DNA from: Portulaca oleracea
Taxonomy: Eukaryota > Streptophyta > Magnoliopsida > Caryophyllales > Portulacaceae
Direction of reading: 5' to 3'
Assembly: GCA_029582165.1 (NCBI GenBank)
Contig: CM055875.1
Span: forward strand, 32,308,644-32,372,643
DNA length: 64,000 bases
Every line of letters begins with the position of its first letter. Positions within the stretch are counted from its first letter, which is position 1. Below, one piece after another: positions 1 to 64,000 of this stretch. A model generated the notes under the pieces. That model was given only the letters and a program-made list of their open reading frames with translations. It was not told the origin of the DNA and made no database searches. Both the position numbers and the translations under genes were made by a program.

Positions 1-848
1 GGAAATATATCTTGGCCAATAGCGTCACGACACGTGTCAATTATGATGTAGAAAATATTAATTATTTCTTTATTTAAAGTTAAAGGAATAATTAATTAAC
101 TTGGGCGCAAGCCCAAAGCCCAACTCAAACCCTAGGCAACCCTATGCCTCCAGAGCTTATAAATAGAGATCATCTCCCTCATTTTCAACACACACTGCTG
201 TCTACCCCGGCGGCATTCGACATTCTGCACTCCAGAGGCTCCAGGAGATCAAACTGCCAGCGGCCTCCAACTACCAAGCGTCAAGGATCGGATCAAGGTT
301 TGCAAAAGCTCCAAGCATCTACAGCGTCAAGATCAAGAACTGCTACAGAGTTCTTCGACGGGACCTGCAAAGCCTTCAGAATATCGAACTACAAGCGACC
401 TCCAGCTATCAAACGCCAAGGACCAACGCCTGCTAGTTCAACAACTTCTGTTCTTCGCATCAAAGACTGCAGTCATCTTCTTCGTCTGGTTCATCGATCG
501 AGACCAAGCACTCAAGCCCTCGCATCGAAGAACTTGAAGAACTGCAACCAACAGTCAACCTGCAAACGGTCAACCTTCGAGCAAGCCTCCAGCTACCAAG
601 CACTAAGGAGATCAATGCTCAAGAACTGCTATAGAGTTCTTCAGCTAAACCTACATTCGAGATCGAGATCAAGCGTCCGCGCCCTCGGCTCACCCAAATT
701 TCAGGAGATCGAATCAGAGGACTACTTTATTGTATTTAATACAGAGATTGTACCCAAAATTCTTTGAAATTAATACAATTATATAAAATTATATTTGTGC
801 ACTGATTTCTTGTCTCTATTTATTTTAGATTCGAAATTTGTGTTTACA
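1..848 (+). repeat. LTR of non-autonomous retrotransposon C1 (left end outside window)
   Basis: This stretch matches 26181-27029 on the opposite strand almost base for base and ends in TGTTTACA, followed at once by a primer-binding site. It has a TATA box and internal degenerate repeats of a motif like CCAGCTACCAAGCGTCAAGG. The window begins inside the LTR: the partner copy shows about 127 more bases before the TG end. The 207-codon open frame across it (144-767) has no recognisable domain and is treated as LTR sequence. Confidence 0.8.
158..165 (+). promoter_or_regulatory. TATA box of C1 LTR
   Basis: TATAAATA sits inside the LTR, with the same box inverted in the partner LTR near 26866-26873. 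Transcription would start about 30 bases downstream, near the AACACACACTGC stretch. Confidence 0.6.
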
Positions 849-850
849 AA

Positions 851-870
851 TTTGGCACGCCCGATGGGAC
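851..870 (+). other. Primer-binding site of C1
   Basis: TTTGGCACGCCCGATGGGAC lies 2 bases after the LTR end, where a tRNA-complementary primer site is expected. The partner element has the same site with GGTGGGAC. I did not assign the tRNA. Confidence 0.6.
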
Positions 871-973
871 ATCTCTGCCTCTCATCTCCTTCTCCAAGAA
901 ATCAAGTTCAACATTCGACTCAGGCGACGTGATAACACCCTAGAAAGTTGTCTCTCGACTCTCAACAAGGAGG

Positions 974-1260
974 ATGACTCAAGCTTCATCCCAGGGGTCA
1001 ACAACTACATGTGTCACATCAAGCGGAGCAACGACTCGAAGGATTGCAACTGTCACCGCTACTATTTTTACGACGCTAGAAAAACCAACGGTGAATGCAC
1101 CAACTCAATTACTTAAAAATCCAATTACCGGCTCCATCACGTTGGGGCAACAACTCAAAGGGCTCCTCAATCTTGGAAGCCAACTACGATTACCTTCGCC
1201 TCAAAGCAGACTTCACCTTGTGAACTCTTACGATTTGAGGGCTTTGAAGACCATGGCTAC
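974..1260 (+). pseudogene. C1 gag-like leader, 5' part (interrupted by element A)
   Basis: An ATG-started frame runs MTQASSQGSTTTCVTS..., is rich in Thr and Ser, and resembles the N-terminal leader of plant Ty3/gypsy gag proteins. Element A inserted right after the ATG-GCT-AC codons at 1254-1260. The frame resumes at 13763. No capsid core, protease or polymerase follows, so the parent element is non-autonomous. Family assignment rests on position after the primer site and on composition, not on a diagnostic motif. Confidence 0.45.
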
Positions 1261-2496
1261 TGTAGACCCCGAAAAATTGATAACCTTTTTCGCGGCGCTA
1301 CTTAAAAGTGATTGATTGAGAGCCGACTAGGATTGCTTAACCTTAAATAAGGTTTAACTTTTAAGAATATTTTTGCCGACAGATTAAATCGATTTATGCG
1401 CCATGATCCCGAGATTCACCTTTTTAAGAAAGAAGAAAGAAAGAGATAAAAAAGGAAGGAGAAAACAAGGAAACCCGTCTGGGTTCATCGCTTGAACCAA
1501 GCCGGGTTTCTTTGCTGCAGACCCCCCCCCCCCCAAGAAAAAGACTAAAGGAAAGATTGAAAAGAAGGTGATAAATCCGTCTGGGTTCATGAATTGAACC
1601 GAGCCGGGTTAACTCAGGTGCTATCCGCAAATTGGACCGAAGGAATAGCGAAGCAAAAAGAAAGTGAAAAGAAGACAGTAAACCCGCCTGGGTTCATGGA
1701 TTGAACCAAACCGGGTTACTTCTTGCGCTAATCACAAATTAGGTCAAAGAAACCGTAAAAAAAGGAAGATACCGAAGTATGAGTATAGAGTCGCCAGTTG
1801 AATTTTTAGGAGAAAAAACAACAGACCATTTTGACACGGACTCCGGTCTACGAATCCAAAGATGGATTCGGGGGTAAGGTTACGAATTTGACAATTAAAA
1901 TTGCCAAATCCGCCTATTCAACCGAATAGACTCTACTAGAATTAAATCAAAGCGGAAAAAGTTAAAAGGAGGGGAATTAAGTATGAATCTCACAAGTTTA
2001 ACATTAATGTCATGCAAAATACTGAATTGAAAATACAAAAGAAACGTGAATTCGATAGGTTATACTACATGGTTTACATCAATGATAACTATTCTAACCT
2101 TTAGTGAAGCAGCATGCAAAGGGAGAGAAGAGGTAGAGAGAATTATGCTAGTGTCAATACTCTAGCATAATGTCGTGTCCATGGAAGGGAAAAAAGGGTT
2201 TAATTTATAGTGGAATAGGGGGAGTAGGGGGTGCGTTTTAGGGTTAGCATACGGCCGCGGAACCCAGACGGGTTCCTGAGCTGAACTGAGTTCTGGCCCA
2301 GTAAACTCAGCCGGTTTGATCCGAGCTGAGTTATGCTCTGGCCTATCGAACCCAGACGGGTTTCTTCCGTAATATTGGGCCATTATGCTTGTTTTCGGGC
2401 CAGAAACGAAATGGGTTTGCATGCTACTAAACTACTCGGCTAACTTATTTTTACAAATAACTAAAACTAATACCGGTACAAAATCCGGTGTCTACA
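1261..2496 (-). repeat. 3' LTR of element A
   Basis: Direct copy of 12526-13762. It has a 12-14 base C-run (around 1520), several GTCT/AGAC dyads (1472-1485, about 1569, 2262-2275, 2350-2363) and a minus-strand TATA box. It ends in GTCTACA next to the polypurine tract. Confidence 0.92.
2201..2209 (-). promoter_or_regulatory. TATA box in 3' LTR of element A
   Basis: TATAAATTA on the minus strand. The equivalent box in the 5' LTR is at 13468-13476 and would drive the element's genomic RNA. Confidence 0.5.
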
Positions 2497-2509
2497 GATA
2501 GCCCCCACT
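2497..2509 (-). other. Polypurine tract of element A
   Basis: On the minus strand this reads AGTGGGGGCTATC, directly abutting the 3' LTR. Element B has the same sequence, GTGGGGGCTATC, before its 3' LTR. This fixes the orientation of A. Confidence 0.75.
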
Positions 2510-2654
2510 TTGATCGAGTTTGAGTAAAATGATGATCAAAGTAGTCTTGATGATTTTGGATATGAATCAGAAGCCTGTTCTGAAGCTGGTTGACGCTTGG
2601 AAGCTTGGTCCTGCATCGATTTTGGTTGGCCTGCTTAGTTTCTTCCGTAAAGCT

Positions 2655-3552
2655 GACCGAATTGATCCGCCTCATTTCGCCGTGAGGTAGATCAAGGTCA
2701 TGCACTTCATTTCGCCGTGGAGTGCAAGACCTGTGTATGTATGGGTTGACCTGCTTAGTTTCTTCCGTAAAGCCGGTCGGGGTCGATCCGCTTCATTTCG
2801 CCGTGAGGCGGATCTGGGGGGCATGCTTCATTTCGCCGTGAAGCATGACAGGATGATGGGGTGGTCCACTTCATTTCTCCGTGAGGCGGACCGAGGTGAC
2901 GCGCTTCATTTCGCCGTGAAGCGTGCCGTGATGATGAGGTGATCCACTTCATTTCGCCGTGAGGTGGATCAAGGTGACGTGCTTCATTTCGCCGTGAAGC
3001 ATGCCGTGATGATGGGGTGGTCCACTTCATTTCGCGTGAGGCGACGAGGTGACGCGCTTCATTTCGCCGTGAAGCGTGCCGTGATGATGAGGTGATCCAC
3101 TTCATTTCGCCGTGAGGTGGATCAAGGTGACGTGCTTCATTTCGCCGTGAAGCATGCCGTGATGATGGGGTGGTCCACTTCATTTCGCCGTGAGGCGGAC
3201 CGAGGTGACACGCTTCATTTCACCGTGAAGCGTGCCGTGATGATGAGGTAATCCACTTCATTTCGCCGTGAGGTGGATCGAGGTGACGTGCTTCATTTCG
3301 CCGTGAAGCATGCCGTGATGATGGGGTGGTCCACTTCATTTCGTCGTGAGGCGGACCGAGGTGACGCGCTTCATATTGCCGTGAAGCGTGCCGTGATGAT
3401 GAGGTGATCCACTTCATTTCGCCGTGAGGTGGATCAAGGTGACGTGCTTCATTTCGCCGTGAAGCATGCCGTGATGATGGGGTGGTCCACTTCATTTCGC
3501 CGTGAGGCGGACCGAGGTAGCGCACTTCATTTCGCCGTGAAGCGTGCCGTGA
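2655..3552 (-). repeat. 78-bp tandem repeat array of element A
   Basis: Roughly eleven units of 78 bp. Each holds two CTTCATTTCGCCGTGA half-repeats separated by GTGATGATG or GGATCAAGGTG. Two unit types alternate (GGTGATCC... and GGTGGTCC...), giving a 156-bp higher-order period. As 78 is a multiple of three, long open frames occur (26-residue repeats with RHASRRNEARHL), but they lack a start context or domain and are probably not genes. The array is just inside the 3' end of element A. Confidence 0.9.
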
Positions 3553-4285
3553 CTTGTGTCTTTGTGCTGAAAAGGGTGTCATCGCATTGTGAAGGCCCGA
3601 TGACGGCCACCGAAGATGAGTTCGTCTTTATGTAACCGCCTGACGACCGACGTATCTCGTGCATTGTTCTGCAAAACAGAGAAGGAGGGCATCAGTTTAT
3701 CTGAAAATCAAAGCGAGTCAGAGAATTTACCTGTCAGTTGTGCTTTAGCTTTCGAAAATGGGCTTAAGTTTGCCATTTCTTCATGGGAAATGCTCGAATT
3801 GCATTGGTCCTGAACTTTGGGCCTGTTTTAGACAGAAAACCCGTCTGAGTTACCGCTCGAATTGCATTGGGCTTGAATTGGGGCGACGAGTTTGGGCCCA
3901 TTTTGGCTCTGCAAAACCCGTCTGAGTTCATGCATTGGGCCTGTAATTGCAAGGCCCATTTCGGCTGTGACGAGTTTGGGCCGGCACGTTGGGCTTCGCT
4001 GCGAACCCGTCTGAGTTCCTGCATTGGGCCTGTAATCGTAGGGCCCATTTCGGCTGCGACGAGTTTGGGCCGGCACGTTGGGCTTCGCTGCGAACCCGTC
4101 TGGCGTCTTGTTCTTTTCTCTCTTTTTTTCTTTCTTTTATTTTTTTTCGGCCAATGCATGTGACTTTAGGATAGATTTTAGGATAGATTTTAGGATAGAT
4201 TTTCGGCCAATGCATGCCTTCCATGATACTAATGCTGGGGCCCGCCGGTTGGCCACTTGTGTGGTATGCATGCATCCATTCTTCT
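3553..4285. other. Element A 3' non-coding region with dyad motifs
   Basis: The region holds one CGGGCCTTCACAATGCGATG unit (3590-3610 reversed), which is the unit amplified into an array in element B. It also has repeated blocks ending in AACCCGTCTGAGTT near 3839, 3917, 4004 and 4096, and a triple TTTTAGGATAGA repeat (4165-4203). Homologous sequence lies inverted in B at 21320-21900. Confidence 0.6.
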
Positions 4286-4293
4286 TATAAAAG
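4286..4293 (+). promoter_or_regulatory. TATA box, candidate promoter of the antisense gene in element A
   Basis: TATAAAAG on the plus strand, opposite to element A, followed about 100 bases later by an ATG with a short open exon. The spacing fits a TSS near 4320. In element B the matching region is deleted. Confidence 0.5.
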
Positions 4294-4391
4294 GGGGCCT
4301 CTCCATGCCCTTAATCACACATCCCATTCTTCCACTTCCTTTTCTTGCTCAAAAAAAAAATAAAAAAAATTCATTCACTAGTTAGGAAGCA

Positions 4392-4553
4392 ATGGTTAGG
4401 AAAGTTAGAGATTTGCCCGTTCAACCCCATGCAACAAACTGGGCACATGAAATGTCCTCCCGGCGAGCATGGACTCCTAGGCCGGGTTGGGAACCGTCGA
4501 TACTGGTGCCTGAACCGTGGAATCACGTATGGCACAAGCATTCACATGTCCGG
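4392..4553 (+). pseudogene. Candidate first exon of the antisense PMD gene
   Basis: ATG at 4392 opens 54 codons (begins MVRKVRDLPVQPHATNW) ending in a complete CGG codon directly before a GTAACG donor. Phase 0 matches the next candidate exon, which begins after CCTCAG at 5473. The intron of about 0.9 kb between them is filled with GTCT dyad repeats. That this exon is spliced to the PMD exons is inference from phase, the TATA box upstream and the matching strand. No transcript evidence is available. Confidence 0.4.
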
Positions 4554-4719
4554 GTAACGTCTCCTTCCTGACTCTGCTCTTTAATTATAGCATAAATTTG
4601 CAAGTAGAAATGTTTAATTCTAGCTTGTTGATTTAGCTACAAATAATGAAGTAATTTATGTCGATTACCCGTATTGTTCAAATCGAGCTTTAGATAGGCC
4701 GATTTTTTTAGAATGGAAC

Positions 4720-5340
4720 ACATAGTGAGCCCGTCTGAGTTTGCTGCGTGAGAGGCCCAAACAGGTCCTATTTGAGTTAGTCCGAAAAATGAGCCCGTCT
4801 GAGTTAGTCCGAAAAATGAGCCCATTTGAGCTAGGAACCCGTCTGGGTTATTCCGAAAAAATGAGCGGCCCAACCTTTTTCTCGTGAACCCATTTGAGTT
4901 AGGCTGGAAAATGAGCGGCCCAACGTTTCCACGAGCCCGTCTGAGTTATTCTTTAGGCCGAAAAAAAAAGAGAGGCCCTCAACTCGTGTTGGCCCTTTTT
5001 AGCCCCTAAACTGGTCCATTTTTTAACAGAGAACTCGTCTGGGTTGGGCGAAAAGAGAGGCCCAAACCCCTTTTTTCTTGGAAGAACTCGTCTGTGAGAA
5101 CCCGTCTGGGTGGGCCGAAAAAGAGAGGCCCAACCCTTTTTTTCGCTGATGTGAACCCGTCTGGGTGGGCCGAAAGAGAAAGGCCCAACCCCTTTTTTCT
5201 CTGAAGTGAACCCGTCTGGGTGGGCCGATGCGGCCCAACTTCTCTTGAACCCGTCTGAGCTTCTGCATACGGCCCAACCTCTTTTTTCTTGTGAGAACTC
5301 GTCTGGGCTGAGAGCAAAGAAGCCCTCAATTCGTCTTGGG
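4720..5340. repeat. Array of GTCT dyad motifs, about 50-60 bp spacing
   Basis: Around a dozen copies of a unit built on AACCCGTCTGGGT + GGGCCGAAAAGAGAGGCCCAACC, regular between 5030 and 5310. The array lies in the putative first intron of the antisense gene and inside element A. Confidence 0.75.
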
Positions 5341-5472
5341 TTGGGCCGAATGATTTTTTTAGCCCCCTAATTTAGTGGAAGTTAAATTTAACTTTTGCTA
5401 AACTAGGGATCACTTGATAGTTTGCTGTAGGGACTTGTCTCTTTTTTTTGAATTTTTATGGTGGATCCTCAG

Positions 5473-8241
5473 GAGGATTCCCTCAGAACTGGTGGCAATA
5501 TGCGGAAACCGATCAAGGTGGTGGAGCATTTTGCGGAAGATAATTGGGCGCTTGCACTTTTAGAAGAGTCGGGATTTGACCTCTTCTGGAAATGTGTCAA
5601 GGCCTGGGAACCTTGTACACCACGCGTGATGGGGCGTGCGCTCATGCAGGATTCCACCAAAACCTTCCACCTCCTGTAGGAGAGATGGCCATAACCCTAT
5701 CGACTTTGTGATGATTACAAGACTCTGTTGGGGTGGTCAAGATGTCGAATTCGACCTGTTGTGCGGATCAGGTGATGGAATTATTAGAGCCTGTGCTCGA
5801 ACGGCGCCGATTTGGTCGAAAGATGAAGCTTTCTTATGGTTCCTTCGAGGATGTCATCACTTCTGCCGACTTCACTCATATGGATGAGTTTCAGCGTCGT
5901 TTCATTTTCTTGGCATATTTTATCTCCGCCACGATGTTTGCCAATCGAGGGGACGACGTTTATTTGACCTGGATGAAGAATCTCCTTGATCTAGAGCAGG
6001 TCATTCATCGGAACTGGGCAAAGGCTGCTTATGCTAACTTCATTCGTTGGCTTCGCTTTGGTGTTCGGCCTGGCACTGATGTGGACCCATTCTTTGCACC
6101 GGAGAATCCGTGGGAGATAAGCGGTCCGAGCATGTGGAAGGTGCTCGAGGTAATCTTCGAGACGCTTCTCTTTTACATGCATTTCTCTCTTCTTTTTTAT
6201 ATCATGAGTCTCGGTATTGACATATTTGCAGGTATGGGGGTATGAGTACATTAAGGGATTCACTATCCCTACCCGACACGTCCAGACAGTGTCGGCAGCA
6301 GAACGGTGGCACAAAAACTACCTCGAGCAAAAGAAGAAACCATTTGGGAGCTTAGATGAGTTGCGCCGCATCTTGGATCACCTTGAAGAGGTACATCTTT
6401 CATGTAATCTCTCTTACATTTCTTTGGGGCTTATGTTTCCTTTACTTGTGCAGGATGATGTCAATTGGAATGCCTGGGTTGGCTTCGAGATTCCGCAAGA
6501 CTTTATTCCCTCACGAAATGCGGCGCATAGGGATAGTACCCTGCGCTTGGTGATGGAGAGTCCGTCCGGTTGGGTCTGGAGTCTTGGTGAGAGACTTACA
6601 AGGCAAACCCTGGGCCATGAAAGGTGGATAATACCATCAGACCCACCCGAGACCATGCATGATCCGCGAGCCTTGCATGCCGAGACATTTGTAGCAGCTA
6701 AGAGAGGTTCCTGGTATACTAATCATGCATCGATGGCATCGCCCGACCAATTCTGGGAGGAATGGGAACAATATCGGGACCGCCTGGCCTTCAGAAAGGT
6801 GGGGAAGAAGACCTCTATTTACTCTTTTCATGTTCCTTCTATTACCGCCTAATATGACCAATTCTTTGCTTGTTGCAGTTGGGGCCCTATTGCAAGGATG
6901 ACGAGAAGAGTCAGAGCAGTTCTAGGGATACAGTTTGCGGCTACCCGAGGGCGACTAGTGAGGACATCAAACCGGAACTAGAGAAGATCATGGAAAAGCC
7001 GGTAAGTGAGCCGCCTTTTTCTTTGCTTGCTTGTACCTTGCTCAAACTTTGACCAATTTTCCCTATTCTGTGCAGTGGCGATGGAAACAAGCAAAAGGCT
7101 TCCTCAAAAATTACTTCATACTCAAATGGGCTCGTGAGAAAGACCTTGCGGAGTTACGTGGTTGGGGGCCTTGGCGTGGATGATGATGCACGATCTCGTC
7201 CTGTGGATCCTCCTCGCCATTCAGATGCATACGTGCCTCGTGGCCGGTCGGAGCAGATGGACCTTCCTCGACATTCTTCCTTTATGGCCGACGCGAGGCG
7301 GTCTTATGGGGGTGAAGCTGTTCTCCGAAGGCACGGGGAGAGGAGAGCGCGAGCACGGGCATGCCGCTCACGATGGCCGTGGGAAAGGTATTTTACTCGA
7401 GGATAGTCATTCAACGATTCCCACGGAGACGGGTTTTGGCCACGACTTTCGTGATGCATGGAGAACAACATATCCTCCATGTCTTTAGGTGAGCACGGGC
7501 ATCAGGTGAGGTCTCATGATCATGGGAATTCTCGTCGGAGCCGCGGTTCTCGTCGTGGTACCCCCAGTTTTGTGGTGGAGACAGGCTCCGAGTCTAGCGC
7601 TGTTGGTGGAGCTGTGTGCGGCGAGCAAGAAGGCATTTCACTGCATTTAGGTACTCCTTCAAAATCTCATCATTCGGGGTCTATTCGTCAATCCTCTCAT
7701 CCTTTGCCTCAGTACCCTTATGGAATGCCTGAGTACGTTCCTGCGTCTCCTGCACCGACTGTGGATTTAGGTTATGGCACTTCCTTTGCGGCGGTCGATC
7801 CTGCGTGGTGCTGCGATGATCGGTGCATGCATCGTAGGGTATAACTGCCCTGCGGATGGCGCCTCATCAGTGCTTCCGTCCCAAACTGTTGTACCCGTTA
7901 CTCCTCCGCAAGGAGGTTTGGAGCTACATCGAACGTGTGTTTGGGGAAAAAAAACTCAGGTATGGTCGGGATTGTCTGTCCCAGAGCCTGTAGTAAGATC
8001 TTCCTGGCCCACTCCACAGGGGTGGCCTGGAGGTAATCAAGAGTGGCAAGTTCCAGAACACTCTTGGCTTAATGCGCACGATCAAGTGTTGCACCTATCT
8101 GGCTCAGGTGGCGATACAGAGGTGGTAGACTCCTCCTACTACCAGTGGGACACTTACTTTGGAGCTGGTGGAAGCGGAGCCCATGGGGCTAATAGCGCCA
8201 GTGGTGGTGGCGATATGGAGATCTGGCATGATGAGGACTGA
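5473..8241 (+). pseudogene. Antisense plant-mobile-domain (PMD) gene, exons 2-6 plus C-terminal tail, degraded
   Basis: The exon frames give a plant mobile domain protein (aminotransferase-like/MAIL1-type family, found in host genes and in transposons). Landmarks: LLEESGFDLFWKC (5551-5590), VGEMAIT near 5682, DFVMITRLCWGG (5702-5737), FIFLAYFISATMFANRGDDVY (5902-5964), VWGYEYIKGF (6232-6261). Four introns are seen: 6150-6231, 6391-6453, 6799-6878 and 7002-7075. All are GT-AG and phase 0. Frameshifts near 5681, 5700 and 5790, and a TGA near 7190, break the protein. The tail is Gly/Ser/Pro-rich, with TEVVDSSYY and a stop at 8239-8241. It runs opposite to element A between gag and the 3' LTR, where Tat-lineage elements are known to carry extra antisense ORFs. 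Only the family call is firm. Confidence 0.7.
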
Positions 8242-10339
8242 GAATGATGCACATGCAGGGTCTTTATGCAACGAACCTATGTAATGCTATGTATGACTCT
8301 TTATTATGCACTTAGGACAATGCAATGCAATGATGCATGACGTACGTTTTTTTTATTTATGCACTAGTGCGAACCACTGATGTGATGCTTATGCAATGAT
8401 GGTGCTACGTAATGCACTTTTTTTTATTTTCATGTACCTTTATGCATAATGTAACAATAATGTGCAATGCGATATGCAATCTACATGGTGGGATTACTCC
8501 CACTTCCCCAAACGAAAAAAAGACCGAAAATTAAATGCTACAAGTAAGTTCGAGCTACGATTTGGGGCGAAGACATATAACTATCTTGTGGACCGCATTC
8601 GACCCAAAATAGAGTTGAAGTGGCTCAGTGAGATAGCCCAATAAAGTGGCCCAAACCGTGCAGGTTTCGGGCCCAAAATGATTCCCACCTCTAGGAGGCG
8701 GCCTTTAGAACTCCACATAGGTGGCGGGCCGTCTGCGTTCGTCGAGAAACTCTAACTTGGTGTGCGATTTAAGGAAAGGCGATCTTGGCGTCAGGCAAGT
8801 AAACCCGTCTGGCTCGCCTTCTCCAAATCACAAGCACAAGCCAAACACCATCAAACCCGTCGAGTTTCATTATCCCCATTATTTCCTTGCCGACGTGAAT
8901 CAAATCGTCCTTTCGTCCGATGGCGTCGAAAAGAGAGAGTTGGGAGGTATAAGTTGACTTCTCTGCTAAGTTTGAGGCAAGTGAAAATAGATTGAGATTT
9001 TCGTCTTTCTTTGAAACGATTCAGGATAAGGAATTTTCGATAGGAACAACAAAATCGAACAAAATCAATTCAACAAGCAAGCACAAAGATTAATCTGACA
9101 AAATCAAAACTCGATTCGAAAGAGATAGGAAGAAATTTTCGAATCCCAAAGGAGAGAACAAGTACTTGAGGCATAAATCCGCCAACATTCTAAGAATAAT
9201 GCAAATGCGCGGTTAGTTATGGGCGTAGGTCGATCAAAAAGAACAAACCTCACATAGGAAAGAACAAACACTCAAACACTCAATTTTGAATAGGTATGTG
9301 TGTTTTCTCATACTCAAACCAATAGAAACAAACTACCATAAGCTTGGCAAGAACCTCACTCTCCACTACTGGTATGCAATGCACAAGTGACAATCAAAAA
9401 GACTTTTTCGGGTTGCAACGGGGCTTAGGTTAGGGTAAGGAGCGGTAAAATTTGGGAATGAGGAGTTAAGAGCCATGCTTGGATTGATTTTCAACGAATA
9501 AAACACTCTGAACTCTCCTTCTTGCTTAATGTATGCAAGTCATTTCACCTTTCACCCTGAAACATCTCAACTGAATACAACCAGGTCAAAGTTTTCTGAA
9601 CTTTAAATTGAATCTCCCTAATCACCCTTTTATTTTTGAAACTCTTTTCCTTTTTTTTACTTCTTTTTTATTTTTTGTGGGTGATCGGGGAGAAGAATAT
9701 CTATGGAATCTTCGACTTTGATATAATATATGAACAACATAACCAAATACCAATCGCTCAAGATATGGGACTTTCAGATTCTCCCAGACTTCCAAAAAAA
9801 AAGACAAACTCTCATCCAACCAAGCAAGGCAAAGGGATACTGGATATCAGAGGCCAAGGCTCGTATTGTCAGGGTTCAATCATGAAAAAAGGATAAACAA
9901 AGGCTAGGCGGGGCAAAAAGAACGGTAAATATAATGTAAGGAAGGCTATTTAGCTATGTAGCTTATCAAAATAAAATCGGATGCCTTAATCACTTTGTCA
10001 CAGCGTGCAATGCAAATGTGTAGTCTCAAGCAAGATGCAAAACAAGTTCTAGAGATGCAACTAATGGGTGAGTCACTCAAGGGATCATGGAATTGATAAA
10101 AGTGATCAATTCAAAATTTAGGCAATGTGGACTCACGGGATGGGGCTCAATCAATTAAACTTAGCCCAAAGATTTGCGGCACGCACATTTATACTTTCTA
10201 AGATGGTCAAAGCAGTCAGATACAACTTTCATAACTTGTCTCAAAATCAGAAGGTTTGAAGGAAAAGGTTTCAAAAACTTTTGAGATCTCGTCCAGATTT
10301 TTCTAAGTGAAGCAAGTTAAGGAAAGTAAGAAAGGTTTC
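8242..10339 (-). other. Element A middle non-coding region
   Basis: No gene seen. 8960-10330 is collinear, inverted, with 18900-20460 of element B, including the segment near 10226-10330 that matches 19120-19210. The homology joins the gag relic directly, so the part of gag after residue about 370 and all of pol were lost by deletion in A. Poly-T/poly-A runs and short repeats of TGCAATG occur at 8280-8480. Confidence 0.6.
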
Positions 10340-11411
10340 TGACCTCTGTTGGATGGAATTAGTCTCAGCGGTTTTACGAGGGCTAGGCTCGCTAGTGGCC
10401 CTCTGTTGGAGCTAGATCGAATGTTATGTGCTCTTCGTTGTAAGCAGCTTCAATTTGCACACAAATCCTTGAGTCTCAAAGTCTTTGATAGATTGAAAGC
10501 CAAAATCGGGTGATGCGAGGGTGGATGCTTTGCTTGAAAGTGCTCAATTGCATCCTAAAGGGACTGCCGTCGATCTTTAACGACATTGAGTGCCATCATT
10601 CATAATAAGAGAGGAATGACTCATCATCTCCTTGCTTCATGGAAGTGAGGTCATCTCTGATGACCTCCTTTTGTTGGAGACGACTAAAATGGCTGATGAA
10701 GGTCTTGAACAACTCGTCTGCGTCAGTTTTGATGTGAGGGGGTAGATTTTGGTACCACACCTTGGCCTTACCTTCTAGAGTGGAAGGGAAGACTGTGGTG
10801 TAAAGACTTACTTTGTGAAGAGGGGCCAGCCTCAGGAACTCCTCTAGATGATGAGATGGGTTCTCAGATGGTTTGAACCTGATGCCCGGTACTTCAACTT
10901 TGTCCCTTACCCTTGATACATGGTGTTTGGGGATGGCCAAATCCATGCAAGCGTCTGTAAAGGTTGGATCAACTTTCATCATCCTTCTGGTGAGCATATC
11001 GACCTTCTCTTCGAGTTTTTTGACATAGGGGTCCTCCGAAGTTTTAGAGTTATTCAGTACAAGTTTGGACTTGACTTTACCAAATGACTTAGGTTTTGGG
11101 CCTCCATTTTTGGATTTGGGGTGACCCTCTCCAGCCCCATCATCAGCCTCGGCCTCAGACTCGGAGCCATAATAGTTTTCCTCTTCCTCAAGTTCGATGC
11201 CCAGCTTTTTGTTGATTTGCTTAATGGCTTCCAGCACGCCATTCATAGTTTGTTGATTTTCACTGAACTTCTTTTCTAGCTTCTCATTGGTTCTGTCCTC
11301 CTGGTCTGCCATGCAAATGGCAATTGCTTCCTGTACCCGCTCGTACAGCCCATCAAGTTGCTTGTCACCAGAATTCTCCCCGAAAAGGTTGTTGGCGAGG
11401 GATCCTGACAT
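10340..11411 (-). pseudogene. Truncated gag of element A
   Basis: ATG at 11411 opens a 271-residue frame starting MSGSLANNLFGENSG. It is collinear with the 465-residue gag of element B and includes an acidic stretch near residue 75-90, a KKLEEKVDMLTRRMMK helix and the capsid-core signature LEEFLRLAPLHKVSLY...VWYQNLP. It stops at 10596, where B has an Arg CGA codon and A has TGA (a CpG-to-TpA-type change). Recognisable gag sequence continues out of frame to about 10340. It would act as nucleocapsid/capsid precursor in an intact element. Here only the N-terminal capsid half can be made. Confidence 0.8.
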
Positions 11412-12504
11412 GGTGGATTCACTAGATTCACTGGATTGGGCCGGTGGCCTGTAGTTGGGATTGCGAATAAGTCTGCCGGTTTGTGGGTCACGGATGCGGG
11501 CTCGGAGATGGTCTGCTATCTTGCCTGCATGGAAACTGATTAGTGCTCGAAAGAACCTTTATGCCACCCGCCCAATGCATGCATGACTTAATGGACCTAT
11601 ATGAACCTAGGACATGGACATGACGCCTACATGCTGACATAAGGGCGACTCACCCACTTTTATGGGAGTGCATGTCCTAACTCTATATGGACCTAGCATG
11701 ATGACTGACAGGACTGATACTCATTGGGTGTCTGACTCAAATGGCGTCATAAAGGGCCGAATAGGATCAATAGTAAGTGGATCAGGCTGACTACAGTATC
11801 GAACAGTTTGGCCCGATGTGGAAGGAGAAGAAAAACAGGCTCAAGCGTGCAGGTTTGAGCGTAATCCCTCCCTTTCAAATGGGCATAGACAGGATTCCGC
11901 AGTGAGTCCAACTAGGCCAGGCCCATCAAACCCGTCTGGGTTTAGGCCACCAAACCCGTCTGGGTTTGGGCCAGTCCATCTCTCATTTGATCCTACGCGG
12001 GCTAGAATGGCGTCCCACTCATGATCGGGTTAGACACTTGGACTCAACTTTTACAGGATTAATTTACATGACATACAGATGCGGGATGAGCCTAACCATG
12101 GCTTTAGATCCAGGGTTTTTCTAGGTTTAGGGAGATGAATAGGGTACCACATGTTCTCGCCCCGGTGCATTTTCCTTATATGGAATTCATAGGAAAAATG
12201 TGTGGGGTGTTGCTCTTTGGGTTTCAAGGAAACCTTTAGAGTGTAACACGGGTGAGAGGAGAGATCAAATGCTTGGCGATGTAAGTGCATCCCACAAGTA
12301 GTGACCTCCCGCTCTCGGGATTGATTCCTAGTTTTAAAACCTAAACCAACGCTTTTGTGCTCCCCAGCCATAAAGGCCCAAGAGTAGCCTGGTATGCAAT
12401 ATGCCTAAAAATGATAAAAATGTGAAATAAATTAATTCCTCCCTTTTTTACAAAATTCACTAAAATTTAATTCTTTCAAGTTTTACCCTCTTTTTAAGTT
12501 TAAG
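11412..12504 (-). other. Element A 5' leader
   Basis: Untranslated leader between the primer site and gag. It shares with B the segment containing CATGCATG...GGGCGGGTGGC (11560-11590 against 16365-16390). Two GTCT dyads lie at 11930-11970. No coding frame recognised. Confidence 0.55.
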
Positions 12505-12523
12505 TCCCCAGTGGAGTCGCCAA
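12505..12523 (-). other. Primer-binding site of element A
   Basis: On the minus strand this reads TTGGCGACTCCACTGGGGA, two bases inside the 5' LTR. It is the primer-site type common in plant Tat/Ogre elements, and it fixes 12526-13762 as the 5' LTR. Confidence 0.8.
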
Positions 12524-12525
12524 TC

Positions 12526-13762
12526 TTTAGACCCCGAAAAATTGATAACCTTTTTCGCGGCGCTACTTAAAAGTGATTGATTGAGAGCCGACTAGGATTG
12601 CTTAACCTTAAATAAGGTTTAACTTTTAAGAATATTTTTGCCGACAGATTAAATCGATTTATGCGCCATGATCCCGAGATTCACCTTTTTAAGAAAGAAG
12701 AAAGAAAGAGATAAAAAAGGAAGGAGAAAACAAGGAAACCCGTCTGGGTTCATCGCTTGAACCAAGCCGGGTTTCTTTGCTGCAGACCCCCCCCCCCCCC
12801 AAGAAAAAAGACTAAAGGAAAGATTGAAAAGAAGGTGATAAATCCGTCTGGGTTCATGAATTGAACCGAGCCGGGTTAACTCAGGTGCTATCCACAAATT
12901 GGACCGAAGGAATAGCGAAGCAAAAAGAAAGTGAAAAGAAGACAGTAAACTCGCCTGGGTTCATGGATTGAACCAAACCGGGTTACTTCTTTCGCTAATC
13001 ACAAATTAGGTCAAAGAAACCGTAAAAAAAGGAAGATACCGAAGTATGAGTATAGAGTCGCCAGTTGAATTTTTAGGAGAAAAAACAACAGACCATTTTG
13101 ACACGGACTCCGGTCTACGAATCCAAAGATGGATTCGGGGGTAAGGTTACGAATTTGACAATTAAAATTGCCAAATCCGCCTATTCAACCGAATAGACTC
13201 TACTAGAATTAAATCAAAGCGGAAAAAGTTAAAAGGAGGGGAATTAAGTATGAATCTCACAAGTTTAACATTAATGTCATGCAAAATACTGAATTGAAAA
13301 TACAAAAGAAACGTGAATTCGATAGGTTATACTACATGGTTTACATCAATGATAACTATTCTAACCTTTAGTGAAGCAGCATGCAAAGGGAGAGAAGAGG
13401 TAGAGAGAATTATGCTAGTGTCAATACTCTAGCAAAATGTCGTGTCCATGGAAGGGAAAAAAGGGTTTAATTTATAGTGGAATAGGGGGAGTAGGGGGTG
13501 CGTTTTAGGGTTAGCATACGGCCGCGGAACCCAGACGGGTTCCTGAGCTGAACTGAGCTCTGGCCCAGTAAACTCAGCCGGTTTGATCCGAGCTGAGTTA
13601 TGCTCTGGCCTATCGAACCCAGACGGGTTTTTCCGTAATATTGGGCCATTATGCTTGTTTTCGGGCCAGAAACGAAATGGGTTTGCATGCTACTAAACTA
13701 CTCGGCTAACTTATTTTTACAAATAACTAAAACTAATACCGGTACAAAATCCGGTGTCTACA
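12526..13762 (-). repeat. 5' LTR of element A
   Basis: Copy of 1261-2496 with about ten single-base differences (for example TT in place of the terminal TG at 12526, and a different C-run length). The end is GTCTACA at 13756-13762, followed by the target duplication GCTAC. Confidence 0.92.
13468..13476 (-). promoter_or_regulatory. TATA box of element A 5' LTR
   Basis: TATAAATTA on the minus strand, about 290 bases from the LTR start. Likely promoter for element A genomic RNA. Confidence 0.55.
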
Positions 13763-13950
13763 GCTACTCCAGTGAAGAATACTCTTCTGAAGAAGAATCT
13801 ATCTTCTCGCAAGCAGAGATTGAATCTACTTATACCTTCTTTATGACGGTGATAACAATTGGAGCTGTTAACATGGAAGAAAAGACTGTCAAGCTTGAGG
13901 CTACATTGAGAATAGAAAGCAAAGAGAAAGACAAAAGAATCGACGAGTAA
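13763..13950 (+). pseudogene. C1 gag-like leader, 3' part
   Basis: Continues the frame cut at 1260. The plus frame reads SSEEYSSEEESIFSQAEIES and ends in a charged helical segment (EEKTVKLEATLRIESKEKDK), then TAA at 13948-13950. Such short coiled-coil leaders precede the capsid in several plant Ty3/gypsy gag proteins. Here the tandem array follows instead. The same segment is inverted at 25586-25770. Confidence 0.45.
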
Positions 13951-13964
13951 AGTCAACAAATTTT

Positions 13965-14476
13965 GAAGACTTTCCTGGTCAAAAGTTCAAGACTTCCAAG
14001 TCATCCACATAAAGACTCACAAGTCAAAAATTCAAGACTTTAAAGTCATTCACAAATAAAAAAAAAGACTCACAAGTCAAAATTGAAAACTTCCAAGTCA
14101 TTCAAATCAAGACTCACAAGTCAAAAATTCAAGACTTCCAAGTCATTCAAAAAAAGGACTCACAAGTCAAAATTCAAGACTTCCAAGTCATCCGCATCAA
14201 GACTCACAGGTCAAAAATTCAAGACTTTCAAGTCATTCAAATAAAGACTCACAAATCAAAAATTCAAGACTTTCAAGTCATTCGCACAAAAAAAAAGACT
14301 CACAAGTCAAAATTCAAAACTTCCAAGTCATTCAAATCAAGACTCACAAGTCAAAAATTCAAGACTTCCAAGTCATCCAAAAAAAGGACTCACAAGTCAG
14401 AATTCAAGACTTCCAAGTCATCCGCATCAAGACTCGCAAGTCAAAAATTTAAGACTTCCAAGTCATCCACAAAAAA
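13965..14476 (+). repeat. 45-bp tandem repeat array of C1
   Basis: About eleven units of 45 bp. Each is two related halves, AAGACTCACAAGTCAAAAATTC and AAGACTTCCAAGTCATCC plus a short spacer. The inverted partner array is at 24162-25570. Confidence 0.85.
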
Positions 14477-14591
14477 ATTTAATACAGAGATTGTACCCAA
14501 AATTCTTTGAAATTAATACAATTATATAAAATTATATTTGTGCACCGATTTCTTGTCTCTATTTATTTTAGATTCGAAATTTGTGTTTACA
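14477..14591 (+). repeat. Terminal fragment of C LTR
   Basis: Matches the last 115 bases of the C1 LTR (733-848), including the TGTTTACA end. It probably is the truncated 3' LTR of C1. The abutting text 14592-14630 repeats LTR-internal sequence (compare 595-630), so this junction is rearranged. Confidence 0.7.
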
Positions 14592-15108
14592 TTGCTCAAG
14601 CACTAAGGAGATCAATGCTCAAGAATTCAACCAACACGACTAAGATGCCCCAACATTGCATGCTTGAATGAAGTTGTCAACTAGCTTGAATATCCTGTTG
14701 ATGGTGCTTACTTGAAGCAAATCACTAACATGAAGATCTTGGCAAGTCAGAGTGCGGCTTGAAAGCCGAAAATTTTGATGATTTGGAAGTCGATCCCTTT
14801 TATTTTGTACTTTTGACTTGAGAGTCGTTGTTGTGACGACGTAAAAGTCTTTAACCTTGTTGACTTTGGAGTCTTGCACGAGTGAACTATGGAATTTACT
14901 GACTTAAGAGTCTCTCTTATTAATTTATGAGTCTTTATCTATCTTGACTTGGGAGTCCTTCATCCCGTTGACCTCTAAGCCTTTAACTTTCTTAACTTTG
15001 GAGTCCTGCATCCTGTTGACTTGCGAGTCATTGAATTTTGCTAGCGTATGAGTCATTCATTTTGACTTGGGAGTCATGAACTCATGAATCTTTTGTCGCG
15101 GGTGACTT
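14592..15108 (-). repeat. Left part of C2 tandem array plus rearranged LTR scrap
   Basis: After an LTR-internal scrap (14592-14630), the GACTT-GGAAGTC type repeat runs in reverse orientation and is strongly diverged. It is interrupted by element B at 15108 and continues at 24162. Confidence 0.65.
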
Positions 15109-15972
15109 TGTAGACGCTGAATTTTGTATCAGTATTTTTAGTGTCAGTTTTAGAAAATAGGCTAACCGATAAATGGCACGCAAGCCTCTTTCCACCGAAA
15201 ACTCCAAAAAAATATACAAAGCCCAAATGCCGGGAACACAGGTTCAGGTGGCGGAGCTCACTCAACACCACAGAACCGTCTCAGGTTCGATGGCGGAGCT
15301 TAGCTCCGCCCACAGAAACCCGTCTGGGTTCAGTGGGCCAGAGTTCAGCTCCGCCCACAGGAACCCGTCTGGGTTCTGGGCGAGGCCCGTTTCCTTCCAG
15401 AACCGTGCAGGTTTCTGTTGATTCCCACGCGCCGCTTAACTTAGCCTCCAAACCTAAACCTAATTCCCCCCTATAAATACCCACCATTCATCACCCACAA
15501 AAATACACCGGAATATACTGGGAGTATTGACACTAATATATTCCTCTTCTCTTCTCCCTCCATTGCGTGCTTTATTTTAAGGTTAGCGTAGCTTTTTTTG
15601 TATTATTGTAACGTAATCTTATTAGCTTTCTTTGTACTTTCTTTGTTTTTCGTTTCTTGCATGACATTAATGATAATATTATGAGATTTATCTAATTCCT
15701 TCCCTTTTTCAAATCTCGCTTTAATTTAATTCTAGTAGAGTCCGTTCGTTTGAGCAGTGGGTTTGACGATCTTTATTGTCAAATCCGTAACCTTACCCCC
15801 GAATCCATCTTTGGGTTCGTAGGCCGGAGTCTATTTTTACTGGTTTGTTGTTTTATCCTGAAATTCAACTGGCGACTCTAACCTTTTTTTTTTCTCCCCG
15901 AAAACCTTTTTTTTATTTCTTCTTCTCGTGACAGATTACCCAGACGGGTTTCCCCGTCTTGTATTCACCCCG
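15109..15972 (+). repeat. 5' LTR of element B, 3'-truncated
   Basis: Collinear with 22903-23762. After ATTCACCCCG the two LTRs part company: the last 400 bases of the LTR and the primer site are missing here. Confidence 0.85.
15472..15479 (+). promoter_or_regulatory. TATA box of element B 5' LTR
   Basis: TATAAATA in the context CCCCTATAAATACCCACC, also present in the 3' LTR at 23258-23265. Start of transcription expected near the CACAAAAATACACC stretch. Confidence 0.6.
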
Positions 15973-16532
15973 TCAAGGCCAGCCCATCTGTGTTGGTCAC
16001 TGTCGGTCTGGGCCCAGTTTGAAAAGAGAACCCAGACGGGTTTCCTAACCCAGTCTGGCCTTCTCTTTTCTCTTCGGGCCTGACCGCTTCACCTACCTGA
16101 CAACCCAATGCCTTCTTGATGATCCTATTCGGCCCTTTATGACATTCCTAAGTCTAATCCCTATTGTATCACATTACTTGAATCGAGCGAACCAAACCGA
16201 TCGTGACTCGATCCAAGTAAGGACCCAATAGACGATTAATGTTGTCAGTCCGCATGCTAGGTCCATGTAGTGTTAAGACATGCACTCCCATAAAAGTGGG
16301 TGAGTCACCCTTGTGTCAGCATATAGGCGTCGTGTCCATGTCCTAGGTTCATATAGGTCCGCTAAGTCATGCATGCATCGGGCGGGTGGCGTAAAAGTTC
16401 TTTCGAGCACTAATCAGTTTCCATGCAGGCAAGATAACAGACCATCTCCGGGCCCGCATCCGTGACCCACAAACCGGCAGGCTTATTCGCAATCCCAATT
16501 ACAGACTGTCGGCTCAATCCAGTGAATCCACC
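15973..16532 (+). other. Element B leader
   Basis: Non-coding leader with two AGAC dyads near 16030 and 16050, then a part collinear with the A leader (16260-16530). Ends at the gag start, CCACCATGTC. Confidence 0.6.
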
Positions 16533-17930
16533 ATGTCAGCATCTCCCAACAACAACCTTTTTGGGGAGAGTTCTGGTGACAAGCTACCTGATGGGCTATA
16601 TGAGAGGATACAGGAAGCAATTGCCTTCTGCATGGCAGATCAAGAGGACAGAACTAACGAGAAACTGGAAAAGAAGTTCAATGAAAATCAACAAACCATG
16701 AATGGCGTGCTGGAAGCCATTAAACAGATCAACAAAAAGCTCGGCATCGGACTTGACGAAGAAGAGAACTATTATGACACCGAATCTGAGGCCGAAGCAG
16801 ATGATGGGGTTGGAGAAGGTCACCCCAAGTCCAAAAAAGGAGGCCCAAAACCTAAGTCATTTGGTGAGGTCAGGTCCAAATTTATACTGAATAACTCTAG
16901 AACTTCGGAAGACCCTTACGTCAAGAAACTTGAGGAGAAAGTTGACATGCTCACTAGAAGGATGATGAAAACTGATCCAACCTTCATCGACCCTTGTATG
17001 GATTTTGCTATCCCCAAACATTGCGTATCGAGAATAAGGGACAAAGTTGAGGTGCCGAACATGAAATTTAGACCCTCTGAAAATCCATCGCATCACTTGG
17101 AGGAATTCCTGAGGCTGGCTCCCCTCCATAAGGTAGATGAAGGTCTTTACACCACAGTCTTCCCTTCCACTCTAGAAGGTAAGGCCAAGGTATGGTACCA
17201 AAATCTATCCCAGCAAGTTAAGACCAACGCAGATGAGTTATTCAGAGCCTTCATAAGCCATTTCAGTCGCCTGCAGCAAAAGGAGGTCACTGTGGATGAT
17301 TTAACTTCCCTGAAACAAAAGGAGGATGAATCGTTCCTCTCTTATTACGAGCGATGGCACTCCATGTTATCTGAAATCGACGAGTCTGTCCCCTTTAGAA
17401 TGCAACTAAGCACTTTCAGGCAAGGAATCCATCCCCGCATCACTCGGCATTTTGGTTTCCAATCCATCAAAGACTTTGAGACTTTAAAGGACTTGTGTGT
17501 TCAAATTGAAGCTGCTATAAATGAAAAAAGCACACAACATTCTGGTTGGAAAGGATCTAGCTCCAACAGGTGGGCCACTAGCGCGCCTAGCCCCCCTCAG
17601 AAAACTGTTGAGACTAATTCCATCCAACGAAGACAATACACTCCGAGGTTCGACTCTTACCACCCGTTGGATATGTCTTATGCCAGGGCATTGGAAAGAC
17701 TGGTGAAAAAGGGTATCATCCAATTGCCCCTGCCAACCCCTGAACCTGAAGATAAGCCTCCGAAGTGGGATGGGAACAAATACTGCAATTTCCATCGCAG
17801 TCGAGGTCACGACACCGAAGTATGTTGGTCTTTGAAAAATAAGATCGAAGGACTAATCCGAGACAGTGTTATTTCCCCATCAAACCCACCTCGGAAGCCT
17901 ACTACGGCTTCCCAAAACCGCATTATCTGA
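16533..17930 (+). CDS. gag: gag polyprotein of element B (Tat/Ogre lineage)
   Basis: An uninterrupted 465-residue frame from an ATG in good context (CCACCATGTC). In order: N-terminal Asn/Ser segment, an acidic Glu-rich stretch (about 75-92), a helix KKLEEKVDMLTRRMMK (about 130-146), the Retrotrans_gag capsid core (about 180-300) with LEEFLRLAPLHKV, VWYQNL and FISHFSRLQQKEV, then YARALERLVKKGIIQLPLP and a zinc-knuckle variant C-x2-H-x4-H-x4-C (CNFHRSRGHDTEVC, about 425-438) typical of Tat gag. It would form the virus-like particle and package element RNA. The frame ends at TGA after QNRII, with no protease fused or following. It is the only apparently intact retroelement protein in the nest and could act in trans if expressed. 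Confidence 0.88.
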   Translation: MSASPNNNLFGESSGDKLPDGLYERIQEAIAFCMADQEDRTNEKLEKKFNENQQTMNGVLEAIKQINKKLGIGLDEEENYYDTESEAEADDGVGEGHPKSKKGGPKPKSFGEVRSKFILNNSRTSEDPYVKKLEEKVDMLTRRMMKTDPTFIDPCMDFAIPKHCVSRIRDKVEVPNMKFRPSENPSHHLEEFLRLAPLHKVDEGLYTTVFPSTLEGKAKVWYQNLSQQVKTNADELFRAFISHFSRLQQKEVTVDDLTSLKQKEDESFLSYYERWHSMLSEIDESVPFRMQLSTFRQGIHPRITRHFGFQSIKDFETLKDLCVQIEAAINEKSTQHSGWKGSSSNRWATSAPSPPQKTVETNSIQRRQYTPRFDSYHPLDMSYARALERLVKKGIIQLPLPTPEPEDKPPKWDGNKYCNFHRSRGHDTEVCWSLKNKIEGLIRDSVISPSNPPRKPTTASQNRII

Positions 17931-18205
17931 AATCTCAAGGGATCCTGGTGGCGGGATTAGAAATCTTCAATGACTGTGCTGTCACCACGACCGCTACATT
18001 CATCCCGCCCAGGAGGAGCCGTCCACCTTTGGAATGGACTCACCTCGCTGGAGGTGGCATCTTTGGAAAGCTCTTCGAACAAGAGGCCCACAAGGAAGAA
18101 GCCGTCGACCCAGTCATCGCCGCGCTTTCTAACCCGAGCTTTAATCCAAGTCTGCTGATTGGAGAAGATGGCGACCACCATGAGATCACCTATGAAAGAG
18201 AATAA
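17931..18205 (+). pseudogene. Unassigned frame downstream of gag in element B
   Basis: An open frame offset from gag (about 85 residues, no ATG at its head) reads LEIFNDCAVTTTATFIPP... and ends in TAA at 18203-18205. It might be a leftover of the gag-protease linker, but there is no DSG/DTG protease motif. Function not recognised. Confidence 0.25.
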
Positions 18206-18900
18206 ATTCACTCATGCGTAGGATGATGCATCCCCAAAGGTCATAGAGTCAGGTTCTAGTAGTCCTAAGTTGGTCGGGGTAAACCCAGAGTCTGTTGATG
18301 TACCCATTTCTGCATTTAATAAGATGAACACTTCTGCTTACTCGAGCTATTGTGCCCTTAAAAGAACAATCGACTGATTAGGCCAAGCAACTAGAATGCC
18401 TCTCTCTAGACACTTGGCTTTAACCCAGATGAGTTTAATGTGGAATATGGATGAAGAAAGAGCGACGACAGTTTGAGAGTGTTGAGAAACCCAGATGGGT
18501 TTCGTGGCGGAGTTAGAATGCGAAGATCACATGCATAGACGGCGTCGCAAGGATGCTAGCGAAACCCAGACGGATTCCACCGACCTAACACCACCGCCAG
18601 ACGGGTTTTTGGGCTCAAATCGCATCATTACCAAACCAGGAACCCAGACGGGTTTCTGGGCCCTGTTGCCACACTGATCCCCAAGCCAGGAACCCAGACG
18701 GGTTTCTGGGCCCTTCTGTCGCAATTTCCAAGCCAGGAACCCAGACGGGTTCGTGGGCCATTGTACTCCCTTCCTCGGCCCATCTGCTGTAGGCCAAAAC
18801 TCCTTTCGGGCTCTCAACTCGGGCAGTTTTCCATTGGGCCCGATTATGGTCGCGATGCGGGTCCACGAGCTAATTATGCGTCTTCGCTAGCCCTGAAACT
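18206..18900. repeat. Non-coding stretch with AGAC dyad cluster, element B
   Basis: Between 18485 and 18750 there are six near-copies of AACCCAGACGGGTTT. The last four are spaced about 45-50 bp and share the flank CCAGGAACCCAGACGGGTTTC. No gene is seen. Confidence 0.7.
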
Positions 18901-20561
18901 GTAGTTCGAATTTACTTAATCATCTTTTTTTTTTTTTTTGTTTGGGGAAGTGGGAATGATCCCACCATGTAGGTCGCATATTGCATTACATAAGTTCCAC
19001 GTCTCTCATCATGTAGGTCACATATTGCATTGCATGAGCATCATATCAGTTTTAGTCATAAGGTTAAAAAAAAAACAAAAAAGAGTCCTTGACCTTTTCT
19101 AAAAATCGACTTTTTTTCCCGACTTAACTTGCTTCACTTAGAAAAATCGGGACGAGATCTCAAAAGTTTTTGAAACCTTTTCCTTCAAACCTTCTGATTT
19201 TGAGACAAGTTATAAAAGACGTATCTGGCTGCTTCGACTATCTTAGAAGGTATAAATGTGCGTGCCGCAAATCTTTGGGCTAAGCTTAGTTGATTGAGCC
19301 CGTCCCGTGAGTCCACATTGCCTAAAACTTGAATTGATTACTTCATCAATTCCATGATCCCTTGAGCGACTCACCCATTAGTTGCATCTCTAGAACTTGT
19401 TTTGCATCTTGCTTGAGACTACAGATTTGCATTGCACGCTGTGACAAAATGATTGAGGCATTCGATTTTCTTTTTAAGCTACATAGCCAAATAGCCTTCC
19501 CTGCATTGTATTTACCGTTCTTTTTTTGCCCCGCTTAGCCTTTGCTCACCCCTTTTTTTTGATTGAACCCTGACAATACAAGCCTTAGCCTATGATATCC
19601 AGTACCCCTTGAGCCTTGCTTGGTTGGAAGAGAGTCTGTCATTTTTGGAAGGAACAATTGGTTTGGTGTGAGCAAAATATGAAGTCTGGGAGAATCTGAA
19701 AGTCCCATATCTTGAGCGAATTTGGTTATGCTGTTCAAAGTCGAGGTTGTAATAGAAATTTCTTCTCCGTGATCACCCAAAAAAAAAATCAAAAAAAAAA
19801 ACCAAAAAAAAAAACCAAAAAAAATTCAAAATAAAAGGGCGGTTAGGGAGATTCAACTTAAAGTCCAGAAAACTTTGACTCGGTTGTATTCGGTTGAGAT
19901 GTTTTAGGATGGAAGGTGAAACGCTTTGCATACATTAAGTGAGAAGGAGAGTTTAGAGGATTTCATTGAAAATCAATCCAAGCATGGCTTTTTAACTCCT
20001 CATTCCCAAATTTTTACCACTCCTTACCCTAGCCTAAGCCCCGTTACAACCCGAAAAAGTCCTTTTGATTGTCACTTGTGCATTGCATACCCGTAGTGGA
20101 GAGCGAGGTTCTTACCAAGCTTATGGTAGTTTGCTTCTATTGGTTTGAGCATGAGAGAAACCCACATACATATTCAAAATTGAGTGTTTATTCCTTCCTG
20201 TGTGAGGTTCGCTCTTTCTGGCTAGCTTACGTCCATAACCAACCGCGCATATTTGCATTGTTCTTCGAACTGTTGGTGGACTTATGCGTCTGAGTTACTT
20301 GTTCTCTCCCTTAAGATTCGAAAACTTCTTCCTATCTCTTTCGAACTGAGTTTTGATCTTGTCCAGATTAATCTTTGTGCTTGCTTGTTAGTTCGACTTT
20401 GTGTTGATCGAAAATCCTTTATCCCGGATTGTTTTCAGCAGTATATAGAAAGTCATAACTGCATTGCATAACACCATCATTACATGAGCATTGCATCAAC
20501 AGTCTGCATTAGTACATAAGTATAGAAAAATGCATTTAGTACATCATTGCATAGCATTGTC
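18901..20561 (+). other. Element B middle non-coding region
   Basis: Collinear with the inverted 8960-10330 of element A, so it is ancestral to both. Poly-A/poly-T runs occur at 19780-19830. No protein domain recognised in six frames. Confidence 0.6.
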
Positions 20562-20882
20562 CTAAGTACATAGCAAAGAGTCGTGTATAACATAGCGTAA
20601 GAATCCTGCAGACGCATCGTTCTCAGTCGTCATCACGCCAGACCTCTGTGTCGCCACCGCCACTAGCGTTATCAGCTCTATGGACCCGCCCACCGGATCC
20701 GGCGTAAGTGTCCCACCGTAGTAAGAGGAGTCTACCATCTCTGTATCGCTACCGAGCGGATAAGTGCGACGCCGGCACGCTGCATTTTCGAGTGGCCGCT
20801 TAGAAAAATTCAATCGAGTTTCCATTAAGCCGGGAGCTGTTTGAATCCAAAAAAGGAAGCAAGTCACTACAGCAACCATCAA
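20562..20882 (-). pseudogene. Remnant of antisense PMD gene C-terminus in element B
   Basis: On the minus strand a frame carries SDTEMVDSSYY (near 20700-20760), the counterpart of TEVVDSSYY at the C-terminus of the antisense gene in element A, at the same place relative to the 3' LTR. All upstream exons, including the PMD itself, are deleted in B. This shows that the antisense gene belonged to the common ancestor of A and B. Confidence 0.6.
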
Positions 20883-21944
20883 TTGACTCCCAGTTTAGCA
20901 AGAGTTAAATCAAACTGCCACTAAACTGGGGGCTATGTAGCCCAAGCAAGGGGACAAATCGGCTGGAACAGTCTGCCTAGGTCCACAAAGTCCACCATAA
21001 AAATTCAGAAAAGTCCCTACGGCAGCCTATCAATTGACCCCTAATTTAGCAAAAGTCAAATTGAACTTCCACTAAATTAGGGGGCTAAAAAAAAATTATC
21101 TTTCGGCCCACTAAGAACACAGACAGGTTGCTGAAAGAGTTGGGCCACGCTTTTGGCCCACCAGAACCGAGACGGGTTCCATTAAGACGAAAGCATTTGG
21201 GCCTCGTTATTTTCGGCCCAACTAAAGCCGGGCCTCGTTTTCTTCGGAAAGAACGCAGCCGGGTTCACAGACGGGTTCTTCCTAAATCCTAAAGCCCAAC
21301 TCAAACGAATTCAAAACACAAGTGGCCAAGCGGCGGGCCCCAGCAGCAAGATAATGGAGAGCATGCATTGGCCGGAAATCTATCCTAAAATCTATCCATG
21401 CATTGGCCAAAAGGAAAAAAAAAAAGAAGAGAAGCCGGCCCAGTTGCTGTGTAAAAAAAGAAACAAAGAAAAAAGGAACTTGGACGGGTTCCACGAAGCT
21501 GGCCCAATGTATCGGCCCAGTCGAATTTGCAAACGGAAATGGGCCTGCAAGATGTCAGACGGGTTCCGGAAAGAATGCAGACAGAACCAGCACAACCCGT
21601 CTGCGTTTTGAGCCCAATTTTGAGCCCAACTTACCTGGGCAGCTCATGAGAACTGGGACGGGTTCCTAGTGCACTCACCAGCAAATTGGGCCTTGAATTT
21701 GCAGTCCACTAGAACTTGGACGGGTTCTTGCTTGGCTTATGGCAAAGCCAACGAGCCCAAGATTGTGCTCTAGTTCAAGCCCAAAGCAATGGCAAATTTC
21801 AGCCCACTTCCGAGAGCTAAAGCTGACAGGTAAATTCTCTAACTCGTTCTGATTTTCATATAAACTAATGCCCTCCTCCTCTATTTTGCAGGACAATACA
21901 CGAGGTACATCGTCAGGCGGTTACAAAAGATGAACACACTTTTT
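20883..21944 (+). other. Element B 3' non-coding region
   Basis: It has two related blocks with CCACTAAA(C/T)T(G/A)GGGGGCTA (20920-20936, 21070-21086), also seen inverted in A near 5365. It also has many single or diverged GACGGGTT motifs and a block inverted relative to 3700-4270 of A (GCATGCATTGGCCGGAAATC). No coding frame recognised. Confidence 0.55.
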
Positions 21945-22765
21945 CAGCGGCCATCATCGGGCCCTCACAATGCGATGACAGCGGCCACCATCGGGCCCTC
22001 ACAATACGAGGATACACTTTTCAGCGGCCATCATCGGGTCCTCACAATGCGATGACAGCGGCCATCATCGGGCCCTCACAATGCGATGACAGCAGCCACC
22101 ATCGGGCCCTCACAATACGAAGACACACTTTTCAGCGGCCATCATCGGGCCTTAACAATACATGACATCAGCCGTCGCCGGGCTAATACGCGACACTTCA
22201 TCACCAGCGGCCGTCATCGGGCCCTAACAATACATGACACCATTAGCGTCAGCGCTAATACGCCGACATTTCTCTACCACGCCGCCATCCGGGCCCTAAC
22301 AATACATGACATCATCACCGCCACGCTAGTACGCGACACTTCATCAATCGGCCATCATCGCCGGGCCTTCACAATGCGATGGCGCCATCGTCGCCTTCAC
22401 AATACGACGAGGCCAACGCCGGCCTTCACAATGCGATAGCGGCCATCATCGGGCCTTCACAATGCGATGGCGGCCATCATCGGGCCTTCACAATGCGATG
22501 GCGGCCATCATCGGGCCTTCACAATGCGATGGCGGCCATCGTCGGGCCTTCACAATGCGACGAGGGCCATTGTCGGGCCTTCACAATGCGACAAGGGCCA
22601 TCATCGGGCCTTCACAATGCGATGAACATCACATCTACATCGGCGCAGGACCCAGCTTCCAAGCGTCAACAGCGGCCATCGTCGGGCCTTCACAATGCGA
22701 CGAGGGCCATTGTCGGGCCTTCACAATGCGACAAGGGCCATCATCGGGCCTTCACAATGCGATGA
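21945..22765 (+). repeat. 31-bp tandem repeat array of element B
   Basis: Unit GCGGCCATCATCGGGCCTTC + ACAATGCGATG. It is regular at 22430-22620 and 22670-22765, with longer diverged forms before that. The 31-bp length rotates the frame, so all three frames stay open and repeat the same peptide in turn, which argues against coding. The array lies just upstream of the polypurine tract. Confidence 0.88.
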
Positions 22766-22890
22766 GCATCACATCTACATCGACGCAGGACCCGGCTTCC
22801 AAGCGTCAACCAGCTTCAGAACAGGCTTCTGATTCATATCCAAGATCATCAAGACTACTTTGATCATCGTTTTACTCAAACTCGATCAAA

Positions 22891-22902
22891 GTGGGGGCTA
22901 TC
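22891..22902 (+). other. Polypurine tract of element B
   Basis: GTGGGGGCTATC immediately before the 3' LTR start TGTAGACG, identical to that of element A. Confidence 0.75.
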
Positions 22903-24161
22903 TGTAGACGCTGAATTTTGTATCAGTATTTTTAGTGTCAGTTTTAGAAAATAGGCTAACCGATAAATGGCACGCAAGCCTCTTTCCACGAAAACTCCAA
23001 AAAATATACAAAGCCCAAATCACGGGAACACAGGTTGGTGGCGGAGCTCGGCTCCAACACCACAGAACGTCTGGTTCGATGGGCGGAGCTTAGCTCGCCC
23101 ACGAACCCGTCTGGGTTGATGGGCGAGTTGACTCCGCCCACAGGAACCCGTCTGGGTTCCTGGGCCCGTTTTCCTTCCAGGAACCCGTCTGGGTTTCTGT
23201 TGATTCCAGCGCGCGGCTTAACTTAGCCTCCAAACCTAAACCTAAACCTAATTCCCCTATAAATACCCACCATTCATCACCCACAAAAACACGGAATATA
23301 CTGGGAGTATTGACACTAATATATTCCTCTTCTCTTCTCCCTCCATTGCGTGCTTTATTTTAAGGTTAGCGTAGCTTTTTTTGTATTATTGTAACGTAAT
23401 CTTATTAGCTTTCTTTGTACTTTCTTTGTTTTTCGTTTCTTGCATGACATTAATGATAATATTATGAGATTTATCTAATTCCTTCCCCTTTTTCAAATCT
23501 GTCGCTTTAATTTAATTCTAGTAGAGTCCGTTCGTTTGAACGGGCGGGTTTGACGATCTTTATTGTCAAATCCGTAACCTTACCCCCGAATCCATCTTTG
23601 GGTTCGTAGGCCGGAGTCTATTTTTACTGGTTTGTTGTTTTATCCTGAAATTCAACTGGCGACTCTAACCTTTTTTTTTTTCTCCCCGAAAACCTTTTTT
23701 TTATTTCTTCTTCTCGTGACAGATTACCCAGACGGGTTTCCCCGTCTTGTATTCACCCCGAGCCAGAGGCAGGAACCCAGACGGGTTCCTAGCTTTTTTT
23801 TTCCCTTATTTGGCCTGTTGGAACCCAGACGGGTTCCTGGGTGTTTTGTTTCCCCTTGCTTGGCCTGTTGGAACCCAGACGGGTTCCTAGCTTATTTTTT
23901 CTTTTTTTTTGGGTTTTTCTCTCTTTGAACCCAGCCGGGTTCCTTCTTTTCTTTTTTTCTTTTTTTTTCTTTTCTTTCTCTTTTGTCTTTTTTAAGAAAA
24001 TTGAGTTTCGGGGTAAATTAACTTGTTAACCAAGCATCCTTAATAGTTCAACTTTAATTAAGGGTAAGCAATCCTAGTCGGCTCCCAATTTAAAAAAAGA
24101 GAACATCCTCTCTTTTAAGTAGCGCCGCGAAGAGGTCCTTCGGATTTTTTCGGGGTCTACA
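22903..24161 (+). repeat. 3' LTR of element B (complete)
   Basis: 1259 bp, TGTAGACG...GGTCTACA. It contains a TATA box (23258-23265) and, from 23770 to 23935, four AGAC dyads spaced about 50 bp. The end region (24010-24161) resembles the matching end of the element A LTR. Confidence 0.88.
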
Positions 24162-25580
24162 GACTTGGGAGTTTTTTTGTGTTGACCTAGGAGTAATTGT
24201 TTTTCTTCACCTTAAAATTTGATTTTGACGACTTGGTAGTCTTGAATTTGGCTGACTTGGAAGTCATCAATTTATTTGACTTGGAAGTCGGTTGGTTTGA
24301 TGACTTAAGAGTCTGAAGTTTGTTGACTTGAAAGTCTTTGGATTTGCTAACGTAAGAGTCGTATGCATCGTTGATATGGGAATCTCGAATTTTATTGATT
24401 TGGAAGTCGTGATCTTGACTTGTGAGCCCTTTCATTTTGTTAATTTGAATTTGGTTGACTTGTGAGTCTTTCATTTTGTCGACTTGGGAGTCAGGAGACT
24501 TGTTGATACGGGAGTTCGACTGACTTGGATGTCTTTGTAGTGTTGTTGACTTGGAAGTCAATGGATTTTGTGACTTAAAAGTTTTGAAGTTTGTTGATTT
24601 GAAAATCTCGAATTTTTGTGGACTTAGAAGTCTTTAATATTTGTCAACTTGGAAATCGGTGAATTTAGTGACTTGAGAGTCTTGAAATTTGTTGATTTGA
24701 GAGTCTTGAATTTTTGCTGACTTGCAAATCTTGTAGATTGCTGACTTGGAAGTCATTGTCTTCTTTTTTCTTGACTTTTGAGTCTTTCATTTTGTTGATT
24801 TCAATTTGGATGACTTGTGAGTCTATGACTTGAAAGTTTTGAATTTCGACTTGAGAGTCTTTAACTTTGGTGACTTGAGAATTTGACTTGAAAGCCTTGG
24901 GTTTGGACTTTTACAATTCTTTCGCGGTGATGACTTGGAAGTCTTGGATTTTGACTTGGGAGTCTTTACTTTTGGTGACTTGAGAGCCTTTTTCTTGAAA
25001 GTTTGGGATTTGGACTTGTAATTCTTTGGTGTTGATGAATTGGAAGTCTTGGATTTTGATTTGAAATTTTTTTTTGTGGATGACTTGGAAGTCTTAAATT
25101 TTTGACTTGCGAGTCTTGATGCGGATGACTTGGAAGTCTTGAATTCTGACTTGTGAGTCCTTTTTTTGGATGACTTGGAAGTCTTGAATTTTTTACTTGT
25201 GAGTCTTGATTTGAATGACTTGGAAGTTTTGAATTTTAACTTTTTTTTGTGTGAATCTTGAATTTTTTTTTTGTGAGTCTTTATGTGAATGACTTGAAGT
25301 CTTGAATTTTTTGACTTGTGAATGACTTTAGTCTTGAATTTGGATGACTTGGAAGTCTTGAATTTTGACTTGTGAGTCCTTTTTTTGGATGACTTGGAAG
25401 TCTTGAATTTTTGACTTGTGAGTCTTGATTTGAATGACTTGGAAGTTTTCAATTTTGACTTGTGAGTCTTTTTTTTTTTTTGGTAAATGACTTGAAAGTC
25501 TTGAATTTTTGACTTGTGAGTCTTTATGTGGATGACTTGGAAGTCTTGAACTTTTGACCAGGAAAGTCTTCAAAATTTGT
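24162..25580 (-). repeat. 45-bp tandem repeat array of C2
   Basis: The C1 array in reverse: GACTTGGAAGTCTTGAATTTT and GACTTGTGAGTC halves. Strongly diverged on the left (24162-24800), regular on the right (24950-25570). With a 15-codon period it yields Lys/Ser-rich open frames of up to 209 residues on the minus strand, with no domain. Confidence 0.85.
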
Positions 25581-25585
25581 TGACT

Positions 25586-26055
25586 TTACCCGTCGATTCT
25601 TTTATCTTTCTCTTTGCTTTCTATTCTCAATGTAGCCTCAAGCTTGGCAGTCTTTTCTTCCATGTTAACAGCTCCAAATGTTATCACCGTCATAACGAAG
25701 GTATAAGTAGATTCAATCTCTGCTTGCGAGAAGATAGATTCTTCTTCAGAAGAGTATTCTTCACTGGAGTAGCCATGGTCTTCAAAGCCCTCAAATCGTT
25801 AGAGTCCACAAGGTAAAGTCTGCTTTGAGGCGAAGGTAATCGTAGTTGGCTTCCAAGATTGAGGAGCCCTTTGAGTTGTTGCCCCCAACGTGATGGAGCC
25901 GGTAATTGGATTTTTAAGTAATTGAGTTGGTGCATTCACCGTTGGTTTTTCTAGCGTCGTAAAAATAGTAGCGGTGACAGTTGCAATCCTTCGAGTCGTT
26001 GCTCAAACGATGTGACACATGTAGTTGTTGACCCCTGGGATGAAGCTTGAGTCAT
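25586..26055 (-). pseudogene. C2 gag-like leader, frameshifted
   Basis: Inverted copy of 974-1260 plus 13763-13950, uninterrupted by element A. Relative to C1 it has a one-base deletion near 26010 (TCGTTTGAGC against TCAAGCGGAGC), which shifts the N-terminal frame. The downstream part still reads QQLKGLLNLGSQLRLPSPQS. It gives the undisrupted form of the site where A inserted in C1. Confidence 0.5.
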
Positions 26056-26160
26056 CCTCCTTGTTGAGAGTCGAGAGACAACTTTCTAGGGTGTCATCAC
26101 GTCGCTTGAGTCGAATGTTGAACTTGATTTCTTGGAAAAGGAGATGAGAGGCAGAGATGT

Positions 26161-26180
26161 CCCACCGGGCGTGCCAAATT
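26161..26180 (-). other. Primer-binding site of C2
   Basis: On the minus strand this reads TTTGGCACGCCCGGTGGG next to the LTR end, like the C1 site. Confidence 0.6.
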
Positions 26181-27156
26181 TGTAAACACAAATTTCAAAT
26201 CTAAAATAAATAGAGACAAGAAATAAGTGCACAAATATAATTTTATATAATTGTATTAATTTCAAAGAATTTTGGGTACAATCTCTGTATTAAATACAAT
26301 AAAGTAGTCCTCTGATTCGATCTCCTGAAATTTGGGTGAGCCGAGGGCGCGGACGCTTGATCTCGATCTCGAATGTAGGTTTAGCTGAAGAACTCTATAG
26401 CAGTTCTTGAGCATTGATCTCCTTAGTGCTTGGTAGCTGGAGGCTTGCTCGAAGGTTGACCGTTTGCAGGTTGACTGTTGGTTGCAGTTTCTTCTAGTTC
26501 TTCGATGCGAGGGCTTGAGCGCTTGGTCTCGATCGATGAACCAGACGAAGAAGATGACTGCAGTCTTTGATGCGAAGAACAGAAGTTGTTGAACTAGTAG
26601 GTGTTGGTCCTTGGCGCTTGATAGCTGGAGGTCGCTTGTAGTTCGATCTTCTAAAGGCTTTGCAGGTCCCGTCGAAGAACTCTGTAGCAGTTCTTGATCT
26701 TGACGCTGTAGATGCTTGGAGCTTTTGCAGACCTTGATCCGATCCTTGACGCTTGGTAGCTGGAGGCCGCTGGCAGTTTGATCTCCTGGAGCCTCTGGAG
26801 TGCAGAATGTCGAATGCCGCCGGGGTAGACTGCAGTGTGTGTTGAAAATGAGGGAGATGATCTCTATTTATAAGCTCTGGAGGCATAGGGTTGCCTAGGG
26901 TTTGAGTTGGGCTTTGGGCTTGGGCCCAAGTTAATTAATTATTCATTTAACTTTAAATAAAGAAATAATTAATATTTTCTGCATCATAATTGACACGTGT
27001 CTTGACGCTATTGGCCAAGATATATTTCCATTTAAAATTTAATTAAATGGACCGCCGTAATTAATTTTACATGTGGCGGACAATAATTGGCCAAATAAAT
27101 TTAATTTATTTCCACGTGTCATCTTCTGATTTGTCGACAAATTTTTGCCTCCTACA
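26181..27156 (-). repeat. LTR of C2
   Basis: 976 bp. On the minus strand it starts TGTAGGAGG (27156) and ends TGTTTACA (26181). It matches 1-848 inverted and has the TATA box inverted at 26866-26873. Confidence 0.8.
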
Positions 27157-27446
27157 CGTTGCATTCTTCTATTTTAGATTTTACTTCACAATAGATTCAC
27201 GAATAATGCAAAAATGACATGAACATTCACAATCTTTAAGAAGTTGTTGCAATTCTTCTAGATATGTCTGGTAAGGACTTGGCTTCGATCGGTTGCTTCT
27301 ATTGCAAATTTAGTATTATAACTCCATTCCATTTAATTGATCATGGCTATATTTCAAATAATTAACATGTCTACCTTTCGTCCTATATAGCGAGAAGCGC
27401 TAATATATGTTATGTGTCATATTACCCAAGCACTTACAACATTAGT
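27157..27446. other. AT-rich spacer
   Basis: No gene, repeat boundary or promoter recognised between the C2 LTR and the L1 tail. Confidence 0.4.
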
Positions 27447-27619
27447 TTTTTTTTTTTTTTAACAAGGTAAGTGACAGAGGTGGTTAAGGGTTCCTTCTCA
27501 CAAGAATCCCACCCACCCTATCTTCATACAAGATATTATTGAACTCTCTATCATCTATCTGACCCCAATTTTTAGCTGCCAGCAAATTGTGACATTTTTT
27601 TTAAAGTCAGGCAGCTGCT

Positions 27620-28038
27620 CTATTCGCTTCTTTGTAAATATGGGAGATATTGCTCCAAGTGAACTTTGAGAGGAGGTAACGTATATCATCAACCAGGTGT
27701 CAAATCTGTCAGGGGATCGCGAAATTACCCAAGATGACTTGAGTTACCACCAGATTATCACCTTCTATAAAGATGTTAGAGTAACTTGAATTTGTCGCTT
27801 CCTGTAGCCCATCCCTTAATTCTCTTGCTTCCGCAACAATGATTGGGGAGTGACCATAGCTCCCTGCACCTGCTTTGATCACTGCTCCCCTCCAATCCCT
27901 GAGAAGGAATCCTCCAACCGCCGAACTTTGAATACGTGAACCATCAAAATTGAGTTTAATGCTTCCACGAGGGGGTGCCTGCCACTTTACTAGTTTATTT
28001 GTAGGAAACCCCCTAAGTGTTTTGTACCTAGCCTCCAC
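27620..28038 (-). pseudogene. LINE RNase H domain (plant L1 type)
   Basis: The frame shows KLNFDGSRIQSSAVGGF (first Asp), VAEARELRDGL (Glu) and IEGDNLVV (Asp). A stop at 27709 cuts it. The His motif (HIYKEANRAAA) continues beyond the stop at about 27615-27650. Enzymatically dead as written. Confidence 0.75.
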
Positions 28039-28292
28039 CCCACTCAGCTCTAAAGAATTCCTTATTTTCCATTACGTAGTCTGCTTTTTTGCCTGGATTA
28101 GATTACCTAAGGGATTATGAATAATGTTCCTAAAATCTATATCATTCCAACTTTTCCACAAGATCCACAGAAGGAAAACTCCACGGATAATAGTTTTGTT
28201 ATTACTATCTCTCTTCCAATTTCCTATTAGTTGTTCTAAAGTTGGACTTGACTGGTCAATGTGGACTAAAGGAAGCCAGTGATATTGATGCG

Positions 28293-28838
28293 CTAAATTT
28301 CATACCCTCTTAGCAAGGGGCACTCCCAAAAAGTATGCTCATTAGATTCTAGGTCTTCTTGGCAAACGGGGCAGAGAGAGCCTAGGTTAATTCCTCGATG
28401 GAAAAGGTTCCCTCTAGCGGGAAGAGCATTTCGTAAACCTTGCCACAAAAAGATTTTAAATTTTGGAGGAAGATCAAGTCTCCAAATCCAATTAAACTCC
28501 CATTTCTCTAGCCTATCATTATTTTGCTGAGCAATAGAGGTTGCAGTTTTCGTAGAGAATTTCCCTGAACCTGTAAAACCCCAACAGATAGCATCTTGTA
28601 CTTCAACCCAGGGAATCGATGTACCCAAGATTTTCTGGATAACATTCTCATCATTAGTGAGTGTCCTGATCCTCGGCACATTCCAAGTCTTGTCTGGTCT
28701 AATAAAATTATCTACCGTGACTTCCCTATTTTGTATATCTCCTTCTTCCTGGTTAATCATCTCTAGGATTGTACGATCATCACACCACCTGTCTTTCCAG
28801 AATTTTATCTTCCTTCCATTAGCTAGAATCCATCTCAT
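28293..28838 (-). pseudogene. LINE RT C-terminal zinc-binding region (zf-RVT)
   Basis: A 181-residue frame with GRKIKFWKDRW, WIWRLDLPPKFKIFLWQGL and a CPVC...H-x3-C finger (CPVCQEDLESNEHTFWECP). It is the part between reverse transcriptase and RNase H in plant L1 ORF2. The 5' end coincides with the truncation. Confidence 0.75.
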
Positions 28839-28840
28839 AC

Positions 28841-29219
28841 CTATTGTGCAAAATCGAAAAACAATTCAAAAAACACAAAACTAAAATCCACGAAAAAAAA
28901 GAATGAAGAAGCATTAGTAATCCATGTAGATAATCATCATTAGTGCAAAGAGTTAAAAAACAAAGGTACTCAACAAAGCAACAATAGTATAACACACATA
29001 GATAAAGAATATGCTAACCTGATTAAAATGAGGATTATGCGTTTTCACACTGTAGAGTATGGATGATATAGAAAATGAACTTGTAGTAAGGAGCATATTG
29101 ATAGTTGCCAACATGCAGATGGTATAAAGATTGTGTTTTTATAGGTAGGTTTCGGTTTAGGGTTTTTAGGATAGATTAGTATTAATTAGAGATAGATACT
29201 AATAAGAGTTTTACAACAG
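28841..29219. other. AT-rich spacer with short direct repeat
   Basis: No gene recognised. From 29215 GAGGTAGAGTCCTAATTAGATTTGG is duplicated in tandem, which already belongs to the adjacent Helitron-like repeat. Confidence 0.4.
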
Positions 29220-29525
29220 GTCGAGAGGTAGAGTCCTAATTAGATTTGGGTGAGAGGTAGAGTCCTAATTAGATTTGGTGGGAGTTAGACTCCTAATTGG
29301 GTTGGGAAGTAGATTTCTAGTTAGATAAGGTAAATTTTTAATCTAATTCTTGATTATTATTTTTCAAATCGATTTTTTTTATTATTATTTCATGGGCAAG
29401 AATTTTTTACTGTATTTTTAAATCAATTTTTTTTCTTTAATATGATTGGTCAATAAGTCCTACAATCACTCCGAGTTGAGTATTTCAAATTTCGAATATA
29501 TTATTTTTATATTATTATAGATTAC
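29220..29525 (-). repeat. Helitron-like 5'-end repeat copy
   Basis: Inverted relative to 42841-43090. On the minus strand it begins after an A with TCTATAATAATATAAAAATA, matching the A|TC start of plant Helitrons, then GAGTGATTGTAGG and CCAATC. Confidence 0.55.
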
Positions 29526-29635
29526 GTAGTTGGAATTCTTATATATCTGATCGTCATGCTTTAGTCGTATTCTTCATTATTTTGGTCATTTATTCTCTAT
29601 ATTATTTGTATTGGTATTCATATACCTAAATGACT

Positions 29636-29664
29636 CCCATTCGAAAGAATGGGTAAAAAACTAG
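29636..29664 (+). mobile_element. Helitron 3' terminus
   Basis: A perfect 7-bp hairpin CCCATTC-GAAA-GAATGGG, then TAAAAAA and CTAG followed by T. This is the hairpin-spacer-CTRR|T signature of Helitron 3' ends. Its 5' end was not identified. Confidence 0.6.
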
Positions 29665-30908
29665 TAGTAATTAAGAGAGAGAGACGGCAAAGGCACAAAG
29701 AAGAATGAATAGAGCGACCAGTGAACACGCAATCGGGGATTTTTCATGCCACCCAAGGGAGAATTATATCTACGACTTCTTGGCTTGATTTAATAAAGGG
29801 AAGTTTGATTCCATTTATGCAAAAATATATGAAAAAAATATAAAAATGTTTTTTTAAAGGAAAATAAAGACAATTAGGTCCTATATATTTTCTATTTTTT
29901 CGGTCTTGCTTCCTTATATGTGGAAAAAAATATGAAAATAAGGGAAATAAGTAATTCTTAATGGATAATTTGATATGTTTTAATAAAATCTAGAAATGGG
30001 CCTTATGCGGTCCTTTAGGAAGTAGATTATTCGGCAATAACGTTTACTGTTTTGATCGGTCTAAATGGTAATTTATTAAATTTTAAATTATTCGGTAAAA
30101 TAGTGTTTTGTATTAGTGACCTGATCCCCTCCCGAGCTCTCCTCAACCTTGATGTGAGTTTCCCGGCCCTGTTGGAAGAGTATTGGGTGAAGTCATGGAC
30201 GACCGATCTCCACATCATCCTCAAGTTCTTCCGGGCATTCAATGAGGGTCCTTCCCGAACCTCCATGGTGTCTCGGGCCATCCCTGAGCCCAATTGAAGA
30301 CCTTGGGTCGGGCCGACATCAGCACCAATAATTTCCAGCTCGAGCTCGGGTTCATTTTCAGCTAAAGGGCTCTGTATTGGGCATGGAAGAAGGCTAGGAA
30401 AAAGTCATGAGGGAACAAGACCAAGCCAAGAGGAGCTAGTTGAATAATATAATGTTTTTGGGCAAAATTGGACAATAAGAAATGACATGTCTTCACTCTT
30501 TTGATTATATCTCATTCGATATAACTGTGATGACTATGAAATTTACTGAGCTTATAGTACACATTGAGAGTTTTCTATCGATATATTATATGACCAAATC
30601 CAAGTTAAAACGAAGAAGGTTTGCGCGTTGGAAGTCAGCAGACCCGACAAGCCCCTGTAGGTGCTGACTGCGCTTCATGGATGCTAGTTTTGTCTGGGTA
30701 TCACCAACCACGCCTCACGTTGTTTCTTCGCCCCCAGCTCTCTGGGTTAGGCGTTTGCTGCGCCTCAGCGCCTAACCCTGACGCGATTTCTTTTTCCTCA
30801 TTTTTCGGCTATTGTCTTCCTCCCCTCCCCATATATATTGTATTGGCTTATTGGAAAACTTAGACACTTTGAATAAAGAATTTTGGGTATTTGCCAACCC
30901 TTTCCTCT

Positions 30909-30956
<48 letters not shown>

Positions 30957-31190
30957 GAGTACCCCCTTCAGAGCTTGTAGTGTGGACTCCTTCTTCAAGC
31001 TTGGTGAGGGTTTCAATGGAGTTTCAATGAGTATTGATGGTCAAGCCTTTATGTATCTTTTGAACTCTAAGTTTAATCTTGGTGATTATTCTTTATAGAT
31101 TGTCCATATCTTGTCAAACTTTTATTCATTTGGGGTATTTGATATCTAGATCTACTCCATTATTAGAGTTTGGGTTGTGTTGTGTGTGTG
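29665..31190. other. Spacer with (TC)21 microsatellite; no gene assigned
   Basis: 30913-30954 is a pure TC run. 30027-30293 on the minus strand holds an 88-codon frame (MGSGMARDTMEVREGPS...) with no domain I recognise. 30830-31090 looks like transcribed leader sequence (TATATATA at 30828-30838, pyrimidine tract, short ATG frame), but no product can be named. The LINE at 31191 is inserted at its right edge. Confidence 0.35.
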
Positions 31191-31253
31191 TTTTTTTTTT
31201 TTTTTGAAGGATAGCAGGTAAACTTATATTAATAAACCATCCATCAGTACATA

Positions 31254-34200
31254 TCATGAGATTTTCCTAGGACAAACCCCTAGCCAGACCTGCTCTTCCC
31301 CATCAGGATTTACTTTGGCCATATTATGCGCCACTGTATTACCTTCCCTTCGGACATGCGTCCACTTACAACTATCAAAACTGCTAGAAAAAAATTGAAT
31401 GTCTGCAATAATAATATCTAATTCATCTAAACATCTCACACTGTTATTAATTCAGTGTATGAGCGTTAGGCAATCCGACTCAAATTCTACCTTGGTGAAA
31501 GCCAATCTGCTTGCTAACTGTACTGCGTAGAGTGCCACCTTTGCTTCCGCCACGCTAGGTTCCCATCTTGCTCGCCACTTTCTTACTGCAGCAACCTTAA
31601 GTTGTCCCCTGTTATTGCGTCCTACAGTCCCAAGAGATACCCAATCATTTGATTTTATTACCGCATCAAAATTGAACTTGTGTGTTGTTCTTTCGGGAGG
31701 TACCCAATATGTGGGACTGATGTAGACCATATGTGTCCTCCTTCGAGCTTCTAACTGTTGTGCCTTGTTCAGATCATCTACAGCTTGTTGCGCCCTCCTC
31801 ATCAAAGTTCTCCCAGGGGTGCTTTTTTGGTTCAACACAAAGTCATTACGCGTTGTCTAGGCTAACCATGCGAGAGTCATCCTTAGATGGAGTGTCCCCG
31901 GGTCTAGCTGATCATGCCATTGAACAATCATATCTCCTGGGCTTGTGAATTCCTCCAACACCTTTCCAGCCTCCACCCCTATCATACTCCAGGCCTACTG
32001 CGCATCTTTGCAACTGAAAATGGCATGGAAGCCGTCGTCTTAGCCTGAGTGACATCTTGGGCAAATGTTATATGAAGCGATATGCCTCCGATGGAGTGTC
32101 TCTCTGGTGACCAGTATATTTGAGCACCATTTCCACCAAAAGTCTTTCACTTTCGGCACAATGTTAGCATCCCATATTCTTGGCCAAAAGGGTTCGAACT
32201 CATCCAGGTTTATTCCAGCTCCCACCATATATGTCGACTTCACTGTGAACATGCCCCTGTTGTCAAAACATCACGCCAGTGAGTCCTGGTGGCCACGGTT
32301 ACTGAGCGGAATGGATAATATAATGTTTTTGTCCCTCTCATTGAACAGGTCCTCAATGAGTTCCACTTTCCATTCTCCCATCTCATGGTTAATAAGCTCA
32401 TGCACCCTAGTCTATTGTGTGTCTTATGGCAGTATGGTGGTAGCTTGCGTTCCCTTCTCGTCGAATAACCATGGATCTTTCCATATGTTGATTTGAGTGC
32501 CATTCCCCACTCTCTAGTAAAGACCTATTTTTAGCAATGCTTTGGCCGCCCAAATTCCTTTCCTTGCATAGCTCGTTGAATACCCTAGCGATGAGTTCAG
32601 AAAGTCTTTTCCTTTGATACTTCTTGGCCTCGAAAACTTTGTACAAGAGAGTGTTTTCATTATGTACTAACCTCCACCCTTGTTTTGCTAGAAGAGCTTC
32701 ATTGAATACCTCAAGTCGTCTAAATTTGAGGCCTCCCAAACACTTTGGTTTGCACAAAGACACCCATGATTTCCAGTGAAGCCTTCTTTCTCCATTCCTC
32801 ATACCCCACCAAAATCTAGCACACATGCTATTTATCTCATCTATCAGAGTTTGGGGCAGTTTAAGGATGCTCATGATATACGTCGGAATCGCCTGTATGA
32901 CTGCTTTAATAAGCACTTCTTTCCCGACTCGAGACAAAAAAATTTCTTTCCACCCATTGAGCTTTTTCCACACTCCCTCTATAATTGTCGCAAAAATCTC
33001 CTTCTTGCTCCTCCCCACAAAGTTAGGTGCTCCCAGGTACTTGTCATGTTTTTCAACTAGTTTCATTCCCAATAGGTTGGCTAATTCAGCTCGTTGTTCT
33101 CTAGGAACGTTTCTACTAAACGAAACTTCCAATTTTCCAAGTTAACCTTCTAGCCCGATGCTCCTTCATATTGGTTTATTATATCAACCATTTTCGAGCA
33201 TTCTTGTCTCGTGGCTCTCAAGAAGAGCTAGCTGTCATTCGCAAAGAACAGATGGGATATAGCGGGCCCACTCCTACTAGCCCTTGCCACATGTATAGCA
33301 CCTGCTGTCACAGCCTTCTTGAGGGAGTCCGATAGAGTTTCTGCCATCGGAATGAATAGATAAGGCGACATCGGGTCCCCTTGTCGGAGACCCGGGGTGG
33401 GGGTGATCGATGTTGTTATATTTCCATTTACCAAAACTCTATACGACACAGAAGATATACAATTTAGCACCACAGTCACCCACCTGTGTTCGAACCCCAT
33501 TTTTTCCATAACAGCCCTTAGGAACCCCCATTCCACCCTATCATAAGCTTTACTCATGTCCAATTTGACCGTCATTGTCCCCCTCCGACCCGTGGACCTT
33601 CTCTTCATAGAGTGAAAAATCTCCATAACAACCAACACATTGTCTGTAATTAGTCTACCTGGGACAAAACCACATTGCTCCAAAGTAATAATGTCAGGTA
33701 AGAGGGCCTTGAGGCGGTTTGCAATTGTCTTAGAGGCAATTTTGTAGACAACGTTGCACAAGCTTATAGGTCGAAATTGGGTAACCATCTCTTAGTTCTT
33801 GACCTTTGGGATTAGAGTGATAAAAGTCTCATTCACATCATTGGGTATGTGGCTGCCATTCAGAATATCAACTACTTGACGGTAAACATCGCCCTCAACA
33901 ATATTCCAAAAAGTTTGATAAAAAAGTGCATGCATACCGTCGGGTCTCGGTGCCTTAAGGGGGTGCATTTGGAATAGGGCGGTTCTGACCTCCTCCTTTG
34001 TATATGACCGGTCGAGTGTCTCCTTCATGGCCTCCGTTACCACCGTATCCACACCACTTAGCGCCTGCTCGAACTACCCCGGGTAACTAGATTTGTATAT
34101 CTCAGAGAAATAATATGTGATAATATACATTATTCTGTTGTTATCTCTGATTATTTCACCATCATCACGCCTCAGCTGCATGATTGGATTTGTCCGAGCT

Positions 34201-35279
34201 CTCTGTCTGGCTTTATGGTGAAAGTAACTCGTATTTCTATCTCCATCTTTTATCTCCAACGCCCTGCTTCTCATTAGCCAGATCTTGTCCTTCTTGTTTA
34301 GCAAAGCGTCAAGGTTTGCCGAGAGGTTGCTCATCTCCTCCATGTTCTTCTGACTCATAGGACCCTCTTGCACCTTACACAAACGAGCCTCTACTATGTG
34401 AATCTCAGTATCAGCCTGCCCAAATTTATCTTTGCTCCACAGTAGCAGGCTTTCACTACATGCTTTTATTTTATGTGTGACATCTCCACCGGTGCGATCC
34501 CAAGCCTCCCGGGCCACTGTTTCACACTTCGGGTCTTCTACCCAGAATTTCTCCAATCTGAAACGACGTATGCTTCTTAGGTTGGTGTATTTAGGATTTG
34601 TATCTAGGATAATAGGACAATGGTCGGACTTGTACCTGACTGGATTAAGCACTGTTGCCTTGGGAAAGTTGTTCTACCAGTTTTCATTTGCTACAAACCG
34701 GTCTAACCGTTCTCGAATACAGGTTCGACTGTCATTCCCACGTTGCCAAGTAAACCATGGTCCCTTGCATCCCAAGTCCTGCATACTTCATGTTTCGAGG
34801 ACTTCTCTTAATCTTTCCAGTTGACATTGTCTCCTCCATGGTCCGCCGTCTTTTTCCTCCATTGATAGAATTTCATTAAAGTCTCCTCCAACTACCGTAG
34901 GGATGCTGTCATCACCAACAGTCGACTTCATCAGCTCCTAGGTCCTCGATTTCTCCTGTCCGTCCGCCCAACCATATATTCCCCTAAACCTCATAATCCT
35001 TATGCCTCCTTCTATGATATCACATAGAATGTGGTGATCTGAATATGATGTTATAGTAAGATCCACTTCTCCTCTCCGAAAGATTGTGAGGTCGCCCACT
35101 CTTCCCCTACTGCTTACTGCAAGACAATTAGGAAGCCCAAATTTTACCCCTAGTCTCTCAACTCTCAATTTGTCCAACATAGTCTCGGAGAGAAAGACTA
35201 CGTCAGGGCACTGCTTTTTGCTCCAAATTGGAGCGCTTGAACTGCGCGAGGGTTTCCACTCCCTGGGCAGTTCCATCAA
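31254..35279 (-). pseudogene. LINE ORF2 (endonuclease, reverse transcriptase, RNase H), broken
   Basis: In order on the minus strand: apurinic-type endonuclease (PDVVFLSET near 35200; GGDFNEIL near 34890; ERLDRF; KSDHCPI near 34630), reverse transcriptase (APRPDGMHALF; QFRPISLCNVVYK; VKLDMSKAYDRVEWGFL; GLRQGDPMSPYLF), thumb region, zinc finger (32040-32252) and RNase H (NFDAVIK; EAKVALYA; FESDCL; HVRREGNTVAH). The RT catalytic box reads FFANDS in place of F/YADD, so a metal-binding Asp is lost, and a stop follows at once at 33228. Further stops lie near 33790, 34073, 34937 and 32253. Confidence 0.85.
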
Positions 35280-35294
35280 AAGATCTTCATTTTG

Positions 35295-36323
35295 CTAGGT
35301 GGGGCTGGCCCTACCAGCCTCCACCTCTGTTTGAGCATCTACATTATTGTCCTCTAGCAATCTTATCTTCCTCTCCACAGTCTTCCTACCTCGATCATCA
35401 TCATTCTTCCTTTTGTTGTTCATGTCAAGGACCATGTGATCCATCTCATCTGCCCTCATCCCTTCTTTGTGATTGAATTCCAATACCTTCTTTGCCCCGC
35501 TGGCGAGTCTCGACGCTGTCCATTCCCCTTGGAGTTCTAGAATCTTTTTTCGATCATCCCCCCGTTCTTCTTCTCCCACTCCCTTTCTCTTCCTCTTCAT
35601 TGGTGAGCCTTTTAGCGTAGGACCATATGGCATATCCTCTTCCTCCATCCCCTATCTGTATCCGTCGCAACCTTTGACGACATGTCCTATTAGACCACAC
35701 AGATAACAGTAGTCCGATAGTTTTACATATTTAAAGGAGACCCACTTCACCTGGCCCTCTATTTTAATTTTCATCCCCCGCCTCAAAGGTTTCGATATAT
35801 CCATATCTACGCGAATTTTCAGATACTTTGAATGAGCCAAGATATCTTCTTCATCCACTGCTATGAATGTCCCCAGAATATTACCAATATGTTCAGCCCA
35901 GGCATGTGTCTTCTTTTTCATTGGAAGATCCATAATTTTCACCCAAAATCTTGCGGTATCAAACTTCATAGCCGATGGCTGCTCGTCGCCATTGAGGGGT
36001 TTAAGCAGTACCATAAAATTGTCAAAAGTCCATGGCCCTTTATTCAAGACCCAATCTTTATCTTCCACTGAGAAAAATTGGAAAGAGAACAGATTCTTGC
36101 CAAGTTCTTTTGCCACCATACCCTGTGCCGGCCTACAAATATTCTTCATAGTTGTCATGAAGGCCTCCGGATTGAACTTGATCTTGGTGTAAAGTTTCCC
36201 TACCAGACATAGTGCAATCTGTTCATTAATTTTCTCAGCATCTGGATACTCGAAATCAATCACTTCCTCCTCCTCCTCTGCAAGTTGTAGATTTTTCATT
36301 GACAACTCTAGGTTTGTTGCCAT
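35295..36323 (-). pseudogene. LINE ORF1 (DUF4283/zinc-knuckle RNA-binding protein) with one in-frame stop
   Basis: ATG at 36323 begins MATNLELSMKNLQLAEEEEE. The DUF4283-type domain (about 30-190) carries NLFSFQFFSVEDKDWVL and GPWTFDNFMVLLK, then ARFWVKIMDLP and DISKPLRRG, and a CCHC knuckle CYLCGLIGHVVKGC (about 203-216). One TAG at 35652-35654 interrupts it; the same frame then continues to 35295 with a Lys/Arg/Glu-rich tail. ORF1 binds element RNA in related LINEs. The product here would lack its tail. Confidence 0.82.
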
Positions 36324-36540
36324 ATTGAACCCTAACCCTAACTTCCTCTTTGCGCAAGAGCAAGATCCACTCAAGAAAACAATAGAAAACAAACTCCCCA
36401 CGTCTACTAAGAGACGAAAACCGAGCACCACAGTCCTACACTGCCGGAGGGACGAAACTCCACACAACTCAGGCAAACCCCAGTACGTAGCGGCGCTAGG
36501 GTTTTACCCAAGAGAGGGAGAGATTTTAACTGTTGTGTTG

Positions 36541-37051
36541 CAAGTTGTGAGTTCTACTCATGGCTATAAATGATGTTATACTTGTAGTACTTTGAGTTAA
36601 TTTTTCTTACATTTATTGAATTCTCAGTATTTCATGGATCAATTAGCGTATGGCATCTGAGGGAGCACAAAAAGCTGCGTTTCTTGATGCTAGTCTTGCT
36701 TTTTTTAATTTTAATTTTTATGGTATGGAAAGACAGAGAGATGCTAGTCTTGCTAACGTCACCCAAATTGAACTAGTGTGTGGTTGTTAGCATTTAATAT
36801 ACCCCATGCTTTTCCCTTAAATTACAGGCCATATCATCGTTAATTAGTGCCATGCATTTGATAAACACTCATCCCTTTCCCGTTATTATTGCTACAGCAT
36901 GCCACCCAAAATCTACTGATGATTCCTCTCACTCTTTAATTCTAATTTCTTTTTAAAATTATATGTCATGAATTATTGTAGAGAAATTTTATTAAAATTC
37001 ATCTATCATTTGTGTATGTGCTATTAAGGTGGTAATATATGTAGCTATAGC

Positions 37052-37117
<66 letters not shown>

Positions 37118-38534
37118 GTGATAGTGATGTCCTTTTTGGTCATTTCACATTTATCAGCCACTTCAACCTTTAATTTTATCGAATACATCCTTTATAAATG
37201 GCTATTGTAAACGCTATCAGCTAACCACTAATATATAACATATATCCGCTGACCTGACATCTATCCACAACCCAAACAACTATCTGCTCAATCCACTCTT
37301 TTGCATAACAGGGCTAGACATTGTTTGGGATAGCTTTAGCATTTTGACCAAATCAAAAACTCTAATTACATAAGCATTAACATTAAAGGCTAGCGACCGT
37401 TTTGAAGAGCATTCAACGTTTCAAGTAGCAATTTGTGAAACGTTAAAGTTAACGTTTAGCATTTGTAGTAGCATTTCCTATTTTTTGGTCAAAAGATACC
37501 ATTTAAAAATTTCATATTGGAAATTATCCACATCTTTTTATGTCAATTCACACATTAATTTATTCAAATCTCAGGTCTTGTCACTTTTAACTACTTTGAA
37601 AACTTTAGTTTCCTCATTTTTCTTAGACATATTCTAGTATGAGATCACCTTATATAAATTTATTAGGAGATGGACTCCTTATATGATGATTTTTATAATT
37701 TTACAATGACTAATAATCGATATCTGTATAACTTCTTAACACAAATGTAACTAAAATTTCACAAGGGATGACTTTTATCAAAATCATTCCACATAAATTA
37801 TTAGTAACTTCTATATTCATAAAAAGTGACCATAAATTATACATCTTACAGTAAAGTTATGACGAGACATTCTCATATAAGACTTACCGTTTTCTTTGCT
37901 CTCATTATTAAAAAATTCTTCTAGCTAGATCAGTGTTGTCTATCTAGTTGTCTTTCCGAAATCAAACTTGCTAACCATAGCCCAATTTCCATGGTAAGTC
38001 TTGTGTGAGAACTGAGAAGTGATCTTCTACTATGAATATTTTTTTGATACTAAAGGGTTGTTACTTTTGACAAGACATGCTAAGAAATCAAGTTCTCGAA
38101 AGTATTTTAGAATGTGCCCAAATACTATCATGCTTTGCCAGTATTTTCTAGGCTAGTTCGCATCGGAAAAATGTGGACAACTTAGTTTTTCTTTAACTCT
38201 AATAGTTTTTTCAAGAAGTTTCTATTTATTCCATCAAGATTATTACAAGTAGATTTTAGTAGCTAGAAACATTGTACAGTGCTGTTTTTAGCAAACATCA
38301 AGGACAACTTGTTGAAGTTTACAAGTGCGAAGATAGTGCAAAAGTGTTGCAAGACTCCTTTCCGCTTGGTCGTTTCTTCTACTTTAGCTTTGTGGAATTA
38401 GTAAGCTATCATAGTCACATGCAAAGAAAAGGAACCACATGAGATTTTGAAGTAAAAGGTTCTTCAATTGATACCAATTCCTGACTTATGTAGTTGTGCA
38501 TTTTCTTCTCATGCCTTGCTTAAGATATTTACGA
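36541..38534. other. AT-rich intergenic region with (TAA)n microsatellite
   Basis: 37052-37116 is a pure TAA/ATA run of about 65 bases. 37310-37500 has weakly inverted ends (GCATTTTGACCAAA against TTTTTTGGTCAAAAG), which may mark an old MITE. The rest shows no gene. Confidence 0.5.
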
Positions 38535-38715
38535 AGGGCGATCCAATGCACAAAACGTCCCCGACTCTCCGGAAATCAGAGTTTGGGAAAGGATTTCACC
38601 ACAAAGGTGTAATTGATATATGCAAACCTTACCTTACATTTCAATGCAAGAAGTTGCTTCCAAGACTCAAATCTATAATCTCACAATTACATGGCACCAA
38701 CTCAATCCTTGTTTA
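38535..38715 (-). mobile_element. Diverged Au-like SINE
   Basis: On the minus strand the order matches the plant Au SINE: TTGGTGCCATGT, then a B-box-like GATTTGAGTCTTGG, then AACTTCTTGCA, AAGGTAAGGTTTGCA, CCTTTGTGGT, and finally TTGTGCATTGGATCGCCC. The A box is poorly conserved. Identification is from memory of the family's layout and needs an alignment. Confidence 0.5.
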
Positions 38716-39260
38716 AGACATTCATATATATATATATATATAAGACAATTAGACATGGAGACAAAGGATCTGCATGTCTCAACCTTCTAGTTGCTTGAAA
38801 GAAAACGTGTTATGAGATACATGCCAAAAATTTTGATCAACAAAAAGCTATATTTTTGAGCTTATAATCGGAAACAAGCATATAAAAAGCAATGAATGCA
38901 CATACAATATTGTGATACTACTGAACTGCTATATTATTTGTCATTCTTTTTATTATAACAAGCAATATTACTGGCTTAAATTCACAACATACCACATGAA
39001 GCTTGGCACCAACACACACACACACACCAAAAAAAAAAAAAAAGAAGAAGAAAAAAACCTTACACAACACCCCGATCACTTCTCACTTCTCAGTTCTCAG
39101 TAACGAGGTACTCCCAAAATTCCTCATCAACTAGCTAGCCAACGACCCATACACTAAGACAACAAACACAACATAATATATATATGGCTATACCAATTAC
39201 TTCTTCCCAGCAGAAAGATGAATAGATCACACACCTTGACAACGTAGGAACAACGAAATC
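38716..39260. other. Intergenic and 3' flank of the Pumilio gene
   Basis: An (AT)n run (38723-38742), a (CA)n run (39008-39027) and a poly-A stretch (39029-39056) occur. The 3' UTR of the minus-strand gene lies at the right edge. No clear poly(A) signal was chosen. Confidence 0.4.
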
Positions 39261-42200
39261 CTAATACATATTAAACCCAAAGTCTTCTACCCTGCACTTG
39301 CACTTGGTGTGGGACAAAACCTTCCTCCCATATATATTTAGGTTCAAATACCCACTGTATCTCTGAATTCGTTCCACCAACATTTGATGCAGTGGGTTTA
39401 CCTCGCTATACCCCGACAATGCCTATACAAATAATTAATAATTAAACATCTTCAACTTAATTATAACAACAATCGACTCTTAAAGTTAATTTATCATAAG
39501 ACAGTTCTCATTTACCTTGGATCGATGGAGGGCAGTTTGAGCAACATAGTTACCCCATGGATGCAGAACGATTTCAAGAAAGTTGGGATCGTCACAAAGT
39601 TCCTTGATAATGAGCTTCACCTGTTCATCCCTAGTATCCTTCAAGCATTTCTCAATCACATGACTACCATACTTGCTCTTAGACAGGAATGAAAATGATC
39701 CTTCCAGCTTTTGGATCACTTGTGTGTTAGTTATCTCATTCCTCATACCAATCACAAATTGTACTACATAGTTTCTGCATTCAATTCCCATTTGTGTGGG
39801 TATATAGTCAGCAAAAGAATCACATAAAATACCAGGAAAACAAGGGGCAAAAGCCAAGTGGCAAGGAAAGTAAGAGGAGATAGATCGAACGAACCCGTAT
39901 TCGTGCTGGGACAAATCATATGCATGGCTGATAATCACATTCAGAAGGCGTTGGTGCCCAACTTGTAATTCTGGTTGAGCCAAACATTGTTGTAGTACGC
40001 AACATCCACTCTTGTCCATGGCAATCTCCAGACAGTTATTTCCTATTTCCTCTAAAATAGGCTGCAGCAAAATTTTTCTGAAGTTTAATCCAAAAATTAT
40101 GACTCCATATTTCACAGTGCAATTTCAATGTAAATTCTGTATAACTAGTAATAACGATTATACCGGCTCGATATATACTCAATTCAATGATAGGAAAGGT
40201 AAAGCATTTGTTGATTAATTAAATATTAGTAATATGTTCTCCAAGAAATGATTCACAAGTATGGTTATCATATTTTGATTAGGTAATTATCTAATTATTG
40301 CTGTTATTTTATGTAGTTGACAAAACTACTTTCATTTATTTAATTAATATATAATGTTGGCAATCTTAACTGAAAGATTAAGAGTCTTTTCTCCAACTTA
40401 TTCTGCTAACAATCTTGTGAGATAGATAATTATAAATACTTCTCTTATTTGAATTTCTTATTTATCTTTCTCAAAAAAAAATCTTTAATCACAACCCCTA
40501 AAGAATATCTTTCATTAGAAATTTGAAGCATGTAATATACATACCATCGTTTCTTTTTAATATACTAGTACTCCATAAAGTTTAATAATTCAACCAAAGC
40601 ATGAATTTTAGTGAGATATTTGAGTTTATGAAAATCAAATTGAAGCAATGTAATACGTTCATCAGAAAGATAACTACTGCTGTTATTGACTTGACAAAAC
40701 CAATTTCATTTTTCAAAATAGAATATAATGTTGGCAAATCTTAACTAAAAGATTAAACAATCTTTTATGCTATTATTCCGCTAACAATCTTATTAGAAAA
40801 ATAATTCTCAAATTTTAAGTTTTTGTTTACCTTTTTCCAAAAAAAAAATTATTTAATACTAACCCCTAAAGAAAATCTTTCGTTAGAAAATTGAAATCAT
40901 GTATATACCACCTTTTTTTAATGTATTCCCGAAAGTTTAATGACTCAACTGAAGCATCAATTTTTGTGAGACATTCGAGTTAGTTGTCTATGGCTAAAGT
41001 AGAAGTATAAAATCTTAAGAACAAACACAAAAAGAAACAAGGGTACTAGAATTTACCGCTATGACATCATTGAATCCTTCAAAAACTTTCAAGCATGAAT
41101 TCACAACATAATTGCCATGGTGATTCTTGCTCATCCTGGATGCATTGGGCACCACCGCTGACGCTACAACACTTCTCACACTCGAGTCGTTCGGGTTAAT
41201 CTTATACAACAACTTCTGCACCGCAAAAGTTCTGCATAAATAAATACACACGTCACACAAGCGTCATCCCTAATACATAATCAACCCTAATCCAAACCCA
41301 CAGTCAACAAAACAAAGAAAGACTCAAGTTGTTTACGACTTTGACTTATTGAATTACCCTCGAGAGTTGAGGCAGGTCTTCAAGAAGAGCTGTTTATTCC
41401 CCATGAGAGCACCAATAATCTCATGGGCATGGCGCTCGCTGCACGCTTGAGCCAACTTATGCAAGAAAGAAATCCCGAATTCATTGGAGACGATCTCAGC
41501 AATGTGAATCTTGACCTCGGAAACCGGGATGTCGATCCCCCCGCCGCCTTTGTCCAGCATACTCTGCAAAATCGTGGACCCTCTTTCATGCACGGCCAGC
41601 GTAGCAACCTTGTTTCTAACCTCTTCCCAAGTGGGCAGTTTCGTATCCATGGTCGATTGCGAGTTCATCCATCCACCATTGTTGACGCAGTTGTTATTAT
41701 CATTGTTACTGTGATAGTTATGATTACGATTGTGGTTGTTGTGTCCCAATCTCCTGTTGAATGTCTTGTTGGCGTTCCAGGTGTTGAGCAAACTCCGTTC
41801 TAAAAGATCCGTCGGATTGTAACTCGACGACATGTTACTCCCGTAGACATGATCACCACCGTTGGCCAAGATCGATCGGCTTCTCATCAAGAGAGCGGCG
41901 TAATCCATCCGGGTCGGGGGCAACCCGAGATCCAAACCCGAATAAGAAGAAGCGGATGACGACCCGGAATCGATCCTGAGGGTATGCAACTCGAGAGGAG
42001 AGTAATTGGGGGCGGGGAAATCCCGGTGAAGAGAGGAGGACATGTCGATCCATGGATTGGAGGGGGAGGAGATGGGGGCGTTGGAGATGGAGAATAAAGA
42101 AGAGTAATTATTGGCATAGGTGTGGGGAGGAGGAGGAGGATGACGATGGGCGGCGCCGCCAGTTGCGGTGGTTGAGGATAAAGATAGGTTGTGGAATTGG

Positions 42201-42301
42201 TGGAGGAGTGAGTCGGCGGTGGAGGAAGAGGAAGAGGAAGGGAGGGCGGCGGAGTAATTATTGTTGGGAAGCCATTGATGATTATCTTGGTCCCTGTCCA
42301 T
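39261..42301 (-). CDS. Pumilio/PUF-family RNA-binding protein, five exons
   Basis: Exons on the minus strand: 42301-41358, 41231-41057, 40061-39895, 39774-39516 and 39422-39261. All junctions are GT-AG, with phases that join into 568 residues. The N-terminal 230 residues are low-complexity (Ser, Pro, Asn, His). The PUF domain (about 235-555) has eight repeats: HERGSTILQ, NEFGISFLH, NSRGTFAVQ, NHHGNYVVN, DKSGCCVLQ, HEYGNYVVQ, SKYGSHVIE and HPWGNYVAQ. Such proteins bind UGUA-type sites in 3' UTRs and repress or destabilise mRNA, usually in the cytoplasm. Repeats 5-8 keep a UGUA-reading code; repeats 1, 2 and 4 deviate. It resembles the divergent Arabidopsis APUM7/8-type group in layout. ATG at 42301 is the first in frame. 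The reading frame is intact, so this is probably a functional host gene. Confidence 0.92.
40317..40985 (-). repeat. Diverged tandem duplication inside Pumilio intron 2
   Basis: Two blocks of about 300 bp (40317-40627 and 40690-40985) share GACAAAAC, TAATGTTGGCAA, TCTGCTAACAATCTT and AACCCCTAAAGAA in the same order, offset by about 376 bp. Together they fill most of the 995-bp intron (40062-41056). Confidence 0.75.
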
Positions 42302-42436
42302 TGGACGAGAGAAAAAAAAAAAAAAACTCTGAGTCAAAACAGAAGAGGCGAAGAGGGAAGACTATTAGGTTACCCGGCGTAGGGTTTTATAACAGTACAG
42401 AAAAAAAAAATTGTATTTATTCGTTTATTTGTTTGC

Positions 42437-42445
42437 TTATTTATA
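42437..42445 (-). promoter_or_regulatory. Candidate TATA box of the Pumilio gene
   Basis: TATAAATAA on the minus strand about 140 bases before the ATG, implying a leader of roughly 110 nt. Confidence 0.4.
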
Positions 42446-42840
42446 TTGTTATACTTCAAAGGGGTTTGGTTTGGGGTGTAGGAACTAGAAAGACCAGAGC
42501 AGTAGAGTTTAAGAATAATTTAACCACCTTTAATTTGTTTCGATTTATGTTTGACCAGTCTTTACTTTCTAGATTTTTTTTTCTGTTATGGCGAATATAT
42601 ACTTTTCTATGTAGAGATAATAGTCAGATTCGAATCCGAAATGAATCCACTCCAATCTTTAGCAAAAGATTCAATACAAGTCCGATAAAAAGAAATTTGA
42701 ATCCGAATCTGATTAAAAGAGTCTTACCTCGATTGTAATTGGAGTGATATGCCACCTTCGATCCGCTTAAGTCCAATTATCATAATAAATATATAAAAAA
42801 ATTGAAAAATTATAATAAGACAGAATTTGATAATCTATAT
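42446..42840. other. Upstream flank of the Pumilio gene
   Basis: AT-rich. The GAATCCGAAT-type words at 42631-42720 form a short irregular repeat. No gene recognised. Confidence 0.35.
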
Positions 42841-43090
42841 CTATAATAATATAAAAATAATATATTCGAAATTTGAAATACTCAACACAGAGTGATTGTA
42901 GGGGTTATCGGCCAATCAGATGAAAAAAAAAATCGATTTAAAAATATAATAAAAAATTCCCGCCTATGTAATAATAAAATAAATCAATTTAAAAAAATAA
43001 TAAACAAGAAGTCTAATCAGATTAAGAATATATCTTATCTAATTAGAAAACCTAATTAGGATTCTCACTCTACCTGATCAGATTAATCCC
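42841..43090 (+). repeat. Helitron-like 5'-end repeat copy
   Basis: It starts with TCTATAATAATATAAAAATA and shares GAAATTTGAAATACTCAAC, GTGATTGTAGG and CCAATCAG with the inverted copy at 29220-29525. No 3' hairpin was found with it. Confidence 0.5.
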
Positions 43091-44675
43091 CACGAAAGTC
43101 ACGTATCCCAACACCACTATAATTGTAACCGGCCATAAACTCCCAACAAAGGTTTATATATATTTAGATTGCCATAAGAATTCATTGCTTTTATTATATG
43201 GTAAGCCCTCTTGTATCCCACTCAACTGAATTCAAACAATTATACTTATACTAATGATGATAATATTTCATTTTCAATTTGCATAGAATTGAAGATTGTG
43301 TTGCAGTAATTAAATTGCAAGTTGGTATACAATCAATATACAATTAATTACTGTTGTCGCACCCACTCACCGTCATCCCTCCACTCACTCTCTAATATAT
43401 GTGCAGTTCTAACCACTCATGCATTCTGTTTTTACTTTTGACCTCATATAGAACACTATAATCTCCTTCGTCAACTATCTAATTACCGAAGCTCAAAACT
43501 TGATTTATTTATAACTTTTTTTATTTAAATTGGCAGGAAACCTACCTAATTTCTTTCTGGTTGTGATTGGTGGTTGGAAGGTGTATGATGATGCAGAAGA
43601 AAAGATGACAGGTATGATTGTGTTTCTATTCCCCCCCCCCCCCCCAATAAGTTCATTTTCATGTTTTAAGTGGGGTTATATTTTTGTTTTATCAATTGCT
43701 TCCTCCAAACTATACTTTGAATTTGCTATCTATCAATTGAAATCTCATGTCGCTTTGGTTAAGAAGATTTAATAGGAACCAGGTATGGGTATGGCAGGAA
43801 GACTGAGTCAATCGGGATGAGTGAGTATGACAAACCAAGGCTAATAGTTAATAAGGTATGACTTCGACTGTATATGTTGGAGATCGATTAGTTTTAATAT
43901 AATTTTATACTCCACTTAAATTTACTTCCATGGAAGCAATTAGCCAATTATCTCTAATGCAACCACTAAGAGTCTGACAAATATTATGTTATATTCCAAG
44001 CCAACACTTTTGGTACCTATATGAAAATGCATAATATTGAAAGAACTCATCGAAATGAGTTTATGCAGCATATTAATATAGCACCATGTGAAGGGCTTAG
44101 GGGAAGGGCAATACATTGTAGGGAGCATCACATAAAATCATGTCAAGCAAAGAGAAAACAATCGAGCAACGTGAGAGACAGAAGAAGCAGAGACCATGGT
44201 TATGACATGTGGCAAACGGGCTTAATTATTCAGCCAAAAAATTCAGATTTTGGAGAGTGATCCTAAGATGTGAGGAGGAGGTTTCTTGAGCATTTTGATC
44301 TCATTTTAAAAGTCATTTTTATGTATAATAATTCCTTTTAAGCATTGGTTTTAAAACACTTTTATTTTTATTTTTATACGACCTATAGGCTGTATTCAAC
44401 AAGAGAAATTAATGAAGTTGCTCACATGCAACTTAACTAGAATATATATTTCCTGTAAAAAAAAAAACTAGAATATATATTGCCTATTTGTGGTGGTGTA
44501 ATCTGGATAGGGTTTGCCCTCAAGAACTCAAGAAGCCCAATACTATGTTAACATAATATATATACACCCCCACTCTCTTTAATTTTTTTTTTTAAAATTG
44601 TGAGATCAAACTCCCTTTAAATTCATAAACGTGTTTTAGCAATCTATCATTGTGTTTGTGCATTATCTATTTTTA
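43091..44675. other. AT-rich region without assigned gene
   Basis: It contains a C-run at 43632-43646. Two short exon-like segments (43538-43611 and 43800-43858), each bounded by AG and GT, cannot be joined in frame. 44021-44260 holds an 80-codon frame with no known domain. Confidence 0.35.
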
Positions 44676-44890
44676 TATACTCCCTTCATTTTATATTAAT
44701 TATCACTTCATAAATGTTATATACTTTAAGGTCTCTAATATATCCTTCTCTAACTTAGAACATTTTAGATACAAGACAAAGAATGAAAGTACATGTTAAG
44801 AATTTAGTGGTGAAAAATTTTAAAGTTTGATTAAATTATAAATGATAATTATCACAATTAAGTCGAAATGGACAATAAATATTTTTTTAT
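44676..44890. mobile_element. Possible Stowaway-like MITE
   Basis: The left end CTCCCTTCATTTTATATTAA is typical of the CTCCCTCCGTCCC class of plant Tc1/mariner MITEs. The right end carries an imperfect inverted counterpart (TGATAATTATCAC and AAATGGAC). TA duplication ambiguous. Confidence 0.4.
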
Positions 44891-45111
44891 TAAAAATATC
44901 TTATTCGAAGGATATAAATTATTGATTACACAAAATTATACTATGGTGATGATAAACTTATAGCAATCTTTTTTGTTTATTGTCCAACAGTATCAACAAC
45001 TTATTATGAAATCTTTTTGTTTGATAATTCATTTATATTTTTCTCAAATTTGTACATATATACATTTACTATTTAGTTTCTATTTTTAATAAAATATTTG
45101 TTTTGTTATAT

Positions 45112-45139
45112 CCCGTGCGTTGCACGGGTTTAAGACTAG
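45112..45139 (+). mobile_element. Helitron 3' terminus
   Basis: Hairpin CCCGTGC-GTT-GCACGGG (7-bp stem), then TTTAAGA and CTAG followed by T at 45140. Fits the Helitron 3' signature. Confidence 0.65.
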
Positions 45140-45651
45140 TATATTATAATTGAAATTATTGTGGATCCCATGAAATAGAGCCACGGGAGTGATTATAGGG
45201 GAATTGGTCAATCATAACGTAGAAAATTATATTTTTTTCTATTTTCAATTTTTTTTATTCTCAATCCGGATTTTATTTTAAAATTTAAAAACCAGAAAGT
45301 ATCACTAATCCTTGACTACTTTGGACTCTGAATTAAATTATTTTGGTGCAAATAACAATAATTATTTTGGTGTTGCCTATAATAATAATAATAATAATAA
45401 TAATTATTATTATTATAATTATCATATTATAATAATAATCTATATATTCTAATAGAAATCATTGTGGGTCCCACGAAATAGAGCCACAGGAATGACTGTA
45501 GCGGAATTGACCAATCACAATGTACAAAATTATATTTTTTCTATTATTATTTTTTTATTTTCAATCCTGATAATTTTAAAATTAAAAAACCAGAAAGTAT
45601 CACTAATTCTTGACTGCTTTGGACTCTGAATTAAATTATTTTGGTGTTGTC

Positions 45652-45706
<55 letters not shown>

Positions 45707-45990
45707 TATAATAAAAATCATTGTGGGTCCCATGAAATAGAGTCACTGGAGTGACTGTAGGGGAATTGGTCAATCACAACGTAGAAATTTTTTATTTTTT
45801 TTCTATTTACAATACGTATTTTATTTCAAAATTAAAAAAAAAAAGTATCACTAATCCCTGACTGCTTTGAACTCCGACTAAGTTTACAATTCTTTCATAA
45901 CCAACATAACTAATCCCTGATTGATTTGGACTCCGACTAAGTTTACAACTCTTCCATTACCAACGTAATCAGCTAGGTCAATTACATTTA
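45140..45990 (+). repeat. Three tandem Helitron 5'-end-like units, about 280 bp each
   Basis: Units begin near 45141, 45439 and 45705. Each has ATTGTGG(G/A)TCCCA(T/C)GAAATAG, GGAATTG(G/A)(T/C)CAATCA, AAAGTATCACTAAT and then an (ATA)n tract (45379-45415, 45653-45706). The first follows a Helitron 3' end directly. Confidence 0.7.
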
Positions 45991-46718
45991 TAACTTTTTG
46001 AAAACATATAAATCCAATACATCTGTTAGGGATTAAACTCTTTTCATCTACTATTCCAAGCAATCAACATCATAATTGTCGCACTTCAACATATTCGCCT
46101 TAATTGAGTACCATTCGCAGTTCATACACTCAAGTTATCTTCGATTAGGCAAGTCACACGTCACTATTATATAGATTTTCAGACTTATTTAGGTCTTCTT
46201 TGATTGCATTCACTGTTATTGACGTATACAAAAACTTTGAATTCTGCAGATTCAGTTTACATTATCATATTTGACATAATTGATTACCATTCAGTCATTC
46301 ACACTTCATACTCTCAAGTTATCATCTTTAAGGTAAGTCACATGTCACTATTATATGGATTTAAAAACCAGTTTAAGTCTACTTTGATTGCATTCACTGT
46401 ACTTAACTATTCAATCATAATTTGTTTCATAAAATTTTACTACTACTTATACGATAATTTAAAATTTCAGGTCAACGTAAGGAAGGATGATGCATCATGC
46501 AACTCGCCGTGGTCGACGTTCATTCATATTTTAGGAAACTTTCTATTGCTGAATTACATGTTTTGTCGGAACAATTTATCATGATGTTTTCCATGTAACA
46601 ATTTCATTAATATTTCGTTTGGTTTAATTGTATGGACAGTTACTTATCCATGACTTTTATAAAATTTCAAAAGTAGCTAATTGAGTTCGCTCCGTGCATC
46701 GCACGGGTTGAGGCCTAA
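45439..46718 (+). mobile_element. Candidate non-autonomous Helitron
   Basis: The 5' end A|TCTATATATTCTAATAG lies at 45439. The 3' end is a hairpin (T)CCGTGC-ATC-GCACGG followed by GTTGAGGC and CTAA|T at 46715-46719. It is about 1.28 kb, with no Rep/helicase frame. The 126-codon frame at 46204-46584 has no domain. The start could be the third head unit at 45705 instead. Confidence 0.5.
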
Positions 46719-47436
46719 TTGATGGGATAATTTGAAACTTAGTTTTTTTAAGGACGTATTGCCAATATTCTGATGGTTGAAAAATTTATCTCACCTGTTA
46801 TATTTCTGTTTTGTTGTTATATATTTTTTGTTAGGTAAAAAATTATTTTGGTTTGATGTTGGTGTTTCATTGTTTTACAATTTAGCTTGTCAAATTCATA
46901 GATAAACTGAATTTACCAGTTTTTACCTAAATTTACCAAAAGTTATTAAAAGTTACCAAAAATTACCAATGTTAAAAAGTAAAAGAATTAATTTTGATAC
47001 ATTAAAGTAAATTTACCAAAAATTACCAAAACTTATCAAAATTTAATTTTTATCCAACTACTTTTAATTTACTCATGAATTTGACACACAATGAGTACAA
47101 TATTAATTGCAACAAAAACATTGTCATAAAAGTAAAAAAAAAAATAGAACAAATAATGATTGGACCTTCGATTATAATCTGAGGACTCCCGCCTCCGACT
47201 CTATCTAAGGTGGAGGTCCACTCGACCTCCGATTAATTGGATTTGGAGGTGGACCTCCATCTTCGATTATTAATTGGAGTGAAGGTGGGTAACATTTGCG
47301 GATTTGCCTCCAATCCGTTGTCATCTCTACTTTTATGTTAAAACATTGTTTTTCTTTGTCAAATAAAATAAAAAGTAATTTAATATTCTATTTGATTATT
47401 TTATTTTTTTGAAAGCCACTACCAAGTTAATTTTTC
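46719..47436. other. AT-rich spacer
   Basis: It has a run of TTACCAAAA-type words (46915-47045) and GGAGGTGGACCTCC-like short inverted words (47180-47260). No gene is seen. Confidence 0.4.
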
Positions 47437-47823
47437 GCAAATTCCATTTGGTAAGTTTCAACTTTTATCTATTCCAAATTATCAACCACTTCACAAAATA
47501 TTTCAAGTCGTAAATTTATTTTGAAAATTATTCCAAGTAATAGGCATATTTGAACATTTTAGATATTATTTCAAGTTGTTGAGTTGTTGACTAGTGGCCA
47601 TTTAGAGTTAAATTAGTCTAAGTAAGTCGAGTGTTAGATTAAGATGGTGAGCTGTGTGAGAATGGCAGAAGACGAGAGTTTTGTGAGTAAAAATTAATTA
47701 ATAATACAAAAAGGAGCACATTATATGGAAAAGTTTTCAAAATAAGTCTACCACTTGAAATATTTTGTAAAGTAGTTGACAATTTGAAATAGGTAAAAAT
47801 TGAAGTCTACCAAATGAAATTTC
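47437..47823. mobile_element. Long-TIR MITE
   Basis: The ends are inverted over about 95 bp. The left CCATTTGGTAAGTTTCAACT matches the reverse complement of the right end (CATTTGGTAGACTTCAATTT), followed by CTATT(C/T)CAAATT, CAACCACTTCACAAAATATT and TTTCAAGT. Length near 390 bp, no coding capacity. Long TIRs suggest a Mutator-type origin. No target duplication was found. Confidence 0.6.
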
Positions 47824-48444
47824 TCTTTAGTGATTGATTAATGGGAGTATACATATCTTACTGCCTAGATCTAATGCAATCTCTCGCCCTCCTTCATTCC
47901 AAACCCACTCAACCGTGCATATTTCACTATGTTTTGACATGTGACCAAAACTAAGAACTCAATGTTATCTGACATACTAAGCGCTTGCTTCTAATCACCT
48001 CTCGACTGAGTAGTAAAAGGTCCACATACTACCTCAGTTGTCCATTTCGGAGAGTGTTGTGGGTTGGAGTGGGACCTATCTTTGGACCATTGGCATCCCC
48101 CGTACCCGATCCGTTATAAAGGTCTGTTGGGTTGAACCCCTGAGATAGGGGCCCGATGAATTGAATTATTACCTATGTTTACAAAAAAAAACATACTAAG
48201 TGCTTGCTATTTTTCAGATGGAAACACTCTTAAAGCCCGGTTGGGGGCTAACTAACGTACCTAAGCAACACTTTGATGCAACTTGAGAGAAGATAGAACA
48301 TCGATTGACCATGCAGGTGCCTAGGCAATAGGGAGAGAGTCAAAATCTTGTAGGACAAGTAGGTTGTTGAGTTGTCCCACATCGGCCTTTGACACCCATA
48401 TTTAGCTTTTGGGTTGAATTGGGCTCAAGTCCATTATTTCTTCA
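47824..48444. other. Spacer before the copia element
   Basis: No gene. 48368-48444 (GTTGTCCCACATCGG...GGGCTCAAG) has the look of a different LTR or promoter scrap. GGTGCCTAGGC at 48319-48329 recurs at 53475-53485 just past the copia element. Confidence 0.35.
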
Positions 48445-48663
48445 TGTTAAGATAGTTTGTTGGTGTACATAACTAATTAGCAGTCAATATTAGGGTTGTT
48501 AGAGCAGCTTTATTTCTGTTACTAGTTTGTTAGACCTCTGCCTTTACTCTTGTATATATACCCATCTATGTATGACAGCATTCTGCTGTAGCAAGATAAT
48601 ACAATGCAGTAATTGCACTTGCTCATATTCTTTCTCCCACATTTACTCATATTTTCTTCCACA
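48445..48663 (+). repeat. 5' LTR of the copia element
   Basis: Carries TATATATA near 48554-48561 and ends CTTCCACA before the primer site. Confidence 0.92.
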
Positions 48664-48681
48664 TGGTACCAGAGCACTAAG
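48664..48681 (+). other. Primer-binding site of the copia element
   Basis: TGGTACCAGAGC, one base from the initiator-Met tRNA site TGGTATCAGAGC used by most plant copia elements. Confidence 0.85.
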
Positions 48682-48741
48682 GAATATCCTGGTGTTTCTG
48701 TTGGTTTTTTTGTTTTCTCTCTCAAATTCAAGCGTTTGATC

Positions 48742-51700
48742 ATGTCAGCTGATGAAGCACGCTCTGAGGTGAGAGAGGAACAAGTAAACACAAATGGCGA
48801 TTGATACAACAATGATCCTTTGTATCTTCAAAGTTTGGATCATCCTGGTTTGATGATTGTGAGTATCAAACTCACTGGAGTCAATTTCCAGAAATGGAGT
48901 CGTTCTGTGAAAATTGCACTCCGTACCAAAGTCAAGCTAGGATTTGTTACTGGACATTGCAAGAAATCAAGCTTCAAAGGATCACAACTGGAACAATGGA
49001 TCAAATGCGACAATATGGTGTTGAGTTGGTTGCTCAATGCCATGGTGACAGATCTCGCGGAATCTTTCCTTTATGTTGATTCCTCAAAGGAGCCGTGGGA
49101 TGAATTGACAGAAAGGTTTGGCCAAAGCAATGGTCCAATGATTTTCCAATTAGAAAAAGAAATTGGAGATTTGCATCAAGGAAACAGTACAGTAGCTGTC
49201 TATTACACAAAATTGAAGCAATTGTGGGACGAGTTGAATGCTATGACAAGCATTCCAGAATGTGTTTGTCCTGAAACTTGTCCTCATGGAAAGCAGACAG
49301 CAGAATTGGAGCAACGGAGGAGGCTTGTACAATTTCTGATGCATCTCAGTGATGAGTACGAAGTGATTCGAGGACAGATTCTGCTAATGGAAACTCTACC
49401 ATCAGTGAACAAGGCCTATTCCTTGATTCAAAGAGCCGAAAGCCAAAAGCGAATTTCAAATAACATTCATAATGTTGGAGAAATGGCAGCCTGTGTTCCG
49501 AAGCAAGCTTCTGGCTATGATCAAAATTTCAGTCATGGCTTAGTGGCAAAACAGATAGACAGAAACAGGAAGGAGGACAAGAAATCAAAGAAATGCAGCT
49601 ATTGTCAAAAGATGAGACATGAAGTGGATCAATGCTTCAAGTTGAAAGGCTATCCAGACTGGTATGAGCAGAGGAAGAGGAATATGAAGATGGCGGCAAA
49701 TGTTCATATTGCTCCTGAGGAACAAGATTCTCCTCTTGGCTCTCTTGGCTCTCAGACTGGTCCATCATCTGGTTCTGTTTCTCAGAAGAGTCTATTGGGC
49801 TCTCAGTTTGACATGAGATTTATTCAAGCAATAGCTCAAGAAGTTTACAAGATGTCTTCCAAAGGGCAACAAGTGATGTCGCAAGCAAATTCTATGGAAC
49901 GCCTTGCTCAATTTGCAGGTAACCATGTCATGACTACTACTTTTAGTTCTTGCTGCGTAGCTCAACAAAAGGACTCTAGTTGGATTGTTGACATTGGTGC
50001 TAGTCATCACATGACTTTTGACAAGAAATTATTTAGCACTTTAGTGTAAACCTGTACATGTGGTATTACCTGATGGCTCACATAAGGCGGTCAACATGGT
50101 TGGTACTGTACAAATTACACCTCATATTATTCTACATGAAGTTCTCTTTGTCTCGGAGTTCAAATTCAACCTTATATCTGTCATCCAATTGTTATGTAAC
50201 CAGAAAATCTGCATTCAGCCCTACTCTAACAGATGTGTATTTCAGGATCATTTAAGTAGTAAGGAGTTGGCTGTGGCTCCAGTGATGGCAGGACTATACA
50301 GATTGCAGCATGGTGGCAATGGACGAGATAGTAGGATTGGTGAGAAATTTGAAGCAGAAGTTATTCACGCAGCTAATGCAGCTTTATCTCTAAATAAATT
50401 GCATGCTAGACTAGGGCATGTTTCTCTGTCAAAAATGAAACACATGTCTGAATTTACAGATTTTCTTGTCGGTATTGATCATATGGATTGTGAGACTTGT
50501 ATTATTGCCAAGGCTCACAGATTTCCTTTCTATAGAAGCTCAATAAAGACTACCTTTCCTTTTCATGTTGTGCATATGGATTTATGGGGTCTGTATAAAG
50601 TTGGGAATTTGGATGGTTCACGATATTTTATCACCATTGTAGATGATTTTAGCCGGTGTACTTGGACACAATTGTTGAAATCCAAGACACAGGTTTTCCA
50701 AACCATCCAAAATTTCTTTGCTCTGGTTGAAAACCAGTTTGGAGCTTCTATTAAAATAGTCAGAACTGACAATGGGTCAGAATTCATACAAGGTGTGTGT
50801 GAATCTTTCTTTGCTAGTAAGGGGGTCATACACCAAAAGACAATTGTCAGGACTCCACAACAGAATGGAGTTGTGGAGCGTAAACATAGACATCTCTTGG
50901 AGGTAGCGAGGGCAATCAGATTTGAGGCACATTTTCCTTTACTTTTCTGGGGAGAATGTATCCTGGCAGCGACTCACATCATTAATAGATTGCCAATGGA
51001 GAACATACAATGGAGGAGTCCCCACGAAGTTTTATTTGGTGAAAAACCAAATTTAGGGGACATGAGAGTAATAGGACGTTTGTGTTATGCTGTCAACACT
51101 ATTAGAGGAGATAAATTTGGGTCAAGGGCAACCAAATGTGCTTTGTTGGGTTATTCCTTTGGTGTCAAAGGATATAAGTTGTTTGATTTGGATCACAAAA
51201 AGGTAGTGCATAGTAGAGATGTGATTTTTAGAGAAGACGTTTTTCCTTTTCAAATTGATTCAGCTACTAATTCTTCATCTGATTCTGACAATCTTGATGA
51301 TAGTTTGTGGCCTCAATTTGAGATATTCCCAGAAGATGATTCTTCCTCAGCTATGTCTCCACGAGTTGATCAAATCACTCCACTGCCTGAGCCTCAGTCC
51401 GTGTCTCATGATCATTTTGACTCTCCTATCAGTCATAGTGATCAAATCAGTCCTGTCACCCACCATGATCACTCTCCATCCAACATTAGACCTGCTGAAT
51501 CATCCTCGAGCAGTGGGCAACAACCTGAGATTTCAGCACCCCCAAGACGGTCTGACAGGTTGAAAGCACCACCTCCGTGGCTCAAAGACTTTGTGCAGAC
51601 TGGTCAGTCACAGAGGGCTACTTCCCAGTCACAAAGTTTCATGAGTTCTGTGATTCTTCCTCTCCTGCAAGATGAGGATTTGTCACATTTATCACGGGAG

Positions 51701-53246
51701 TTTGTTCACTCATTACTTAGTACCATGGCCGTTCCTGAGCCATGTTCCTATAACCAGGCGTGCCAGTTTCCTGAGTGGATTCAAGCTATGAATAAGGAAC
51801 TTGACGCGCTTGAAAACAACCATACCTGGACCCTCACTCACTTACCTCCAGGGAAGAAGGCTTTATCTTCCAAATGGGTCTATTGAAAGATACAAAGCGC
51901 GTTTGGTCATAAGAGGCTTTGAGCAAATCGAAGACAAAGATTACAAGCACACATTCAGCCCAGTCGCCAAACTTACCACAGTGCGGATTTTCATCTCTTT
52001 GGCAACCTCGATGGGTTGGCCATTACATCAACTCGACATTAACAATGCCTTCTTGCACGGCTTCTTGGAGGAAGAAGTTTACATGACCCCTCCTCAGGGT
52101 TACACGAAGGCAGTTGATGGTCAAGTATGTCGCTTGGAGAAGTCCTTATATGGACTCAAGCAAGCATCAAGACAATGGAACATAGAGCTTACTAAGTTCC
52201 TCAAAGGTCTTGGTTTTGTGCAATCTAAAGCGGATTATTCCCTCTTTGTCAGGGAGAACCAAGGCTTTTACACACACATCTTGGTATACGTCGATGATCT
52301 TTTGATCACGGGAAACGATGACAACAACATTGCAAATGTCAAGCGTCTTCTACACCAGGCATTTACTATCAAAGACTTTGGCATTGCAAGGTATTTTTTG
52401 GGCATTGATATTGCCAGATCCGATTCTGGTACTCTTCTTAATAAGAGAAAATACACTCTTGACATTCTTCAAGATGTAGGCCTCACTGGGTCTAAACTGG
52501 CAAAGTTTCCCTTACCTCGTGGCTTGAAGCTCTCTGATGAATCTGGAGATCTCCTACCTGATCCGGAAAATTATCGCAAAATTATTGGAAGGCTCTTGTA
52601 TCTCACTATCACTAGACCGGACATATCCTATGCCACACAACATTTGAGTCAGTTTGTTCATGCTCCGAGAATGCCGCATTATCAAGCTGCCCTTCATGTC
52701 TTGCGGTATCTCAAAGCTTCCATCAACAAGGGGCTTTACTTTCCTACACAATCAGGATATCAACTGCAAGCATATTGCGATGCCGATTGGGCTGGATGTC
52801 CAATGACAGCTCGATCCCTCACTGGGTATTATGTATTTTTAGGGTCTCATTTGGTTTCTTGGAAAACTAAGAAGCAAAAGACTGTATCCAAATCCTCAGC
52901 AGAGGCTGAATACCGGGCGATGTCTGCTACCACCTCAGAATTGGAGTGGGTGGTTCATCTCCTTCAAGATCTCCAGGTTCCTATTCAACTCCCAGTGGTC
53001 ATGCATTGTGACAATAAAGTTGCGATTCATATTGCCACTAATCCGGTGTTCCATGAAAGAACCAAACACCTAAATATCGATTGTCATTACACAAGGGATA
53101 AGCTTTTGGATGGGTTTCTACGGCTACAACATGTCAACACCAAGGAGCAATTTGCTGAGATTTTCACAAAACCCCTGGGTGAATTTTCACACAACTACCT
53201 TTCTTCAAGGTTGGGATTGTTGGACAATCCACCAATTCCACCTTGA
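48742..53246 (+). pseudogene. copia gag-pol polyprotein, three breaks
   Basis: ATG at 48742, with TGA at 48802 in the 21st codon. Gag has a UBN2-type core (WDELTERFGQSN...VAVYYTKLKQLWDEL) and a CCHC knuckle CSYCQKMRHEVDQC near 49594-49635. The protease box reads DIGAS (49990-50004) where D-S/T-GAS is usual. A frameshift lies near 50047. Integrase follows with its HHCC region (HARLGHVS...CETC), then MDLWG, RTDNGSEF and PQQNGVVERK. A second break is at 51870-51890. RT has LDINNAFLHG and YVDD (52286-52297). RNase H has YCDADWAG, SSAEAEYRAM and VMHCDNKVAI. It ends in TGA at 53244-53246, inside the polypurine region. Enzyme cores look fresh; the breaks alone disable it. Confidence 0.9.
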
Positions 53247-53253
53247 GGGGGGA
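53243..53253 (+). other. Polypurine tract of the copia element
   Basis: TTGAGGGGGGA directly before the 3' LTR; it overlaps the stop codon of pol. Confidence 0.8.
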
Positions 53254-53472
53254 TGTTAAGATAGTTTGTTGGTGTACATAACTAATTAGCTGTCAATATT
53301 AGGGTTGTTAGAGAAGCTTTATTTCTGTTACTAGTTTGTTAGACCTCTGCCTTTACTCTTGTATATATACCCATCTATGTATGATAGCATTCTAATGTAG
53401 CAAGATAATACAATGCAGTAATTGCACTTGCTCATATTCTTTCTCCCACATTTACTCATATTTTCTTCCACA
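53254..53472 (+). repeat. 3' LTR of the copia element
   Basis: Same length as the 5' LTR, with a few substitutions (for example TAGCTG against TAGCAG). Confidence 0.92.
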
Positions 53473-53551
53473 TAGGTGCCTAGGCCATTCTCGTTCAACG
53501 TACTCTGCAATAGATTAGTCAAGGATCCATCCTATGGCGTGGCTACTTGAT

Positions 53552-53913
53552 CAAAAAATTGCTCGGAGGTACTTCAAAATTTGGAAAAACTATTTTTTCG
53601 ATATCTCAACTTTTCAAAAACTCATTTTGAGGTACCATTAGTAATTAATTTGTGGGTTAGTAATTATTGGATGCATTTCCAGTCGTCAATTTGATTAAGT
53701 GACCGAAATACTCTTATTCTTACATTTTTGAAGAAATAATCTTGAAGAGGAAGAGTAAAGCTATTTCGGTCATTTAATAAAATTTATGGTAAAAAAAGTA
53801 CCAAATAATTAGTAACTAAAAAAAATTAAAGGTACATCAAAATAAGTTTTGAAAAGTTGGGGTACCGAAAAATAGTTTCCCCAAATATTGGGGTATCTCC
53901 GAGTAATTTTTTG
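53552..53913. mobile_element. Mutator-type MITE with 9-bp target duplication
   Basis: 362 bp, bounded by CTACTTGAT on both sides (53543-53551 and 53914-53922). The ends CAAAAAATTGCTCGGAGGTA and its inverted partner CTCCGAGTAATTTTTTG begin TIRs of about 70 bp (ACTATTTTT, CAACTTTTCAAAA). No coding capacity. Confidence 0.88.
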
Positions 53914-53922
53914 CTACTTGAT

Positions 53923-55020
53923 AAAGAACTTGGTTTAAGCTGTGTGATGTTGAGTATATATTATCCATGCCCCTTTGTACCTCCAAACCAGATGGTATGC
54001 TCTTGTGGCATTATGCCACAGATCGTGACGATAACGATACTCACCATACAGTGATGTAAAGAAAAAGCGATATAGAGAGCCATCACTCTGTACAGCTCCA
54101 AATTGTTGAGGTAACGACACCACTCGTTGGCTATTTCATCATCGTAATAAGTACCAGCCTCTACATGTGTTGTCAAATTTATACAGGCCAGCTCACTCCA
54201 TTTGGTGCACAAGAATTGAACCTCTCTATAAACGTCATGAAAATAATTAATTAAGCACCGAACAAACAAACTCTAAAACAAATCAAAATACAAACAAATA
54301 CACAAATCAATATCTCTTGGTGGATTTATTTTTTCTTGCCAACCTCATACTGAGCATGTTGTTGTTCATGCAGCTCATTGCTAGGTTTGTTCCTTGCAAC
54401 TTCCTCTGTTCATCCTTGTTGTCATTAACAAAAGTCTCTCCATGGATGAGTTTTTTTGGGGTGTTATCTGGCACATCTTCAGCATGTTGTTGTCATTCTG
54501 ACCACCAAAATCACCTGCTTCATTACCTTCATCATGGAGCTTATTGTTGTTCTTGGATTACTGGGTTTGATTTTCAAAATTCACATCAAAATTGGGTGTA
54601 TCATCATTACTTTTTTTTGGGGGTGGAGGGTAGCAGGCTATGTTATCAAACTCGACCCGGCCACTAAACTAGTTGAACTAATGGGTCAAGAGGTTGAATC
54701 GATTTGACCGAATTGGACTGGTTAACATGGATCACGGTTAACTGTTCAAAACCAACATGATCCAGCAATAAATAAAAAAAACAAAAACAAAAACACATAT
54801 ATACTTTCGAAAAGGCAGTTACTAAAATTCTTTGCATTAACCTGAATTGAATCTAATCCCACATAATAATATTGGTCTACTAGGCCCACTCAACCTAACC
54901 ATAAAAAATTGCCATAAATATTTTTTTTTTAAAAAACTAATAATCAAAAACTCCCTATAATTGTTAGTAGACAATAAGGTAAATAAAAAAAAAGTAATTT
55001 TACTACTCGATATATATGAC
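53923..55020 (-). other. Region with unrecognised minus-strand frames
   Basis: 53961-54269 on the minus strand is open for 102 codons, with EVQFLCTKWSELACINLTTH and AGTYYDDEIANEWCRYLNN. 54380-54690 has an acidic Asn/Asp-rich minus-strand stretch (GNEAGDFGGQNDNN). They could be exons of a degraded transposase or host gene, but I recognise no domain. The rest is AT-rich. Confidence 0.3.
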
Positions 55021-56010
55021 CAGAGGCGGAAATAAGGGGGGCTAAGGGTGGCCACGGCCCCCCTACATTTGGAATATTTATCATTCGCAGTGCATTGAGA
55101 TATAAAATGCAATAGTAGCATGAGTGGTTGTAGGTGTTTGGAGTGAGATTGGTGTTTACTTGTGTGGGGTGCAATGGTCAATTCTTCATGCCTTCTTTCA
55201 CTTTCCTTTTTTTTTTCTCGTTTTGGCTATTGGTTTATATGACTCCATTTTGTTACTTTTTTTTATTCCATTGTTTTACGATTCATATGCTTATCTCATT
55301 TCCATTACAACATTTATTTACATTTACATATTATGTATTATATATTTACTTAAAACATCCATGCCAAATGTAATTTAGTATCTCTATTAATTGTCTTTGT
55401 CCCACCAAATTGTTTAAATTATTTTGGTAACTTTAATTTGTTGATAACTTGATATGTTTAATGATCATGCTAAGTTAGAGGGCAATACCTTAATTAATTA
55501 TTTCTAAAATATATTAATATAGGCAAATTTGAATTTGTTTGTCTCTTCTATTTAATTTGTATATCTGCCTTAACGCTAAGAACAAAAATGAAGAAGATGC
55601 TGGTATTTATTAGACATATTACGAGTTGGTCTTAAATTTTCAAGTTGAGTTTATTTAACCATAAGTCTATAACATTCACAATATCAATATAAGTTGGATT
55701 TAGTATGATTAAAGACTTATTTTTCTTAAAAAATTGTATTTGAAAGTTAACGTTATAATACATAACAATATATTTTAACACTTATTTTCCTAAAGAAATA
55801 CTTATGTTTAATTTGAAATTTAAAGTTGTAATACATGACAATTTGATTTACACAATGTTTAAATAAAAAAATTTATGAGATAAAATATTAGAAGGTACTA
55901 AAAGTATTGCTTTTTAAAACAATAATAAATTGAGGTAGAATATAAAATAATGATTTATTTTTCGACATATGTTCGGTCTCCCCAATCATTTTTTTCTGGT
56001 TCCGCCCCTG
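55021..56010. mobile_element. hAT-type non-autonomous element with 8-bp target duplication
   Basis: 990 bp, flanked by TATATGAC on both sides (55013-55020 and 56011-56018). The ends CAGAGGCGGAA and TTCCGCCCCTG are inverted with one mismatch, the usual hAT terminal form. The inside is AT-rich with no transposase frame. Confidence 0.88.
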
Positions 56011-56404
56011 TATATGACCATAGTTATTAAAATCGCGAACGTAATCTACGATTTTATGATCCAAAATCTTCGATGCAATTCTACAATCTACATTTTGATC
56101 CACGATCCTACGTGGGTTGATTCTGATCCTAACTACCCCATAAATCCGAATTAGAAACCAATTCTAACAACCTTATATATGACAAGCATTTATGGAACAT
56201 GAAGCTCAAAACATAAACGTCGAAACCCTAGACTCTGCTTCACAGTTACGTTTGCCGCTTTTGTGTTTTCTCCCTCCTCTCTCTCCTCCTCTCCCCCCCC
56301 CCCCTCCCCTCCCCTCTTTCTCCACAAAATTACAACACCATCTAAAGCTTATTTTTTTCACTCAAAGCATAAGAATACATTAGCTCAGAAGCATCAAGAA
56401 GTTT
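56011..56404. other. Spacer with C-rich run
   Basis: A pyrimidine-rich stretch at 56255-56325 with a C-run. The short Pro-rich frame across it is not supported as a gene. Confidence 0.35.
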
Positions 56405-57375
56405 GAGATGTGTGTTTAGTTGAAAGGAAAATGATTTCTGAGGAAATTGTTTTTCATGAAAATGGTTTTCCAAGGAAAATGGTTTTCCATTATTTGGTAG
56501 GAGATAAATTATTTTTCAAAAAATGATAATTTATGTCGATATAAGTAGCAATCTATATTACAAATGAAAATATATAGAACTCAAAATTTATATTTGAGCT
56601 TTTGTTAATCTTTTGTATCGTGTTATAAAGTTTCGTGACAAACCGATAAAGTTGAATTTTGCTTTTAAGTTTCAGTCATATTTAACCGCAAAACAAATAT
56701 CGACAAAAGTGGCGACATATGTTACAAATGAAAATATTTGAAGCTCAAAATTCATATTTGAGGTTTTTTAATCATTTCTACCGTATTGTAAAGTTTCGTG
56801 ACAAATTGAGAAAATTGAATTTTGCTCTTAAGTTTCAGTCATATTTAACCGCAAAAAATGTCGATAAAAGTGGCGATATATGTTACAAATAAAAATATTT
56901 GGAACTCAAAACTTATATTTGAGCTTTTCTTAGTTCATACTATCAAATCATAAAGTTTCGATTCAAATAGTTCAATTTGAATTTTTAAAAGTTTCAGTTA
57001 GTTTTAGGGCAAAAACTTCTGATCAGATGTATATCGAGATAAATGTTATCAAATTAAACTATTTTCAGCTAAAAATTTATATTTGAGGGTTTTTTAATCA
57101 ATTCTATGGTGTTACAAAATTTTGAGCAAAACCTTTAATGGTAAATTTCGGCCTCAAATTTCAGTTAGAGTTAATAGTAAAAATTGATCCAACAATCAAT
57201 GGTGGAAAATGATTTTTTTAGGTTGAACAAAGGAAGCCAATTTCCTTCCTTTAGAGGAAAATGATTTTCTTTGGAAATGATTTTCTAAACTTTTTTTTTT
57301 ACCAAACACTAGAAAATTGGGAAAACATTTTCCAAAAAAATGTTTCCTCCCCTACCAAACACACTCCAAATGTAA
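56405..57375. mobile_element. Inverted-ended non-autonomous element with about 160-bp internal tandem repeats
   Basis: The left end (GTGTGTTTAGTTG...GGAAAATG, GGAAAATGGTTTTCC) and the right end (CATTTTCC...CTACCAAACACAC) are imperfectly inverted. Inside, about four units near 56525, 56690, 56855 and 57020 repeat GTGGCGA(C/T)ATATGTTACAA, ATTTATATTTGAG, AAAGTTTCGTGAC and AAGTTTCAGTCATATTTAAC. Superfamily not assigned. Confidence 0.6.
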
Positions 57376-57675
57376 TACCCTGACGATGTGGTTCATCTAA
57401 GTATTTAAAATTATATCTATGTGACATACTGTTGTATTAATTTAATTATATTAATTTCTTATAGTATTAGTTAGTTTCATTGATAGTAATTAGAGGTTGG
57501 AAAAAAAAGAGTGAATATGAAAGAATAAAAGGGAAAAAAGAAAATAAGAAAAGAAATGGAGAATAAAAAAACAATGGGGGGGGGGGGTTGGGTTTATCAC
57601 ATCAGAGTCACACACTCCTGCATTTTAGAGAGAGAAACATAGGGTTGAAGAAGAAGAAGAAGAAGAAGAATAGGA
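57376..57675. other. Purine-rich spacer
   Basis: Contains a G-run near 57576-57588 and (GAA)n at 57648-57669. No gene. Confidence 0.4.
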
Positions 57676-57870
57676 CACTACAACAAAAACAGGTTCTGCC
57701 AGCATTAATTTTGACCTGTAGTAGCATTTATAAACGCCGCTATAGCCTATAGTGACATTTAAACAAATGTCGTTAGAGATGTCACCCTAGGTTTGTGCGA
57801 CATTTAATTTATTACAATTGCCGCTGTAGGTCAAAATAAATGCCGCTAACCGGCGTATATTATTTTTTTT
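57676..57870 (+). mobile_element. CACTA terminus fragment
   Basis: It starts CACTACAACAAAAACAGG, the plant CACTA (EnSpm) terminal sequence. Subterminal repeats of GCCGCTA/TGCCGCT and (A/G)TGTCG(T/C) follow at 57710-57860. The matching inverted end was not found before 58670. Confidence 0.65.
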
Positions 57871-58669
57871 AGAAAAAAAAAAGAAGAAAAGTAATGATAC
57901 CATGCTTACGTGAATTTTCAATGTACTTCTAATGTGTTTCATATTTAACTAGTTATATGCCTACTTATAAATTTATAAAACAATATATTCAAAACACAAA
58001 TTCTTCCAAAATGAAACTTGATTTCTCATAGAAAAGTATAGTCATTAATTGTGTAATGTGTCACATAAGTTACATATACAATCAACTGTGAATTGAAGAA
58101 CACATGAAGATTTCAACTTAAGCCTACAAAATAAACCAAAATTCTATATTCACTAGCTTGACACCCCTCATCTATACAAAAGTAACTAGTAATCTGGAAA
58201 ATATAATTGCAGCAACTTCACTTTGTCATCACCTGCAAAAATTAAAACCAACGATTACATCAAGATCAATTTTATCACATCAAGTATAACAAAAAATGTA
58301 GCAAGAATTCGACATGTTACATCGCCATTCAAGGAACTTGCACCATTCTTCCTTTTTCCATCGCTTCACACACCAATAGGTAATTAAAATTATTCTTAAA
58401 AAAAGTAATAGGAAATGATAATAATTGTAAGTTTTTAAAATAGAAATTATAAGAAAAAAAATCAAAATCATACTAAAAATATAGAATGAAATCATATCTT
58501 GGTGGATCGGACAATGCCCACTCAAGGTACCTACCACTACTAGGCAACCTGATACAAAGACATTACTACAGTCTACTATAACCATTGTCCTAGAACGACA
58601 TAAGTAATAGCCCAATGTAAGACACAAATCTCATTCCTCAAACTTAGTTTAATTGAATCATTAACAAGA
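57871..58669. other. Spacer between CACTA end and LINE
   Basis: AT-rich. A minus-strand frame at 58280-58627 has no known domain. Nothing else supported. Confidence 0.35.
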
Positions 58670-58685
58670 ACAAACTCTTTAGCTC

Positions 58686-59375
58686 TTGGTTAATAGTTTG
58701 ATTTCGTTCAATGCCCGGGTGATGAAGTTTGTTCTCAAGAGTGTTTGGAAGCCATCGAAAGGGGTCGTCATAAGAAAACTAGACAACAATTTTTTTCTCT
58801 TCCAATTCTTTGCGGAAAAAGACAAAGCTTTCGTGTTCAATGAGGGTCCATGGTCGTTCGACGACAAACTACTATTGATGCGGGAGTGGACTGGGAAGGA
58901 AAAACTCCAAGATATAGTCTTTACAGAGGCCAGATTCTGGGTAAAGGCTTATGGGGTACCGGCAATCAAACAGACTCCAATGTTTGCAAAGGTTCTAGGA
59001 GATAAAGTAGGAAGTTTTGTGGGATGCGAAGAGGAAGTCATGTATGGGGCTGACAAAGCCATGTGATTTAGGGCAGATTTGGACGTCACTAAGCCGCTTC
59101 GAAGAGTGTTAATGGTGAAACTAGAAGGAAAGTCCATCCTAATACAGTTTAAATACCTTAAACTGTCGGACTTTTGTTATGGATGTGGGAGACTAGGACA
59201 TGTAGTGAAGGAATGTGAAACCACTACACCACAATTAATGCCGGAAGACTATGAATATGGCACTTGGTTGAGGGCATCTCCATTAAAGACTAGACGAAGG
59301 AACGCTGAAATTGAACTTCAAGAAGAGCAGCGACTGTACCAAGCCTTCAAAGGGGCCAAGCCAGTGAGAGCTTGA
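58686..59375 (+). pseudogene. LINE ORF1 fragment with in-frame TGA
   Basis: Starts inside the DUF4283-type domain (VLKSVWKPSKGV, FFLFQFFAEKDKAFVFNEGPW, ARFWVKAYGVP). A TGA at 59064-59066 interrupts it; the same frame continues with FRADLDVTKPLRR, the CCHC knuckle CYGCGRLGHVVKEC and YEYGTWLRASPLK. The N-terminus and ATG are absent. A further frame to 59687 (no domain) separates it from ORF2. Confidence 0.8.
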
Positions 59376-59683
59376 CAACGCCTGATGTTTGGCGGCGAGG
59401 GGCCAATAGATCGCACTACTGCAACTACTTGGAGGAAAAGTGAAGAAGTCAAAAGTAGTGGCTCAAGGGAAGCAGAGCTACGTAAAATGCACAATTCTAT
59501 TCCAATGAATAACATGCATGTCGATCAAATTGACGTCAGTAGGGAGGTGTTTAAACGGAAACAGGAGTTAACATTTTTTGAGACCCATGGCGGAAAAGTC
59601 CAAGCTACTGAATTTGGGAATCATATGTATACTACAATGGATGGCGGAGAGGCGGGAGTTGTTGGGCAACCCCGCCGAGCCCA

Positions 59684-62600
59684 ATGAATATCATATGTCT
59701 AAACTGCCGGGGGCTGGGTGACCCCCACGCAGTAAATGATCTGATGGGACTTATCCGCAGATCACCACCCACCCTCGTCTTCCTTTCTGAAACCAAGCGC
59801 ACCACGCATGAGTTAAGTACGTTGAAAAGGAAGATGAATGATTTCCACTGTGTTAGCGTCGATTGCATGGGAAGATCCGGAGGACTTGCGCTTTTTTGGA
59901 ACAAGGAAATCACAGTCTCCCTATTATCTTATTCCCAACATCATATTGACATCTCAATTAATGAAGGGATTGGCTCAACGCAATGGCATTTTACCGGTAT
60001 GTACGGATGGCCCCAATCTCAAGAGAAGTTAAATACGTGCAGGCTTCTGGAAGACCTAGTCACTCATTCCACCCTCCCATGGCTTATTGGTGGAGACTTA
60101 AATGAGATCTTTTTCAATGTGGAAAAATGCGGAGGTCCCCCCAAAGCACATCATATACTAGACACCTTCCAAGATACCTTCACTCGGTGCGGGCTCTACG
60201 ACATGGGCTACACAGGATATGACTACACATGGTGGAACCGTCGAGAGGGGGACTCCTCTGTTGAGGAGCGATTGGACAGGTTCATGGCTAATGCAGACTG
60301 GTGTGGCTCCTTTCCTGAGGCTACAGTGACCCACTTACCTATCAAGCTTGAGTTCAAGATTAATAGAGGAGGGGGAGAAAGGACAAGGAGACGTTTTTAT
60401 TTTGAAAACATATGGTCCATGGAGAACACTAGTGAAGATGTGGTGAAAGAAGCGTGGGGCTATCCAACAGTGGGGGCGAGTGGACTGACCTGTGTTAAGA
60501 AATTGGGAAAGTGCCAACAGGCCCTCACACAGTGGGCCAGTACCACTTTCAGGAATGTCCAAAAATCCATTAAGGATATCCAAGCAAAACTTGACACGAG
60601 GTTGAGCAGATAGGAAAGATCACAGTACCTCACTGAACTCAAAAAGCTTCAGAATCAAGAGGAAGTGATGTGGTGGCAGAGAGCCAAAAAAGAGTACTTG
60701 ACTTATGGAGACAAAAATTCCAAATGGTTCCATCGAAAAGCAACTGCTCGTAGGAAGACGAACACCATAACTCAGCTACAGGATTCTGAAGGTAAAATAC
60801 ATACATCCATTGATGATTTTGAAATGCTCTTCCTTGAATATTATGAAAGTCTTTTCAAATCAGATGGGGTTGTGGAGATGGACGATGTGCTCCGTATAGT
60901 ACAGAGGAAGGTCACAACTGAGATGAATGAAGAGCTGACAAGGCCATATACCCACGGTGAGATTAAATCGGCAGTGTTCCAGATGCACCTCGAAAAATCT
61001 CCTGGACCTGATGGTTTCAACCCGCATTTCTTTCAAAAATATTGGCATGTGGTTGGACGGGATGTTACGGAGGCGGTTATTGATATCCTCAATAGAGGTC
61101 CTTTCCCTGAGGGCCTCAATCATACATTGGTAACTCTAGTTCCAAAAGTAAAGCAACCAATATCAGTAGTCGATTTCCGTCGAATTAGTTTGGCGAATGT
61201 CTTTGTGAAAATTGCTACGAAGACTATGGCTAATAGACTCAAAAATATTCTGCCAAGCATCATCTCAAACACGCTGAGCGGGTTTGTGCAAGGGTGCCTC
61301 ATAAGTGACAATATTCTTGTAGCTTATGAGCTTTTCCATTACATTCATTGCTACACAGGCTCCAAGGGTCATATGTCGATCAAACTAGATATGCGTAAAG
61401 CATTTGATAGGGTGGAATGGGCTTTCTTGAGAAATATTATGCACAAGTTGGGTTTATGTCAGATTTGGATCGACACAGTCATGAGGTTCGTTGAGTCCCC
61501 CACCTTTTCATTTATGATTAATGGCACCCCGAGGGGGTTTCTTGTCCCCTCTCGTGGTTTACGCCAAGGTGACCCCCTTTCCCCCTTCCTTTTCATTATC
61601 ATTACCGAGGGTTTGTCTACCCTTATGAGTGATGCAGTGAATATAGGAGCTCTTGCTGGCATTCAAATTTGTAGAGGGGCACCTGTTGTATCTCACCTTT
61701 TATTTGCATATGACACCATTCTATTCTGCAAAGCCATGGAAAATCAAGCCAGGGAGATAGAGAAACTGTTGAATATGTATGAAAAAGCCTCGGGGCAACA
61801 AGTCAATTACAGCAAGACAGATGTGGTCTTCCACAAGAATGCCCCGGAAGAGCGGAGAAGGAATATTACAAGCATTTTGGAAATCTGGGAAGTTCTGTCT
61901 CACAATAAATACTTAGGTTTACCCACTTATATTGGTAAATCAAAGTATAAAGGCTTGCTACCGATAAAGGACATTGTGGCAAAACGTTTAAACAGTTGGG
62001 ATGATCGCTTTCTCTCATGGGCCGGGCGTGAGGTTATCATCAAGGCGGTGGCTTAAGCTCTCCCGGTTTACGCTATGAGCATATTCAAACTACCTTCCTC
62101 GCTCTGCTATGACATTCAGAAAGTCATTTAGCGATATTGGTGGGGCGCTAAGCACTCATAGAGGAAAATACATTGGGCTGACAAGATTACACTTTGTTTG
62201 AGTAAGGAAAAAGACGGCAAGGGATTCAAGAATCTCGAGGACTTCAATATAGCCCCCTGGGTAAACAAGTATGGAGACTGTGGAGATACCTAGACACCTT
62301 AGTAGCACGGTCGCTCAAAGCAAAATATTACGCAACAGGAAACATTTTTACTGCTCGGCTTGGACCCGGACCGAGCTTTACTTAGCGCAGCATATTTGAA
62401 GCAAGGGACCTGGTGCAAAAGAGATTGAAGTGGTGTGTTGGGAATGGGGAACAGATAAATGCTTGGGAGGATAAGTGGCTCAACCGAACTCCTACTTTCA
62501 GAGTCATAACCAGCAAACCACAACAACCTGCTATACAGAAGGTCAGTGAGCTCATCGATAAAAATAGAGGAATTTGGGATATTCAGAGTATCCAACAAAA

Positions 62601-63750
62601 TTTCATCTCTGCAGATATTGAGGCTATTACCTCGATTCCAATATGCCCAACACTGCCGAAAGACAGATTAGCCTGGAATGAGATGAAAAACGGTGAATAT
62701 GATGTCAAGACCGGGTATCATGTCCTCTCGGATGAACGGCAGCCAGCAGCATCGAGTTCAAATACTCAACAGTGTCGGCAATTCTGGAAGAAGCTATGGA
62801 ATGCAAATGTCCCACCACGAGTTCGATCTTTTGGATGGAGGCTTTCTAAGGGGTTTCTACCCTCAGCTGGGGCGATTGCAAAACGAATAAGAACACATGA
62901 CAGTAGCTGCCCCATTTGTGGATATAACAATGAATCAAATGTCCATGCTGTTTTCCATTGCCCACCAGCTGCGTCAATTTGGGAGGAAAGCGGCCTTAGT
63001 GAACATGTTGAGAATCATCCCTTCCCGTCGGGGATGGACTACTTACACAAGGCCTTCTCTGAACTTGATACAGGGAAACAAGCTTTATTTCTAATGGTTG
63101 CCTGGCAATGTTGGAATTCAAGAAACAAGATGTTACATTCAAACAGACATATTCCAGCCCAACAGTCCTTCCGCATTGCTCAAGATATGCTTGAAGAATT
63201 CCAGTCTCTGCCTCCTCTAAAATCGACCCCAAAAACTCAACCCTACTCGAAGTGGATCCCACCGCCAAATGGATTCTGGAAACTAAATTTTGATGCCGCA
63301 AAGTTGGGGGATTGGGGTCGTGGATGAGGAGCGGTGATTAGAGACCCCAGAGGAAGCATTGTTGCAGCACGACTGAAACAATTTACAGGTTTCTCGACAG
63401 CGGAGATAGAAGAAGCTCAAGCATGCCTCCTTGGGCTCCAGCTCCAATTGGCATAGGAGAAAGGGTTCAGAGCATTGGTGACTAGAAGGAGACTGCCTCT
63501 CCCTCATTACCCGCATCAAAAATCGTTCCCTGGGGAACAACACAATGAGTATTATCTTAGATGAAATCTTGAACTTTTCAGTAAAATTTTCTTCAATTTA
63601 TTGGCATCATGTACCTAGGGTGGGGCATTCAGTGGCGCATTCCTTAGCACACCTCTCCAACCTTATGATTCGTCTGTTCGAACTTGGTCGGAGGAGGGTC
63701 CCGAGGTCTCTCTTGCCTTGGCCCAACATAATATGCATCACTTTTTAAAT
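59684..63750 (+). pseudogene. LINE ORF2 (endonuclease, reverse transcriptase, RNase H), broken
   Basis: ATG at 59684 (MNIICLNCRGLG). The endonuclease has FLSET, GGDLNEIFF and EERLDRF, but the expected SDH motif is replaced by THLPIKLEFK. A TAG at 60611 is followed in the same frame by the RT (KSPGPDGFNPHFF, IKLDMRKAFDRVEWAFL, GLRQGDPLSPFLF). The catalytic box reads FAYDT, losing one Asp. Stops occur at 62054, 62128 and 62158. The zf-RVT part (62413-63327) has CPICGYNNESNVHAVFHCP. The RNase H runs through a TGA at 63325 and a frameshift near 63480, and ends with HVPRVGHSVAH (63607-63639). Confidence 0.85.
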
Positions 63751-63809
63751 TGCAATGAGTAGTTTTCACTCGGTGGCGATTTTTCCCTCAAAATAACAAA
63801 TAAAAAAAA

Positions 63810-64000
63810 GAACGAATATCAACGAATGCTAGTAACATTTAACAACAATGTTAATAACTCATATCAAGAATGATCTTAAACACTTACTAAAACGCTCATA
63901 GACTCACAAATTTATACATTTATCGATACAAGCATAACTGGGCTAATTAAATGAATGAGCTGAACAAAAAAACAAAACAACCCCTTCCGTTCCTTGTTCT
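63810..64000. other. AT-rich flank at window end
   Basis: No gene recognised. Confidence 0.3.

Follow-up and report, generated by a model that had tools for sequence, protein, structure and literature searches.

How can an element that is copied through RNA carry, and pass on, a gene with introns? The question is raised by a 64,000-nucleotide stretch of Portulaca oleracea DNA (the window), which belongs to a genome of 1.13 Gb. A sequence-only reading had placed a gene of the plant mobile domain (PMD) family, with its own promoter and introns, on the strand opposite to the sense of an LTR retrotransposon, element A. We consider it likely that this is an antisense accessory gene of a Tat-lineage (Ogre-like) Ty3/gypsy family, which the host would transcribe and splice and whose protein would act in trans. 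The structure of the gene, its recurrence, its antisense position and the selection on its codons and splice sites are direct observations.

Structure and setting of element A

Element A spans positions 1261-13762, with the minus strand as its sense strand, and is a Tat-type LTR retrotransposon with gag only; a pair of LTRs, a target duplication and gag identify it as an LTR retrotransposon. The 3' LTR (1261-2496) and the 5' LTR (12526-13762), both on the minus strand, were delimited by alignment and their ends read by eye. They measure 1236 and 1237 nt, and their alignment shows 8 substitutions and 3 gapped positions; the insertion is therefore recent. The duplicated target, GCTAC, was also read by eye, at 1256-1260 on the left and 13763-13767 on the right. 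Element A is inserted in an older element, of which an inverted copy lies at about 25069-27029.

On the minus strand, a candidate polypurine tract seen by eye (2497-2512) adjoins the 3' LTR, and a primer binding site was read from the sequence at 12505-12522; it may be that of tRNA-Arg. The gag frame (10596-11558, minus) matches the Retrotrans_gag profile from 11558 to 10596 with an E-value of 9.5e-07 and 29.4 bits (cut-off 24.1). Besides gag, the element holds a conserved noncoding domain of 1.3 kb, recognized by sequence comparison at 9014-10321 (minus) between gag and the antisense gene. We detected no unusual RNA fold in this domain across 12 windows on each strand, where z never fell below -1.94. 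From gag to the antisense gene, no minus-strand frame is longer than 83 codons, so element A contains no pol ORF.

A relative, element B, lies in the opposite orientation at 15109-24161, flanked by GACTT (read by eye). Its flank corresponding to 2497-2620, next to the 3' LTR of element A, is 96% identical. The gag of element A is truncated relative to that of element B, and between the two dN/dS is 0.12 (dS 0.65, 317 codons). As for the antisense gene, element B keeps only a block upstream of the TATA box, a hairpin of intron 1 (twice), the last codons and the 3' region.

An antisense PMD gene with five introns

All parts of the gene lie on the plus strand of element A. The TATA box (4286-4293) was found by motif search and recurs among copies; the window's plus strand holds two occurrences of TATAAAAG, the one at 4286 included, and 26 of the looser motif TATAAA[AT]. 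The conserved block upstream of it (4181-4262) is 89% identical in element B. Exon 1 (4392-4553) has 54 codons and is linked to exon 2 by intron 1 (4554-5472), which was not among the four introns first proposed. This intron is mostly hypervariable, its donor and acceptor being conserved among copies. Near its 3' end, sequence comparison and folding reveal a conserved hairpin (5365-5408) that is stronger on the plus strand than on the minus strand (-19.8 vs -13.6).

The PMD domain begins in exon 2 (5473-6149). An alternative start of this exon at 5487 was dropped, since nearly every copy has a stop in that frame, the one from 5473 remaining open in the majority. Then follow intron 2 (6150-6231), exon 3 (6232-6390, PMD), intron 3 (6391-6453), exon 4 (6454-6798), where the profile match ends, intron 4 (6799-6878), exon 5 (6879-7001), intron 5 (7002-7075) and exon 6 (7076-8241), a long variable tail that runs to the stop codon. 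Exons 3 and 4 are supported by the profile and by codon ratios, exons 2 and 6 by their frames, together with the profile for the former and codon ratios for the latter. Introns 2-5 are the four phase-0 GT-AG introns of the sequence-only reading, whose boundaries proved exact; the lengths of three of these four are not multiples of three.

The plus-strand frames and the PMD profile (PF10536, curated cut-off 34.9 bits) are consistent with the exons proposed in that reading. Every single exon scores below the cut-off, exon 2 alone reaching 15.7 bits. Joining exons 2 and 3 raises the score to 26.8 bits, and joining exons 2, 3 and 4 in frame raises it to 36.5-36.6 bits, above the cut-off. When the 63-nt intron 3, itself open in frame, is retained between the same three exons, no PMD match appears at E-values up to 5. 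The rise upon joining and the loss upon retention thus support introns 2 and 3 independently. For introns 4 and 5, which the profile match does not reach, support comes from conserved splice sites and codon statistics among copies.

The copy in element A is damaged, which the sequence-only reading did not mention. Three frame changes fall inside exon 2 in a stretch of about 100 nt, from about 5670 to 5771, and further ones in the last exon; reading through the breaks with X gives a PMD match of 53.4 bits (E 3e-14). This copy no longer encodes a whole PMD protein, and the description of element A as carrying a complete transcription unit does not hold for it.

Recurrence and selection among copies

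We searched the genome with 5745-7183 as the query and scored 40 of 839 candidates. All 40 are 92-100% identical to the query over nearly its whole length, introns included. The introns travel with the element, as the sequence-only reading had inferred. Thirty of these copies were aligned, each with 1.5 kb of flank per side. The donors of introns 2-5 are GT at all 120 sites, and the acceptors are AG in 30, 28, 30 and 28 of the 30 copies, respectively (116/120). Minor cells of the alignment number 5/480 at the GT and AG positions vs 246/6450 inside introns (Fisher p 5e-4), which bears out the expectation of conserved splice sites. Intron 1 has the donor GTAA in 24 and the acceptor AG in 28 of the 30.

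Exon 1 is matched in 22 of the 30 loci and absent from the flank examined in the other eight. Ten copies could be judged, having the whole of exon 1 and no less than 100 nt of sequence ahead of it; in all 10, TATAAA stands 95-107 nt before the ATG. The TATA box and candidate first exon proposed opposite the sense of element A are therefore recurrent features of the family.

Codon statistics point the same way as the anticipated dN/dS below 1. Over 371 exon codons in 30 copies, pN/pS is 0.192 (bootstrap 0.147-0.245), vs 1.29 and 1.31 in the other frames. The ratio is 0.22 in exon 5 and 0.33 at the start of exon 2, where the other frames give 0.96 and 1.36. For exon 1 it is 0.25 vs 0.56 and 0.82, a value based on the 21 copies matched by tblastn that replaces 0.68 from an alignment including loci without exon 1. 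Segments of the exon 6 tail have best-frame ratios of 0.39-0.70, weaker than the long exons. When short introns are treated as coding, their ratios range between 0.31 and 3.96; ratios of short stretches are thus noisy, and we put the weight on the long exons.

Many copies are broken. In the aligned exons 2b-6, 14 of the 30 have at least one in-frame stop; over exons 2-5, 8 copies show neither stops nor frame-changing indels, element A being among the 22 that are not clean. Together with the loss of nearly all of the gene from element B, these breaks could be taken to mean that the gene is a hitch-hiker or a relic without function in the element. We judge such a reading very improbable, given ratios of 0.19 (pN/pS) within the family and 0.11 (dN/dS) to a more distant relative, both with frame controls.

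That relative came from LTR matches, which pair at about 7.5, 9.7-11.3 and 16.5 kb. One of the four 16.5-kb pairs, on C15, was read in part (11.3 kb, loci L050-L053). It carries an antisense PMD gene, 83% identical to that of element A over 4610-7630, opposite to reverse transcriptase (RT), RNase H and a second RNase H domain, all above their cut-offs; integrase matches are below theirs. The gene lies between pol and the 3' LTR, the place where extra ORFs of Ogre/Tat elements sit. A second RNase H marks the Tat lineage of Ty3/gypsy, and in Ogre and Retand it lies between RH and INT; the C15 relative has RT_RNaseH, then RVT_3, then the sub-cut-off integrase matches, element A being without pol. 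The Ogre clade has a primer binding site for tRNA-Arg and an intron between the GAG-PROT and RT ORFs; in the one C15 copy, a single frame runs from 23289666 through a protease-like stretch (by eye) into RT. Since this pol-bearing relative has the PMD gene too, the gene did not replace pol, contrary to what had been suggested.

The C15 gene (L050) keeps the donors and acceptors of introns 2-5, its intron 1 acceptor being non-canonical in our alignment. It reaches 53.8 bits against the PMD profile from one open frame, with no joining of exons. Between the 30 copies and L050, dN/dS is 0.113, vs 1.49 and 2.45 in the other frames. The gene is antisense in C15, in C19:10256368/10259069 and also in L049. 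This locus flanks the copy closest to element A; it has the same order of LTR, leader, noncoding domain and antisense gene and lacks most of gag. Multiplication extends to gag-only elements and to copies whose PMD gene is broken or missing, a sign of action in trans.

Beyond the source genome we found no relatives: not one of 3432 candidate proteins reached E≤0.001, no solved structure matched at E≤1, and no viral contig did.

Host genes, known systems and a possible role

Scoring 117 of 5314 candidates in a PMD family search of the genome, we found among them a pair of similar host genes, one on C7 and one on C5, whose layout is of the MAIN/MAIL type. The element protein aligns with the C7 host protein by BLASTP with 26% identity over 209 residues (E 2.9e-07). 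In this alignment the phase-0 junctions LLQ|CW (host) and VLE|VW (element, intron 2) coincide, while PTD|VEW and LEE|DDVNW (intron 3), also phase 0, are two residues apart. Element intron 1 has a place similar to that of a host intron in a poor alignment, and the fourth host intron does not coincide with element introns 4-5. Separately, in four high-copy PMD loci that we inspected, the domain lies in one open frame, and two of the four adjoin a MULE transposase domain.

Might the two matches be coincidence, or independent gain? The comparison covers just two host genes that are close relatives, and neither intron 1 nor introns 4-5 align with host introns. We nonetheless find this unlikely: one junction is identical and the other two residues off, both in phase 0, and the profile positions agree, as element exon 3 starts at position 181, where one host match ends, and the next host match begins at 238. 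By a rough, uncomputed estimate, two such coincidences would arise by chance in about 1% of cases or less.

PMD-containing extra ORFs were reportedly described in Ogre (Tat) elements by Steinbauerova in 2011. In PMC6317226, a PMD domain occurs in the extra ORF of 57% of Ogre elements, and PMD is the commonest non-canonical domain in another survey (PMC9289625). Like those ORFs, the present gene is an additional reading unit of a Tat element that encodes this domain; it differs from them, as described there, in its five introns, its conserved TATA box, the selection reported here and its presence in gag-only copies too. The passages covered of PMC6317226 yielded no mention of introns in extra ORFs. 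According to PMC11963269 and PMC7264820, Retand and Grande also have an antisense gene, placed after pol and before the 3' LTR; the Grande gene has a promoter of its own, and its protein is nuclear (PMC7264820). Unlike in element A, the protein domain there is TRP28. The reviewers of Grande ask for antisense and spliced transcripts to be examined (PMC7264820), and the word "intron" is absent from the main texts of PMC11963269 and PMC7264820.

A gene opposite to gag-pol is not confined to plants. HBZ, the antisense gene of HTLV, is spliced. HTLV-type retroviruses share with element A a gene opposite to gag-pol of a reverse-transcribing element (PMC7264820); there the promoter lies in the 3' LTR and the protein is unrelated to the PMD of element A. 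PMD genes in antisense with introns found no mention in the passages covered of the literature searched. What was already known is thus PMD ORFs in Ogre elements and antisense genes in Tat elements; what appears to be new is the intron-bearing form of the antisense PMD gene and its intron match with host genes.

We propose the following mechanism. Host polymerase II would transcribe the PMD gene from its own promoter, the transcript would be spliced, and the protein, presumably a trans-acting chromatin protein, would serve the whole family. The RNA that is reverse transcribed would be the other strand, on which the PMD splice signals are unreadable, and the introns would persist. We deduce that they survive owing to their antisense position relative to the genomic RNA, which fits everything seen.

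Alternatively, the useful product could be the antisense RNA itself, pairing with genomic RNA and regulating the element through double-stranded RNA, with the protein mattering little. The two genes do overlap in opposite directions, and the intron 1 hairpin is stronger on the plus strand; such regulation has been proposed for antisense ORFs (PMC7264820), and phased small RNAs are described from tea PMD genes (PMC10673657). An RNA-only role, however, needs neither the selection on codons nor that on splice sites, and we regard it as improbable. For a protein acting in trans, interfering with or redirecting the host's PMD-dependent silencing of the element is the role that we prefer, tentatively and at somewhat less than even chance, because MAIN and MAIL1 act in silencing and in gene regulation and expression (PMC5418596, PMC7156037). 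These host genes share with the element gene the PMD domain and, in the same genome, the placement of at least two introns; unlike it, they are chromosomal, with no surrounding retrotransposon reported in these papers.

In which direction did the gene pass? Host MAIN/MAIL-type genes may have been domesticated, introns included, from a retrotransposon antisense gene rather than captured by one. To this descent we give only slightly less than an even chance. PMC5418596 favours it, reporting that Gypsy PMDs form their own clades (PMD-A1/A2) while calling their ancestry relative to genic PMDs fully open. Shared introns are compatible with either direction; against domestication, only two introns match within two residues, which implies much gain or loss on either side.

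Whichever the direction, we consider it somewhat more likely than not that the lineage has kept an entire gene together with its introns, which are homologous to introns of the host's silencing genes, over many cycles of reverse transcription by virtue of its antisense position. In that case the shared introns would imply that DNA or unspliced antisense RNA, rather than processed mRNA, was the form in which the gene moved between element and host, and they would serve as a marker for the direction of MAIN/MAIL descent.

Surveys of long antisense ORFs would split such genes at their introns and so undercount them. Antisense orientation would let an element that is copied through RNA keep both introns and promoter, so that a full host-style gene is transmitted. 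With matching introns in MAIN/MAIL-type genes, the question of PMD ancestry, as posed in PMC5418596, becomes testable by mapping introns across plants.

Conserved noncoding domain of element A

Between gag and the antisense PMD gene, element A (a gag-only Tat-type LTR retrotransposon) contains a conserved noncoding domain of 1.3 kb (9014-10321). Comparison with the related element B gives a K of only 0.12 for this domain, against a dS of 0.65 for gag and a K of 0.31-0.45 for the LTRs. The domain has no codon periodicity (51/48/42, versus 117/40/46 for gag). It is also the most conserved part of L049, the flank of the gene copy nearest to element A, at 94.8%. A genome search with the domain gave 3138 candidates, and the 40 that were scored reached 94-100%; no match to the domain turned up in the 11.3 kb analysed of the pol-bearing relative.

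Element B and the surrounding sequence

Element B, the gag-bearing relative of element A, occupies positions 15109-24161 and is flanked by GACTT. The inner end of its 5' LTR is missing, and the antisense gene is almost gone from it. In element A, a tandem-repeat array of 78-nt units (2624-3552) adjoins the 3' LTR; element B has an array at the same place, but one built of different, shorter units. Elsewhere in the window lie a Copia element (48444-53473) whose flanking repeats are 97.7% identical, two LINE-like regions containing RVT_1 and zf-RVT (28293-36503 and 59612-63327) and, on the minus strand, a frame with Pumilio-family RNA-binding repeats (39489-40124).

Hairpin of intron 1 and a repeated motif

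Intron 1 of the antisense gene is hypervariable, apart from a conserved hairpin of about 18 pairs close to its 3' end (5365-5408). With its G-U pairs included, the plus-strand hairpin is the stronger of the two (-19.8, versus -13.6 on the minus strand; 31 sequences, 23 distinct). Element B carries it in two copies. The motif AACCCGTCT or its complement, scattered over many sites within 1-25000, occurs 38 times in the window, versus 0.3 times in mononucleotide shuffles; upstream of the hairpin it amounts to 202 occurrences summed over the 30 same-genome copies of the gene.

PMD exons and short introns

PMD genes also form clusters in the P. oleracea genome at C19:19.49-19.62 Mb and C24:3.78-3.91 Mb (L001-L005, L008), two matching arrays whose genes hold the entire domain within one open frame.

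In element A, exon 2 of the antisense gene bears a cluster of frame changes (5655-5785), partly common to three others of the 30 copies, L020, L031 and L044; part of the damage is therefore older than the transposition of these copies. The short introns 2-5 (within 6150-7075) are 7.6-10.1% divergent from their counterparts in the pol-bearing relative, far below the exon dS of 0.25. This low divergence could reflect either constraint on the introns or faster mutation at synonymous sites.
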